64,000 bases of DNA. Source: Branchiostoma floridae. Its lineage: Eukaryota > Chordata > Leptocardii > Amphioxiformes > Branchiostomatidae. Below the pieces are notes generated by a model. The model did not search any database. It saw only the letters and a list, made by a program, of their open reading frames with translations, and had not been told where the DNA came from. Shown here piece after piece: positions 1 to 64,000 of the stretch (within the stretch, counting starts at the first letter, position 1; each line of letters opens with the position of its first letter). Location: the NCBI RefSeq assembly GCF_000003815.2, contig NC_049987.1, forward strand, positions 10,298,307 to 10,362,306. The letters are read 5' to 3'. A program made the position numbers and the translations under genes.

Positions 1-22
1 ACAAATAAATAGCCTCAAAAGT

Positions 23-3000
23 CTAATCCCAGAGACTGCGAATCTCTGTGTCATCACCCAAGTATCTCTTGCACACAGGGTTCATCTCTGGACCCGTGTC
101 GGCATGGACGTTGTCGGCAGTCCTGCCGAAGTACCAGTCACCCACAGCCTGTCGGACCGTTTTGTTGTTGACCGTCAGCCGTGCCCAGGATACGTCATTA
201 TTCATGACGTGGGCAAAGCACGTGATGAGGAAGGCGCCATCTTTTTCACGGAGCTCCGTCTGGGCGACCTGACAAGAGAAAGATTCCGCATGTTGACTTC
301 CAGTCTTACTTGTTATTTGGCCCTTTCTTTAGAACGGTAAGCTTGAAAACTGCAAGGTGCTTATATAATTAATACACATTTGGACAGTGATCTTGGTTTA
401 TGTATTTTAGAAACTCACTTCAACAAGGCGAAGAAGTAACAAGCTTGCTTATGGGCAAAATCAAAGATTTGGAACATATGAAGCTCATATAAGATATGCA
501 AAGTATTACATCGACCTTTAGCAGAGTGGTCCTATAGTTCTGCACGGCGGCCAAGTCTTTTCCCTGACACTGGTCGGGATAGCAGGTTGTTCTGAGGATG
601 TCCATCAGCGCGACCTTGTCGTACAGGTAGTTCAGCATGAAGAGCGGTCTAGGCTCGTAGGGAACGAGGTTTTCTGGGAAGGCGCACTTCCACTGTTCAT
701 CCTGGGGACGAGTTTCCCGACATGCCTTGTTGGCAGACGCTGGAAATGCCATTGTAGATAAGTGACTGCGCATGCGCCCTCAGTAGTGGCGATTTGAACA
801 CATAATTTCTTTTGTCAGATTTCCGTTTGATTCTTATTTATTGCAAAGCAACTCATTTCAAATGACGAAGCTATCTACTGGATTATGAATGCCATGTAAT
901 ACCCACCATTTATTAAATAGACTTAAACCAAGGGGGAAGTAAGAAAAGGAAAAACGTAGCAAAATTAAGAATGCCCGACTTACAAGTCGCGTTGTGCAGT
1001 TCTATGGCTGTCGCAAGGCTGTCGTTGAAAAAGTAGACCCCGTCCTTGTCCGGCAGGTCCATGAACATGCCCGAGTCTGGGACGATCTTTACGTCAATGG
1101 AGCTAGGCAGGCGGGCTATGACGTCATCTGCTCCTACATACGTTCCTATCGCTCCCGCTGGACCAACGATATGACATGCAAAGTTAGGGCAGAGCAACGG
1201 CCCGATTTATCATATTCGTTCACATTGAATTTCGTGTATGTAACTGGAGATTTTTTATGTATTTGACATGCGTGTACTAGCCCCGAACTGAGGAGATTTT
1301 GCCCCACGCCTTGTTATGACACTGCAGCGGGACTTCCGTTTTTTGCATCTTCTGAAGATGTTACTGTCACCAAATTACAGTGGAAACTAGCTCTCGTACA
1401 CGTGTAATACGAGGTATTTTAGAATAAGAGATGACATGGCTTCAATTTTTTAGCAATTTAAGCAACGTAACTGGAGATGTACAGTATTTCCTTTTGTAAA
1501 AACGTATTATAACCAGGGATGGCTAAGTACTAGTAAGTGTTCTTAAGAATTTAACAGAATTCATATGAATTATTTGACGGAATACATACATACAGAATTT
1601 GCAGAGCAACTGCTACAACTCGTAAGCCGTGATTTCTTTCAATATGACGTTTCAGCGCTCTTCCTTCTCCATTAGATCTAGACTTACCGGATGATCCACC
1701 CAAGATGAGCCGGTCTGCCTCTCCCAGTCCCGTCTGTAACAGGTGGACGATCAGTGCGTTAAGGTTGCGGCGTCCTCTGAAGTACAGGGACTTGTCGTAG
1801 TGCTTCACCACATCTTCCCTGTTCCCTGCACGATGTACGGCAGAATAATTGGATGAAATCACACTCACACACATGCAAGCACACACGCTCACACACACAC
1901 ACGCGCACACGCTCACACACACACACACACACACACACACGCTCGCGCGCACGCACTCACACACACTCATGCACACTCACACACATGCATACAAACATAT
2001 GCAAACACACGTTGTATACACCCAAAGCACGCACATACACACTACCCATGCACATAACCCCCCCCCCCCCCACACACACACACACCTACTTGCAAATATA
2101 TCAGTAATTTATCACCATACACACATAGAGACAACACATGCGCACAGACACAATGACAAACACACACACACACACACACACTCACACACACACTCACAAA
2201 CACAAACATCTGTATCATATGTAACGATTAAAACCTACCCGCGTAGAAATACCCATCGCAGTACATCACCAAAACGGCGTTCCAGGTATAGAAATCTGGA
2301 TTGACGTCTTTCGATGCTGATAAGATTCCTTTTAAAGTACTCCTGAAATAACCAACGTGTGACAAAGACACATAAGCTACACAAGAATGTCACTCTAACC
2401 TTACAAACGCGTATGGGATAAAAGTTGACAGGTAGCGAGGGGAGTTTTCATGGAGAATCTAACAATGGAATTAACTAAACAACGCATCATCTACTATTCT
2501 GACGAAAGAAATGGTGATATTGTGTTTCTTATCGCTTGTAATGAACTGCAAATAGATTTTCACATTCATTATGGAAATTGGTATATTTCTAAGCTATCTA
2601 CATACGCACACACACACACACACACACATCACACACACACACAAACACACACACACGCGTTCACACAGACAGAAGCGTCACCTAAAACACATCATTCTTG
2701 GCGAAGGTAGCTACACTGATTCCAATAGTAATAAGAAGCTGAACCCACTCATGGTGTAAGCCCTTGCTGGACCCAAGGTCGGTGAAACTTCGCTGGTAGC
2801 ATTTGGTGACATTCAAACATGCGCCGCCTCCTTTCAACCAAACAATCCAGGACTTCTGCCCAGTACCGCTTCCTTAGAAGGAACGGCGAAGCAAAGCAAT
2901 GCAAAACAAAACGAAGTATCGGTTAGGCCTCATGACTTAATTATGGATGACATCTGCGCGCGCATCAATTTTCGTCCGTTTAAAAACAGTTTGCGGCCAA

Positions 3001-4388
3001 ACTGTGAATCGTACGCAGAACTTGCAAATGGATGTATATGTGCCGCCATTAATAGGGACATTATACAACACAGGAATGCAGTGATGAAACGACGGAAAAG
3101 TTCTGAGTACCTTTCCTGAGGTAGTAGGCCGGTGGAGACCCGTCCAAACAGTAGGCTCCAGTTTTGTCGGCCTCCTCCTTCGGCAACACGTACAGTTGTG
3201 CAGAGGTGCTCTGTTGTAAAACAAGCCATAAACCTCAGCACACAGTGGAAATCAGTTATTAAATGTTTGCAAGTGGAGATTTTCGTTAATGCCAGATTAC
3301 AGCTGACAAACATATCGGTCTACTGGGTATGTGTTAGCCGAGTAGACCGGATTTCAACCCGACCATTGTCTGACAGGCGCTTTTCGCTTCTAATTACTCT
3401 CATAGGTTGGTGGGGAAAATCTGGGCCTTCTTTTCACAAAGCCGTATCTAGGCCACGGTTTCCCCAGCCTCTGCCCCACGTCGCAATTCTCAATTCTGTT
3501 TACATTCTTTCGTTACCTTGTCAAAGTCCACCATTAGCAGTTATCTACCTGTTTATAGACTTTGCATATTGCAATTTGGCGCAGGCGTTTGTAGTGGGTC
3601 CGGCGGAAAGAAAAAAGGGGCGTTTAACTATAAGAAGAAGGTCACACTTTTAACTTCCCTGGGTCAACCTCTGCTTCGAGGGTACCTCTAATCAATAAAT
3701 CATAATAACTTGGTTATCCATCATTAGTTGTTGAAAGCTGTGAAATCTATAACGAATGTAAATAATGTACATTGTTAACAGGTGCTCACTTACAGGTGTC
3801 TGGGCGACCGAGCTAAGATTGAACAATCATTCACATTGGCATAAATACACAAAATCAAACACAACGATAAGTTTATACACATTGCACACACGTAAAACAC
3901 ATGACGTAACGTGTGTACCTGTTAAACCCTTTCTATAGTTTGTACGTTAAACTATTGATAAAAGCATGTAATGCCACCACAGTGAAACCTACCTTTACTT
4001 CCGGGTTGTTGTTGGTAACGTTGCTGTCTACCTGTAACTCTTTCCCGACCCCGGCTCCCTGCGTCGCCTGTACCACCTTTATCGCCGACACTTCCTCTCG
4101 CACGGAACCGTCAGCCGCCGTTGGTTTGTTCTGAGTATCATTTTCACCGCGGTCGAGCCAGTTCGGTAGCTTGAACAACGGACGGTCGTAGTGGTTGTGG
4201 TATTCCCCTTGTTCGGAGCGAATAATGGCGAACGGAAACACGACTTGGGCAGCAAAATACACCACAGCTGACAGTAACAGAACGCCAAGGATCACAGAGA
4301 GGCTGAAGTTTCTTCTTCTCACACCGAGGGCACACGGCTTGCTGCTTGTCTGGTGTATCAGTGGGGCCACATCACTACCGTCCGCCAT
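23..4388 (-). CDS. Notum/pectin-acetylesterase family carboxylesterase, membrane-anchored (copy A)
   Basis: Eight exons on the minus strand: 4388-3993, 3210-3111, 2872-2749, 2342-2239, 1825-1688, 1157-984, 739-516, 268-23; all junctions are GT-AG and in phase, giving about 501 residues. Exon 1 encodes a cytosolic tail with DVAPLI (DxxxLI sorting type), then a hydrophobic anchor at about residues 27-52 (type II topology). The hydrolase part shows [10 protein letters not shown], the glycine-rich oxyanion loop with a Cys pair ([13 protein letters not shown]), [20 protein letters not shown], the nucleophile elbow GGSSAGAIG formed across the exon 5/6 junction, YLYDKVAL (likely acid Asp), CFAH (likely His) and [10 protein letters not shown], a pectin-acetylesterase hallmark. 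Known relatives hydrolyse acyl esters: Notum removes palmitoleate from Wnt, and plant enzymes deacetylate pectin. The substrate here is not determinable. It is divergently paired with copy B. The family call is firm; true Notum orthology is doubtful. Confidence 0.85.
1859..2210. repeat. (CA)n-rich microsatellite tract in intron 4 of copy A
   Basis: Imperfect CA/CACG repeats with an interior poly-C run near 2059-2070. The tract occupies the same intron as the GT tract of copy B. The long His/Thr-rich or Cys/Val-rich reading frames over it are repeat artefacts. Confidence 0.95.
2606..2657. repeat. (CA)n microsatellite in intron 3 of copy A
   Basis: A short CA run with small interruptions, lying between exons 3 and 4 of the minus-strand esterase gene. 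Confidence 0.9.
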
Positions 4389-4403
4389 CTTGGATTGTCA
4401 TGT

Positions 4404-4422
4404 GCTAGGTCGATCACGTGCG
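4404..4422 (-). promoter_or_regulatory. E-box/CLEAR-like promoter motif of copy A
   Basis: On the minus strand the word GCACGTGATCGACCTAGC lies about 16-34 nt before the ATG of copy A. It contains the palindromic E-box CACGTG (4415-4420) and, read the other way, TCACGTG, the core of MITF/TFE and USF sites. The same 18 bases precede copy B. Conservation just before both start codons suggests a promoter-proximal element; factor identity is an inference. Confidence 0.5.
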
Positions 4423-4734
4423 GAGGGGTCACGGTCGGGTAAGTTCAAAATACCAAAATCGTAGATCTGTATCACAATGACATGGAAGATTATTCAGGGC
4501 TATGATAATAATGTCTCTAGGTCCATGTGGTACACAGCCCGAGATATCAGAGTATTTCCGATAGAAAAGAATTGACGAAATGGTTATCATATATTTCTAA
4601 TTCCCAGGCTTTTCTAGCATCAAAAACTAACTTTCTTACCATATTTACCATCCCCCAAGTCTTGCAAAAGTTTTAGCTAACTATTTTGAGGCCGACTGCC
4701 GGATTGTGGTTTGTTCCGTATATGCGCGCCACCT

Positions 4735-5575
4735 ATCCTTATACCAAACTGTGATATCGTTTAAACATTTGCTGTCAAATACACCAGATTTTGTACTGCC
4801 AATGCATTGTATTCTTCTTTGCAACCGCAGACATGTACGTATACTTCGACCATTGTGTACGGCAAAAAAGATCATGTGGGTACGTGTATGTGTGGCGTAC
4901 ATGTAGAACGTAGCTTCATCTTCAATGTCTGTCACTCGTACATGTATATTCACCGAATCATTGTTTGAACACTATCATTAACTGTTCTAATTGTTCACGT
5001 GTAATTAGTCTACTTGGCACGAATATGCAATGAACTTTATTACCCACTCTAGTGTGAGGTTTTGTGCAAACATTGCGGCCTGCAAGGTGCAGTTTATAAG
5101 TTGAACGCATGGCGACGACTGTGTACATCTAAACCCCCGCATTACGTTCTTACAAAAGTAGATTTATCCAGCGTTGTTTTAGGTCGCCTGTTTACGAAAC
5201 GCAGAGTTGATAACATTACTAAAATTCCATCTTAGCGAGTTGGCTTAGCTCATTCAGAACTTATTCCAACTTCGCCAACATTTTTCTATCTTCCAAGAGC
5301 TTATAACCTCCTAAGTTTTCTCGCCCCTGTTTGCAGACGATTTTATCCCAGTCAGATGCCAGAAATATTGTACCGATTACTCGACAACACAGAAGGCTAA
5401 AAATCCAGTTTGGCGTTCTGTTTCGCTTACGCTGTCGGTCCCAAACAAGTGCCAAGTTGTCCTGAACCCATTGGTGACCATGTGCGACGTTCTCCCGAAA
5501 ATAAAAACTGACACCTACGTACTACGTATTATTGCATATACTATCTGGAGTATAGAAATGACGGGGTGTAGTTTT
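4735..5575. repeat. Duplicated module between the esterase genes (direct copy at 10132-10735)
   Basis: Shared landmarks in the same order: GTGATATCGTTT, GTACTGCCAATGCATTGTA, TTGAACGCAT, CATTACGTTCTT/CCTTACGTTCTT, ATGCCAGAAATATTGTACCG, GAACCCATTGGTG and the GGGGTGTAGT...TTCGCAC end. It forms most of the divergent intergenic region and therefore the copy B promoter region. Similarity to 10132-10735 stops near TTCGCAC, just short of where a gene start would be. Confidence 0.75.
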
Positions 5576-5576
5576 C

Positions 5577-5594
5577 GCACGTGATCGACCTAGC
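5577..5594 (+). promoter_or_regulatory. E-box/CLEAR-like promoter motif of copy B
   Basis: The word GCACGTGATCGACCTAGC sits about 26-44 nt before the ATG of copy B, with the E-box CACGTG at 5578-5583. It matches the element before copy A exactly, while much of the surrounding 1.2 kb divergent intergenic region is less conserved. Confidence 0.5.
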
Positions 5595-5620
5595 TAGTAG
5601 ACGACAATAGTGTCAGCAAT

Positions 5621-8019
5621 ATGGCGGATGGTAGTGATGTGGCCCCCCTGATACACCAGACAAGCGGCAAGACGTGTGCCCTCGATGTGAAAAGAAGAAA
5701 CTTCAGCCTCTCTGTGATCCTTGGCGTTCTGTTAGTGTCAGCTGTGGTGTACTTTGTGGCTCAAGTCGTGTTTCCGTTCGCCATTATTCGCTCCGAACAA
5801 GGGGAATACCACAACCACTACGACCGGCCGCTGTTTAACCTACCGAACTGGCTCGACCGCGGCGAAAATGACACGAAGAACAAGTCAAGTACAACATACG
5901 GTTCCGTGCGAGAGGAAGAGTCGGTGATACAGGTGGTACAGGTGACGCAGGGAGCCGGAGTTGGGAAAGAGTTACAGTTAGACAGCAACTGTACCAACAA
6001 CAAACCAGACTTAAAGGTATGTCACACCGTGGCGACAGCATACTAGTATATGATCATTCATTTTTATTTTTCAATAGATTAATATTTGAAAGTACAAAAC
6101 TAGTCATATTTTTTAATGTGTATGCAATGTGTTGGAACTTCGTTTTTGATTTCTCCTTGCATCTGTTTAATCTTGGGGTCATCTTGGGGTCATTCAAACA
6201 CCTGAAATTAGGTCACCTGCTAAATCTCACGGCGGTCGGTTGCTAGGGGTAACCTCCCACTGTAAGGGAAGTATCATATTACCCAAGCTCTCGCGCGGTC
6301 CCGTGGAACATAACTGAACATCCATCTGATTTCTTGATTAGAAGAACTCTCGAAGCAGAGGTTGGCCCGGTAATTTTCCTCTCATACAACGTTACATCAA
6401 CAACGTTTCTCGCCGTCCACCATTCTCTACCCTTCATCGCAAGGAGGACAATAAGCAGATAGTTAATTGTTAACAGTGAAGTTTGGCCGAAAGATAGCTA
6501 TTAATTTTAGTTGGGGGTTGATGACCCGAGGTGTATATGGTGTTATAACGTCCGTCCATTTGCTATAACCACCGAATAAATCCACCGACTAAGCGAAGGG
6601 AACGAGGTTTATTACCATATACACCGAGGAATAGACATCAGTGGGCCTAGAGGCATCGGTCTATTTGGCTAGCCAATGTCTGTCCAATGTAGGCTAGCAG
6701 TTGAATTTTAGGAATATCTACGCCTGCGCGCAATGATTTTTGTTCGTTTTCGATCTGTACCTGTGGCTCATCGTATCAATGACTTGTTTACACAAGAGCA
6801 CTACTGCACAACTGTACGTGTTGTCGAAGGAGGAGGCCGACAAAACTGGAGCCTACTGTTTGGATGGGTCGCCGCCGGCGTATTACTTCAAGAAAGGTGC
6901 GAATGGACAGATTTCCGAGTGAACTATTGTCAGTATGCCGTCGCATTCCTGAATTGTACCATGCCAGCATTCTTTCACTGGCAAGGCCAGATTGATTCCA
7001 TTCATGGATGGCATTCTCTGGACCAACAAATCGCCTTCTTTATAGAATCTGGTCAGCTGGACGTAAACCTTCTACTTTGACTTTAGAAGACTTCTCTCAT
7101 AAGTATCTATATTTTTTGTAATTAACGGTTTATACATGTATTCTCATTTTGCAGTTTCTGTGGCGTATATATGGTTGTAAACTTTGGGGGGCGGCGGACA
7201 AAATTTATACGCTTACGATGCCATCCATGTAATATTACTTGTTATCAAATCAGCGTGGCTTATCTATGTGTCATTACATTTTATTTTACCTTATAAGGGA
7301 GCGGTACTGGGCAGAAGTCCTGGATTGTTCGGTTGCAGGGAGGAGGCGGATGCGTTGATGTCGCCAGCTGCTACAATCGAAGTCTCACTAACTATGGGTC
7401 CAGCAAGGGATTAAACCATCAGTAGGTTCAGCTTCGTATTACATTGTACTATTGAAGGTATGGGGCTATATTTGGAGAGGTTGTTATGAACGGAGAAGTA
7501 AAGCTTTAGATTTATCAAAGACATTTGACAAGTAATCTGCAAGGACATTTATCTATCATGTCTTGGTCCCTGTCAGGACATGATATTTTGTCCGTGTCAA
7601 CTTTTGTACATACTTTTCGAAATGCCTTAAAAGTGGTTCTTTGTTAACTAGGGGTCGAAGGAACGACAGAAATGTTTCTTACGTTCTGTTGCGTTTTGTG
7701 ACATGAATGACGTAGCGTACACTGCTGTGACGTAGTGCACACTGTTGATTTCAGAGAGAGCCTTCACGGAATGTTATCAGCATCAAAAGAGATCAATCCA
7801 GACTTCTACACCTGGAACGTCGCTTTGTTGGTGTACTGCGATGGGTTTTTCTATACAGGTGGGCTTCAGTAAAATGTGATAAATATGGTAAAGATAGCCA
7901 TGTCCGTACGCGTGTATGTGCATGTGCGTGTGTTTGTGTACATGTGTGTATGTTTGTGTGTGTATGTCTCTGTGTGTGTGTGCGCGCGTGTGTGTGTGTG
8001 TGTGTGTACATGTGTGTAA

Positions 8020-8054
<35 letters not shown>

Positions 8055-9638
8055 NNNNNNNNNNNNNNNNNNNNNNNNNNNNNNNNNNNNNNNNNNNNNN
8101 NNNNNNNNNNNNNNNNNNNNNNNNNNNNNNNNNNNNNNNNNNNNNNNNNNNNNNCTCCTACTAGACTTTCTTCCTAACTTGGCCAAAGCCCCCTATTACT
8201 ATACGACCAGGCGGGAGTCTGGTAGGTACTAGGAAAACATGCTGTTCAGCTCCGAGTGTAAACATGTTCAGCCATGTCTTCTCTTCTTTTATCACCATGA
8301 ATAAACGAATACGATACATCACTCCCTATCATACGTTTCCATGTCATATCGTTGGTCCAGCGGGAGCAGTAGGGGCGTATGTGGGAGCAGATGACGTCAT
8401 AGCCCGCCTGCCTAGCTCCATTGACGTAAAGATCGTCCCAGACTCGGGCATGTTCATGGACCTCCCGGACAAGGACGGGGTGTACTCGTTCAACACCTCC
8501 CAAACAATGGCCATAGAATTGCATAACGCGACTTGTAAGTCTATCAATCTTATTTTGGTTACTTTTTCTGTGTTTTACCTCCCCTTATGTGTTTGAAACG
8601 GTATTAAAGCATACATTATTCTTGTGTGACTGGCGCTATGCAAGTGAATCATGTGTCCGCCTTGCATATTAATAGTTTCACAGTGTATTTTTGCCAAGGT
8701 ATCGCAAGCTATAACTTATTTCATATAGAGCATAGTAACCCCTGCGAGCGTTCCAAATCACTTTGTTTGTGATTCCGTAAGTCGACTCCAAGTCTAGTCA
8801 GTAAAGCAGGTCAGTGTGTTTACATCACGACTAACATGACTAAGGATGGCGCAACCACTTTATATTCAATACCAACAAATGACATTTCCAGCGTCTGCCA
8901 ATAACGCATGTCGGGAAGCTCGTCCCCAGGATGAAGTGTGGCAGTGCGCCTATCCAGAAAACCTCGTTCCCTACGAGCCCGTACCGCTCTTCATGCTGAA
9001 CTACCTGTACGACGTGTACGCGCTGAAGTTCATCCTCGGAACAACCTGCTATCCCGACCAGTGTCAGGGGAAAGACTTGGCCGCTGTGCAGAACTATAGG
9101 ACGTCTCTGTTAAAGGTTGATATAGATATAGCATTCTTCTTATTTTGTATCAGCCGGATGTATTCCAAGGAGGTTGAAAAAGAATTCCTTTTCAACCTCC
9201 TTGATGTATTCCAAATCTTTCGCTTTGCTAATAAGCAAACCTTTCTATTTTGTTGAAGGTATTATATAAATCTAGATCGGTGTCCAAAGATGCGTCAACT
9301 ATAAAAGGGAAACTAAGAGCGTTTAGTTTGTTGTACGACAACATGAAAAGCAGCTAGAGAAACGTTTTAAGGGCCAAATGAGACATAAGACTAAAAGTAA
9401 AAATGTAAAATCTTTCCCTTGCCAGGTCGCTCATACGGAGCTCCGTGAACAAGATGGCGCCTTCCTCATCACGTGCTTTTCCCACGGTCTCGCCGGTATT
9501 GACGTAGTCTGGACAGAGTTCACGGTCAACAACAGGACGGTCCGACAGGCTGTGGGTGACTGGTACTTCGGCAGGACTGCCGACAACGTCCATGTCGACA
9601 CGGACCCAGAGATGAACCCTGTGTGCAGAAAAAAATGA
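5621..9638 (+). CDS. Notum/pectin-acetylesterase family carboxylesterase, membrane-anchored (copy B, exon 5 in gap)
   Basis: Visible exons: 5621-6016, 6797-6896, 7298-7421, 7755-7858, 8361-8534, 8892-9115, 9426-9638. Their lengths (396, 100, 124, 104, -, 174, 224 nt) equal those of copy A exons 1-4, 6 and 7; only the last exon differs. The exon matching copy A exon 5 (138 nt, carrying the first part of the GxSxG nucleophile) is missing and lies where the 100-N gap at 8055-8154 sits, so absence reflects assembly and not loss. With that exon the product would be about 490 residues. It shares the DVAPLI tail, TM anchor, [23 protein letters not shown] loop, [24 protein letters not shown] and [10 protein letters not shown]. 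It ends CRKK, shorter than copy A. Exon 3 ends at a GTAGGT donor; reading past it meets a stop at once. Exon 1 is strongly conserved between copies, exon 3 much less. Confidence 0.83.
6522..6634. mobile_element. Small MITE-like element in intron 1 of copy B
   Basis: Inverted ends: GGTGTATATGGT near 6529-6542 is mirrored by ACCATATACACC near 6615-6630, with about 75 bp of non-coding sequence between. This is typical of a MITE. Confidence 0.5.
7905..8054. repeat. (GT)n microsatellite in intron 4 of copy B, ending at a gap
   Basis: An imperfect TG/TGTA/CG tract that runs directly into the N gap. It is the counterpart of the CA tract in copy A intron 4 (both are TG-rich in the transcribed sense). 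It probably caused the assembly break. Confidence 0.93.
8055..8154. other. Assembly gap (100 N)
   Basis: A run of exactly 100 N, a conventional size for a gap of unknown length. It sits where exon 5 of esterase copy B is expected. Confidence 0.98.
8155..8250. mobile_element. MITE-like repeat fragment (AGTCTGGTAG family)
   Basis: The stretch from CTACTAGACTTTC through GGAGTCTGGTAGGTACTAG and CATGCTG is similar to 36495-36640 and, at one end, to 47929-47975 (CCTGGTAGAGACTAG then GACATGC). No coding content is seen. Dispersed copies with shared ends suggest a small DNA transposon. Confidence 0.5.
9161..9215. repeat. Perfect-arm hairpin AAGGAGGTTGAA/TTCAACCTCCTT
   Basis: In intron 7 of copy B the word AAGGAGGTTGAAAA is followed almost at once by its reverse complement TTTTCAACCTCCTT around GAATTC, flanked by repeated GTATTCCAA. 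It is one of many occurrences of the AACCTCCTTG word in the window. Confidence 0.75.
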
Positions 9639-9998
9639 GTGATGACACGGAGAATTAGAATCGTTGATTCCTTGTATTTCAACCTCCTTGCTTGTATACA
9701 ATTGATCTGTGACTACGCTCTAAGCTATGCACATACTAAACAATAACTCTTTTTTAAAGCTTTTGTTCTCGGTTTTCAGCCATGTGTCTTGCCACCGTTG
9801 ACAATTGGTGATCCCTGACACTCCTCCCAACTCTATGAAAAGCGGCCCTGATGGCAATATCGAGTTTAGGTAAAGGCACAAACAAACAATTGAAAATAGA
9901 GTACATGTATTAGATAACTAGTATTTCGGATCAGAGCATCTAATCAATATCTATGATTTTTTTACTTGAAGAAGCAATAACGTGAGGTAGAAATGTGC

Positions 9999-10004
9999 AA
10001 TAAA
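9999..10004 (+). terminator. Candidate polyadenylation signal of copy B
   Basis: AATAAA about 360 nt after the copy B stop codon; no other good hexamer was noticed in between. Confidence 0.45.
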
Positions 10005-10131
10005 CTTTGGATTAGCGGTCCAGTCCAATCTGGCAACGCACCGTCCAAAACTGCCATCTAGCGGTTCACACGAAAACGTCACCATGCATACTCATGCAGT
10101 GATGAGTGATATCAATACTGTGTTACTAATT

Positions 10132-10970
10132 TGTAACTGTGATATCGTTTGAACATTTGCAGTCAAATAACATCAGATTGTGTACTGCCAATGCATTGTA
10201 ATCTTTCTTCGGCAGCCACAGACGTGCACTTGCAACCAAGGCCTGTATGATGCAGTTCGCAAATTGAACGCATCGTGACGCTGCGTATACATCTAAAACC
10301 ACGCCTTACGTTCTTGTTTAGGGTCGCTTGTTTACAAACTGCTAGTCAATAACATCACTGAAGTTCCATCCACCCTTCCCAGATATCATAGTAACATGGA
10401 GGTTGCGTTCGCTCATTCAGAAACTATTCCAACCTCGCAAACATTTTTCTGTCACAGTCTCCTGTTTTGCGGACGACTTTATCTAAATTTAGGTCAGATG
10501 CCAGAAATATTGTACCGATCGCCCGACATTTCAGACGGTTTAATTCGGTTGTTTCGCTTATACTGTCGGTCCCAAAATGGTGCGAAGTTGTCATGAACCC
10601 ATTGGTGGCCATGTGCGACGTTTTCCCGATTTCTTCTCCTGAAAATGAAACAGATAAAAAAAAAACATTCCACTTTAACACCTACGTACTACTATCATCG
10701 GTGGGCAGCCAAGCACGGGGTGTAGTGTTCGCACGCAGGTGCATTTTAACGAGAATATCGACATAGAATACCGTGGGCACCTCTACGCGAAAGTATGGTG
10801 TTACCTCTAGTTAAATTTCCCTTCCGCTCTAGGTTACAAACTTCAAGAACACAAACCTTCACGCGTAACAAGATCCGGCATAAATCAATGAAAACGATTT
10901 GTTGGTTTGACATCCAGGTCGTTTTCGCAGGCTTTTACGAAAGTCCAATATTTGTCGTAGGAAGAAAGAA
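10132..10970. repeat. Second copy of the intergenic module plus CGAAAGTCCAATATTTG block
   Basis: Direct-orientation relative of 4735-5575, then extending to GCAGGTGCAT (near 10736) and a block with TTTTACGAAAGTCCAATATTTG-like sequence near 10930-10965. The later parts match 12090-12800 and, inverted, 37030-37620. No gene is visible in it. Confidence 0.65.
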
Positions 10971-12089
10971 ATGACCGTTAAAAAATGGCGCGTGTCGGAA
11001 AATGTCCTTACAGTGACTCATTTGCCTTGAAGAGGAAGCGCCGATGTTTCCTTGGAAATGATAGAAAAGGCAAGATTGAAAATTTTGTGTCGTTTTGGAT
11101 TAAAGGAAAGAGCAGTCCATCCGTAGAATACGTTCAGCTACAAAAAAAATGATTCCGTGTTGATCACTTGGACTATCGGTCCAGTTCCTGAAAGGGCCTG
11201 AGAAACAATATCTACCCTATGCCCTATCAAATGCGCATCAATGACGTCATTTGGTGCGTATTCTTTTTTGCCATATTCAATTCTGATTACAAACCGACGT
11301 CTGGTGTTTAGGTTTCTTCCTTATAGCAAGGTCCTTAGGGTTTCTGATTGAAACCTCCTTGTTTGTAAAAATGATGCGTGCTTGTCCTATATTGGCTATA
11401 AATTTTCGTCCAACCCAGTTGTGACGAGAGAAAACTAATACAGTGTATGACAAATAGGAGGACTTGGCTCAGGTGCGTTCATAAACAGTTAGATTTGTCA
11501 ACATTTGTGCTGCTATTTTTTTTACCTTCCTCGCCTTCACGTTCTTGACATACACAGTAGAGAACGCATGCGTTCTACGACGAACATGTCTGCCGTGTTT
11601 CCTTTATACTATATATAGTAAAAACTCGGAGAGGTTAGGCGGAGTGAGTGTTGTCTGTGATTTGTACACCCACATGACCCGGTGTCAGGGCGGGAAGCCT
11701 GAGAGAAAATCTAATATTTGTCAGACGACAGTTTTCTGGAGGGTGCAACATGGCGGTGGCGCTTTTCATGTCCAGGATCGCACCCGGACATTCGCGCCAT
11801 AACGTCAGAAATTTACCTCTATCTGTGCTCACACGACAGCAAATGTCGTAAAAGAATAATGTACTTGAATAAACGAAGACATTGTATGCTATGGTACGTA
11901 CAGAAGTGTACACAGAGAGGGGGGCACAAATCAAGTTGAGACAGGACTTGAATTTGGGAGTTTTCTCTTCCGCTGAGCTCATGCTAAACCTCCTCAAATA
12001 TAACGTTACGTCACGTAAATTACAGGCTACGCTAATTTAACGCTCAACCCCATAAAATATCTTAAACATTTGATGTTGGAGCACACATC

Positions 12090-12800
12090 TTTACGTCATT
12101 GCTGGACCTCATCAGCAGTAATGCATACACATCGCTCATAGATGGAATATTCCGACGTCCGTGCCTGCTACCCTCCCTCATTTCAAAGATGCTTTCCGAA
12201 CATTTCACCGTAGTATGGAAGACTCTAGTTTCCATAGATGGTGTCGGCGCCAAACGGGTGCGAAGTTGTCCTGAACCCATTGGTGGCCATGTGTGACGTT
12301 CTCCCGGCTTCTTCTCTTGAAATCGAGACATTTTCCTGACACCTATGTACTACTATCATCGTCAGATATCCGAGAAAGGTATATAGTGTTGCCTTTGCAG
12401 GTGCATGTTACTACAGACAAGTGATAACGAAAACACAGCCCTAAAGACACTTTTAAAAAGTGTGTTGTAGAATCTACTGATAACCGTCACATCCCACTCT
12501 AAAACATTCACATCTTTCTCACACAAAAACATTTTAAAATTGAGCTCGCTGTAAGAGCACTTCCCCAACCAGATAGCGACATGACTCAGAACTCGGACAC
12601 CGCCATCCGTTTTCGCGCCTTTTTGCGAAAGTTCAATATTTGGCCAGGAGAAAGTGTCGGTAACTTGGGACCTGGTTTAGCAACACTTTCATCTCTCAGA
12701 ATTGGACGGGTCAACACTGTTTCCATGGTAACGTCATGGCGGGAGGGTAGGGCTCGGGTTCCTGTATCGTCTGATTCTCGAGCTGACTGCTACACACTTT
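12090..12800. repeat. Third module copy, upstream of the + strand Brachyury (inverted partner at 37030-37620)
   Basis: Shares GAACCCATTGGTGGCCATGTG and GCAGGTGCATGTTACTAC with 37395-37610 in reverse orientation. The 12590-12770 part (GCGCC-TTTTTGCGAAAG-TCAATATTTGG, AACACTTTCATC, GTTTCCATGG, CATGGCGG) is mirrored at 37060-37230 at about 70% by eye. It lies about 2.5-3.2 kb before the Brachyury ATG; the inverted partner lies about 4.0-4.6 kb before the other Brachyury. Confidence 0.7.
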
Positions 12801-12892
12801 TATTTCTGTCCTCTGCAAATATATGACGTTATTTTGTACCATTACTATGAGGTCAGAGGTCAAAATATTGACAACATAGGATTGTCGGGTAC

Positions 12893-13028
12893 TCTCTCCA
12901 AGCAGACGTTTGTGGGGAAGATAGTGACATTCTTTTCATATGGCCAGTTTTCTGCTTGCCGACAGGTAGAAAACGGGGCATACGCTAAGAATATCACAAT
13001 CATCCCCACCAACCTCTGCTTGGAAATC
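12893..13028. mobile_element. MITE, CTCCAAGCAGAGGTT family
   Basis: The left end CTCTCCAAGCAGACGTTTGTGG is mirrored on the right by CCACCAACCTCTGCTTGG, with GGGGAAGATAGTGAC / AATCATCCCC subterminal similarity. It is non-coding inside and about 136 bp long. The family also appears at 21771-21945, 23431-23586, 40199-40326 and 44545-44683. Confidence 0.7.
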
Positions 13029-14244
13029 AATTTAGGAAATCAGAGTATATATTACATCAGCAAAATACTGTCCTCTAAACGCGATAGTACATACCATGTA
13101 ACGTTGTTATATGAAATGATATTAAAATCCATTTCAGTGTTGTTGATGTTTTTCACTGCGAAAGTTTTTGGTTTTGTAACATTTTAAAGCAATTCAAATT
13201 ACCGCGTTCTCTATTCAGAACATTTTTTTTTGTCTTCAGAGAAACATAAAATTGCCTTTTTATTAAGTAAAAGCGTAAAGATCCTCTGACTGACGGAAGT
13301 TCTGTCCCATCTCTTCGGTCCAACTTTTATATTTCAGATGTCAGACAACAAAACCCGATTTTCTGTAAGACATCCAGGATAACTTGAATAGAAGGCCTCT
13401 TGTGCAGGAAAAGGCTAAGGGGATTCCCATGGTGAGAGGGGGAGGGGGTACTAGTACCTAGGAGGAAGGAGGGGGTGGGGAAGTCGATGGGGTGGAACCA
13501 ACTCCCAGCGCATGCTGACATCTATTATCGAGACCCTACCTATGCAGTAGGAGTATCCTGGCGAATGTGTGTCCAAAGTGACCACCCCTGTGCCATGGTG
13601 CGGAATGGACGTGAGAAAAATAGTTTCTAGCTTGGTGGTATTTCAAGGCACAGTGTGGGACAGGAATTCGGATTCACCATAGTCGTTCTACGGCGGCTGG
13701 TGAATAATCCCTATGATAGTTCTCTTACGTATAAACGGTCCTTTAGGTAGACTAGATAGATAGGTAGCATGCCAGAGGAGTTAGTCAGTATGTTGCATTT
13801 ATAGGCCGGTTAACTTGGCATATTATATATCTATTTGGTCCATTTCTAACGCTTCACGGAGTAGTAGGAGACTAGGTCCATCCTTTATCAACCTCCTTGG
13901 TCCATCCACCGTTACCTGACAGTTTGATAATATTGTTATTTTGAATACCACAACATTGGCAATATCCCAGATTCAACTGCAGTTCGCACACAAACACGAT
14001 GTGTGGTCTAGCATTACCATTATTTTTTTCTGCTCCCTGGTTTCTGCTCTCAACTTGAAGTAGTCTTCTTTTCATGTTATTTTGACAATTCATTCAGAAG
14101 ACCAGACCAGAAAGTACAATAAATCATTTTGATACATCTTTAGGAAGATACTGACTATGCGGTTGCCCTCCATCCACAAAAATACGGAGTCTACATCTAT
14201 AATTCTCAGAATGATTGACATCTCTGATTTATCACATCAAAACT

Positions 14245-14834
14245 AGATATCACACAACTGAGATATACTAACGCCAGAGCGGTAAGCGTGCACACGGGAT
14301 TTGAAAAGTGGGAACCGCAAACTTCACAAGAGCGGGACAATTTTACTTCAGCTGATTATCCGGCACTTGACATTTTATTGTTGCTTTGTTGTGCGCAATA
14401 AAGACCACAATAGCGACAATATCTCGACTTCCTGAGAACTGTTTGTAAACAAACAAGGAGGCCGGCATGACAGGGCCGTGAAAGTGCATCATGTACGTTG
14501 GTAGTTTTGTTGGAGATGATTAAAACACACAGCTGTTAAGATTGGAGGCTACTTGTAACGTCCACAGAAGTGTGGAGACGGGAAAAGCGGCAGGAGAAGT
14601 TGTGGTGTTCCTTTGATTTGTCAGGAGGGTGACAAGTGCGAAGTTTCTCACAGCCGGGTCCGATTCACCGCGGGACCGGCTAATGAGAACGGCCAAGTCC
14701 AGATGACTGGCACTTTGCCGTCAACTAGCCGCGACAAAGTGACAGGATGACAGGGACATGCATGACAAAGGGTCGTACAACCGACAAAGGGACGGTAATG
14801 ACAGGGACCTTAGGATTTAAGGGGCGCCAAAAAA
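14245..14834 (+). promoter_or_regulatory. Brachyury upstream block, + strand copy (probable enhancer)
   Basis: About 590 bp, nearly identical (well over 95% by eye) to the reverse complement of 33558-34144 before the other Brachyury, while sequence on both sides does not align. It includes a palindromic forkhead site TGTTTGTAAACAAACA (near 14442), SOX-type words (AACAAAG, ACAATAG, ACAATAT), a TCF/LEF-type CCTTTGAT (near 14612), several GACAAAG words and CAGCTG E-boxes. It ends about 0.4 kb before the TATA-like box. Conservation is seen directly; enhancer function is inferred. Confidence 0.7.
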
Positions 14835-14989
14835 CAGAAAATTTCATTACATTATTTATAACAGTTACAGCTTCTTTGATGCATATAAATGATGATTATG
14901 TAAAATCGCAACTTTCGTGTCATTTGTTGCTGTGAAATGCAGCGACATATATTTGCATGTACGTTATGAGGGATTACCGTTTTTTTACG

Positions 14990-15064
14990 AGAAAATTGAA
15001 AAGCTCCTTGGTCAGATCAAGGAGCTTTTATCAGGGTCAGATCAAGGAGGTTCAACCTCCTTGT
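14990..15064. repeat. Tandem hairpins AAGCTCCTTG/CAAGGAGCTT and CAAGGAGGTT/AACCTCCTTG
   Basis: Two adjacent inverted repeats lie between the upstream block and the promoter of the + strand Brachyury. They are absent from the other copy, so this is probably a recent small insertion. Confidence 0.7.
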
Positions 15065-15069
15065 GTTCA

Positions 15070-15077
15070 CCAATCAG
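15070..15077 (+). promoter_or_regulatory. CCAAT box of + strand Brachyury
   Basis: CCAATCAG, about 140 nt before the TATA-like element. The same octamer occurs about 130 nt before the TATA of the other copy (33265-33272, minus strand). Confidence 0.5.
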
Positions 15078-15217
15078 TAGTAGCAGAGTTCCGGTAGGGG
15101 GCGCGGTTTGAGTTAGCGGCCACACTGCGGGCATCCCCGCGCATACATTAGCAGCCGGCAGGTCACAAAGGCGAACCTGTGCCTCCCCGTCGTTATCTTC
15201 ATTCATACACACAGTGC

Positions 15218-15226
15218 ATAAATACC
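15218..15226 (+). promoter_or_regulatory. TATA-like element of + strand Brachyury
   Basis: ATAAATACC followed by GC. The other copy has TTTAAATACCGCC at the matching place, and both are preceded by ATCTTCATTCATA. The predicted start of transcription is around 15245-15255, giving a 5' UTR of about 90-100 nt. Confidence 0.6.
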
Positions 15227-15342
15227 GCTGCAGTGCTAATTCTTCCACCCAGTCTCTCCTTCGTGAGAACGTGACAGTTTTCTCGACTCTCCGAAACTTT
15301 TTTTCCGAGAACGTACGCCCGGAGACCAGCGTCAACAACGAG

Positions 15343-17939
15343 ATGAGTTCTGCGGAAACGATGAAGCAGCCTACCGCGGCGTCGCCGGACCAGTTCTCGG
15401 TTAGCCACCTCCTGAGCGCCGTGGAGAGCGAGATCTCGGCGGGGTCGGAGAAGGGAGACCCGACCGAGCGGGACCTGAAGATTACCCTGGAGGAAAAACC
15501 GTTATGGGACAAGTTCAACGCCCTGACTAACGAAATGATCGTCACCAAGAACGGAAGGTACAACATATTGCTTTAATTCCGTCTATCACTTATCAAGTTC
15601 TCGATATCTTGATATTTCCTTGTTGTTCTCTGTGGGGTTTATGGCTCAAGCAGGTCATCGGTGTAAAGTGCGAATCATCATATCTAACACCTGGATGAGA
15701 TTTTCTACCACAAAATACATGTTCACAACAATATGTGATGTAGTCGTGTTATGCCACTGACACATACATTTACGATACAATCATACATGTACAATATGGT
15801 GGGTATATGAAACCCACCAGAAATCTAGCGATATGGAAAATACACTATGCCATAACGGTTGTAATATGTTATTGTTTAATTGTCCCCCCACAGACGCATG
15901 TTCCCCGTGCTGAAGGTGAACGTGTCCGGACTGGACCCTAACGCCATGTACTCCTTCCTGCTGGACTTCACGGCCGCCGACAACCACCGCTGGAAGTACG
16001 TGAACGGCGAGTGGGTTCCCGGCGGCAAGCCCGAGCCGTCCGTGCCGAGCTGCGTCTACATCCACCCCGACTCGCCCAACTTCGGCGCGCACTGGATGAA
16101 ATCACCTGTGTCCTTCAGCAAGGTCAAACTCACCAACAAACTCAACGGTGGAGGACAGGTAAGCCAGGAGAATTCTGTTCTTTTAACCCAACTTTGCCGC
16201 TTCGTAAAATGATAGTATACCCAGTTTGATCTTGGTTTGAAGGCTACCGTCTGTCCTAGCTGTCACGCAACGATTGCAAGGAAAAACGTTATGTCCAGCG
16301 TTGGATTTCGTCACAGAAAAACAACTCTGTACATTACGTTTTTCCTTACGATTGTTGCCCCAGCTACCGTCTAGCCCAAAACTATTTTTAAAAAACTATC
16401 GTACGGTATAGGCCCTAGCCTGGTTTAACACCAAACCCCAGCCCGATCTCAAGTATCTATCGTGAAAGATATTTGATGTTGGGGTATGGTATGGCAATGG
16501 TATCCAGGCTATATAGGCCCAGAAATATCAACCAAAATTATGTTCGACTGGATACAAGTACAAACCCGAACAATGAAACTCCACAATCGTTGCGGACAGG
16601 TAAAGCATTTATAATCCTATCCTTTCAACTGCACTTCCCTTGCCTAGTCTACACGTTGACACAGTATATCCCCTGTTTTAACTGTTTATCCCCGAGTCTA
16701 ACCTAATCATTCGGCCCAACCTCTCACAACGATATTGTGTACCAATTAGTGTGGGATGTTGTTGTGAGTTTTGCGGGACGTGCAGTATTGTGTTCGGCAC
16801 GTGGCGACACGTTTTCTGATGTTATTATCATAATTGTGTTACCTGTCAGAGTCTACCTGTTACCTCGCCTGCCCCATTACACATGATTAAACATGAACAC
16901 TTCATTACACCCATTGTGGACGCATTAAAAGTATGCATGTGTATGTACATTGTTACGGCAGTGTTACCACTACTAATGGGTGTAGGTACGAAATACTAGA
17001 AGCCTGAAAGTAAACGCATTACATTGCCAGTATCAAAAATTCAAAGATAGTGATATGAGAATATGTAAAAAAAAAAATTCCTAGTGGAAGACGAATCTAC
17101 CCACTTTTAAAAGTTTTTCAAAAATTACTTTGATAGTAGAATTCGAATGTTCTCTGTAATGCCCTAATGGTTTGGAAGTACGTTTCTGTAAACAATCGGC
17201 TTCCTTTATTATAGTTAAAGAACAACTTTAGCTAGGGATGAAATGATTCTCGTCTTTTAAAGACCAACGTAACATTTACAAATCATCTTTAACATATGCA
17301 GTTTGATATACTACTACTACTGAGTACTGAGTATCGCCCCTTTTCAATGCATACTACAAAATACTTTGATCTACGTTGCTTGGGTTTGGTTAATTTTCTG
17401 AAAATATCAGTGAATTTTCGATCACGAATCTAGCTCTTAACAGGTACATAACAGGGGTTACAGGTATTGTAACAAAATGAGAATGAAAATGTGATATCAT
17501 CACACGGTTTCTAACCCGTTGCTTGTCTGTGTTTGCCAGCAGATCATGCTGAACAGTCTACACAAGTACGAGCCCAGACTGCACATCATCAAGGTAGGCG
17601 GGCCGGATAACCAGCGCATGGTCAGCACGCACACCTTCCCGGAGACACAGTTCATAGCAGTTACGGCGTACCAGAATGAAGAGGTGAGAACGTCAATATT
17701 TTTTTCTTAATTTACTTTCGGACAGACTTTTTGTTTTCCATGTAGAAATAAATTATATCTATTTGCACGTTGATGCTAACTATTACATGAGAGAATATAA
17801 TTTACTTACTAGGTAAACAATGATTAGAGAAACAGATCTATAACAGCTAAAGCTACGCTTCTCTGAAACAGGTGTATTTGAATTCACGTATTTTTTGTTG
17901 GGTAACGTTGTCTAAGGTTGTAGTAGTATCCATATTGTC

Positions 17940-17977
<38 letters not shown>

Positions 17978-20402
17978 ACTAGATTAGTTCGTCTTTTTCT
18001 TACTGTTTAGATTGTGTACATTCTGCACATCAGAACAGAAGTCTTTTTTTTTAGAATTTATGCTTAAATTGCTTTCTTTGCTTCTTCTCAGATCACAGCT
18101 CTGAAGATCAAGTATAACCCTTTCGCCAAGGCTTTCTTGGACGCAAAAGAAAGGTAAATGTACTGAAACCAATCACATTTGCATCGTTATAATTTAGAAT
18201 GACTCTTTTTATTTTAAGGTAATAATTTGTGTGTATAATAACGGATATGCTCCTTGATATAATACCTACACGTGTGGAGTTATGACAAACATCCCCTTCT
18301 AGATTATTTATCTTTTATGTATGTTGACAGAAGTGATGGGAAGGACGGAATGGAAGATTTGCAAGATCAACCACAATATTCTCAACGTAAGTGTGCTTTA
18401 CTAGTGTCTACCAATAAGTCAGACACGTTTAATTTTTTTGTATATCAAACTGCTGTACCCATCTGACTTTATAGCTTTTTATAAACAAAACAGTAAAGAC
18501 TAGACTCCAACTGGTCTAGTACAATAGGCAGCCAAACACCTCTGGTCTTTTTATGTTCAGTCCACAAAGTAGCGCACTGTTTTAAGAGCACAAGTAAAAC
18601 GTCTCGTTCTATCTCTTCAGTCGGAGGCTGGTTCCTGCCGGGTACAGGCCCCATCTGCCCGCCGCCCAACCCTCACCAGTTCGCCCCGTCCCTCGGCCTG
18701 CCCAGCCACGGCTGTGACAGATACAGCACTCTGAGGAACCACCGCTCGGCGCCCTACCCGCACCCGTACCAGAGAAGCTCTCCTCCAAGTAAGTACATCA
18801 TTTCTCAGAACATGTTGTTGGGTGTTTACTGACCAAGTTTATAATGTTTTGGGGCGCCAGTGCTCGACCAAATGGCATGCTGTCCTGCTTCCTATCGATT
18901 TAGTGCAATGCCGTTCTTGGCTAATGACTGGGAGTTTGTTTTACGAAGTTCTGGCATGTGTTTCAGTCTCACAGTCTCTTTGGCTAGCCTGGTTACCAAA
19001 CCCCAGCCCGATCTCAAGTATCTATCGTGCAGCAACACGAAAGATATATCTTGAGGTTGGGGTATGGAATCCAGGCTATCTCTTTGGCTTGTCATTGGTG
19101 TTATCCAACATTTGATATGGCAAAAATGATGCCCCTCATTTCTATTCGACCCCCTATGCCCCTCATCAAGTTTTATTGAGTAAAAACGATAAACGTTTTG
19201 CAGGACAAGTTAGTGATGAAGAAAGGTCGCTATTTTTATATCATTAAATGTCGAGGTTTATGATTTTTTTTAACTGTTCACTGTAAGTGCCAAAAGCCAG
19301 CTCACATACTATAGCAAAATTGTTTCAACTTTTAACAATTCAAGGTGTCCGGACTCCGGAAAATCATCCATACAACTCTCAGAACCATTGCAAACTTTAG
19401 AGACCTTCCAAAATGATGTGCATTTATTCTTTTGTAATTATCCTGACGAAAGGTGGGTCCACATACTTGGAACCGATAGGAAGTGCCATGATTTAGTACG
19501 AGCGGGCCGACCCACTACTCAAGCACTAAACGTCAGCAGAAAGGGTCCTTTAATAACGGTCATTTGGTCCGATATAGACACAACAAATTACCAGGTACAT
19601 TAAAGGAGGCTGGGCACCATTCAGTCCTGGAGACGTCTGCCCAATTCCCATCATTCCGTCTTTTGTCTTTCCCGACTCGGCCCTTAGCTAACGAGGAAGC
19701 AATGGTGATGGTCCTTATACACGGCGACAGGCCCGGATTGTTTCTGTGATTGACAATTCTGTGGTTTTGGAAATAACTTTGATGATTCGTGGGAAAGGAG
19801 GGACATTCCTTGTTCTGGTGCCTTGGTGGTCTTGTACTATGACGTCATGTATCCGCCCTAAAATTGTCGTCTGATAAAGGTTCGATCTTTATCTGTTAAT
19901 AGATGGTTGCTTATCTATGTTTTAAAACTAATTTTTCGTGTTTTTTTTTTACCTCTTGTTAGCTAACTACGGACACGACACGGCGGCCAGCCTTCCCATG
20001 ATGCCGACGCACGACAACTGGTCGGGCCTGCCGGTCTCCACCCACAACATGCTGTCCATGTCAGCCATGCCTCACACCACCACATCCACGCACGCGCAGT
20101 ACCCCAACCTCTGGTCCGTCTCTAACAACAACCTGACGCCCACCACGCATGCGCAGACGCACATGTCCGGCACCATGGGCACGGGGCTGCCGCACCAGTT
20201 CCTGAGGACCACCGCGCCTGCGCCCTACCATTCCATCCCCACCTGCACGGTACCGACCACGGCGTCCAGCTCTCCGGTGTACCACGACTCGCACGAGGTG
20301 TCTTCCACGGACAGCGGGTACGGGCACTCCACTACCCCACCCGCCCCGCAGACAAGGATAACCTCAAACAACTGGAGCCCTATGACTCCACCATCGCTCT
20401 AA
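15343..20402 (+). CDS. Bra: Brachyury T-box transcription factor (+ strand copy)
   Basis: Seven coding exons: 15343-15557, 15894-16158, 17543-17683, 18092-18153, 18331-18386, 18621-18788, 19963-20402; all GT-AG and in phase, 448 residues. The T-box runs from about residue 47 (KPLWDKF) to about 228 ([10 protein letters not shown]), with [62 protein letters not shown] and [13 protein letters not shown]. The C-terminal third is Pro/Ser/Thr/His-rich, as in Brachyury transactivation regions, and holds the NWSG and SGYG patches. In chordates this nuclear factor drives mesoderm and notochord genes by binding TCACACCT-type sites. The ATG at 15343 (MSSAET, then MKQ) is preferred over an in-frame upstream ATG at 15214 because that one overlaps the TATA-like box. 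Convergent with the minus copy. Confidence 0.95.
16416..16511. mobile_element. MITE in Brachyury intron 2 with 9-bp target duplication
   Basis: TAGCCTGG...CCAGGCTA ends with an ACCCCAGCCCGATCTC interior, flanked on both sides by TATAGGCCC (16407-16415 and 16512-16520). The 9-bp duplication and terminal repeats suggest a Mutator-like non-autonomous element. A second copy is at 18985-19078. Confidence 0.8.
17940..17977. repeat. (TA)n microsatellite in Brachyury intron 3
   Basis: An uninterrupted TA run of about 36 bases. Confidence 0.95.
18985..19078. mobile_element. MITE in Brachyury intron 6 with 10-bp target duplication
   Basis: Same TAGCCTGG/CCAGGCTA ends and interior as 16416-16511, flanked by TCTCTTTGGC on both sides (18975-18984 and 19079-19088). 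Confidence 0.8.
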
Positions 20403-21203
20403 ATATAATATCCTACCAACAAAAGTGGAAAAAACATTGTACAAATTCAAAATAAGCTTTATTTTAGTTGTATAGAATGCGTGCTCTCTTGCTTTATCTT
20501 GCCAAAGATACCAAAGAACCGAAAGTTTGAGCATAACCTTTGTATATTTAAGACCCTGAGCAATGTCTTTCCTCAGGTAGCTTGTGGTAAAAATGCTAAC
20601 AGACAGATTGTATTACGTGTATATACTTATACCAAAGCTGTGGTCTGAAATTATATACTAGCTTTTGTTGCATACCGTAGATTTTATCAGAGATACGTAT
20701 TTTTGCAAGAGACATTTGTATTTAAAGAAAGCCCAAGAGCATTACTTATTTATTGATATTTTTTATCCTCGCTTCTTACATTATCTGTATATAGTTGTAC
20801 AGTTTGGGTGACATTTTGCACTACCTTATTATCGGAAGTAGTAAATTACCGCTGCTCGCCTGACCAACTCGTCAACCTGTTACTTACCTGGATTACCCTT
20901 AATTGTGCAGACAAACAGATAGCAAGCCAGCACTTAAGGCACGTGTTAAATCACCTGCCGGCTATTTGAACTTTTAAGCCACTCCATAAGAGGTGATTCA
21001 CACCAATACGCGAGACACCTCCGATAAAAGGTGCCACAACCTGCTTTTACACCCTGCACCAAGAGAAAAACTTCCGACACTTTTGTATTTCTGTATCAGC
21101 TTGGCGACAAGAACTTGCAAGAATTGCGGTGGGACAATCAGTGATTGTGTTGTACCTTTTGTAAACGTAGCTTTTCTACCTGTTGTCAGTAAAAAGGAGG
21201 GTT

Positions 21204-21209
21204 AATAAA
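21204..21209 (+). terminator. Candidate polyadenylation signal of + strand Brachyury
   Basis: AATAAA about 800 nt after the stop codon; it would give a long, AT-rich 3' UTR. Confidence 0.4.
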
Positions 21210-21770
21210 GACGTATGTTGTGCGTTTGTTTGGGACAGAAAGAAGTGCCATAGTTTTGCCATGTTTGTGTAGTTTCTGCGGGCGGCGGTGTTTGCGATCT
21301 CTCGGCCCCCTCGCAGGTGCAGTGCTCACCCGACCCCTACTTCATATTTACACTTCGCGATAGGGTACAAAATACTGGCTTTGTTTGCCGATACTTCAAT
21401 TCAAAGTAATTGGACTTTCAAGAATGAAGCGGGTCAAGTAGACATATCGGCACTGCTTCTAAACAAGGGGCACGAATTCGGGGGACATTTCTGAAGTAAC
21501 TTGCGTTATTCCGTTGGCACGAAGTTTGAAGAGCGGGCTCAGCGACCAACCGTTCCCCCGGGGAATTTGAGCAATGCCCACAGGGGATTTTGTTGACAGC
21601 GACATACAATTGTATCGCACATACAAGAGATTAAGAGATAATCTGGTTGACACTAACCCTTGTTCGTTTAGGAATTGATAAAGTTTATTGCTCACACCTG
21701 GATGGTAAGGTGCGTGGGCCACTTGTGCAATACCAGATGTGGGCAAAAATACCTGCCCAAACCCCGGGAG

Positions 21771-21945
21771 GTACTCAAGCAGAGGTTAGGTTCCAGCTGG
21801 ATATTGACTTTTTAAAACTAATTTTTTTTTTTATAATCGGGCTATCTAATTTCGGATGAGAGAAAACCTATAGATAGGAAGGTTAAACCAAAAACGTCAA
21901 AAACCAGACGGGGCTTAACCTATGCTTGGGAATACTAGGGATGTG
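21771..21945. mobile_element. MITE, CTCCAAGCAGAGGTT family (diverged)
   Basis: The left end ACTCAAGCAGAGGTTAGGTTCC is mirrored by GGGGCTTAACCTATGCTTGGGAAT about 150 bp later. The inside is AT-rich and non-coding. Confidence 0.6.
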
Positions 21946-22719
21946 CTCAAGTTTTCTGTAAACCTGATGCGGACATCTTAAAATTCTTTCCAGTCTTCAG
22001 AAGAAAAGGACACAAGTCTTGGGGGAATGGTAGCAGATGAGTGGCAAATTAGTTCTTGTATCGTAGTAACACATGAAAGATTTTTTTTATGAAATCTGGA
22101 AGCAGAACTGAACGACGACTACTAGTAATATGGTGTTGAAATGTCACTCCTATAAAGGAGGTTCTCTCCAATAAAGGAACTCCTTGTTTCTCCAGTACTA
22201 GTATTGCTCACTAAACGTTAGATTAAACTTGAACGAAATTCACTTCAACCAATCTTCGAGGAAACGTTACAAACGTCAAACTGTAGTCTGTTTTAGGGAC
22301 AAAGGAATTCATCACGATTTCGATTCCCCAACTTTCCTACATTGACGGATGAACAGGAAAAAAAATCATAGAAGTTAGAACCCACAAATCATAAAGAAAG
22401 TGGGGGCCTTTTATCTCCATCTGATTAGAAAAATAAGCCAAACCCAACAGTTGAACTTGTCTAGATATACTAGTACGTGTAGCCAACACTAAAGTAATAG
22501 AAATGTTCTCTGTGCTTCTACCATATGTGATAATGAATAAATGATATCCAGGAAATATGGTTTAATTTCTACGTCCATGTACTTGCAATCAAAGTTCAGA
22601 CACAACCTTGTAGATATTATTTAGATGGATTGCGTACTCCCCAAGACATTTGCACGATAGATGCATTCATTCATAGAAGCACAGAATGAATACGTGACCG
22701 AAGGATCTTCAATGTTTGT

Positions 22720-23020
22720 ATTAAATGTCACTACGTGTATTGCATGTAGGGTCATAAGTTCACGGACATGTCCTCTCCATGTCCGCTCGCGGCGGTCCTT
22801 CCTCACACAGTCGTGCAAATGTCGTGACAAACTCGTCCCTTTGATATTCCCCGAACCAGCACGCAGTACGACATATGTCGGCACGACTTCACAAGTCCAT
22901 GTGGAGCGTGGTTCACAATGGGCCGGACTTGTTCATGCATTATTACAAGGTGCGAGGCGGCTCATCCCTTTGTTCTATCATGTCCCTGCCTTCTCTCCAT
23001 TGTTCTACCATTCGTGTCAT
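22720..23020. repeat. Spacer direct repeat, copy 1 (copy 2 at 28220-28560)
   Basis: Shared order of words: AAGTTCACGG, GTCGGCACGACTTCACAAGTCC vs GCCGGCACAACTTCACAAGTCC, GGAGCGTG, ACAAGGTGCGA, then TTGTTC and GTGTC motifs. No coding potential was found. Confidence 0.55.
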
Positions 23021-23430
23021 TCGCACAAGTCTTTGCTATGCATAGGTGTAGATGTCCTCTCTAGAGACGTCAGACTTGATATTGACATCTCTGGTCGGTT
23101 TCCCAGGGGAGCATCTTTCTACACGGTTGATGTTCTAATCAATTAGCAGTGTCTAATTAAGTCCCCCGCTGCCTTCCGTGTACCCAGCTTCCTCGCTAAT
23201 CGACTGTATATAAAAGAAGTTGTTTTTCACGATGATTCCCTGGGATAACCTTACAGACTCTAACGACGTACGGAGTTCGGGGGCCTTGATGACGTTTGCA
23301 CACTGCTTTGTGTATGATTGACGTTTGTTTGACCTCGTTCGCACCTCCCGAGCGGGTCCGGGGTGGTGACAAACAAGCGTGGTCTCTGCAAGGTTTACCA
23401 ACAACAGATGGGGAGTAGCGTACGTGGATA

Positions 23431-23586
23431 GTCTCCAAGCAGATCATAAGGTGGCATAAGATAGTATCAAAAGCTGGCAAAGGAGTGTAGCCAGCCTAGG
23501 AGTGTTCATTGCCCACTGAACACTCCTAGGCCGACTATATACTCCTTTATCATCTTTTTCCACTATAGGATCTGCTTGGAGATTAT
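23431..23586. mobile_element. MITE, CTCCAAGCAGATC subfamily, with direct flanking repeats
   Basis: CTCCAAGCAGATC at the left and GATCTGCTTGGAG at the right, flanked by TACGTGGATA on both sides (23421-23430 and 23587-23596). The inside carries a palindrome, CCTAGGAGTGTTCA...TGAACACTCCTAGG. Confidence 0.75.
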
Positions 23587-25094
23587 TACGTGGATAGTCA
23601 TTGATATTTTTCGTGTACAAAATGGACAACGACACCTTATCTTTGTACAATATCTTTGGACTCTGTAACAACGAAAATAGACAACTTGAGGACACAAGCG
23701 ACTATGGTTTTTCTTAATAAAGAAAAGAACTTTACCTTTGTCGTCTTTCTTAGAACATTAAGGGTGGCACATCCTAACATTATGATCTAATAGTAGCTTT
23801 CATTCTGAGCAAAGTATGAAATTGAGTAGAAACGTGATATTTACGAGTTTAACTTTCACCCAAATTTAAACTTCTTAATCACCAAATTAAGTTCAGTGGC
23901 TATAGTTTCACATGCTGGAGAAATGATTTATTATCGAAAATTTCAATCCACACATGAATTGTTTCTTCCTTATATCTGTTCTTATATATTTTTTTTAAAA
24001 GAAAGTAGCTCTCAAAGCCTCTCTCAAAATTTGCGTAAAAATATCAGTATCTTAGTACAGCCAGTCTTGAGAAAAGTTCTATGGTTATCTTATAATTATG
24101 GAGCTCAAACTTAAGTACTGTTTACGTATTGTGATCTACGTTCAAGTGGAGGGCGGTTGGTTTTAACAGTTTGATCATCACAAACTTTCACGGCCAAACT
24201 TCACCTCACTGAAACGCCCATTAGAAACGGTCGCACCTCACAGTTAAAATACTAAATACCGATCTACCAGAAACATGCCAAAACTTCCCGCTTTCTTCAC
24301 AAGAGCATGTCGAACGTTACACCTTACCATGTATGGACTGTTAAAGAGTTCACGGCATATTCGTAAAATATCAAGAACGAATAGGAAACTATAGGGTCAC
24401 ATTTACATGTCTCAAACTCCTCGCATGCTCCAAGTTCAAGCTAGTGTAGGTGTATGAAAGATATACGGCATATGCAAGGGTCGCTTGCGCAAAGTTTTGA
24501 TTTATCATCAGTACAAAAACACCATATTGTCGGAGATTATGTAGAAGACATTCTGAAACAAGTACATGGTTGTGCCCACCAACGCTCGGGCTTAGTCTCA
24601 GTGGATAAATAGCCACTGGCAAAAGTAGCGAGCTCAATTAACAGTGTCAATATTAACACAGGTGCGGACTGGTGGGAAGAAGGAGTAACACATGTTCATT
24701 CCCTTACATTGCAACGGTTTTCTCTTTTCAGCGCTGTGCTAGCACGCTATCAACCTCATGGAAAGATTGTTACCTTTTTTTCAAGTGCTTGAATGCGTCC
24801 AATGGCCTTTGCAGTGGAAACGTTTGTGTTGAAACTTAGGCGGATGATATAAAGCACAAAAATGAAAAGTTTAGTTCCACTCAAAATTGCACAAATATTT
24901 TGGATTCTGAGAATGTTGATGAAAATAGGCTAGGGCACTATAAATTGGACCAAATTACAACCATAGTATGGAATGATATATAAGGAAGCGTTATTTTCTT
25001 TACCGTTGCCCCCCCCCCCCCCTCACCCTTGCTGTAGTCTCAGATAAATAAAACGCAGCTGATAAATGCGATTCTCATCAATAGATAAACATCA

Positions 25095-25100
25095 TTTATT
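25095..25100 (-). terminator. Polyadenylation signal after the orphan exon
   Basis: AATAAA on the minus strand, about 70 nt beyond the stop codon at 25170. Confidence 0.5.
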
Positions 25101-25169
25101 TTACAACCTTTCCTTCATACATTTTGACACATCTTGATGTATAACTCTTTAAGGAAGCTCGGTGTTTTC

Positions 25170-25315
25170 TTAGCGAATCCCGGGGACGAACTGGGTCAGG
25201 ACTTCCGCCAGTACCAGGTAACCGGAAGGGTCCTTAATATGTAGGTCTCTCACCTGGAGTGGCCCGAGCTCCGCAGGTGTTGGTATGACGTCATCAGGAG
25301 TCACATACTTGTAAA
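25170..25315 (-). CDS. Orphan 3'-terminal coding exon, unidentified gene
   Basis: A 146-nt open stretch on the minus strand preceded by a consensus-like acceptor (AATAG) and ending in TAA, with an AATAAA about 70 nt further on. It encodes about 47 residues including VTPDDVIPTPAELGP and VRDLHIKDPSGYLVLAEVL. The DPSGYL...AE pattern is reminiscent of the last strand of glyoxalase/VOC-fold proteins, but this is only a weak resemblance. No other exon of the gene was recognised in the 25.3-29.2 kb stretch upstream. It could be a fragment left by duplication or the end of a gene with diverged upstream exons. Confidence 0.45.
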
Positions 25316-25485
25316 CTATTAGTTAAGAGGTGAAAATGTGCGATATATTAGAAGCTAATGCCCCTTCCAATGCATATTACTCCTGTTGTTATTGTTGCAC
25401 ATATAACGTACGTACGGACTATCAAAACGCAGATTAACACATTGGGTTGTGCCTCCACTTTTACCATATATATAAACACGCAGCA

Positions 25486-25813
25486 AAATCTTTTCAACTT
25501 TGAAAAATGTATTCATGAATCCTTTTCGTCAAGTGAGATGCGTGTGGTGTGACGTTTGCAATACATGTATTACTAGGAAAATGTATTTGAAATTGTCCAT
25601 CTGTTTTAGCTTATCTAAACTTGACCGTGGTTCCACCACTCAGAGAAATGAAATCTTTTCAACTTTTGAAAAATGTATCTATGAATCCCTTTCGCCATGT
25701 ATGATGCGTGTCATATGACGTTTGCAATACATGTATCATGAAAATGCTTTTGAAATTGTCCATCTGTTTTGGCTTATCTAAACTTGACCATGGTTCCACC
25801 TACTCAGAGAAAA
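25486..25813. repeat. Two-copy tandem duplication, unit 165 bp
   Basis: AAATCTTTTCAACTTT starts each unit (25486 and 25651). Each also carries GACGTTTGCAATACATGTAT, GAAATTGTCCATCTGTTTT and CACTCAGAGAAA-type ends. Confidence 0.85.
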
Positions 25814-27869
25814 GCGTTTCTGTTTTCTGCATCACGAGTTGTTGACGACTCCAGACCAACAAGGCAGAAAAGGCACGTTCACGAGGAGGACGCAAACTTT
25901 TAACACGGAGCTGTTACCGCGCTGGTCAATATTGTATCTTCACAGATTCCTCAGATGAGTCAACTCCGTTTTCTCTCCGGGCAAACACAGAAGAAGCCAC
26001 TCGTTCTAGTAAAACTCCTTACGTGGCCATCTTATGACTCATCCTGTCTTTCTTATAGACAGCTGTCTTACACAGATGCTTCAAATGTGTCTTTGATAAA
26101 GCTATTCTATCTCTCATACGGAACAGAAGACTCAACAACAGATATGTGATATTTAAAGTAGGTTGTATCTCCAACACCTTGGCGGGCTGAACATTTCTCG
26201 AGTCGTGGCGAATAAGACGGGAAAACGTCGCACGTCATCACCAATGGTTTCCTGACAAGTTCTCACCAACTTACGGCTAACTTGGCGGAGGGACGATAGC
26301 GTGTCGGGCACAAGCCTGCGACATGGGTTTCAAAATAGCAGCGACATTTCAATATTTCTGAGGAATGGGATTTCTTCAAATGAAATGATATGATTGTTTG
26401 ATATTATGGTGTCTTGCTTCCTTGTGTATATTCGTCTTAGCAGATATACGACTAGTTAAAAAGTTAACATTAAGTTTATATGTTTAAAAATTTCAGCTTT
26501 ACTCAATTGCATTGTTGTAGACATGTCATACATGATAGCACTATTGTATATTTAGAGGCATTCTAGATTTAAACTCTAAATCTATACATTACAAAGTTGT
26601 ATGCTGGACGTAATTTTGATCTTTGAATTACTAATACTTTCTTCTTCAAAAGAGAATGCTATGCATATTCTTATTCAGTTATTTCTAGAGTTTCTGACTA
26701 GTTTCATGTATACCCAATACGTGAGGCGTGATATGTGCAATGGTTGTGAGTCAGATAAAGTCCATATTACTCCTCTGCAAAACAAGGTGTAGCAATGTAG
26801 GGAGACAAGTCTGAGCAGGTCTCGTGAAGGGAGTACCAGGGAAGAGGAGGGGCCGAGTGGGTGCGAGGAAACCCGACCCGAATGCCGATCTGAAAACGTG
26901 TTGTGTCTTTGGCACGGCGAGGTTGACTTTTCCTCGCTCACGCCACATCAACCTAATTAACGACTGTTTGAAGATAGTTGGAGATTTTGGGGTGCCATCC
27001 CACTGAGAACCTTGGGCAAACGTTGACTCAGTAGAGCTTCGCCTTTCTACGGTAAATACAGCCATTTATCTTGTCAAGTCTCATGGCCAGGACGCGTCAA
27101 AAACAAGTCGCCAGAAAACAACCCAAAGTAAGGAAAACAATAAAAGAGTTTGGGTTTCTGATTCTGTTCTTAAATCTCTAGTGAGAACTACGATTCGACA
27201 ATTTGCACTTTTGTTGAGAATGTATGAAATCAATAATAGCATTCAGTGATTTTAAAATAAAAGTCTTTTCAGGAGCCAAAAACAAAAGCAAATCGCTACG
27301 CTTCAAGAATATGAGTCTGAATCTGAATACATAATTTTTTTGGTCGTTTACCATAGACTTCTTATTTCGTTTTGCACTCAGCTGTTTAAAACAATCTTGT
27401 TTCCTGTTCTCGTGGTGTTTCTAAATTACAAACAGCCGAAGTACGATCTCATGGCCGTGTCAGTTTGTCTGCTAATTGTTCACGACAGCCTGAGATGTTC
27501 TTGCCTTTGTCTCAAGTGTAGCGTCGAGACGACAATGTCACTAGACAAAAGGGGAAAGACAAAGCAGTTCAACTGAGGCACGCGACACAGATTTTTTTTT
27601 TTCGTACTGTAATTCCTGATTTTTTTTCAATGTACTGTTATGTTCACGGCTTTCACGGTGACGACAGTAACGTTTTACACGGACATTTCTTACAAAGTTG
27701 ACATTCTGTCAGATTCTAAGCGCAAGCATCGCAGTATTCACTATTCACAGTTGTTAGTTTTAGAGTCAGGCAAAATGCACACACTGTCTAGGTTTTCATA
27801 TGAGCAATATATAGACTAGTTGAAGTACTGTGTTGTTGTCGGTTGTTATGATAAAAAATTACATATATA

Positions 27870-27902
27870 GTGAGTGAGTGAGCGAGTGAGTGAGTGAGTA
27901 AG
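27870..27902. repeat. (GAGT)n microsatellite
   Basis: About eight GAGT units with one GAGC variant. Confidence 0.95.
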
Positions 27903-28219
27903 AATAAGTGAATGAAGACCAAGCACACAGGCATGTTAAAAGTTGGCTAGCATACAACTTATACCAGCTAACATTAAATAATCAATTCAACTTCCCACTT
28001 TTTAGATACGTTAGAATTTGAATCACAGAATCTTTTCAATTGAAGTTTTGTCGAATTTTTGTCGAGTTTCATTAGGAATATGAATTTTCCACAGTACTTT
28101 AACGAAATGCACTTGATCATGACTCACTTTATCCTTATATTCTACAAGATATTATCATAAAATTCAAGCTGTATACAATGCAGGAACCTTTACAAAAATT
28201 ATCTGGTACCGAGAGGTTG

Positions 28220-28560
28220 TTGAACATATGTCCAGAATATGTCCGCAACACTGTAAGACCTCCCGGAGCCGAAAAGCCAGTCCTGTCCCCGGTCAAAAGT
28301 TCACGGTTGAACCCTGACATCTGTTCGGGCTCGCATTTGGCCCTTCACGTTGCAAATTTTCCCTTTGAAGGGCGCCGAAAATCGTTGAATTTGACATGTG
28401 CCGGCACAACTTCACAAGTCCTCGCGGAGCGTGCCTAACAAAGGACCCATGTACTCTTTACCCTGTGAAAGGGTCGCTACAAGGTGCGAATGAGGCTGTC
28501 CTATTGTTCAGTCGTGTCCCCGTGTCTGTGTTATTGTTCTACCTATTCTGCCCCGAGCTT
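28220..28560. repeat. Spacer direct repeat, copy 2
   Basis: Counterpart of 22720-23020 in the same orientation, 5.5 kb away in the same Brachyury spacer. Confidence 0.55.
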
Positions 28561-29200
28561 GTAGTTTGTGACCCCACGGGGATACGCACAGGGTCTCTTA
28601 AAATAACAAAGAAAGGGGACTGCAATATACTGAAATAAAAGCTAATTGAGAACTAGATGTGCATTTAGTTTATTAAAAAAATCGTAGATGTTTACAGAGT
28701 TACTGTGTGTATCATTCAGTGGGGAGGGGGGCTGCAGTTGACTACTTTTCGTTGTCTAGAAGTCAATTACAATAACTTGAATAAGACCAGAATGTTACTT
28801 TCCAATTCACCCTACTAGTTACATTTTTTTTATATATGACAAGGAGCGGTCAAATAAATCTTTTTGTTACACTTGAGGTCTTAAGTAAGATAACTGCAAT
28901 TACTCCAGCAACTGGATATGGTTTTGGAAACTGCCAAATAATTGCTATCTTACCACCTGGATGCTTTAAAGATGTTTTTTTTTGTTTCGTTCTAAATGCT
29001 CACTTTATTGTAGAATATTAAGAATGATTGATTCATCTATTTGGATCATAGATTATCATCAAATCGCATTTAGTAAGTGCTTCTGCTAAATCAGTCAGCT
29101 AAGTGGTGTCCTTGATTCATTCTTTGTCTAGTTAGCTCTAAATTACTTCATAAAAAGCAGAAAAGGAAACAAATACCATGTATTCTTGCAAACAACTTCT

Positions 29201-29206
29201 TTTATT
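29201..29206 (-). terminator. Candidate polyadenylation signal of - strand Brachyury
   Basis: AATAAA on the minus strand about 360 nt after the stop codon. Confidence 0.4.
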
Positions 29207-29563
29207 TACATCAACTACGATTCTACCACACAAAAATAAACGTTTATCTATATAAATATCAACACATATGTCTGAGTCTTTTCCTTGAACTTTACATTAT
29301 GTACAATGGACGAACTTTTCCTTCGTTGAAGTGACATGATTTCATCGGAATGACGCTTGGTAAAAGTGACAATTAATTCAATGATTAGGAAACGTTATTA
29401 CGAGTGTATGGCGCTTTAACTTAGAACTGAATGTACAATAAATATAAAATCCTTTGGTACGTTCTAGTTTGGCAAGTTTAACGGCATGGTTTCGGGTACA
29501 TTTTAGTACATCTGGAGTCTTTCTTTGGTCACCGATTGTCCTTACATTACAATGAGAAATGTT

Positions 29564-32500
29564 TTACATGGACGGCATGGTCATGGGGCTCCAGTTGTTT
29601 GAGGTTATCCTTGTCTGCGGGGCGGGTGGGGTAGTGGAGTGCCCGTACCCGCTGTCCGTGGAAGACACCTCGTGCGAGTCGTGGTACACCGGAGAGCTGG
29701 ACGCCGTGGTCGGTACCGTGCAGGTGGGGATGGAATGGTAGGGCGCAGGCGCGGTGGTCCTCAGGAACTGGTGCGGCAGCCCCGTGCCCATGGTGCCGGA
29801 CATGTGCGTCTGCGCATGCGTGGTGGGCGTCAGGTTGTTGTTAGAGACGGACCAGAGGTTGGGGTACTGCGCGTGCGTGGATGTGGTGGTGTGAGGCATG
29901 GCTGACATGGACAGCATGTTGTGGGTGGAGACCGGCAGGCCCGACCAGTTATCGTGCGTCGGCATCATGGGAAGGCTGGCCGCCGTGTCGTGTCCGTAGT
30001 TAGCTGAAGGGGAAAACAACAAGAAAAATCTCGGTTACAATCTTTCATCTTTGAAATACAACATATCATATAAACAAGTAGAAAAAAGGTTTGGAAGTCC
30101 TGTAGCGCAAATTGGGTATACATTTCTCAATACTCGAGCGTTCCATTCAAACACAAAACAGAACACCTATTTACAAGATAAGCTAGCTGCATCCAACAAA
30201 GAACGACTACAGTGTCCAATTTGCAAAGAAGTGGATTACACTAACAAAGCTACAGCTTAACAATAGCCACCATATGCGTAATGTGCACGTGTGGACCTTG
30301 TAGAGATGAATTCTAACAGAATCTGAGAAAGCAAAATGGCAATCTACTTACTTGGAGGTGAGCTTCTCTGGTACGGGTGCGGGTAGGGCGCCGAGCGGTG
30401 GTTCCTCAGAGTGCTGTATCTGTCACAGCCGTGGCTGGGCAGGCCGAGGGACGGGGCGAACTGGTGAGGGTTGGGCGGCGGGCAGATGGGGCCTGTACCG
30501 GGCAGGAACCAGCCTCCGACTGTGGGTACAAGGAGATCTTACGTTAGAACAACCCAACAAAAGTAAAAAAAAAACATATATCAAAACTTTTTTTCTTGTC
30601 ACCTGGCACCATTTTAACACAGGCGCCGCGTAGCGTCGGTAGTAATTTTTATTGAAATCATTTTCACAGCTTGGCTGTGATTGAACAATGCCATGTTTGA
30701 CATCGATACGTTTTCAGGTTTTCCTCAGAAGTCAACCGACAACGATTCAAATTCATGACCGACCAAACGCGTTTAGCTGTGATTCAAAAAGCCTGGACCA
30801 GAGGTGTGAAAACTGCGATTTGTTTTTGAGCGAAGATTGTCAGAAACGTGTGTCGGTTACTCCTTTATCGGATGCCGCGTCTTTGAACTTTCAAGTTCTG
30901 TTTGCCTTGGCATTGTTTGTGAGATAATTACATAGGAGAGCAAAAAATGCTAAAATGTACCAAATGTAAAAGGTGTAGACCGATCAAAACTATGTACACC
31001 AGAACAATTTGAATAGAAACTCACGTTGTGAAAACTGAGGCTGCTGGTCAGTCAAGTCGTCATGTCCACTCTTGGTGTCATTTCTGTGTTGGGAAAACAA
31101 CATAAAGAAAACTTTGAGTCACAAATAATACATAGACAAACAAGTCAACTCTTTCCCACGCCATGTTTATGGCCACAGACACCGAGGTGTCAAACACCAG
31201 GCAAAAGAGCGCGAATTGACCGGCTAATAATGAAAACAAGACGGAGACAAAGCGTCGTCCACTCGGCTTTATGCTTCACACCTATCTCCTAAGTCGTCCT
31301 TACAAAAGTATTTACTAGATGGTGCGAAGATGAGGATCAGATGTAAACCATACGTACCGTTCTTTAGCGTCAAGGAAGGCTTTGGCGAACGGGTTGTGCT
31401 TGATCTTCAAAGCTGTCAGCTGTTGAGACAAAAAAGAAATAACAGGTAAATATTTGTGACCGAGGAAAGAAAGAATTGTACCAACCAAACGGCTCTGAAT
31501 AAAATAAAAAAAATGCATTCTCAGTTACAGCAAATTTCTACAGTCAAACTGAAACTATAAAGAAAAGCACCAAATCTGTTGCAATTCATACTGTAGTTAA
31601 AGTTCATACCTCTTCGTTCTGGTAGGCAGTGACAGCGATGAACTGTGTCTCGGCGAATGTGTGGGTACTGAGGGTTCTCTGGTTGTCAGGTCCCCCCACC
31701 TTCACGATGTGGATGCGCGGTTCGTACTTGTGCAGGCTGTTCAGCATTATCTGCTATAGATGGAACAAACATGGCAACATATTACTTATTAGATTCCTGA
31801 CTGAAACAGCAGAAGTTGGTCTATTTCTAGGGAAATGGTAGACGTGATTTTAATTACGTTTAATGGATGTGTTAACGAAACCCAACCCCAAGAAGGCGAA
31901 CACAGAAAATTAACACAATTACACAGAGTAGACACCGAAAACCGAGAGCGCTAACTTGTGCCACGCGAGAGGCGTTGAAGAAATGTCATAACAAAAACTG
32001 ACGCTGATTAGGATACAATAGCTTTGTAGGATTCTGATAGGATTTTGAGTTCTAATCGAGTTGGGTTTCGAGTGATTTTTAGGCTAGACACAGTCTCTAA
32101 AAAAAAAATTAGCGACGGAGCTTTCATCAGATAAAGGCCCCACAATTTAACTAATTACGAAGCGACAAAGTTGGGGTGGAATAAAAAAATCTTAGTGGCT
32201 TACCTGTCCACCACCGTTGAGTTTGTTGGTGAGTTTGACCTTGCTGAAGGACACAGGTGATTTCATCCAGTGCGCGCCGAAGTTGGGCGAGTCGGGGTGG
32301 ATGTAGACGCAGCTCGGCACGGACGGCTCGGGCTTGCCGCCGGGAACCCACTCGCCGTTCACGTACTTCCAGCGGTGGTTGTCGGCGGCCGTGAAGTCCA
32401 GCAGGAAGGAGTACATGGCGTTAGGGTCCAGTCCGGACACGTTCACCTTCAGCACGGGGAACATGCGTCTGTGTGGGATAGATACAAGACATTTCGTTAG

Positions 32501-33045
32501 ATTCCGTCGGTTCGCTAGTTACCGCATGTACGGTAGTCGATCGCAACGATAAACTTGTTGTTACCACGGATATTTATTTGCTATTCAGAGAATCAAGTCA
32601 ATCCATGCATGTAGATCTCATGGCATGAGATAAACGCAAACATACTAGTGATTTAGTTCCTGTACTTCTTGCCGGAAAATCTCAGCAGAAATTTCAACAG
32701 GACATAAAATAAAATGACTCGTTTACTTCCGGCTCGCTACACAGAAATAGGACAGACAGGAGGAAAGCAAGTTACTTTACTCGTTGAAATATGACGGTAG
32801 AAAGAAGAAGCTTGTACTAACCTTCCACTCTTGGTGACGATCATCTCGTTGGTGAGAGACTTGAACTTCTCCCACAGCGGCTTCTCGCCCAGGGTAACCT
32901 TCAGGTCCCGCTCGGTCGGGTCTCCCTTCTCCGACCCCGCCGAGATCTCGCTCTCCACGGCGCTCAGGAGGTGGCTAACCGAGAACTGGTCCGGTGTCTG
33001 CTTCATGGTGCACGGTACGGCTGAAGTATCCACGGGAATGGTCAC
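29564..33045 (-). CDS. Bra: Brachyury T-box transcription factor (- strand copy)
   Basis: Seven coding exons: 33045-32822, 32468-32204, 31750-31610, 31419-31358, 31083-31025, 30519-30352, 30003-29564; all GT-AG, 452 residues. Exons 2, 3, 4, 6 and 7 have the same lengths as the + strand copy; exon 5 is one codon longer and exon 1 differs at the N terminus. The start is MTIPVD at 33045; an internal Met (MKQT, 33006) matches the second Met of the other copy. The T-box is complete, but exon 3 has [13 protein letters not shown] where the other copy has [13 protein letters not shown], and exon 4 has KIKHNPF for KIKYNPF. The C-terminal region is almost identical to the other copy except for the last residues (MTMPSM). 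Introns are shorter. A likely recent inverted duplicate with patchy homogenisation. Confidence 0.95.
30802..30810 (+). promoter_or_regulatory. T-box half-site in intron 5 of - strand Brachyury
   Basis: AGGTGTGAA, a perfect Brachyury half-site. The reverse complement TTCACACCT occurs 473 bp away at 31275-31283 in intron 4 of the same gene. Possible autoregulation; binding is inferred. Confidence 0.35.
31275..31283 (-). promoter_or_regulatory. T-box half-site in intron 4 of - strand Brachyury
   Basis: TTCACACCT on the + strand, i.e. AGGTGTGAA on the minus strand. It pairs with the site at 30802-30810. Confidence 0.35.
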
Positions 33046-33133
33046 GAGAAAATGAAAAGTCGTCTGACGATCGTTCGAAGTGCTGCACAGAGGAAGTCGT
33101 GAGCTAGACTGAGGAACACTGTGACCACGGCGG

Positions 33134-33141
33134 TATTTAAA
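33134..33141 (-). promoter_or_regulatory. TATA-like element of - strand Brachyury
   Basis: TTTAAATA followed by CCGCC on the minus strand, matching the ATAAATACCGC of the other copy. About 90 nt before the first ATG. Confidence 0.6.
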
Positions 33142-33264
33142 CGCTGGTGTCTATGAATGAAGATGAGGCTTTGTTACTGTACTTGGTGGGGAGCTGATTT
33201 ATGCGTGGGAGTCCCGGAGAGTGACATGGACCTGAAGCCACGCCCCTTGTCAGAAATCCTCGCC

Positions 33265-33272
33265 TCTGATTG
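33265..33272 (-). promoter_or_regulatory. CCAAT box of - strand Brachyury
   Basis: CCAATCAG on the minus strand, about 125 nt before the TATA-like box. A second CCAATCA lies about 45 bp further upstream (near 33312-33318). Confidence 0.5.
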
Positions 33273-33557
33273 GTGGTACCACGGCGAGAGACGTGATGAT
33301 TAGCGTGTCTTGATTGGCAGCTATGGTTGTCGCCGATTATTCCGACTGGCTTCGTATGTAACTTTTCTTTACAATTTCAACGAAAAGTAGCTAATACTAT
33401 AATAGTGATAAAACTTGCCGCTAAAACAATAAAGGCACAAAATCAAGAAAATCAATGTGTAAATAAAATGTAACAGCTTCTATTAAACTTTCATACATGA
33501 GTTAAGTTATCTATTTTTTATCAATTTGAATGTCTGAGGATCGCTGAATAATTTTAA

Positions 33558-34144
33558 TTTTTGGCGCCCTTTCCCTCTAGGTCCCTGTCATCACCGTCCC
33601 TTTGTCGGTTGTACGACCCTTTGTCATGCATGTCCCTGTCATCCTGTCACTTTGTCGCGGCTAGTTGACGGCAAAGTGCCAGTCATCTGGACTTGGCCGT
33701 TCTCATTAGCCGGTCCCGCGGTGAATCGGACCCGGCTGTGAGAAACTTCGCACTTGTCACCCTCCTGACAAATCAAAGGGACACCACAACTTCTCCTGCC
33801 GCTTTTCCCGTCTCCACACTTCTGCTGACGTTACAAGTAGCCTCCAATCTTAACAGCTGTGTGTTTTAATCATCTCCAACAAAACTACCAACGTACATGA
33901 TGCTCTCTCACGGTCCTGTCATGCCGGCCTCCTTGTTTGTTTACAAACAGTTCTCAGGAAGTCGAGATATTGTCGCTATTGTGGTCTTTATTGCGCACAA
34001 CAAAGCAACAATAAAATGTCAAGTGCCGGATAATCAGCTGAAGTAAAATTGTCCCGCTCTTGTGAAGTTTGCGGTTCCCACTTTTCAAATCCCGTCCGCA
34101 CGCTTACCGCTCTGGCGTTAGTATATCTCAGTTGTGTGATATCT
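33558..34144 (-). promoter_or_regulatory. Brachyury upstream block, - strand copy (probable enhancer)
   Basis: Reverse-complement twin of 14245-14834, differing at only scattered positions. It carries the same forkhead word (TTTGTTTACAAACA), SOX words, CTTTGAT and GACAAAG words in the same order and spacing. It lies 0.4-1.0 kb before the TATA-like element, as in the other copy. Confidence 0.7.
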
Positions 34145-36068
34145 ACTATAGATGTAAGAGAAATATCAATTATCCTCGTAATTAGGTTGTTGAACCTTTT
34201 ACATGCATACCTAGTACCGTATTCTAGACATCTATTTTTTACTTATATGGACAAACTGCTACGGGGCCAGAATACGTCGATTTTTATTTTGATGTTTCTG
34301 CCTCTTTCCCATTCAAACTGGTGTTGCTGAATGCTAGTACATTGTATTGTACTAGTATTCTACAGTTAATTCCGCGAAGGTAAAATATTGCGGAAAGTTT
34401 GCTTGAATATTTCTCATGTTACTAATATTTGGGCCTGATACACAGTATATCCAAGGACGTGATATAACGTCCTTGGTATATCCAAGTACGTCCTGGGTAT
34501 ATCATTACATATTTCTTGTGCTAGTTCTTGTAGTTCTTCCACAGTTCCGGCTAGCCCGTTACAATAACATAAGACCGGTTGTCCTGGAGTGTTCGTGTGT
34601 TTTTTCTACGCACGGTCGATGTAACTAATTGTAAGGATTTGTCTCGGAAAATCAGCAGCTCATCCCTCAATTTTCCGCGGATTACCAAACCCTGATAGTA
34701 TCGGTTAACGTTCTACAGTTTGATAAGATTTGTCCAGGTTCCACTTTACAACATCATGTATTACTTACCAACTCTTTACGGACAAAAATTATGGTTTTTA
34801 CGTAGAGTGCACATTTGTGCGCAAAAAGTGTGGGAAAACTTGCCCATGTCTGAATGCCGTTAGTCAAGTGCTTAGTTCCTTAGAGACCGGGCAGACGTCC
34901 TGGTCTCCTGGGAGTAATTATGTCATCGTCGGATCTTTAACCCCCACTTTGCAGCAGACAGAGCTCGAGTCAGACCCACGCTCTCAAGTCTGTCTCCCTC
35001 TTTTCAACCTCCTTGATTTCATGTACTACCAGATTCCATGGGTCGCTAGAAATATGTTTTTTTTTTTCAATGGTAGAAACATGGAGAAACACAGATAACA
35101 TGTCACATTGTTTAGGTCGCATACTGAACTCCCAGCCTGCTAGCGGTGTCAGGTATAGTCGAAACCACAGAAGTATCAGTCGCCATGAAAAATTATTATT
35201 GCAAATCTCCTCTTTGGCAAGTTATGCACTCTATTGAACTTTTTTTTCTATTTCAAGTTCAACAATAAAAGAAGCCCCGGTATAGGCTAAAAAGAGATGA
35301 CAGAGGAAAAGGTAAGAATAGAAATGCACAAGTCAGAAGAAAATCGACAATTTGTGAAATACTAACACTTTTCCGTACAATGTACCACTACTTGTACTTT
35401 GATGTCTAGTCAAATCTCATTGCTTGTACACAAATAGCACAACTCAATGTCATTTTCCCGGTCACACCGTTGCTATAAAGCATGTTACAAGGCGATAATG
35501 CTCCGTTGTGAGAAACAATATTTTGTTTCCCGCCCATTTTGCATAGGGAAACAAACGTGTGTGGTTGCTTTACACAAAACTTGTATCAGGAAACCCCGAT
35601 ATCTCCCACGATAATATTTGCGGTCGACACGGGGGAGACAAATCCGAAATCGTTGTTCCACCCCGCCGGCTACCCCCCCCCCCCCCCCCCTCTCCCCAGT
35701 GTGTCTAAACGATGAGAGATCGAGTTTCCCAAGCACGTGTCTGTCTAATGGGCAATTTGGAACATAGATAAATGTAATGTTAGTTTTATATTGTATGGTC
35801 TTGCAAGACATCGCACAGATGCGTTTATTTTCTTCACTACTTTATTTTCTTAACAACAGAATTGAACGTTAAAAAAGATATCTTCACAATGATAATGGGT
35901 GCTTTAATCACAAAGTCGTTGGTGAAGTTATAGATGCCAAGAAAAAAAGAAAAGAAAACGAGAAACGATACTGCTTCTTATTTTACATCACTGTTCGGTT
36001 TATCTTGGTTTCGAGTTGCCAAATTTCCCACGGAAATGAAAGAAATTACGCGGGAGCTCGGAGCACCG

Positions 36069-36077
36069 AGGTGTGAA
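36069..36077 (+). promoter_or_regulatory. T-box half-site about 3 kb upstream of - strand Brachyury
   Basis: AGGTGTGAA within ACCGAGGTGTGAAAAGG. Same nonamer as the two intronic sites; function inferred. Confidence 0.3.
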
Positions 36078-36494
36078 AAGGGGCAGATACTCTTACCCCG
36101 TTTCTTTTGTTCGGTGGTCTAATGATTGGCCTGGCAACTTGGCACTTTCCCGTCCCCCGTACTTGGTTTTATTGCTGACATGTGTTTCTGATTTGGGGGA
36201 TGACATGGCCGTGGTGCAGGCGGCCGTCATGCGGACCACCTGCCGGGGAGCTCGTCAACAAGTCCGCTCGCTGAGAGGCAAACTGCTGGGGATAGTAAAC
36301 TTCTAGTCTCTAAGCAGACGTGTCAGCTGGATCAAGGACGTTATGGCTGGATGAAAACATAGAAGAAATCTGAACAAAGAAGTTGCCATGAGATTTCAGC
36401 AAGGAGCTTTTAAAAGCTCCTGGATTTCAGTCAGTCCTTTGCAGTCTATCCAGCCGTCCGCCGGCCAGACAGTTCACTCCTAGGACAGTTAGGA

Positions 36495-36640
36495 CTCCTG
36501 CTACTAGTACTAGACTTTTATATATTCCTAACATGGCCAAAAATTCCTTATTTCTATTCGGCCAGGTCGGAGTCTGGTAGAGACTTGTAAACCTCCGGGA
36601 TAGTAGCGATAGGACATTTCCACTCAGCATGTTATCATGT
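36495..36640. mobile_element. MITE-like repeat (AGTCTGGTAG family)
   Basis: Shares TACTAGACTTT, CCTAACATGGCCAAA/CCTAACTTGGCCAAA, GGAGTCTGGTAG and a CATGTT end with 8155-8250. The part beginning CTGGTAGAGACT also occurs next to the gap at 47929. Confidence 0.5.
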
Positions 36641-37029
36641 ACTAAAACAGTGGGAGAAAATACCAGGGATGTCATATAATGTGTGGTCCACTATTTGCAT
36701 CTTTGACAGTAATGATCAGATCTAGAGCACATTTACAAATGTCCTTGGTCAAATCATACACGGCGAGAGCCTTAGTTTCTGTCAGACCACGGTAGAAGGT
36801 TGCTAGAAAAGTCTGACCGGTTTCTACTTTTCCAGCGCTTTTGGGTCTGGAAGAGACAACATATCCTTGGCGTTCGGATTTTTGAAATGCTAGAGCTAAC
36901 GAAAGTCTTTTTGCTGCCCCAGCATTTGGGAGACTGACTGCTAATGACCTTTAACCTTGACATAGCGAGTCAAACATCATATTTGAGCGGAGGCGAGAGA
37001 CGAAAATACGACCCTGCACCTACGTACAC

Positions 37030-37620
37030 AGTCAGGCTATGGGAACGTGACTCCTGTCAGTCCGCCATGGCGTCTCCATGGAAACGTTGTTGACTCGTTC
37101 CCTGAGTCGTTCGAGGAAGTTTGTGGATGAAAGTGTTCCCGCCTCCGACACTTTACCGTCACTTTCCCCTCCAAATATTGAGCTTTCGCAAAAACGCGCG
37201 AGAACGGAGATGGCTGTCAAACCACCAACGTTGGATTTGATCTAAAAGGCTCTTATTTCGCCTTTCTCTAGTCAGCCGACTAGAAAATTCGTTGATTTGA
37301 ATTCAAAATATTCCGTGCCACATCTAATAAATTCAGGCTTCCTAAACGATGTCATGGCTTCATCGTCGACTCGTATAAACGCGCTCGTGCTTTGTTGATC
37401 ACTTGTCTGTAGTAACATGCACCTGCAAAGGCAACACTATATACCTTTCTCGGATATCTGACGATGATAGTAGTACATAGGTGTCAGGAAAATGTCTCGA
37501 TTTCAAGAGAAGAAGCCGGGAGAACGTCACACATGACCACCAATGGGTTCAGGACAACTTCGCACCAGTTTGGCACCGACACCATCGCTAGAAACTAGAG
37601 TATTCCAGAGAAGCGGCCCC
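37030..37620. repeat. Inverted module copy upstream of - strand Brachyury
   Basis: Reverse complement of 12200-12800: near-identical over 37395-37470 (ATCACTTGTCTGTAGTAAC, GCACCTGCAAAGGCAACAC) and about 70% in the 37060-37230 part. Confidence 0.7.
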
Positions 37621-40198
37621 GAATTGTCAGACGGTCGTCCGACATTTTTAAAAGTGAGGAGGAGTCTTGTGACTTTCCAACTATTCTGTACATGCCAGAT
37701 ATGTTGGTACGTTGGACGTGATGGCACGTCTGAATGGCAAACTTGTCCCTGTTTGCTTTAAAACTGCTTATCTGACTTTTAATGTAGGACATCGTGAGCA
37801 AAATGACCATGTAATTCCCCTATGACATTCTGAGATACTAGTATTATATCATTGATAACGCAATATTGGATCGAATTAAATAATCTGAAATAGGCAAATA
37901 CTCCCTGAACAACAATTTCATCGAATTTTGGACAGAAGTGGAATACCTTTTCCGCTGTGTAATTCTGCACCCACATTTCTAAATCCAAGAAAAAACTATC
38001 ACTGAAAGTAAAATTTGAATTGAGTACGAGCCTTCGCGAAATTTTGCAGGCGGATATAGAGTTTATCTGTTAGTGTAATTAAAACAGAGTGTGATATGCA
38101 CTTTTATAGTCACACTTAAACGTTGGCACACTTTCACAGTCTTACCCTAAACTGACAGAAATGCTCAAAAGTTTGGTGTAATGTCAAACAGGTACCGAAT
38201 CACATTACAATCACGCGTTATTTCTCTCACTCATTTTGCAAATTTAAACTTCATGTATGATGAAGATATGAATATAATATGAGCTGAGTGCGTCTGTCGG
38301 TGTTTCCTTCTGTAGTGTTTAGCGTTAGGATGTGACCTGTCAGTGTTTCACAGCTGCACCGAGGACGGTTTCAGGTGTTGGGTCTGGTTTCCATGAACTT
38401 GTCATCACCACAAACTACAAACAGAAATGCCGACTACGGTGAAAATGGCGATTTTCATTAATCTGCATTCATCCCATCTGACTAATGTAAAGCCATGTTG
38501 ATTTGATTATATGGATTGCATCCTAGCGCGCATCCGTTTTTGACCGTTTCAAAAAAACAGTTTTCAACCATGAAAGACCGGAGATTTAAGCAAGGAGCTT
38601 TCATCAACTTGATATAAGAAATATATATTCCGTAAAACATGTTATAGAATGCATCGCCAACTTCAAGGTCAAAGTAGAAGAACAAAGAACAAAAATTAAT
38701 AATCTATCGCCCGACATTCCACATTGTTTGGTCATTTGTTCAACCTTCCACGGAGATTTCACATATATGGCCATACCAAGTTTTTATTCGCACGGTCACA
38801 TCAGTTTTGGGGTTCCTAGAGGATGTCATCCATACTAGTATATGATATAACCTCCTTGATATAATCAAATCAACATGGTCCGACGTTACGAAGACTTTGT
38901 AATTCTCCCATTTTGAAAAGGGGAAGCAAAGAGATTTCATTCCTTGAAGTTGAGGAAAGCTACTTGAGGGAATTGAAACTTCTCCAGTATAGTATTTTTA
39001 ATGCAAAGAGTTGTTATGAAAAATGGCAAATTTGGGGCTTTGACTAGACGCCAACGAGATATATAGTTGTAACTTTCTACTTAGCATACAATCCAAAAAT
39101 TCAGAGACACACCACAAATTAAGATATTCGTTGATACTAACAGCTACACATCTTTTCCGAATCAGTCGACAGATCTCGCACAACATTAAAGACACGCTTT
39201 TCCTGGAGTTGTCAAATCTATCAAAATGTCTAGAACAATGTCACTGTACATCAAAACTCTACATACAGGTGCAACTTTTACCGCGAACTCACAGGGCATA
39301 AGTAATGTATGTAGACACGGGACGTAATGCATTATACAATACTGTCCCGATGTGGTCTTGTCGGTAGCACGCGTTTTCCTTTTGCACAGTTAGCGTGTGT
39401 GTGTTAGTAGTCTAGTTTTGCAGGGGGTGGCTGCGGCTTGTTGTTCTTTCTCGACGTGAACTTGTCATCGAAATGGGAAATGAAAAGGCGAGCCGACCGA
39501 GGCTAATTTAACTTTTATAAAGGTTAATTAGAAGCCAATTATTCCTGAAAAGAGTTGACACTTACAAATGTTGTAAAATCTCCCACAGTCTAAAGCTTAT
39601 GATGTCTTTTCGAGGGATTTTTCTATGATTCATATATATCTATAGACAAAATTGCAATCAAAATATCTCAACTTTGGTTATAACTGTATTGATGCTATGT
39701 CGTGGCCATATTTTATCTTAGTTTGTATTTTTTTTCTAAATTTCTATCACATTGGCAAAAGTTAAATTATATGTTTCCTCTCACATACAAAGGAAACCAC
39801 AACACCATTTGAAGTTCAAAGAAATAGATTGACTTTTCTTCAACGAAATCAGAATGCTATTTAATCTATTCAACTAGCTTTTCTCATTTATTACGACAAG
39901 GCCATCTCACTGTGTAAGCAAGTGTAAGTGGGTCAAATCATGTTGTTCATATTCTTTTTGTTTCGCACTATGCCAGCTATGAGTAAGTATGTAAGATTTG
40001 ATATTTCACAAGGAGGTTAACGTAGTCTCGCAGACTTCGAGCTTTTATATATTGCTAGTTTGGCGGGGCAAAACTCTCTACCACGGCAATCTACTAGTAC
40101 TTTTCTAGGAAAACGACTAACGAGTCCCTTCTTCGACAAACTCCTCTTCTCGGCAAACCCCGCTCGACGTCTGCGTTTACGTACGAAGTAGTAAGAGT

Positions 40199-40326
40199 TA
40201 CTCTCCAAGCAGAGGTTGGTGGGGAAAATGGTGACCGTTTTTTTTTCGACCGGCCTTCCCACCAACGAAAAAAAAATTATGAAAGGAAAAGGTCACGATC
40301 TTTCCCACCAACCTCTGCTTGGAGAG
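40199..40326. mobile_element. MITE with perfect terminal repeats and 10-bp target duplication
   Basis: CTCTCCAAGCAGAGGTTGG at the left is perfectly mirrored at the right (CCAACCTCTGCTTGGAGAG), and the complementarity extends into GTGGGGAAA/TTTCCCAC. It is flanked by TAGTAAGAGT at 40189-40198 and 40327-40336. The 9-10 bp duplication fits a Mutator-like non-autonomous element. This is the best-preserved member of the family here. Confidence 0.88.
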
Positions 40327-41979
40327 TAGTAAGAGTAACTACATGTATAGATCAATTGGGTAGGGCTTTTTCCCAAAGACTTTTGTTTTGTTTTATACAT
40401 GTACAGAAGGGGTTATCAAAATGTCCTGGAAACCTTACATGAAAGATCGAGAGAAGATACGGCAGATAAAAGTAGATTTGTAATGAATTTGTATAAGATT
40501 TTGCATTTCAGAAACACCAGCCGACCCCTCTACCCCCTCCCCACCCTAAGGTCTTTAGCGGTGAGGTGCGAGAGTCCGGTAGAAACAACTGTCTCTTGTT
40601 CTGGACATCATGAACTTGTCATCGCGACAATGACATCAAAGGGAACACCGCTAATTTACGGATTAGCACCTGCGCACATCTGTCGGACATGTTTTTGTAG
40701 CAAGAAAAACAAAACTGGACCAAATGTGGTCCAAATTGATAAATGCAGCGCTATGAATATCAGGCTACAGAAAAATGCAAAATTTTTGTTGTCGTATTGC
40801 CAAGTCCAATTTTGTTTTCTTTAGGAACTTGAAACTTTGTTATAGATTGTCAGGAACACTTTAAAGAACACCTGGGATCACGAATGCAAACTTTGGTTGG
40901 GGTTAATAGAATTTTAGTAATAGAAAAGTAGCAATATAACCTCCTTGGAAAAGTAGTCACTGCTTGATGAAATTTTATTAACTGTGTAGTAGGTGGCTAT
41001 TAGTTCCTGTTCTCTCAACTTTGACTCAATTCAATTTTGTTTTCGGTAAAATCTAAGGACTTTGTTAGATCTTCAATATAGATACAAAATTATAAAAAAA
41101 AAATAAAAAAAAACTACATACTCGTATTTGTCAGGAACATGTTTAGACTAGGAATCATGACTGCGGTAAAATAAGCCACAATATAAGACATGATTACGAC
41201 TTTGTACATCATACGATAAAAGTTGAGAATATGTGTGAAACCACAGCCAGCCGAAGACACACTTCCCGACACCTTCTTTAGCTGACAAATTTCTTACAAC
41301 AAGGTGATCGGCAACACCAAAGACGTTAGATTGATTTTGGTAACACCAACCTCAATGTTAACACAGAACTGTGACATACCTACTCTCTAGCAGCAATCCA
41401 CAATAGGGGTTGAAATGTATTACGTTTTGGTACCCTTTTGAGAAAGAAATGGATACTCCAAGCAGATCACACGGTAGCATAAGATACAGTGTACCAGTGG
41501 TGTTAAAAGCCACTCCGTGGTTGGTGCACCCCCCCCCCCCGTTTTTTATCCAGTTGTGGAGATTAAATTGAATTTGAACTCTTAATACATTCTGTATAGC
41601 CTATATTATTAGTAGAATGTCTTTGATATAGACATGTATATGAAACATAATTTTCAATGAGGCGAGAAGAAGTTGACTCTACTTGGTTGACTCTACACAA
41701 ATCACTTTACTAGTATAACCTACATGTCTTTACTTTCCTTCATAAGTTAAAGTTAAGTATCCTTATAACGGTCTTGCTAATATGTAGATGCCTCGCACCT
41801 TGTCTTTGAGGTCTGAATTTACGAAAATGTATTTCATACATCAACCCTACTATTCTTGTTCACAAAACGCAAAAACCTTTCCCGTTTAAGATTTTATACC
41901 AATCACAGTTTCCCGGCTCTTCCCATGTGAAAACATCCCCGCCAGGGAGTTTCCCTGTTGTAACATTCCTTCCCTTTCG

Positions 41980-42130
41980 CGAGCGCCTGTCATGCCGACC
42001 CACCTATTACAGTGTTTATACAACAATTGTTGAAGGGGAGCCGAGAGTCTGCCGCTATTAGCGTCTTTACTGTACGGAACAATGCAGCTACAACTTCACA
42101 AGTGCGCGCCAATGGGGCAAAAATAAACAA
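41980..42130. repeat. Diverged copy of part of the Brachyury upstream block (1)
   Basis: CGCCTGTCATGCCGACCCACC, TGTTTA, GCCGCTATTAGCGTCTTTACTG and AACAATGCA...CTTCACAAGTGC follow the order of 33915-34030 (CCTGTCATGCCGGCC, TGTTTAC, GTCGCTATTGTGGTCTTTAT, AACAAAGCAACAA, CAAGTGCC). Clearly related to the next copy at 44845. Confidence 0.55.
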
Positions 42131-44544
42131 ATCTGGTCTAACTATTACCGGCCACAGGTATGGCAGGTAAATATTGTAGTAGTGTGACGAGCATAATATA
42201 ACATTTCGTCAGTCTGAATAGAAACCATAGCAACGTCTAGAGACAGAAAAATGATTATAATCTTCATCACTGTCTGACTAAAAAATTATTTTTTTCCTAG
42301 TCATTAATCTACTTTCGCAAACGCTGTATGCGCAACAATTAGAATTTAGATATCACATAAAGAAGTTTAGGCAACATTACAATTGGATTTTATTCGACTG
42401 CATTCTATTTTTCAACCTTCGTGTAAACCAAGGGAAAAGAATGTGTGTAAAAATGTAGCCTCCCCTATAGTATATACCGAACAAAGTAGTATTCTGAGAA
42501 AAGTAGGGTAAATATATTACCCTAGCCCAGACTACTCGTCCAGGTAAATGTTACGCTTTGGTTACCATTGCTTGGAAAAGCATTTTCCCTGTTTGGCTAA
42601 ATTTTGCTGTTTTTGTAGACTCTACCAGACTGACTAAGCTGGCCGTTATAAACGTATAGGGAGAATTATTTGCCAGTGGAGTTTTTGTTACTAGAGGTTT
42701 GACTGGAGGGGAAACATAAACCTTAGCGTGGACTGACTCCCCTGGCCAATTTCCCAATTTTTTTGCCTAAATAATTCTACTATTTCCGTACCCCCGTAGG
42801 AAGGCCTGATGGAGGCTACTATTTGTCGGCCTTTCTATCAATTACGCCATTATGGGGAAGAAAAAAGTTTTTCTCAGCCAACTGATGTTCCCACCATAAA
42901 GTGTTTATCGTCCAGGTGCGAGAGCCTGATACATAAACAGCCGGTCGGGGTTTTGTCGGGATGTTGTCTCAGGACGCCGTGAACCTGTCGTCTGATGACG
43001 TAACATCAAAGGCACGACGTCACTTTACGGATTAGCACCCGGGCCCACCGACCGAGACCAGCAGACACACGGAGATGATCCTATGGCTATTGTTTTAAAC
43101 CAAGAAACAATGGAAACAGAGAAACACAGAACATTAGGAAAACATAGAAAACAAGGAAAACCTTTTTTCAATACTCTTAGGAAGAGCTGGAATAAAACGA
43201 ATAAGAAAATTAAAATAATGTTGGTCAACTCATTAATTTTTTTCGAGAGGAAGAGAATAATATTTCCAACGGCACGAAAAACATATACATTGAAAATAAA
43301 CGTCCTCGAAATATCGATCAGACGTCTTTGAACTAGGTGACAAGTGAAAACCGGAGAAAAGTCCTATTTCTAAGCAATTGGTCCAGTAGCACATAGAGTG
43401 ATACCGAATTATGATTTTGACGCTATGATATTTTTTTGTGGCAAGGACGTGTGATTGTGTGTAAAGTCACACTAGCGTAGCCGCAGCCGATTGACTGGCT
43501 GACAAAATTCTATATCCTCACACGCCACAAATAGATGCCATTTCTTTCAAATAATTGGCAATATTCATATAGGTAAACATATAAATTTTCACCCAGTGCC
43601 AAGATGTAGAGAAGGTCTTTAAAGTAAAACTTGAAGATCACTAACTATAACATACGTTTGAACCAAAGGCAGGAACGCGAGGTATGTCTAAAATTACAGA
43701 AATTACTTCTTAATTACTTAATTCTAAATTAAAAGACACTTAGATGCATTTTCATCTATTATCTTTTTATTTTATCACATCAAGGAGCTTCAGGGTTTCA
43801 CTTTATAAAATGTCCTTTGGCCACTTAAAAGACGCTCAAAACAAGCCGGAGCCAAACTTCTGCTTGGAGATTAAGTATGAACATCGTATTCGAATGAAAA
43901 TGTACAAGTATTGTGAAATACTATTTTCAGACTGAGGCGACACAGTGATATGTTGTTTATTTAGAGAGAATTAGACGCTTTGGTTGTGCACATTTCCTAT
44001 CAAACTTTAGCAGATAAACGACAAATTTACATCGATCTGATGGCACAAGTCTCACATCTAAGTTAGCCTCAAATCTTACACCCTTTCATGTGGGCAGAAA
44101 TTTACCACAAGCACGTGCAACTTCTCTCGGCGCGGCGTACTCCGATTTTTGACGACAGACGACAGCGATGTTTCGCGATGCATACATGTATGTAAATAGT
44201 TGTTACGTGTACTGATTAGGTGTGAGGGATAAGGGCTTTGATCGTTGCGAACTTGTTATCATTTACCCGGAATGCGACCAAAAGAAAATCTGTCGACTCC
44301 AGTAGACCATGATAAGTTTTTAAGTTTGAACAAGTTGGTTTGAACAACTTGAACCTCATGACTAGGTCATTTTATTGTCCAAATCTTTTTTTCTCTATGT
44401 AATTCTGCATTAAAGGACGCCATTTTTAGAATTCGACTTTTTCGAGGATCTTTTTGTAGTGAAGTATATAAACGAATTATCGTTTTGCTCTGTATACACG
44501 GTTTAGTTTTCCGTTCAAGGAGAATTTACTGGACTAAACCTGCA

Positions 44545-44683
44545 CTCCAAGCAGAGGTTTAGCTCCAGCTGTTTTTTGGCATTCGTTTATGTGTTTTTAT
44601 CAGACTTTCTACATAAAGAAAACGGTACGAATAGTAAGCTCTATAAACACCAAAAACAACCGGAGCCGAACCTCTGCTTGGAG
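44545..44683. mobile_element. MITE, CTCCAAGCAGAGGTT family
   Basis: CTCCAAGCAGAGGTTTAGCTCC at the left, GGAGCCGAACCTCTGCTTGGAG at the right. The right end also appears alone near 43845-43870. Confidence 0.75.
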
Positions 44684-44844
44684 AGTCTTTGCCGTCAAAA
44701 CCCTCATATCGAAACTACAATTAAAAAAAAATCTAGTACACAGCTAACCGGTGGGAAAGTTTTTGATCGCCAAAATTGTCGCTGCTCATATAATAAAAAG
44801 GTTAGCATCCCACGAGAGAGTTTCCTTGTTGTAACATTCTTTCC

Positions 44845-45000
44845 TATTCACGAGCGCCTGTCATGCCGACCCACCAATTACAGTGTTTACTCACAACAAT
44901 TGTTTAAAAACAGGAGCCGACCAGACATTATTAGCGCTTTTACTACCGGGAACAATGCAACAACAACTTCGCAAGTGCCCGACAACGAGGAGAAAATAAA
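44845..45000. repeat. Diverged copy of part of the Brachyury upstream block (2)
   Basis: GAGCGCCTGTCATGCCGACC, TGTTTAC, ATTAGCGCTTTTACT, GGAACAATGCAACAACAAC and GCAAGTGCCCGA. The 44815-45000 stretch is a direct repeat of 41945-42130. Confidence 0.55.
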
Positions 45001-47333
45001 CAAATCTAACTTGAAAAGTCGTCGTAAATCTTTCTCAACTATTTTGAAGTAGGTAAAATTGTTTCAAGTACGCCACAGCCCTCCAAAAACGTGTTTTAAA
45101 AGCCTGTTTCTCGTGTTAAAATTCTACATCAGTACATGTACTTTTTGCTCCTATCTTGAACGAAAACCTTAGGAAGGATTTAGGAAAATCCCGTCTTTAT
45201 CGGCTTTGCTAGGATCGGTAGTCCGTCCTTGGGAAAAACAAATAGGAGTTTTCTTGAGCAGAATTCACACCGTGAAAGCCGCGGACCCCGGCCGGGGAGG
45301 GAGACACCTCACCCCGGTATCTGCTATTTTATCTGCGGTGGAGGGGATCAGCCGCACAAAGCACGGACTCTATTGTTCAGGAGAAGATATATAGTTACGA
45401 ATTTGGGTTCGCAAAACGGTCGTCAGTGGTTTAAGACATTCTTACCGATGATGTTGTGATTTCACCTAAGAAGGATAGAAGATATCTATCCTCATTGTTC
45501 CACCCAATATTGACCGGGATGTTTGTGGAAACGAAAAATAGTCTGTCACAGAATTTATCACTAATTTTATTACGCCTTTTGTTGTCTCAGACTCTTCTAT
45601 TGCACTTTTCATTCCCGAAAGCTATCCAACCGGGCCCGGGTTTGGAAATATGACCTAAGCATTGACTCCATACTAAGTGTTGACTCCATGCCAACAAAAT
45701 GTATTCGTTATTCTAACTTCCATGATTTGAGTAATTTTTGTATCGAGTATCCATGCACTTAGCTCCATGTTTTGATTCAGCAATATCTTGTGCCTGACCA
45801 TAAAATACAATCAACTACATGAGGAAAAGGAACTGCATATCTGTAGCCATTTACAATAATTTATATCTATACACACATCTTATGAAAAAAAAATCACACG
45901 TGAGGACAAATCGATCCACCAAGGACGTCATAATTGATGTGCATACATCAGTAAGTCATATCGGAGTGGCGTTACATTTCCCACGGCACTGTGCAGGGTC
46001 TGACACTCCTCCGCTAATCGCCATAATCACGCAGACGGGAATGGCTGGAGCCAGATGATCGCCAAGGTTTCTTATCTGATCATAGGGTCAGGGTAATCCT
46101 CCAAGGAGATGTTGGGTGGAAGATAATGACGTTTTCTGACTGTCAATTCTTGGTGATCCAAATCCCCGATTTCTAAAAAATGAAATTCTTGTAACTCCAC
46201 AAACCATGCAGTATAGAAAGATGAAATAAGAATTATTTAAATTGTCACAACTGGCACTATTTGATATAAGAATCAATATCCCAGGACAAAGTATAATTTT
46301 GGACCTGAACACCCTACTGTCTAGTTTCTTTGACAGTTCTTCAACCTATCGTAGTTCGGAAAGGCTGTCATCTTTCTACTCTCCATGCAGAGGTTCACGA
46401 ATGTTTTTAGGCTTTTCAAGAGTGTAGGATTTTCTAAAATTCTATTTGAGAAAACAATGCAGCAGAAAAGCCCGACAATAATGCTTAAAACTTATAAAGA
46501 CAAAATTGGATTATCGCTTCAAGTAGATGCGGGTTCTTGCATTTTCCTGATGAAGGCTACTTGCGTACACTGGAGATTACTTCATTCAACACACTACATA
46601 TGTGTAGTTAGACATACCCAGACACACGCGTCATGGTTCCTAACGAGAGACATAAAAGTGTGACCCTCAGTAACCCAGCCTCTTCACAAACATTAGGCCT
46701 TCTCTAAAACCTACAAAGTTGACCTCACTGTCAGGGCGTGGGCCACACCGTCGCATGACAAGAAACGACAACTATTTCCGTCATGATATAATGTTAATGG
46801 TTCGTACACATGGAAGTTCAAGGGTGTAAGAATGCAATGTCCTTTGTCATAGGCTCAACGCAAATGGATCTACTGCAATGTGAATAGTCGTCTCTAGATG
46901 GGGCTACTTCACACATGTTACATGTGTATCTACTGTGGATGGGGTAAAAAATTCCATCTCCAAGCAGATGATGGGAGGGAAGTTCGGCCCTCAGAAAATT
47001 TAACAGGACAATAGGACAGTTACGATCTCCCCTCTCCAGATGATCAACCTGCATGCAGCTACAAATAAGGGATAGCATTGTAAACATCAATTCCTTTACA
47101 GAAACAGATGGATTGTTTACACCTCTCTCACTGTATCTAACGTTTAGTCAATGACATTATATCTAGCAGCAGCAAATATCATCATGAGAGTTTCCTTCAA
47201 GTTGCTCAGGTAGCGTAACGTTATCTTTTGTTCAGAGTAGATGTTGGAAAACGAAATCGCGCCTCCTTCTACTAACTTTTAGCAAGGAGGCTAAATATAT
47301 ACCTCCATGGTTCTAGCTACTACGATTTTATTC

Positions 47334-47928
47334 NNNNNNNNNNNNNNNNNNNNNNNNNNNNNNNNNNNNNNNNNNNNNNNNNNNNNNNNNNNNNNNNNNN
47401 NNNNNNNNNNNNNNNNNNNNNNNNNNNNNNNNNNNNNNNNNNNNNNNNNNNNNNNNNNNNNNNNNNNNNNNNNNNNNNNNNNNNNNNNNNNNNNNNNNNN
47501 NNNNNNNNNNNNNNNNNNNNNNNNNNNNNNNNNNNNNNNNNNNNNNNNNNNNNNNNNNNNNNNNNNNNNNNNNNNNNNNNNNNNNNNNNNNNNNNNNNNN
47601 NNNNNNNNNNNNNNNNNNNNNNNNNNNNNNNNNNNNNNNNNNNNNNNNNNNNNNNNNNNNNNNNNNNNNNNNNNNNNNNNNNNNNNNNNNNNNNNNNNNN
47701 NNNNNNNNNNNNNNNNNNNNNNNNNNNNNNNNNNNNNNNNNNNNNNNNNNNNNNNNNNNNNNNNNNNNNNNNNNNNNNNNNNNNNNNNNNNNNNNNNNNN
47801 NNNNNNNNNNNNNNNNNNNNNNNNNNNNNNNNNNNNNNNNNNNNNNNNNNNNNNNNNNNNNNNNNNNNNNNNNNNNNNNNNNNNNNNNNNNNNNNNNNNN
47901 NNNNNNNNNNNNNNNNNNNNNNNNNNNN
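47334..47928. other. Assembly gap (595 N)
   Basis: A sized gap upstream of the CRPPA-like gene. Open frames crossing it are artefacts. Confidence 0.98.
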
Positions 47929-48031
47929 CACGAAGCCTGGTAGAGACTAGGCTGACATGCTTGTTGTGAGCTCTGCAGGTCTGGTATAAAGCGATAGGGG
48001 TCGCTATTGTGTAATCAAAAACAGCCTACCA

Positions 48032-49258
48032 TTGACCTTTGACATGCGTCACAAAACCAGCATGGCAGCTGATTGTGGTTCTGTGGATTTTCCTGTGAGT
48101 GTTGTCCTTCCAGCGGCGGGCAGTGGCGAAAGGATGGGGCTAGCCATACCCAAACAGTTCTGCTCTGTCCTGGGCAGACCACTTCTATACTACACACTAC
48201 AAGCTTTCCTCAGTGTGGGTTGGGTGCGAGAAATCATCGTGGTCGTCTCTCAAGACTGGCTACAGGAAACGTCAGATATCTTGCAGCACTTCCCAACACC
48301 AAGCAGACGCAAGGTTACTGTAGTGTCCGGTGCTCCAACCAGACACAGATCAATATGGAATGGCCTAAAGGCTGTAGGTACCGGTACAGATGTGGTTGTA
48401 CTACACGATGCTGTCAGGCCCTTGGTTGAGGAAGACTTTCTCAGAAGAATTGTTGTGGCAGCTAAGGAGAATGGAGCAGCAGGAGCTGTGCGCCCCCTCA
48501 TCTCCACAGTGGTATCTCCCACCAAGACTGACAGGATGTTAGACCACTCCCTGGACAGGTCACAGTACCAAGCCAGTGAGATGCCACAGGCCTTTCGCTA
48601 TCCAGCCATCACGGAAGCCTACCAGAAGTGCATCGACCACGATCTGGACTTCGGAACGGAGTGTCTCCATCTGGTACAGAAGTACGCGGGAGTCTCCGCC
48701 AAGCTTCTTCTTGGACCATCTTCACTCTGGAAGGTGACGCTAAGGAAAGACTTGTACGCAATCGAAGGAGTTCTCAAAGAGGAGCTCTGCAAAAATGTAG
48801 TGATTTTGTCTGACTGCAAGTTATCATTATCACAGAGGCTACACAAGGGTATTCAGGAGAAGCTAAGTTCAGAAGTGGTTCTTTTCAATGATCAGGAACA
48901 ACTAGCAACCACCTGTCAAACCATAACTACACTCATTCTCACCAAGAGTTTTCCATGTGACTTGGAGAAGACAAGGGACACTATTAGCCATGTTTTGGAG
49001 GGCACAACTGTAGGAGATAGAAGTGTATTAGTTCTACTTCTGTGTGGAGCAACTCCTGCGTTAGACACAATGCCTCGCCTCTTCATGTTTACTCAGGACA
49101 TTGCTGAGGAAACTAAGAAACATTCCGTAATCATCAATAGTGTCTATGTAGATAGCCAGGCATCCAGTGATGTTGGAGACAGGGCTGTAGCTATGGTGAT
49201 TAGTCTTATTCGTCAGAGAGACCCTGCAATGAGTGGACAGGTGTTTGTAGCACAGTGA
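48032..49258 (+). CDS. CRPPA: D-ribitol-5-phosphate cytidylyltransferase (CRPPA/ISPD), single exon
   Basis: A 408-residue uninterrupted frame. The N-terminal half is an IspD-type nucleotidyltransferase: VVLPAAGSGERMG with PKQF (CTP-binding loop), TRHRSIWNGLKA, VVLHDAVRPLVEEDF, GAAGAVRPLISTVVSP, ASEMPQAF, DFGTECLHL. The C-terminal half matches the second domain of animal ISPD, ending AMVISLIRQRDPAMSGQVF. Animal ISPD makes CDP-ribitol in the cytosol, the donor for ribitol-phosphate in alpha-dystroglycan O-mannosyl glycans. MTFDM at 48032 opens the frame, but the Met at 48062 (MAAD, in CAGCATGG) has the better start context, giving 398 residues. The vertebrate gene has many introns; this one has none, yet no frameshift or stop, so it looks functional. 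It converges with the LANCL3-type gene. Confidence 0.93.
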   Translation: MTFDMRHKTSMAADCGSVDFPVSVVLPAAGSGERMGLAIPKQFCSVLGRPLLYYTLQAFLSVGWVREIIVVVSQDWLQETSDILQHFPTPSRRKVTVVSGAPTRHRSIWNGLKAVGTGTDVVVLHDAVRPLVEEDFLRRIVVAAKENGAAGAVRPLISTVVSPTKTDRMLDHSLDRSQYQASEMPQAFRYPAITEAYQKCIDHDLDFGTECLHLVQKYAGVSAKLLLGPSSLWKVTLRKDLYAIEGVLKEELCKNVVILSDCKLSLSQRLHKGIQEKLSSEVVLFNDQEQLATTCQTITTLILTKSFPCDLEKTRDTISHVLEGTTVGDRSVLVLLLCGATPALDTMPRLFMFTQDIAEETKKHSVIINSVYVDSQASSDVGDRAVAMVISLIRQRDPAMSGQVFVAQ

Positions 49259-50909
49259 GCTAAATACGGTACATATAGAATTAATCTCCAAGCAGATGTT
49301 GGAGTAACATCTAGGCTTTTCTGACAGAGAAATGTTCTTTCACCCACACAGTTCAATGGAAGAAAGTCAGACCTTTTTTAAAGCACAATCACGCAACCCT
49401 TTATATCATAATCACTGTATGATAACGGTACAATGATGATACCGGTAAGCATAATCAGGCAAAGAAATTTTTTGTAGTTTTTATTCAACTGCTTTGATTT
49501 AGGATATGTAATTTTGCTGATAGTGTAGATAAGTTTCTGAATGTAGCATTGACTTTTGATATAGCCATATATACCTCACAGTTATAATTTGTATTTTAAA
49601 AAATTAACATGTTTGTACTTTTGTATTTATTATGCTGTTGATATTTTTATTACACTATTTATGAGTCCAGCTAGTAACTGATAAAGTCGTGTCGCTTATT
49701 TAGCCAAAGGGATGCAAAAAGCAGAAAGAGCTAAGTCAAATTATCTTTTGTTGATATGTTTTGTCCTGAGATAAGGTTTCATTTGCCAAGGCAACAGAGC
49801 CCTCTAGTGACATATTGCACCAAGCATTGTATATTGTATTGGCAAAAAAGTTTCCAACAACAGCTCAAAAGACTCAGGAAGAGAAGCTGTACTAGACTAG
49901 TAGAGTAGCTTGGATGAAGTGAAGGTTGATTGGTAGGCATACTAAATTGAAAACAGCACACAGTGTAAATTTGAAGAGCACCATTTTATGCAACTCAGTT
50001 AACTTAAAAATAATATATTTTTATACATGTAACAAAAATGCAAACAAACATTCACCAGAAATGGCACTTATGCATTATGCTGATATCTACACTAGTCTAC
50101 TAGTATATATGTCGGGGTACCCAGGTAGCCCTCTTCTTATGAAACATTAAAATGTTTGAAACAAAACGTGAAAATCGGACGTTTGTCATGTCTATCAGAA
50201 TTTCTGTCCTTTTCGTCATGCAGTTGTTGACTATGTACAACAGCTTTTAAAGCTGAGAAAGAAACAACTTTTCAAAAGGTACTTATCTTTACTCAGAATG
50301 TCACCTTTTATTCACTTCATGTAGTTATGGATTGTTTTACTTTGCAACACCTACAGTTTGCATTGCTTTAATACATTTAGTGTCAACTTGTACTGTCTAT
50401 ACTATTCATAAGCTGCTACAAAAATAGGCATATGTAAAAAAAAAGAATTTTTTAAAAGCCATTGCAAATATGAGAAAAAGTAAAAAAAAGTCAAATTTTA
50501 CAGAGATGTAATGCTAAAGACGTAATGACCTAGCATTACGCATAATCCTAAATGACCATCATTTCAAACATTATAGAGAACTACATTCCATGGTAACCAC
50601 ACACAAACAATTTCCATTAGGATTAACCAAGCATCTAGACTTTGTCTCACAAGTACAGACTTGTATCTTTCTGGTAATAAAACCATTCAGGCACCTTACA
50701 TATTCTTATATGTTCTTATACAACACTAAATGTTTGACAGTTAGGGAGTACATTGTGTACACACTATTACATTACTTGAACAGTTAATCAAACTTCAAAG
50801 TCTTAGCTTTACATATGGCTAGCAAGTTTTAAACTGCCATGCTTTACATACTTTGGCATACAATGTCTGAAGCAACTTAAGAAAACCTCAGAGGGAAAGG
50901 TAAGCAACT
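49259..50909. other. 3' intergenic region between CRPPA and LANCL3
   Basis: AT-rich and probably the two convergent 3' UTRs. It holds a MITE-end CTCCAAGCAGATGTTGG at about 49287. Minus-strand AATAAA at 50307-50312 is a candidate signal for LANCL3, about 600 nt after its stop. No gene is visible. Confidence 0.6.
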
Positions 50910-53900
50910 TTAGAAAACCTCCGAGAAGGGAAACGCAGCCTTCTCGGGGTTGGCCAGATCGCTCATGAAGCACACGGTCCCAGCCACGCCCTCGTACAGG
51001 CTGTAGGGACAGTCCGGGGTGCGCGAGTCCTGCTGAAACTCCTGAGTGAACAGGAACTCCTGGAACTGCTCGGCGTGGTGGAGGTGCACGGGCTCGCCCG
51101 TCAGGCGGTACAGCAGGAGGAACACGTAGCCGTTCCCGGCGACACCGTGACAGATCCCGGGACCCTTCTTGAGGAGCCCACGTGACCAGACCAGCTCCCC
51201 ACACCTGAGGCAGGCCTGCAGGTACTTGTCATCTCTCCACACCAGGTAGGCTCGCGCCAACAGGTAAATCACCCCTGTGGGTAGAGACAATGGACATGCC
51301 AAATCTATTCTTCACAACCCTTCATTTATCTGTCTAGTCTTATTTCTGTCTATTCAGCCAGGGAGGCCCATCTCAGTGGCACAGCACCACTTTATTTGCA
51401 GTGCATCCCTCTTTGATGTCCTGAAATCCATATAGAATAGTTTACCCAGGGCTGTCTCCAGCTTCAAATTTTTTTCCATCCCTCCCATTGTTTGGGAGCC
51501 AATGTTGTTGATTTTCCTTGTGAAATCTGTAATTTTAAGCTTATAAAAACACATCTTCATCAACTTTATATACTGAAGATAACATTTTTGGGAAGGATGG
51601 GGTGAAATCTTTATCCGTTCCAACATGCAAATTTCCGTCCCAGGACAGTGGGACGGGTACTTGAGACAGCTCTGCCCATAACTTAGAACTAAGGACAAAT
51701 TTGTATAAAGATAGAAATCTTTATAAAACGTCCTTGCTAGAACCTACCCGGTGCTCCATGGCACCAGTGGACCAGCTCATGTTCAGGAGGCCTGGGTCTG
51801 TGCACCTCGTCTGTAGCAGGCGGGTAGTTCCCCTCCCGCTCCACGGACAGCATGTAGTCCACGGCACCGCGTACGTCACGGTCTGCATCAGGGTTGGCCT
51901 GGAGGAAGTCTGGGAAACTCAGGAGCATCAACAGGATACCGGCCATGCCGTGGGCTGCTCCTGGAGAGGGGGTAGGACAAAATAAACATCAAGACTTGAC
52001 TTGACCTGATCTTTACTTTATTGGGGATCCAAAATCACCGGTAAGCTCATACCCTGAGTGTCTACAGGATCCATTTCTCCATACTGGGATGGATATTTGC
52101 TTCTTGGAATGGACAAAAATTTCATACCGTTCGTCCAAAACATCTTTTAATTTTATCTACGAATCTTCAGGGTGGTCCCTTCAGTTAAAATAACTGATTT
52201 CCAAGGGAGCCCTTACAAAAACATAACAAATCAAGATACAAGAAAATTATTACTATCAAAAAATCATACAAAGAACTTAGGCAAACTCAGAAGGATGATC
52301 ACAAGGATACACTTCAACTTCATGCAACTGAGGTAAGAGTAAGTTCCAACTTGTAGTTCAAAATGTAAAAGAGACATACCCAGATACTCAGTGCCATAGT
52401 AGGCATACATGAGTGGTGAGGGTGAGTTGTGCCGTTTGGAGTATTCCCGGCCTGACGTCACCATGGCAGCACATAAGGCATGTACACTGGCATCTCCAGT
52501 CTGGGGTAGCACCTGGGGGATAACACATGTCAACAAATGTAAATTGACATATCCTTGACCTTATACTACCAGATCAACATTTGTAATGAAGCAAATATAC
52601 ATGATGTTTCAATGCCAAATGAGCCATCACCAAACCATTGTCAAAAGTTTGCAATATACTGAGATGGATGTAGATATCAAGATTCTTCACAACTACTGAT
52701 CTAAAGGGAAAAAAAGGGCTTTTTAAAACCTGTGACATCACCTCAATCCTTGTTAAAAAGTATTGAAGTCCCAAAGCCTTTTTTAAGACCATAGGGGCAG
52801 TGGGTGACTTAGAGCCCAATTGTGGAGGACAGAGTTCATCCCTTTATTTTCACCTACCAAATGCAAAGTCCTAATAAAGTCGCATAAAGTGCCTTTCCAA
52901 AGGACACAATCAATTTGATCTCCTCACCTGTACTCCAAGTCTTCGCCTGAGTTCGATGACCCCACACAGGTACCCCGCCCTCCCCACGAACAGCTCGTCT
53001 GACCCACAGCGTAGGAAGTTGACAGGCAGACAGATGGGTGCCAGTTCTGCATACTTCTGTACAAACTCTGTACTCTTCTGCTTATCACCCAGGGAGTTAT
53101 AGATCAGGGCACCAGCCACATACACTCCTGGAGAAAGGGATGAGTTGTTTGTCACTTTCAATACAAGCAATTACTGTTGTTGTTTATCTCCATGGTATTC
53201 AATGGGCACCTACCTACTAGGATGTCAGGATGACTGGAAATTTTTACATGTACATATGTATTGATACTTAGATTACCAGATGAAATTACTGATTAATTTG
53301 TGAATCAATCTTTGGCCAAACACTTCCTTTTGCCTGCCACTGTGAGTGTCCCCATAGCATCACCCTGATCGCTTCTAATACAGTAGTCTTCAGCCTCACA
53401 AGATGTTTTGCAAAGGCTTTGCTTATAAGAGTTTCATTACTGTTAACTGTTTCATTATTGCGTTCTTTTTTTTTGCAGTCAGATGGACAAGTAGTATATT
53501 CTGGAGAAAAAGTTTGTGTTAACTTACTAGCATCATGATAGCAATATCCCTAAATTGATTTTGCAGATTTAGATATTCTTTTAACCCTTCAAATTGTCTC
53601 CAAATCCCTTTGTCTTTGAGGAAGACGTAGATACTATATCCTTTCCATTTTTATTTGGATGCTGAAAAATGCTTTGTAAATACATATGTACAAAACTCTC
53701 TGACCTCCCTCTCCTTACCTGCATTTCCAAGCAGGAAGGACGGCAACATACTCCTGTCCTCATGACGGACCAGGAACTGGAAATTCACATCGATATACTC
53801 CTTCGCCTTCTGTAGATATGCCTCCTTCCTGTCCGGGAAGTTCCCGGACTCTGCGACGTACCAGAGAGCGTATGCCACTCCCGCACACCCCACGTACAGG

Positions 53901-55889
53901 CCGCCATCTGAGTTGGCGAAGTTTGCGGACAGCTTACTGCTGATGTCTTGAATGACTGATGCAGTACGGTGGACGATCACATCTTTGCTTATCTACATTT
54001 AAGTAAAAGAGAGAAATGTCGAAAGTACGAAATGGATTGATGGACGGATGAATGAGTGGCAAGATAATAAATGAATGGATGGATGGATGGATGGGTAGAG
54101 AAATACATGTAGATTGAATGATGGATGGGTAAAATTCCACCAATATACCTTTTTATGAACAGTATAACTCTATGGGGTGTAAGACTAACATACATTGACC
54201 AACTTGCACGTGATGTGGGGCTTCGGGTCGAGGACCTTAAGAACGCTATGGGGGACAGAGAAGTCTGGAAGGAGAGGGTGGACTTGGTCCGGGCAAGCAG
54301 CCCGCGATGATGATGATGATGATGATGAAGGCATGATTGCAGCTTCTAAAACCTTTGACATATCTTGAAAGGTTATCATTCTGAATTTCTGAGCTATGCT
54401 CATAATATTTTACAGTGGAAAATCTATCAACAAAACAGCACATGTGAATTAAGTACTAAGGGAAATTAGGGAATGTATAATGGGTAGTCATAAGATCTTT
54501 TTTTTGGAAACATTAATTGTCTGCCAGCACCAGAAACCAATCCCAGCTTGAAAGGTAACCGAATCGTATACTCTGTCAGTACTCACACGACCACGCCCCC
54601 TTTAAATACTGCAATGATTTTATAGCTTCACAAATACAATGTATATAATATGGCACCTGATCTAAGACAAATACTGCTATCATCCCTGCCCACAAACTCT
54701 AACGTTTTGAACTTCAGTCACAAAATGCTCACTGGCAAAATAAACTGAGTCCCCAAATTTGATAGCACACGAACAGACGCACGAACCAGTGGCGGTGGAT
54801 TGCTCGGATCGAACTGCCTTTATAGCTTGTTTGGAAAATGTCTGCCTCCCCGGCTCGCCATGTCGCTTATACCACCGATACAGAACCTAAAGCAGTTGAT
54901 GTGGAAGTGTATGCATCTCCAACAGCACGTAGGCAACCTCAAGCAAGACATGCACTCTCATGAACCTTCAATCAAACTTGTTTTGGCTCCCCACCCCTGA
55001 CTGTAAAAGTAGCAGTACATTGGTAAAAACTACCGTGAGAAAACCCATTGTCAATACACTATCTTAAGATAAACCCAAGTCAAAAATGGAAACACAGTTA
55101 GATTAAAAAATTATCAATCATTGGGTTTAAAAATGATCTGAACTCTTTATACGTTTTGTTTATTATAAATAGCGACCGTTTGATGCTGTTGCAAATTGTA
55201 TGCTATGCTCAGCGTAGTCTCGGAACATACCATTCATTTCTCCTTGTGAAAACAAAAACTACAAAATAAAGAAAAGTTTGATTAAACGTTAGTTTATAAG
55301 TACGAAATTGAGATTTTAGTAGACTTGAAATGAATGCATGATCTATTCTGATTTTACATCTTGATGTATTTTCCTCTATTAGTAATTTACAATGCACACG
55401 CACCCATGGATATAGTGGTAAAATCCATCATGGCGGAAAGTGAAATTTTAGGTTGCTGACAGATTTTAGCGTGTTTCATCCCAATTTGCAACCTTTCTGT
55501 GACACATTCATACTTTTAAGTTGATAGAAAATAATCTACAGGTAAGTTTTTAAAGCCTACACCTTATTTTACTACCGTAGATACTGCTTTATTGACAATA
55601 ACTTTGCTGTTTTTTTGTGAGTGGGAGGGCAAACATTTTATATCTTGGCAGAGATTTGTCATGGGGCACTGTTCTTTGTTCTTGTTCTTCCAGTGCAAGC
55701 CCAGATTCATGTAAAACATGTATATACAATGTAGTTATTTGTAATACCTGGTAAAGTGCTTAATGGCATAACATACCAGATGTGTATTGAAGAGTACAAA
55801 CTGTATGTCCAGGGAGACCCGAACAGATATATTCTACTTACTGGTAAGGGCTCTTGCTGTGTGGCTCTCTTGATAGCCCTGATGTAGTC
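50910..55889 (-). CDS. LANCL3: LanC-like protein 3 (first exon not found)
   Basis: Minus-strand exons: 55889-55842 (tentative), 53992-53719, 53127-52928, 52512-52380, 51960-51748, 51274-50910; junctions are GT-AG and in phase. Diagnostic stretches: DGGLYVGCAGVAYALW, SFLLGNAGVYVAGALIYNSLG, RCGSDELFVGRAGYLCG, YAYYGTEYLGAAHGMAGIL, NYPPATDE, LVHWCHGAPGVIYLLARAY, RCGELVWSRGLLKKGPG, GICHGVAGNGYVFLLLYRLTG, SLYEGVAGTVCF. The zinc ligands known from LANCL1 (Cys of RCGE, Cys-His of GICHG) are all present. LanC-like proteins form a double alpha barrel, and relatives add glutathione to dehydroamino acids; the role of LANCL3 itself is poorly known. CGSDELFVGRAGYLC and KKGPGICHGVAG favour LANCL3 over LANCL1/2. 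The exon with the initiator Met was not identified; a long hairpin abuts the 5'-most exon. Confidence 0.88.
54125..54325 (+). mobile_element. 3' tail of a non-LTR retrotransposon with (GAT)n end
   Basis: Encodes a LINE C-terminus-like stretch, YIDQLARDVGLRVEDL then MGDREVWKERVDLVRASSPR, followed by (GAT)n. Inserted in an intron of LANCL3, sense opposite to the gene. A relative lies at 63825-63895. Confidence 0.7.
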
Positions 55890-55895
55890 CTGGAA

Positions 55896-55982
55896 ATTCC
55901 GAATGTGTGAACGTTTCTGCTGATATCTTATAGGGCATGAACATGTATAAGATATCGGCAGAAACGTTCACACATTCGGAAT
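55896..55982. repeat. Long near-perfect hairpin at the 5' end of LANCL3
   Basis: Two 37-nt arms (55896-55932 and 55946-55982) with a single mismatch and a 13-nt loop. The left arm begins 6 nt beyond the proposed acceptor of the 48-nt LANCL3 exon. Confidence 0.9.
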
Positions 55983-56704
55983 CTCCAGAGCTAACCCTGG
56001 TGAATCCTAAGTAGTAGTAGTAAGTACTGTGTAGATGAATAAGGCTTTGCTACTTGTGGTGTCACTCCTGTCACTCACACTCAAAGTACTTCTTCTACCC
56101 CCAGCACATATTTCGTTGTTGTTGTTGTTGTCCTTGCTTTACGTCTATTTCTTCGCTAGACGTGGACTCCAGGTACCATTTCCATCTAGGTGCTTCTCAT
56201 GTGATTGTTACACCTTGGTGCTTGATCTCTGGTGCTTTGCACATTCGTGTATAGTAAGTTGTTGGCCTTTTAGTCCTCCCCGGCAAATCTCCCTGTGTCT
56301 TCTATGTACTTTGAAAGTGCCTTGTACATCTTTTTGTTTGTTTCTTCTCCCAGATCTTCCCTCATCCCTGCTAGTGTCACTATGTCCAGACTTCTCTCTT
56401 TCTCCTATGTACTGAGTTCTTGGTATATGTTGTCTACCTCGTTAAGCATTCTGTGTCTGCTGCTCTCGTACCTTGGGCAGTAGTACAGGTAGTGTTCTGT
56501 GTTTTCTCTCTCCCCACATGCTTCGCAATTGGGTGACACTGTGGCATCTATCCAGTTTCTGTAGGCGTTGAGTGATGTGTGCCCACTCACCAACTGGTTT
56601 ATTGCTATTTGGGTTGACCTCAGTCCCAGTACTTTGCACTTTTTCTTCATTTGTACATTTATTCTCTTCGCCAAGAAGAGTATGTTTTTGTCGACTTGGG
56701 TCTG

Positions 56705-57730
56705 TATGTAGGTCAACAGCATATAACTCGAGAAATTGTGGATGGAACTTTGTGATTTTTGGTAGGTGTGTAGCGGTTGTCGAAAGGAATGCCAAGTTTG
56801 AAAACGGTTTACCTGGCGTTTTCCTACAGTACTGCAGTGAGCTTGGTATGTTTTTTGCGGTTTGTTTTGGGCAGCATAAGTCAAAATCTAGCTGGGCGAT
56901 TTTCACGAAACTTGGTAGGTGTGTAGCGGTTATCGAGAGGAAGGTCAAGTGCGAAAATGGTTTACCTGACTCTTACCTACGGTGCTGTAGCGGGATTTGT
57001 ATGTAAGTGCGTTTGTCTGTATGCAAGATAACTCGAGAACCCTTGAATGGATCCTGATTATATTTGTTAGGTGGATGGGGGTTAGGAAAACAAAGGTCAA
57101 GTTCGATAATGGGCACCCTTAGCCTAATGTCTGCCTAAGGTACTGCAGCAAAACTTAATTTTGACCCTTCGTGTTCTGGACATGCTGTGGTCATGATTTC
57201 TGAGTGGTAGATAGCCCTTAGAACAGAGAGTAAGTGCTGTGAGTTTGGACCCCTTAGCGGCTTTTTGGGAACTGCAGGCACCGATTTCCGTTCAAACTTT
57301 GGACGAGAATAACTCGAGAACGTGTAAACGGATCATCAGGATTTTCGGTATGTAGATAGAATGAGTGATGACTTATACAGTGTAAAACTAATTATGCAAA
57401 TCAGTAGCTAATTTGCATAATTAATGAGGAAAGTTCATAAATCCATGCCAACAGCATATAACTCAAGAAGCTGTGTATGGATTTTCATGATATTTAGTAT
57501 TTAAGTAGCGGTTGCGGAAAGGAAGGTTGTGTTCGAAAATAGTTGTAGCATTTTCCGTCAGGACGGTAGCGGGCCGAGTGTCTGCGTCCGTTTGTTTGTG
57601 GAATGCATAACTCGAGAAGCCTTGAAAAAATCTTGATAATATTTGGTAGGTGGGTAGGGGTCAGGAAAACGAAGATAAATCATGATAGTGGGCCCCCTAG
57701 CGGCTTCATAAGGTACTGCAGCAAAACTTA
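56705..57730. repeat. Degenerate tandem repeat block inserted in the LINE
   Basis: About six degenerate, unevenly spaced units share ATAACTCGAGAA, then a TGGAT..T-GAT-ATTTGGTAGG stretch, GGTAGGGGT or TAGCGGTT, GGAAGGTCAAGTTCG and AATGGG. Spacing is roughly 130-190 bp. It separates the LINE RNase H region from its C-terminal tail. Confidence 0.7.
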
Positions 57731-57852
57731 TTAACAGAAATAAACTGTGCTCTATATATCTCATTTTGACCTATATCTATGGACACAGCTGTTATACAGA
57801 TGTTTTGCTGGAGCAGCCTTAGCTTGTGAGCTGGACGCCCTTACACTGGGGA

Positions 57853-57927
57853 CAAAGTCTTTGACAAGCATGAAATTCTGATTGACCAGGGATGCTACCA
57901 TGTCATCTGTCAGGTCACAGTCTGGTT
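57853..57927 (-). CDS. Weak candidate coding exon, unidentified
   Basis: On the minus strand an acceptor-like AAAACCAG is followed by an open, codon-like stretch including DLTDDMVASLVNQNFML and VKDFVPS, then GTAAGG as a possible donor. The frame also stays open for 33 codons beyond it. No family is recognised. It may belong to an unidentified gene, to LANCL3's missing 5' end (no similarity seen) or to nothing. Confidence 0.2.
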
Positions 57928-59279
57928 TTTGGTAATATTTGTGTGTTTGTGAGGAACACACTTCATGCAGTCATTTGCTATTTAGTAATACATGAATAAG
58001 ACCTTAAAGTCTGAAATAAAGGCATGATTATTTGGCGAAGAGATGGGTTCGTTGAACTCTAGTCTTCTGCATGTGTTTGCTGGTTGTTTGTAGTTCACTT
58101 CTTCTTTTCCATCTTTCTTCTGCTTGTTTTTCTATGTGTTTGAGGGCTTGCTGTCTTGTCCACACTGTGTTCATGTTGGTGTTTCTGGCCTCTTCAGCTG
58201 CAAGTTTGGCTTGTTCATCGGCTAGCTCATTGCCTGCTACTCCCATGTGCCCTGGGCACCATTCAATTTGAATCTTGACACTCTTCTGCTTCATTTCGTG
58301 CAGTTTCTGCCTTATGTTGTTGACTAGGTCGTTGTAGGCGTCTATTTGGTGAGTGGTGGTAACATTTTCTATTGCCGCCTTGCAGTCGCATAAGATCAGC
58401 ACTCTCTCTTCACTTCTTTCTCTCTTGCTCAGTGTGCTTAGAGCCAAGTGAAGACCTTGCAATTCCCCCTCATAGTTGTTTGACTTTGCTGCAACAGGCT
58501 TCCTGACAGTGTATGGTTCTGTTCTGCCCCAGTTTTGGTAGATCACTGCCGAGCATCCTGTCGGACCTGGGTTGCCTAGGGACGATCCGTCCGTAAAGAT
58601 AACGGTTGTCTTTGTCTGCTTGACCTTTTGCAGTAACTGTGTTATTTCTTCTTTCGCTTGTTCTTTGCTGCATTGGTTGTTCATTTTGGGTGTGACTGAC
58701 CCTGTTATTCTTCCAATGGAGAAGGGTGGTAACCTGGCGTCAAAGTAGCATTCCTTATCGACCATCTCGGTGTCTAGCTCACCTTTCATCTCATTAAATC
58801 TTGTAGCGAGTAGATGTACAGGAGTGCCTCTTCTTTCCTCTGTCATCTCATGTGTAATGGTATCATAGATGGGGTTGCCCGTGTGTTTTGTGCTGAGTCT
58901 TAAATATGTCTGTGCTTGTCGGCATGTGAGTTGGATGTCTACAGGAATAGTTCCCGTTAATGCTTCTAGTGCTTCTGTGCTTGTTCTTTCTTTGCACCCT
59001 GTTGCCGCAAGCAGGGCCCTTCTCTGAATGGGTGCGTAGGCATCTTCTTGTTTCTTTCCCGCCATGATGGTGCATTCTGCTCCATATTCTAAGAGCTATG
59101 TCCAGTATCAGGGTGAAGTGCACGAAGTTAGGGTGTACGAAGTTGTACGAAGTTGTCCGAAGTTGTCCGAAGTTACAACTGCTTCCTACTGGCTTTGAGG
59201 CTATATCGGGAGTCACAGATGACGTCATGTCATTTTTTGGATGACGTAATCTAACCTCGTACAGTAGGCAGGGTAGGGC

Positions 59280-59890
59280 GGCATGTGTACGAAGTTGTCC
59301 GAAGTTGTGCAAAGTTACTTGACGTCATCTAACTTTGGACAGTAGGCAGGGTAGGGTGGTATGTGTACGAAGTTGTCCGAAGTTGTGCAAAGTTACGTGA
59401 CGTCATCTAACTTTGGACAGTAGGCAGGGTAGGGTGGTATGTGTACGAAGTTGTCCGAAGTTGTGCAAAGTTACGTGACGTCATCTAACTTTGGACAGTA
59501 GGCAGGGTAGTGTGGTATGAGTACGAAGTTGTCCGAAGTTGTGCAAAGTTACGTGACGTCATCTAACTTTGGACAGTAGGCAGGGTAGGGTGGTATGTGT
59601 ACGAAGTTGTCCGAAGTTGTGCAAAGTTACGTGACGTCATCTAACTTTGGACAGTAGGCAGGGTAGGGTGGTATGAGTACGAAGTTGTCCGAAGGTGTGT
59701 AAAGTTACGTGACGTCATCTAACTTTGGACAGTAGGCAGGGTAGGGTGGTATGAGTACGAAGTTGTCCGAAGGTGTGCAAAGTTGAGTGATGTCAGCTAA
59801 CTTTGGACAGTAGGCAGGGTAGTGTGGTATGTGTACGAAGTTGTCCAAAGTTGTGCAAAGTTGAGTGATGTCATATTACCCCGGACAGTG
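59280..59890. repeat. 78-bp tandem array with CRE-like sites (left arm)
   Basis: TGACGTCA occurs at 59320, 59398, 59476, 59554, 59632 and 59710, exactly 78 bp apart, then decays to TGATGTCA in the last two units. Confidence 0.95.
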
Positions 59891-61084
59891 GCTAAGGTAT
59901 GTAAGCCAAAATTACAAAGTTGTCCAAAATTAAACTTCAAACATAAACTAAACACAACATACACGCACATACAGGAATAAAAAATAGATGCAAATAAACC
60001 AATAACAATCGATGCTCATGAGTTCTAAAAAGATTCATTTATTTTCACTCCTAAAACCACACTCCCCCTTGATAAATGCATATACATTCAGTGCACTTAA
60101 ACTATTACAGTAACTTTTCTTATTGTTGTTTGATTTCATTTGCGTAACTTTTAATACTATTTCTAAGTTATCTATTTTGTCCATCGGAAACGTTAGCGCC
60201 AGTTTTGCTAACTCTCTATTACATGTACTCACCTACGTTTTGAATATCATGTCCTACAATGTCCACTTCTTATTATGTTCACTTTTAGAAGTCGAAAAGT
60301 AATTAACCTGTTTTTACACCAATCGCACTATGTTAAAAAATGTTTGTACAGATTTCTGGACTTCCAATATTGCATAAGTAATTTAATCAATTGTTATAGT
60401 AGTAGGGCACAGTTTCTGCGCCGCTGCTTTAGATAGCAGCTACGATGGCTGGCATATAGTCCCCTATGCCTCTTACCTTTCTGCTGTGTCGTAAAAATAA
60501 TTCCGCCACCTTCTTCTGCTTCCACGAAACAGCACGAACAATATCAGGACTATTGTTGTTTTCGCCGTCAAGGATATTCCCTAGATATCGTTGATTGTAA
60601 ATCAGTGCGCGGACGTAGTCGTGGCAAGAATCTCATTTCTCTATCCTTCTAGTCTTCCCAGCAAAACTCATCCTCCTCTCAGGATATTTATTGGGTGGAC
60701 GGTAGTATAAGGATACGTCTTGTAATGTAAGAAACAACACCAGCAAGCGTACTTTCATAGAAATAAAAAGAACGTGACAGTTTGGTTCGATAACCTTTTG
60801 TTTCGAATTCGAATTCAAGCTCGAACAGTCAAAGGGAAATAGACATGTGAAGCCTATAGCTAATAGTACAATTTTACAGTCGCAGTTCTTTGCATATTAC
60901 ATAGAGTTTTCAGAAGTTGCGTTAATTTAGGTAGGTATTCTTCATATTTATTGGTTATGATAGACATAAACCTAAAAGTTGATGGTCTTCTCTTGCAACA
61001 GAACTCCATTATAAAGTTTATTAGGAGAACTCTGTGTCAAATAAATCTTAACGTTAACCACCATCCTGAGTAAGATAAAAGACA

Positions 61085-61640
61085 AGTAAAATTTGAACAA
61101 CTTCGTACACCTGTAGACACCTTCCTCTTGGCTGTAAAAAGTTTGGAGACGTCATGGTTAAGATGACGTCATAACTTTGTTCAACTTCGGACAACTTCGT
61201 ACACCACCCCCGGCTGACTGTCCAAAGTTAGGATGACGTCATGGTTAAGATGACGTCATAACTTTGGACAACTTCGTACACCACCACCCGGCTGACTGTC
61301 CAAAGTTAGGATGACGTCATGGTTAGGATGACGTCATAACTCCGGACAACTTCGTACACCACCCGGCTGACTGTCCAAAGTTAGGATGACGTAATGGTTA
61401 GGATGACGTCATAACTTCGGACAACTTTGTACACCACCCGGCTGACTGTCCAAAGTTAGGATGACGTAATGGTTAGGATGACGTCATAACTTCGGACAAC
61501 TTTGTACACCACCCGGCTGACTGTCCAAAGTTAGGATGACGTAATGGTTAGGATGACGTCATAACTTCGGACAACTTCGGACAACTTTGGACAACTTTGG
61601 ACAACTTCTGCCATCTAACTAAACTTAGGACAACTTCGTT
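61085..61640. repeat. 75-78-bp tandem array with CRE-like sites (right arm)
   Basis: GGCTGACTGTCCAAAGTTAGG starts units at 61212, 61290, 61365, 61440 and 61515. Each unit has two CRE-like sites, TGACGTCA or TGACGTAA. Orientation is opposite to the left array. Confidence 0.93.
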
Positions 61641-63638
61641 CATTTCACCCTGATACTGGACATGGGTGTATTCTAATATTGGTCTGATCAATGCTCGATA
61701 CAGCAACAGGTGCGCTTCCTGGTTTGGGTTCTTCTTTGCATTAGTCACTCTGCTGACTACTTTGAGTGCCTTGTAGGCCTTGTTTTTTGTGTTGTTGATA
61801 TGACTGGCATATGTGAGTTTATCATCGAGTGTGATACCCACTAGCTTTATTTCCGGGAGAACTTCGATTCTTTTTCCGTTTACTCTGATGTGGTTGACGC
61901 GTGTGTCTTTTTGGTGGGCTGCTTGGAATATGAGTGCCTTTGTCTTTGTTTCTTCCACTTTCATATTCCATTTCGAGCACCATTGGCTTATGAGTTTAGC
62001 TATTTGGATCTCCACATGTGTGATCAGATCTCTTAGGTTTGGTCCTGTCTTCCAGGCGGCCCCGTCATCAGCATATTGGAAGTTGTTGAGGTCAATGTCA
62101 CTGTACGCATCAGCTGTGTATATGTTGCATAACGTAGTAGACAGTACCGCACCTTGTGGCACTCCCACCTTGCTTAAAGTTGGCTATGTTGTTACTGTGT
62201 TAACTCTGAATGAGATCTCTCTATCACGCAGAAAGCCACTCAGATAGCATAGCATTCTCCCCTTAATCCCATGCTTCATCAGCTTGTAGAGGAGGCCTTC
62301 TTGCCAGATTCTATCAAAACAGCCTACGTAGTCTGCGAACACTGCAACGATAGACTCCTTTCTCTTCCACCCTTCGTTGATATGTTGTATCATCCTTAGC
62401 ACCCCATGTGTGGCTGTTCTGTTCTTCCTATAGGCCTCTTGGTAGGGAGATATGATGCTGTTCACCTCTGTCCACCATGTGAGCCTGTTGTTTATTATTC
62501 TTTCTAGTATCTTCCCTATAACGCTTGACAGAGTGATGGGTCTGTAGCTACGTACTTTGTTGTAGTCTTCTTTCCCTGGTTTCTTTATCAGTATCTTGCA
62601 GTCCTGTTTCATTTGCTTGGGAACATGGCCTGTTGTCCACACTCTGTTCAGCATGTGGTGTAGTGCTATCAACATCCCTTCTCCACCTTTCTTGAGCATG
62701 ATTGGTAATATTCCCTCTAGTGGACTGGGTGAGGAACGTGAGTCCATCCTATGCACCGCTGCTTCAACTTCTTGTAATGTTATGTCCATGTTGAGGCTGT
62801 CTTCATGGGAAGTTTCTTCCAGTGTGTCTGCTTCCTGGAGTCTGTGCATCTCATGTGTTACTACTGCTTTTACTGACTGTGTGATGCTCTGCTTCCTGAG
62901 TGCTCTAAGTCAACTGGCATGTCCACTCCTCCTGGTGCATATTCCTTACTCACCACCTGTGCTATTTGTTCATCTGTTGTGGCTCTCTCCCCATTCTGCT
63001 GCTTTAGAGGTTCAACCGTGGGCTTGGCATTTCGTCCTAGCTGGTTCTTAATTGCTCTCCAGAATTTCTGAGGGTTATTTGGGTTCATGGCTTTGAGTTG
63101 TTCATTCCAATATGAGTTTCGTGCCTCTTCATCCATTTTGTTGAGAGTTTGTTTCTCATTCAGGTACTTTCTCAAGTTGTTGGGGTCTCTCCTCCTTCTG
63201 AACTTCCTTAGGGCTCTTTTGGAATTTTTCATCTGCAAATTTCAAAGCTGTTCACTGACTCTACTTTAACATGTGACCTCCATAATTTTTAACATTGTTT
63301 TTTTTTGTTTAAAGAGTACACATGTACTCTATTTTAAGTTTTTTTTGCACCACCACCTGCTACACTAGCTGCACCTTTGAAGGATGTGATGTGCCGTGAG
63401 GTATTTTGTCATGTATCATTGGTGGAGGCCAACTACTCTCTCTTGGCAGCTAAGGGCTGAATTGCAAGGAGCTTACAATGATAGGTGGAGCTGTATCATG
63501 TAGAAGTAGAAGTCCACCTGGATGGGTAGTTGTAATTAATCATAGCTAAGTGTACACAAGTCAGCCCTTTGAACAGTCAAAGATAGCTTCATTCATAATT
63601 GCCTGCTGAAGTTAATAAGTGGTTGTTTTTTCTTCTAG

Positions 63639-63791
63639 TTCCCCATGGAAGCCCAGTCCAGCTGGGTGTGGTCCCCCATTGCAAGAGTGTATAACCCCCT
63701 ACGGGCAGGCAGTATCGATGGCACCGACCTGGACCCACATGACAGGGCTGTGATCAGGGCCATGGATGCCAAGTACAGACCTAACAAACAG
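63639..63791 (+). CDS. SNRNP35: U11/U12 snRNP 35 kDa protein, first coding exon (partial gene)
   Basis: Exon preceded by TTCTTCTAG, with the ATG at 63645, ending at AAACAG/GTAATA. It encodes WSPIARVYNPLRAGSIDGTD, then DPHDRAVIRAMDAKYRPNK, which closely matches the conserved N-terminus of SNRNP35 (consensus around YDPLKAGSIDGTDEDPHDRA). The protein is a minor-spliceosome U11-associated RNA-binding factor; its RRM would be encoded beyond the window. The acceptor before the ATG implies an upstream 5' UTR exon, not identified. Confidence 0.88.
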
Positions 63792-63824
63792 GTAATATAT
63801 AATACTAATACATTTGTAGTATAT

Positions 63825-63895
63825 TATTGGGAAGGATGGAGGAAGAGAGTCATGGCCATCCGTGCAACCAGCACGCCTGGATGATGATGATTAGT
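63825..63895 (+). mobile_element. LINE 3' tail fragment with (GAT)n end in SNRNP35 intron
   Basis: WEGWRKRVMAIRATSTPG-like C-terminus followed by GATGATGATGAT; same family as 54125-54325. Confidence 0.6.
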
Positions 63896-64000
63896 AATAT
63901 TGTCTGTGCAATATAGACTCTGTTTTAGGAAAGGCAAAATTGACAATAGGTAAGGTTATGATGTTTTGAATATTATATTGATATTTACATTGTGTTATGT

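Follow-up and report, generated by a model that had tools for sequence, protein, structure and literature searches.

Probable gene conversion in a mosaic of near-identical and diverged segments between the inverted Brachyury genes of Branchiostoma floridae

How can two copies of a gene have some exons almost free of differences and others whose silent sites are close to or at saturation? The question is raised by a window of 64,000 nucleotides from Branchiostoma floridae, in which two intact Brachyury genes of seven exons each lie as mirror images, tail to tail. Copy A occupies 15343-20402 on the forward strand and copy B 33006-29564 on the reverse strand, and their 3' ends face each other about 9 kb apart. 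Both reading frames are open (448 and 439 amino acids, with a single terminal stop each) and all 12 introns have GT-AG splice sites. The Pfam T-box scores of the two copies are 247 and 245 bits, and the top PDB matches are Brachyury/T chains (6F58, at 373 and 361 bits), with TBX5, TBX21, TBX3 and TBX1 far below at 209 bits or less. Judged by the T-box domain, which in both copies is closest to vertebrate T, each is a Brachyury (T) gene of the T-box family. No known RNA element was matched in the window with Rfam at the gathering score. The available text of PMC5363035 and PMC8321703 places linked Bra1 and Bra2 genes, called highly similar, beside a NOTUM-like gene on B. floridae chromosome 9. 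As far as can be told, our pair is this locus, although PMC8321703 gives the genes as head-to-head whereas their 3' ends face each other in the window.

The sequence-only reading had described the pair as a mosaic, and a recount bore this out. In the homogenised coding part (the first half of exon 1, exons 2 and 6, and exon 7 minus its last 22 bases) 5 of 957 bases differ, against silent sites at or near saturation in the end of exon 1 and in exons 3, 4 and 5. Exon 1 (copy A 15343-15557, copy B 32822-33006) is itself divided: one of 106 bases differs at 15385-15490 (exon 1a), as had been counted, and 15 of 67, not of 64, at 15491-15557 (exon 1b). Exon 2 (15894-16158; 32204-32468), part of the T-box, differs at 1 of 265 bases and exon 6 (18621-18788; 30352-30519) at 2 of 168, compared with 32 of 141 in exon 3 (17543-17683; 31610-31750) and 12 of 62 in exon 4 (18092-18153; 31358-31419), all as in the earlier counts. 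The 141-bp length of exon 3 also holds, provided that splicing uses the second of two tandem AG acceptors, a choice supported by comparison with vertebrate T proteins. Exon 5, rightly called strongly diverged, has 56 bases in copy A (18331-18386) and 3 more, 59, in copy B (31025-31083), and the longest exact match between them is 5 bases. Exon 7 (19963-20402; 29564-30003), which contains the stop codon, is near-identical up to its last 22 bases, as reported, with 1 difference in 418 bases and then 9 in 22. Exons 6 and 7 fall outside the T-box match, within a stretch of 200 residues identical in both copies, unlike the T-box exons 3-5, which differ between them.

This alternation of high-identity and diverged blocks exceeds chance. 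The longest uninterrupted stretch of coding identity measures 365 bases; when the differences were shuffled 20,000 times, no stretch exceeded 179. The identity state switches five times along the mRNA order, and three of these five changes lie no more than 7 bases from an exon junction (chance about 0.003), the adjoining introns being at or near shuffle level. These positions support the proposal that the block edges are those of conversion tracts. The silent sites follow the same blocks: 3 of 180 fourfold sites differ in the homogenised parts and 19 of 29 in the diverged parts (Fisher P 6e-17). Synonymous divergence per exon (Nei-Gojobori with Jukes-Cantor) is 0.037, 0.017, 0.049 and 0.060 in exons 1a, 2, 6 and 7, or 0.017-0.060, against 2.09, infinite, 1.28 and infinite in exons 1b, 3, 4 and 5, thus at least 1.28. 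Since silent sites swing from near identity to saturation within one gene, protein constraint alone is ruled out as the cause of the identity, as the sequence-only reading had argued.

The identity was also thought to stop elsewhere at exon borders, and this proved wrong. A non-coding block upstream of copy A (14234-14833, forward strand) aligns over 600 columns, at 96.8% identity, with 34155-33558 upstream of copy B (reverse strand), so that the homogenised feature spans 14234 to 34155. In its core, 14250-14810, the copies disagree at 9 of 561 bases (1.6%), and its 100-bp flanks align at shuffle level. The block lies 0.5-1.15 kb 5' of each ATG and about 380-420 bp 5' of a TATA-like box (15216-15224 in copy A, forward strand; 33134-33140 in copy B, reverse strand). 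This box, a putative core promoter, is not homogenised, the surrounding region being about 86% identical over 35 bp only; given its position, the block would lie outside the transcript. Within the block TGACAG occurs four times (0 of 300 shuffles reach that many), a Fox-like motif three times (8 of 300) and the palindrome CAGCTG four times over both strands, that is at two sites (1 of 300). The other five of the eight motifs counted are not clearly above the shuffles, which were mononucleotide shuffles and make the counts only suggestive.

The introns had been called unalignable save about 50 bp after exon 2. Against 500 shuffles this stands for introns 4, 5 and 6 (403, 235 and 316 shuffles score as well), and the 50 bp at the start of intron 2 (16159-16208 in copy A) score above all 200 and all 500 shuffles, as does the alignment of intron 2 above all 500. 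For introns 1 and 3 the gain over shuffles is slight (19 and 12 of 500 score as well). The claim missed the 100 bp preceding exon 7, which include a T-rich tract and align better than 200 shuffles.

Other pairs served as controls. An inverted Notum-like pair about 5 kb away, the local control, shares seven blocks at 83-89% identity, with dS of 0.15-0.33 in four coding blocks and a GC3 of 0.57-0.67. It is uneven (60-bp windows range from 0.73 to 1.00, with one identical run of 80 bp) and is without the contrast seen in Brachyury. On C11, the T-box genes at 19.53 and 19.56 Mb have no paralog-level DNA match among the matches listed, and the T-box pair at 2.12 and 2.18 Mb has two pieces in common at 71-74%.

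We think it likely, with a probability of roughly 0.8, that the mosaic arose when the two inverted genes underwent ectopic gene conversion with a DNA template, limited to the islands of homology that survive. An old inverted tail-to-tail duplication would have given two functional Brachyury genes, which then would have lost homology in introns, UTRs and proximal promoters, with selection keeping the exons and the upstream control region alignable. A germ-line break in one copy would be mended with its inverted neighbour as template, on that chromatid or its sister, and the heterologous introns would stop the repair tracts, so that tract ends fall inside the homology islands. Islands long enough to pair (the upstream block, exons 7, 2 and 6, and half of exon 1) would be rewritten often and stay near-identical; the shorter exons 3, 4 and 5 would have dropped below the homology needed and diverged. 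The converted islands measure about 600, 440, 265, about 175 and 168 bp, against 141, 62 and 56 bp for the unconverted ones, a rule of length seen post hoc in eight islands, with the half-converted exon 1 counted as converted. Of all this, the mosaic, the contrast in silent sites, the block edges and the upstream block are observed, whereas exchange as the cause, together with its direction, number, timing and repair pathway, is what we infer. The fourfold divergence of 1.7% in the homogenised exons (interval 0.3-4.8%, resting on three differences) is at or below the published allelic diversity of 4%, which suggests that exchange is recent or recurrent, and its closeness to the 1.6% of the upstream core is expected if a single process resets both. 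Two details speak against conversion: in exon 1 conversion covers a short piece of about 106 bp, which ends mid-exon without heterology there, and intron 2 retains 50 bp at intermediate similarity. We found no report of gene conversion for this Brachyury pair in the open-access literature, and the available portions of PMC5363035 and PMC8321703 contain no mention of conversion or of a mosaic in Bra1/Bra2.

Base composition also differs between the blocks. GC at third positions is 0.87 in the homogenised codons (279 of 322) against 0.64 and 0.71 in the diverged codons (70 and 78 of 110; P 5e-7 and 4e-4). Raised GC3 serves as a mark of conversion in the accessible part of PMC2720389, where it was significant in two of three pairs. 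According to the available text of PMC12500494, B. floridae non-crossover tracts are mostly shorter than 200 bp, with a GC bias in every tract class except maternal multi-SNP tracts. The signal here is limited to exons, the GC of the upstream block being an ordinary 0.45, and could therefore stem from codon bias.

Conversion may have left out exons 1b and 3-5 through selection for divergence in the DNA-binding domain and not through short homology, an addition to the best explanation that we regard as unlikely. It would fit the amino-acid differences, which include P/A in FPETQF, I/L and M/T at positions where human and 1XBR T agree, dN values of 0.35 for exon 5 and 0.11 for exon 1b, and the different expression of Bra1 and Bra2 described in the available text of PMC8321703. 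Silent sites at or near saturation, however, fit a plain lack of exchange, and exons 3 and 4 have a dN of no more than 0.08.

Purifying selection at the base level, acting through exonic enhancers, RNA signals or an ultraconserved enhancer, could keep exons 1a, 2, 6 and 7 and the upstream block alike without any exchange. High silent-site identity alone does not separate constraint from exchange, and the upstream block looks regulatory, with three of eight motifs above simple shuffles. Such selection, however, must fix nearly all of 180 fourfold sites and 561 non-coding bases, end within a few bases of exon junctions and spare neighbouring exons of the same DNA-binding domain, whose silent sites are at or near saturation, and it gives no special reason for the similar divergence of core and fourfold sites. 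We consider it improbable.

An assembly artefact, in which the reads or consensus of one copy were placed in both, is very improbable. The animal is very heterozygous, near-identical blocks of 168-440 bp invite misplacement of short reads, and a T-box stretch occurs on two contigs of the same assembly at 99.4-100% identity. However, misplacement can polish differences of a few percent, but would hardly bring silent sites from saturation to 99% identity in exons set among introns specific to each copy. A search of 8155-47333 found no run of N, and in situ probes could not separate Bra1 from Bra2 owing to their high sequence similarity, as the accessible part of PMC8321703 has it.

Least probable of all is the cDNA-templated conversion once proposed, by which reverse-transcribed Brachyury mRNA overwrote the exons of one copy. 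The identity is mostly exonic, and exons 6 and 7, neighbours in the mRNA, are both homogenised, though as separate islands they need no junction crossing. The upstream block, 5' of the inferred promoter, shows much the same homogenisation, the five changes of state in mRNA order mean that at least three tracts would be needed, and conversion from genomic DNA with heterologous introns already yields tracts limited to exons. No intronless Brachyury copy was found among the 34 T-box matches listed for the 431-contig assembly, each of at most 122 of 182 positions; a cDNA template could act without leaving such a copy behind. A recent duplication of the whole is ruled out by the mostly unalignable introns and exons 3-5 at or near saturation, and an assembly gap fill by a locus without N runs.

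The diverged exons bear on the age of the pair. Over the 66 aligned residues of exons 3-5 the copies share 58 with each other, 59 and 56 with human, and 57 and 58 with the 1XBR T protein, which we take to be that of frog. The paralogs are thus as distant from each other as from either vertebrate, and the duplication looks old. With two vertebrates to compare, residue patterns were counted instead of building a tree: three set A and B against both vertebrates, besides one shared two-residue insertion; two set A and human against B and 1XBR; three are unique to B and two to A. The three shared substitutions and the insertion favour a cephalochordate origin of the duplication.

Bra1 and Bra2 have been used to date the Brachyury duplication and the origin of notochord expression, as the available text of PMC5363035 describes. 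If most of the coding sequence was exchanged recently, whole-gene trees would join the copies, the duplication could look young or species-specific, and its age would be recorded by exons 1b and 3-5 only. A CRISPR guide, in situ probe or RNA-seq read that falls in exon 2, 6 or 7 matches both genes. The locus also lends itself, as a natural experiment, to testing how long homology must be for conversion, in a chordate whose mutation and recombination rates have been measured. It is possible, if doubtful, that conversion is a lasting partition device. It would then keep as one shared module, over long evolutionary time, the upstream block, a portion of the DNA-binding domain equal to one exon, and almost all of the C-terminal region of both genes. 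The remainder of the DNA-binding domain, like the proximal promoters, would drift apart unshared, and the two notochord regulators would evolve as chimeras, part identical and the rest as different as amphioxus is from human.

Conversion in inverted pairs of developmental genes is already known, and the Brachyury pair would be a further case. In the available text of PMC2720389, the mammalian pairs BMP8A/B, DDX19A/B and TUBG1/2 likewise have some exons concerted and others divergent, and in two of these pairs the concerted part has a significantly raised GC3. They differ in having been chosen for exon-intron-exon identity, two of the three being direct repeats; the amphioxus tracts end at exon borders because the introns are unalignable. 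The accessible part of PMC3199776 cites conversion between linked duplicates, given as inverted, in Drosophila Hsp70, Hsp82, alpha-amylase and trypsin, and between the closely linked engrailed and invected of hexapods, all of which we liken to our pair by that description and not by sequence. The same source offers Dlx a/b of Capitella teleta, a linked, inverted, tail-to-tail pair of developmental transcription factor genes with mosaic identity that includes silent sites, part ascribed to gene conversion and the remainder diverged. In Dlx a/b the main tract, which lies at one end of the homeobox, spans about 150 bp with intron sequence included, whereas the amphioxus pair shares about 957 coding bases in four exons and a 600-bp upstream block, and hardly its introns.

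Both Brachyury copies encode T-box proteins most similar to vertebrate T, at predicted lengths of 448 residues (copy A, plus strand) and 439 (copy B, minus strand). The exon models, based on sequence and protein similarity and not on transcripts, place exons 1 to 7 of copy A at 15343-15557, 15894-16158, 17543-17683, 18092-18153, 18331-18386, 18621-18788 and 19963-20402, and those of copy B at 33006-32822, 32468-32204, 31750-31610, 31419-31358, 31083-31025, 30519-30352 and 30003-29564. GT-AG splice sites were found at all 12 introns, of 336, 1381, 408, 177, 234 and 1174 bp in copy A and 353, 450, 190, 274, 505 and 348 bp in copy B (intron 2 gains 3 bases in each under the exon 3 start used here). 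A tandem acceptor at exon 3 (AG-CAG, 17540-17545 and 31753-31748) has been kept in both copies despite the divergence of the exon; isoforms carrying either one glutamine or two could result from it. Going by database lengths, copy A would be Bra1 and copy B Bra2. With about 9 kb between their facing 3' ends, the copies are arranged tail to tail, whereas PMC8321703, which assigns Bra1 and Bra2 to chromosome 9 of B. floridae, gives their orientation as head-to-head.

A NOTUM-like gene adjoins Bra1/Bra2 (PMC5363035, in excerpt), as it does in the window, which covers C9:10298307-10362306 and where Notum-like genes form a second inverted pair (43-4422, minus; 5576-9653, plus), divergent with 5' ends facing. 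Pfam PAE was matched in two exons scanned, seven blocks are 83-89% identical, with dS of 0.15-0.33 in four coding blocks, and some 60-bp windows are near-identical. Outside both Brachyury copies lies an inverted 221-bp element (12216-12436 and 37607-37387, 95% identity) that is also matched, more weakly, at 5433 and 10564; it is a repeat of dispersed type or else the leftover of a larger inverted duplication. Downstream of the pair are an uninterrupted IspD-family ORF of 422 aa (47990-49255, plus) and a LanC-like exon (50910-51311, minus). Retrotransposon RNase H and reverse-transcriptase ORFs occupy 58028-62909 (minus), with two mutually similar, inverted tandem arrays (59242-59874, 78-bp units; 61183-61583, 75-bp units). 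On two long contigs elsewhere, a T-box-matching stretch of about 4.6 kb (C2:4186001-4196000 and C4:32972001-32982000) is 99.4-100% identical in three pieces, with N gaps in one copy, and represents a recent duplication or a misplaced haplotype.

The sequence-only reading had described the Brachyury pair as a mosaic of segments about 99% and about 77% identical. Its per-exon counts were reproduced, except that the end of exon 1 (exon 1b) differs at 15 of 67 bases and not 15 of 64. In the homogenised coding blocks 5 of 957 bases differ: 1/106 in the first part of exon 1 (exon 1a), 1/265 in exon 2, 2/168 in exon 6 and 1/418 in exon 7. The mosaic was also seen in dS per exon (Nei-Gojobori), the check proposed at the time, with 0.02-0.06 in exons 1a, 2, 6 and 7 (the exon 7 value taking in its diverged end), whereas exons 1b, 3, 4 and 5 range from 1.3 to infinite (exon 3 with one extra invariant codon). 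When the final seven codons of exon 7 are excluded, fourfold sites differ at 3/180 in homogenised and 19/29 in diverged parts (Fisher P 6e-17). The copies are identical over up to 365 consecutive coding bases, against at most 179 in 20,000 shuffles. Penalised segmentation divided the coding sequence into six, at positions 139, 211, 474, 739 and 1329; three of these five edges lie at most 7 bases from an exon junction (chance about 0.003 under random edge placement).

Near-identity extends beyond the coding mosaic to a non-coding upstream block of about 600 bp that had been overlooked. It lies at 14234-14833 in copy A (510-1109 bp 5' of the start codon) and 34155-33558 in copy B (552-1149 bp), at 96.8% identity; within the core the copies disagree at 9 of 561 positions, close to the fourfold-site level. 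On both flanks similarity is at shuffle level (33/200 and 96/200 score as well), and the sole BLAST match between block and exon 1 is a 35-bp stretch, about 86% identical, that contains a TATA-like box. Since the block lies about 380-420 bp 5' of this box, it is probably not transcribed. No further match was found within the window or in 16 of 18 other loci compared, the remaining two being copies of the window sequence. TGACAG occurs four times (0/300 shuffles had as many), and richness in TGACAG, CAGCTG and Fox-like sites (three of eight motifs counted) suggests a candidate enhancer. The introns had been called unalignable except for about 50 bp after exon 2; this is true of intron 2, whose alignment beats 500/500 shuffles owing to the 50 bp at its start, but the 100 bp preceding exon 7 also align, above 200 shuffles. 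For introns 1 and 3 the gain over shuffles is weak (19/500 and 12/500 score as well), and for introns 4, 5 and 6 there is none (500 each).

Conversion of the exons from a cDNA template, proposed earlier, is disfavoured by the homogenised upstream block, by the alternation of homogenised and diverged parts, and by the absence of an intronless T-box copy among the 34 matches listed in a search of the assembly (513 Mb, 431 contigs), even if a template may leave none. Constraint at nearly every base of the homogenised parts is unlikely, and the earlier statement that protein constraint does not explain the identity is borne out. In exon 2 the copies share 88/88 residues and each shares 84/88 with human; across the T-box residues of exons 3-5, gapped columns omitted, they share 58/66 with each other, 59 (A) and 56 (B) with human, and 57 (A) and 58 (B) with the 1XBR T protein. 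Exons 6 and 7, beyond the T-box match, fall within 200 identical C-terminal residues (245-444 of 448 in A). Judged on predicted proteins, the vertebrate comparison is the opposite of what protein constraint would lead one to expect. Assembly smoothing, able to reduce differences by a few percent, can hardly have produced the contrast; the locus is without a gap, and in situ work failed to separate Bra1 from Bra2 because the sequences were too similar (PMC8321703, in excerpt).

Few assumptions are needed to account for the pattern by conversion between the two inverted copies. A conversion tract would require local homology, heterologous introns would halt it, and short islands, the stretches where the copies still align, would be unable to pair. 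Island homology lengths are about 600, 440, 265, about 175 (exon 1), 168, 141, 62 and 56 bp; the five longest are converted (exon 1 partly) and the three shortest are not, an order with a chance of 1 in 56 by hand calculation. We offer a homology-length rule as a hypothesis only, because it emerged in hindsight and has its weak case in exon 1. In B. floridae meiosis, according to the text available from PMC12500494, non-crossover tracts are mostly <200 bp, and GC-biased in all classes but maternal multi-SNP tracts, which are AT-biased. Third-position GC is 0.87 in homogenised versus 0.64/0.71 in diverged codons, and 0.57-0.67 in the Notum-like pair; GC of the upstream block is 0.45, without elevation, which counts against a simple GC-bias account there.

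If each base mutates at 5.89e-9 per generation, the rate published in PMC12862219, the 3/180 fourfold differences put the last homogenisation at about 1.4 million generations ago (upper bound about 4.2 million). Fourfold divergence of the homogenised exons, 1.7%, is below the synonymous diversity of 3.97% published there, yet its interval (0.3-4.8%) overlaps that value; in these parts the paralogs therefore resemble each other roughly as closely as two alleles do, or more closely. Two observations suggest that the duplication itself is old: two linked copies occur in both B. floridae and B. belcheri (PMC5363035, in excerpt), and silent sites of exons 3-5 have reached saturation or come near it.

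We found no open-access report of amphioxus Brachyury gene conversion or concerted evolution, the subscription literature being mostly outside our scope. Events of a like kind are on record, in the excerpts available, for the Capitella Dlx pair (PMC3199776) and three mammalian pairs (PMC2720389). What sets the Brachyury pair apart from these known cases is that a non-coding block upstream is homogenised too and that the coding tracts are limited to exons, and its distinctive consequence concerns the dating of a duplication relevant to chordate origins.
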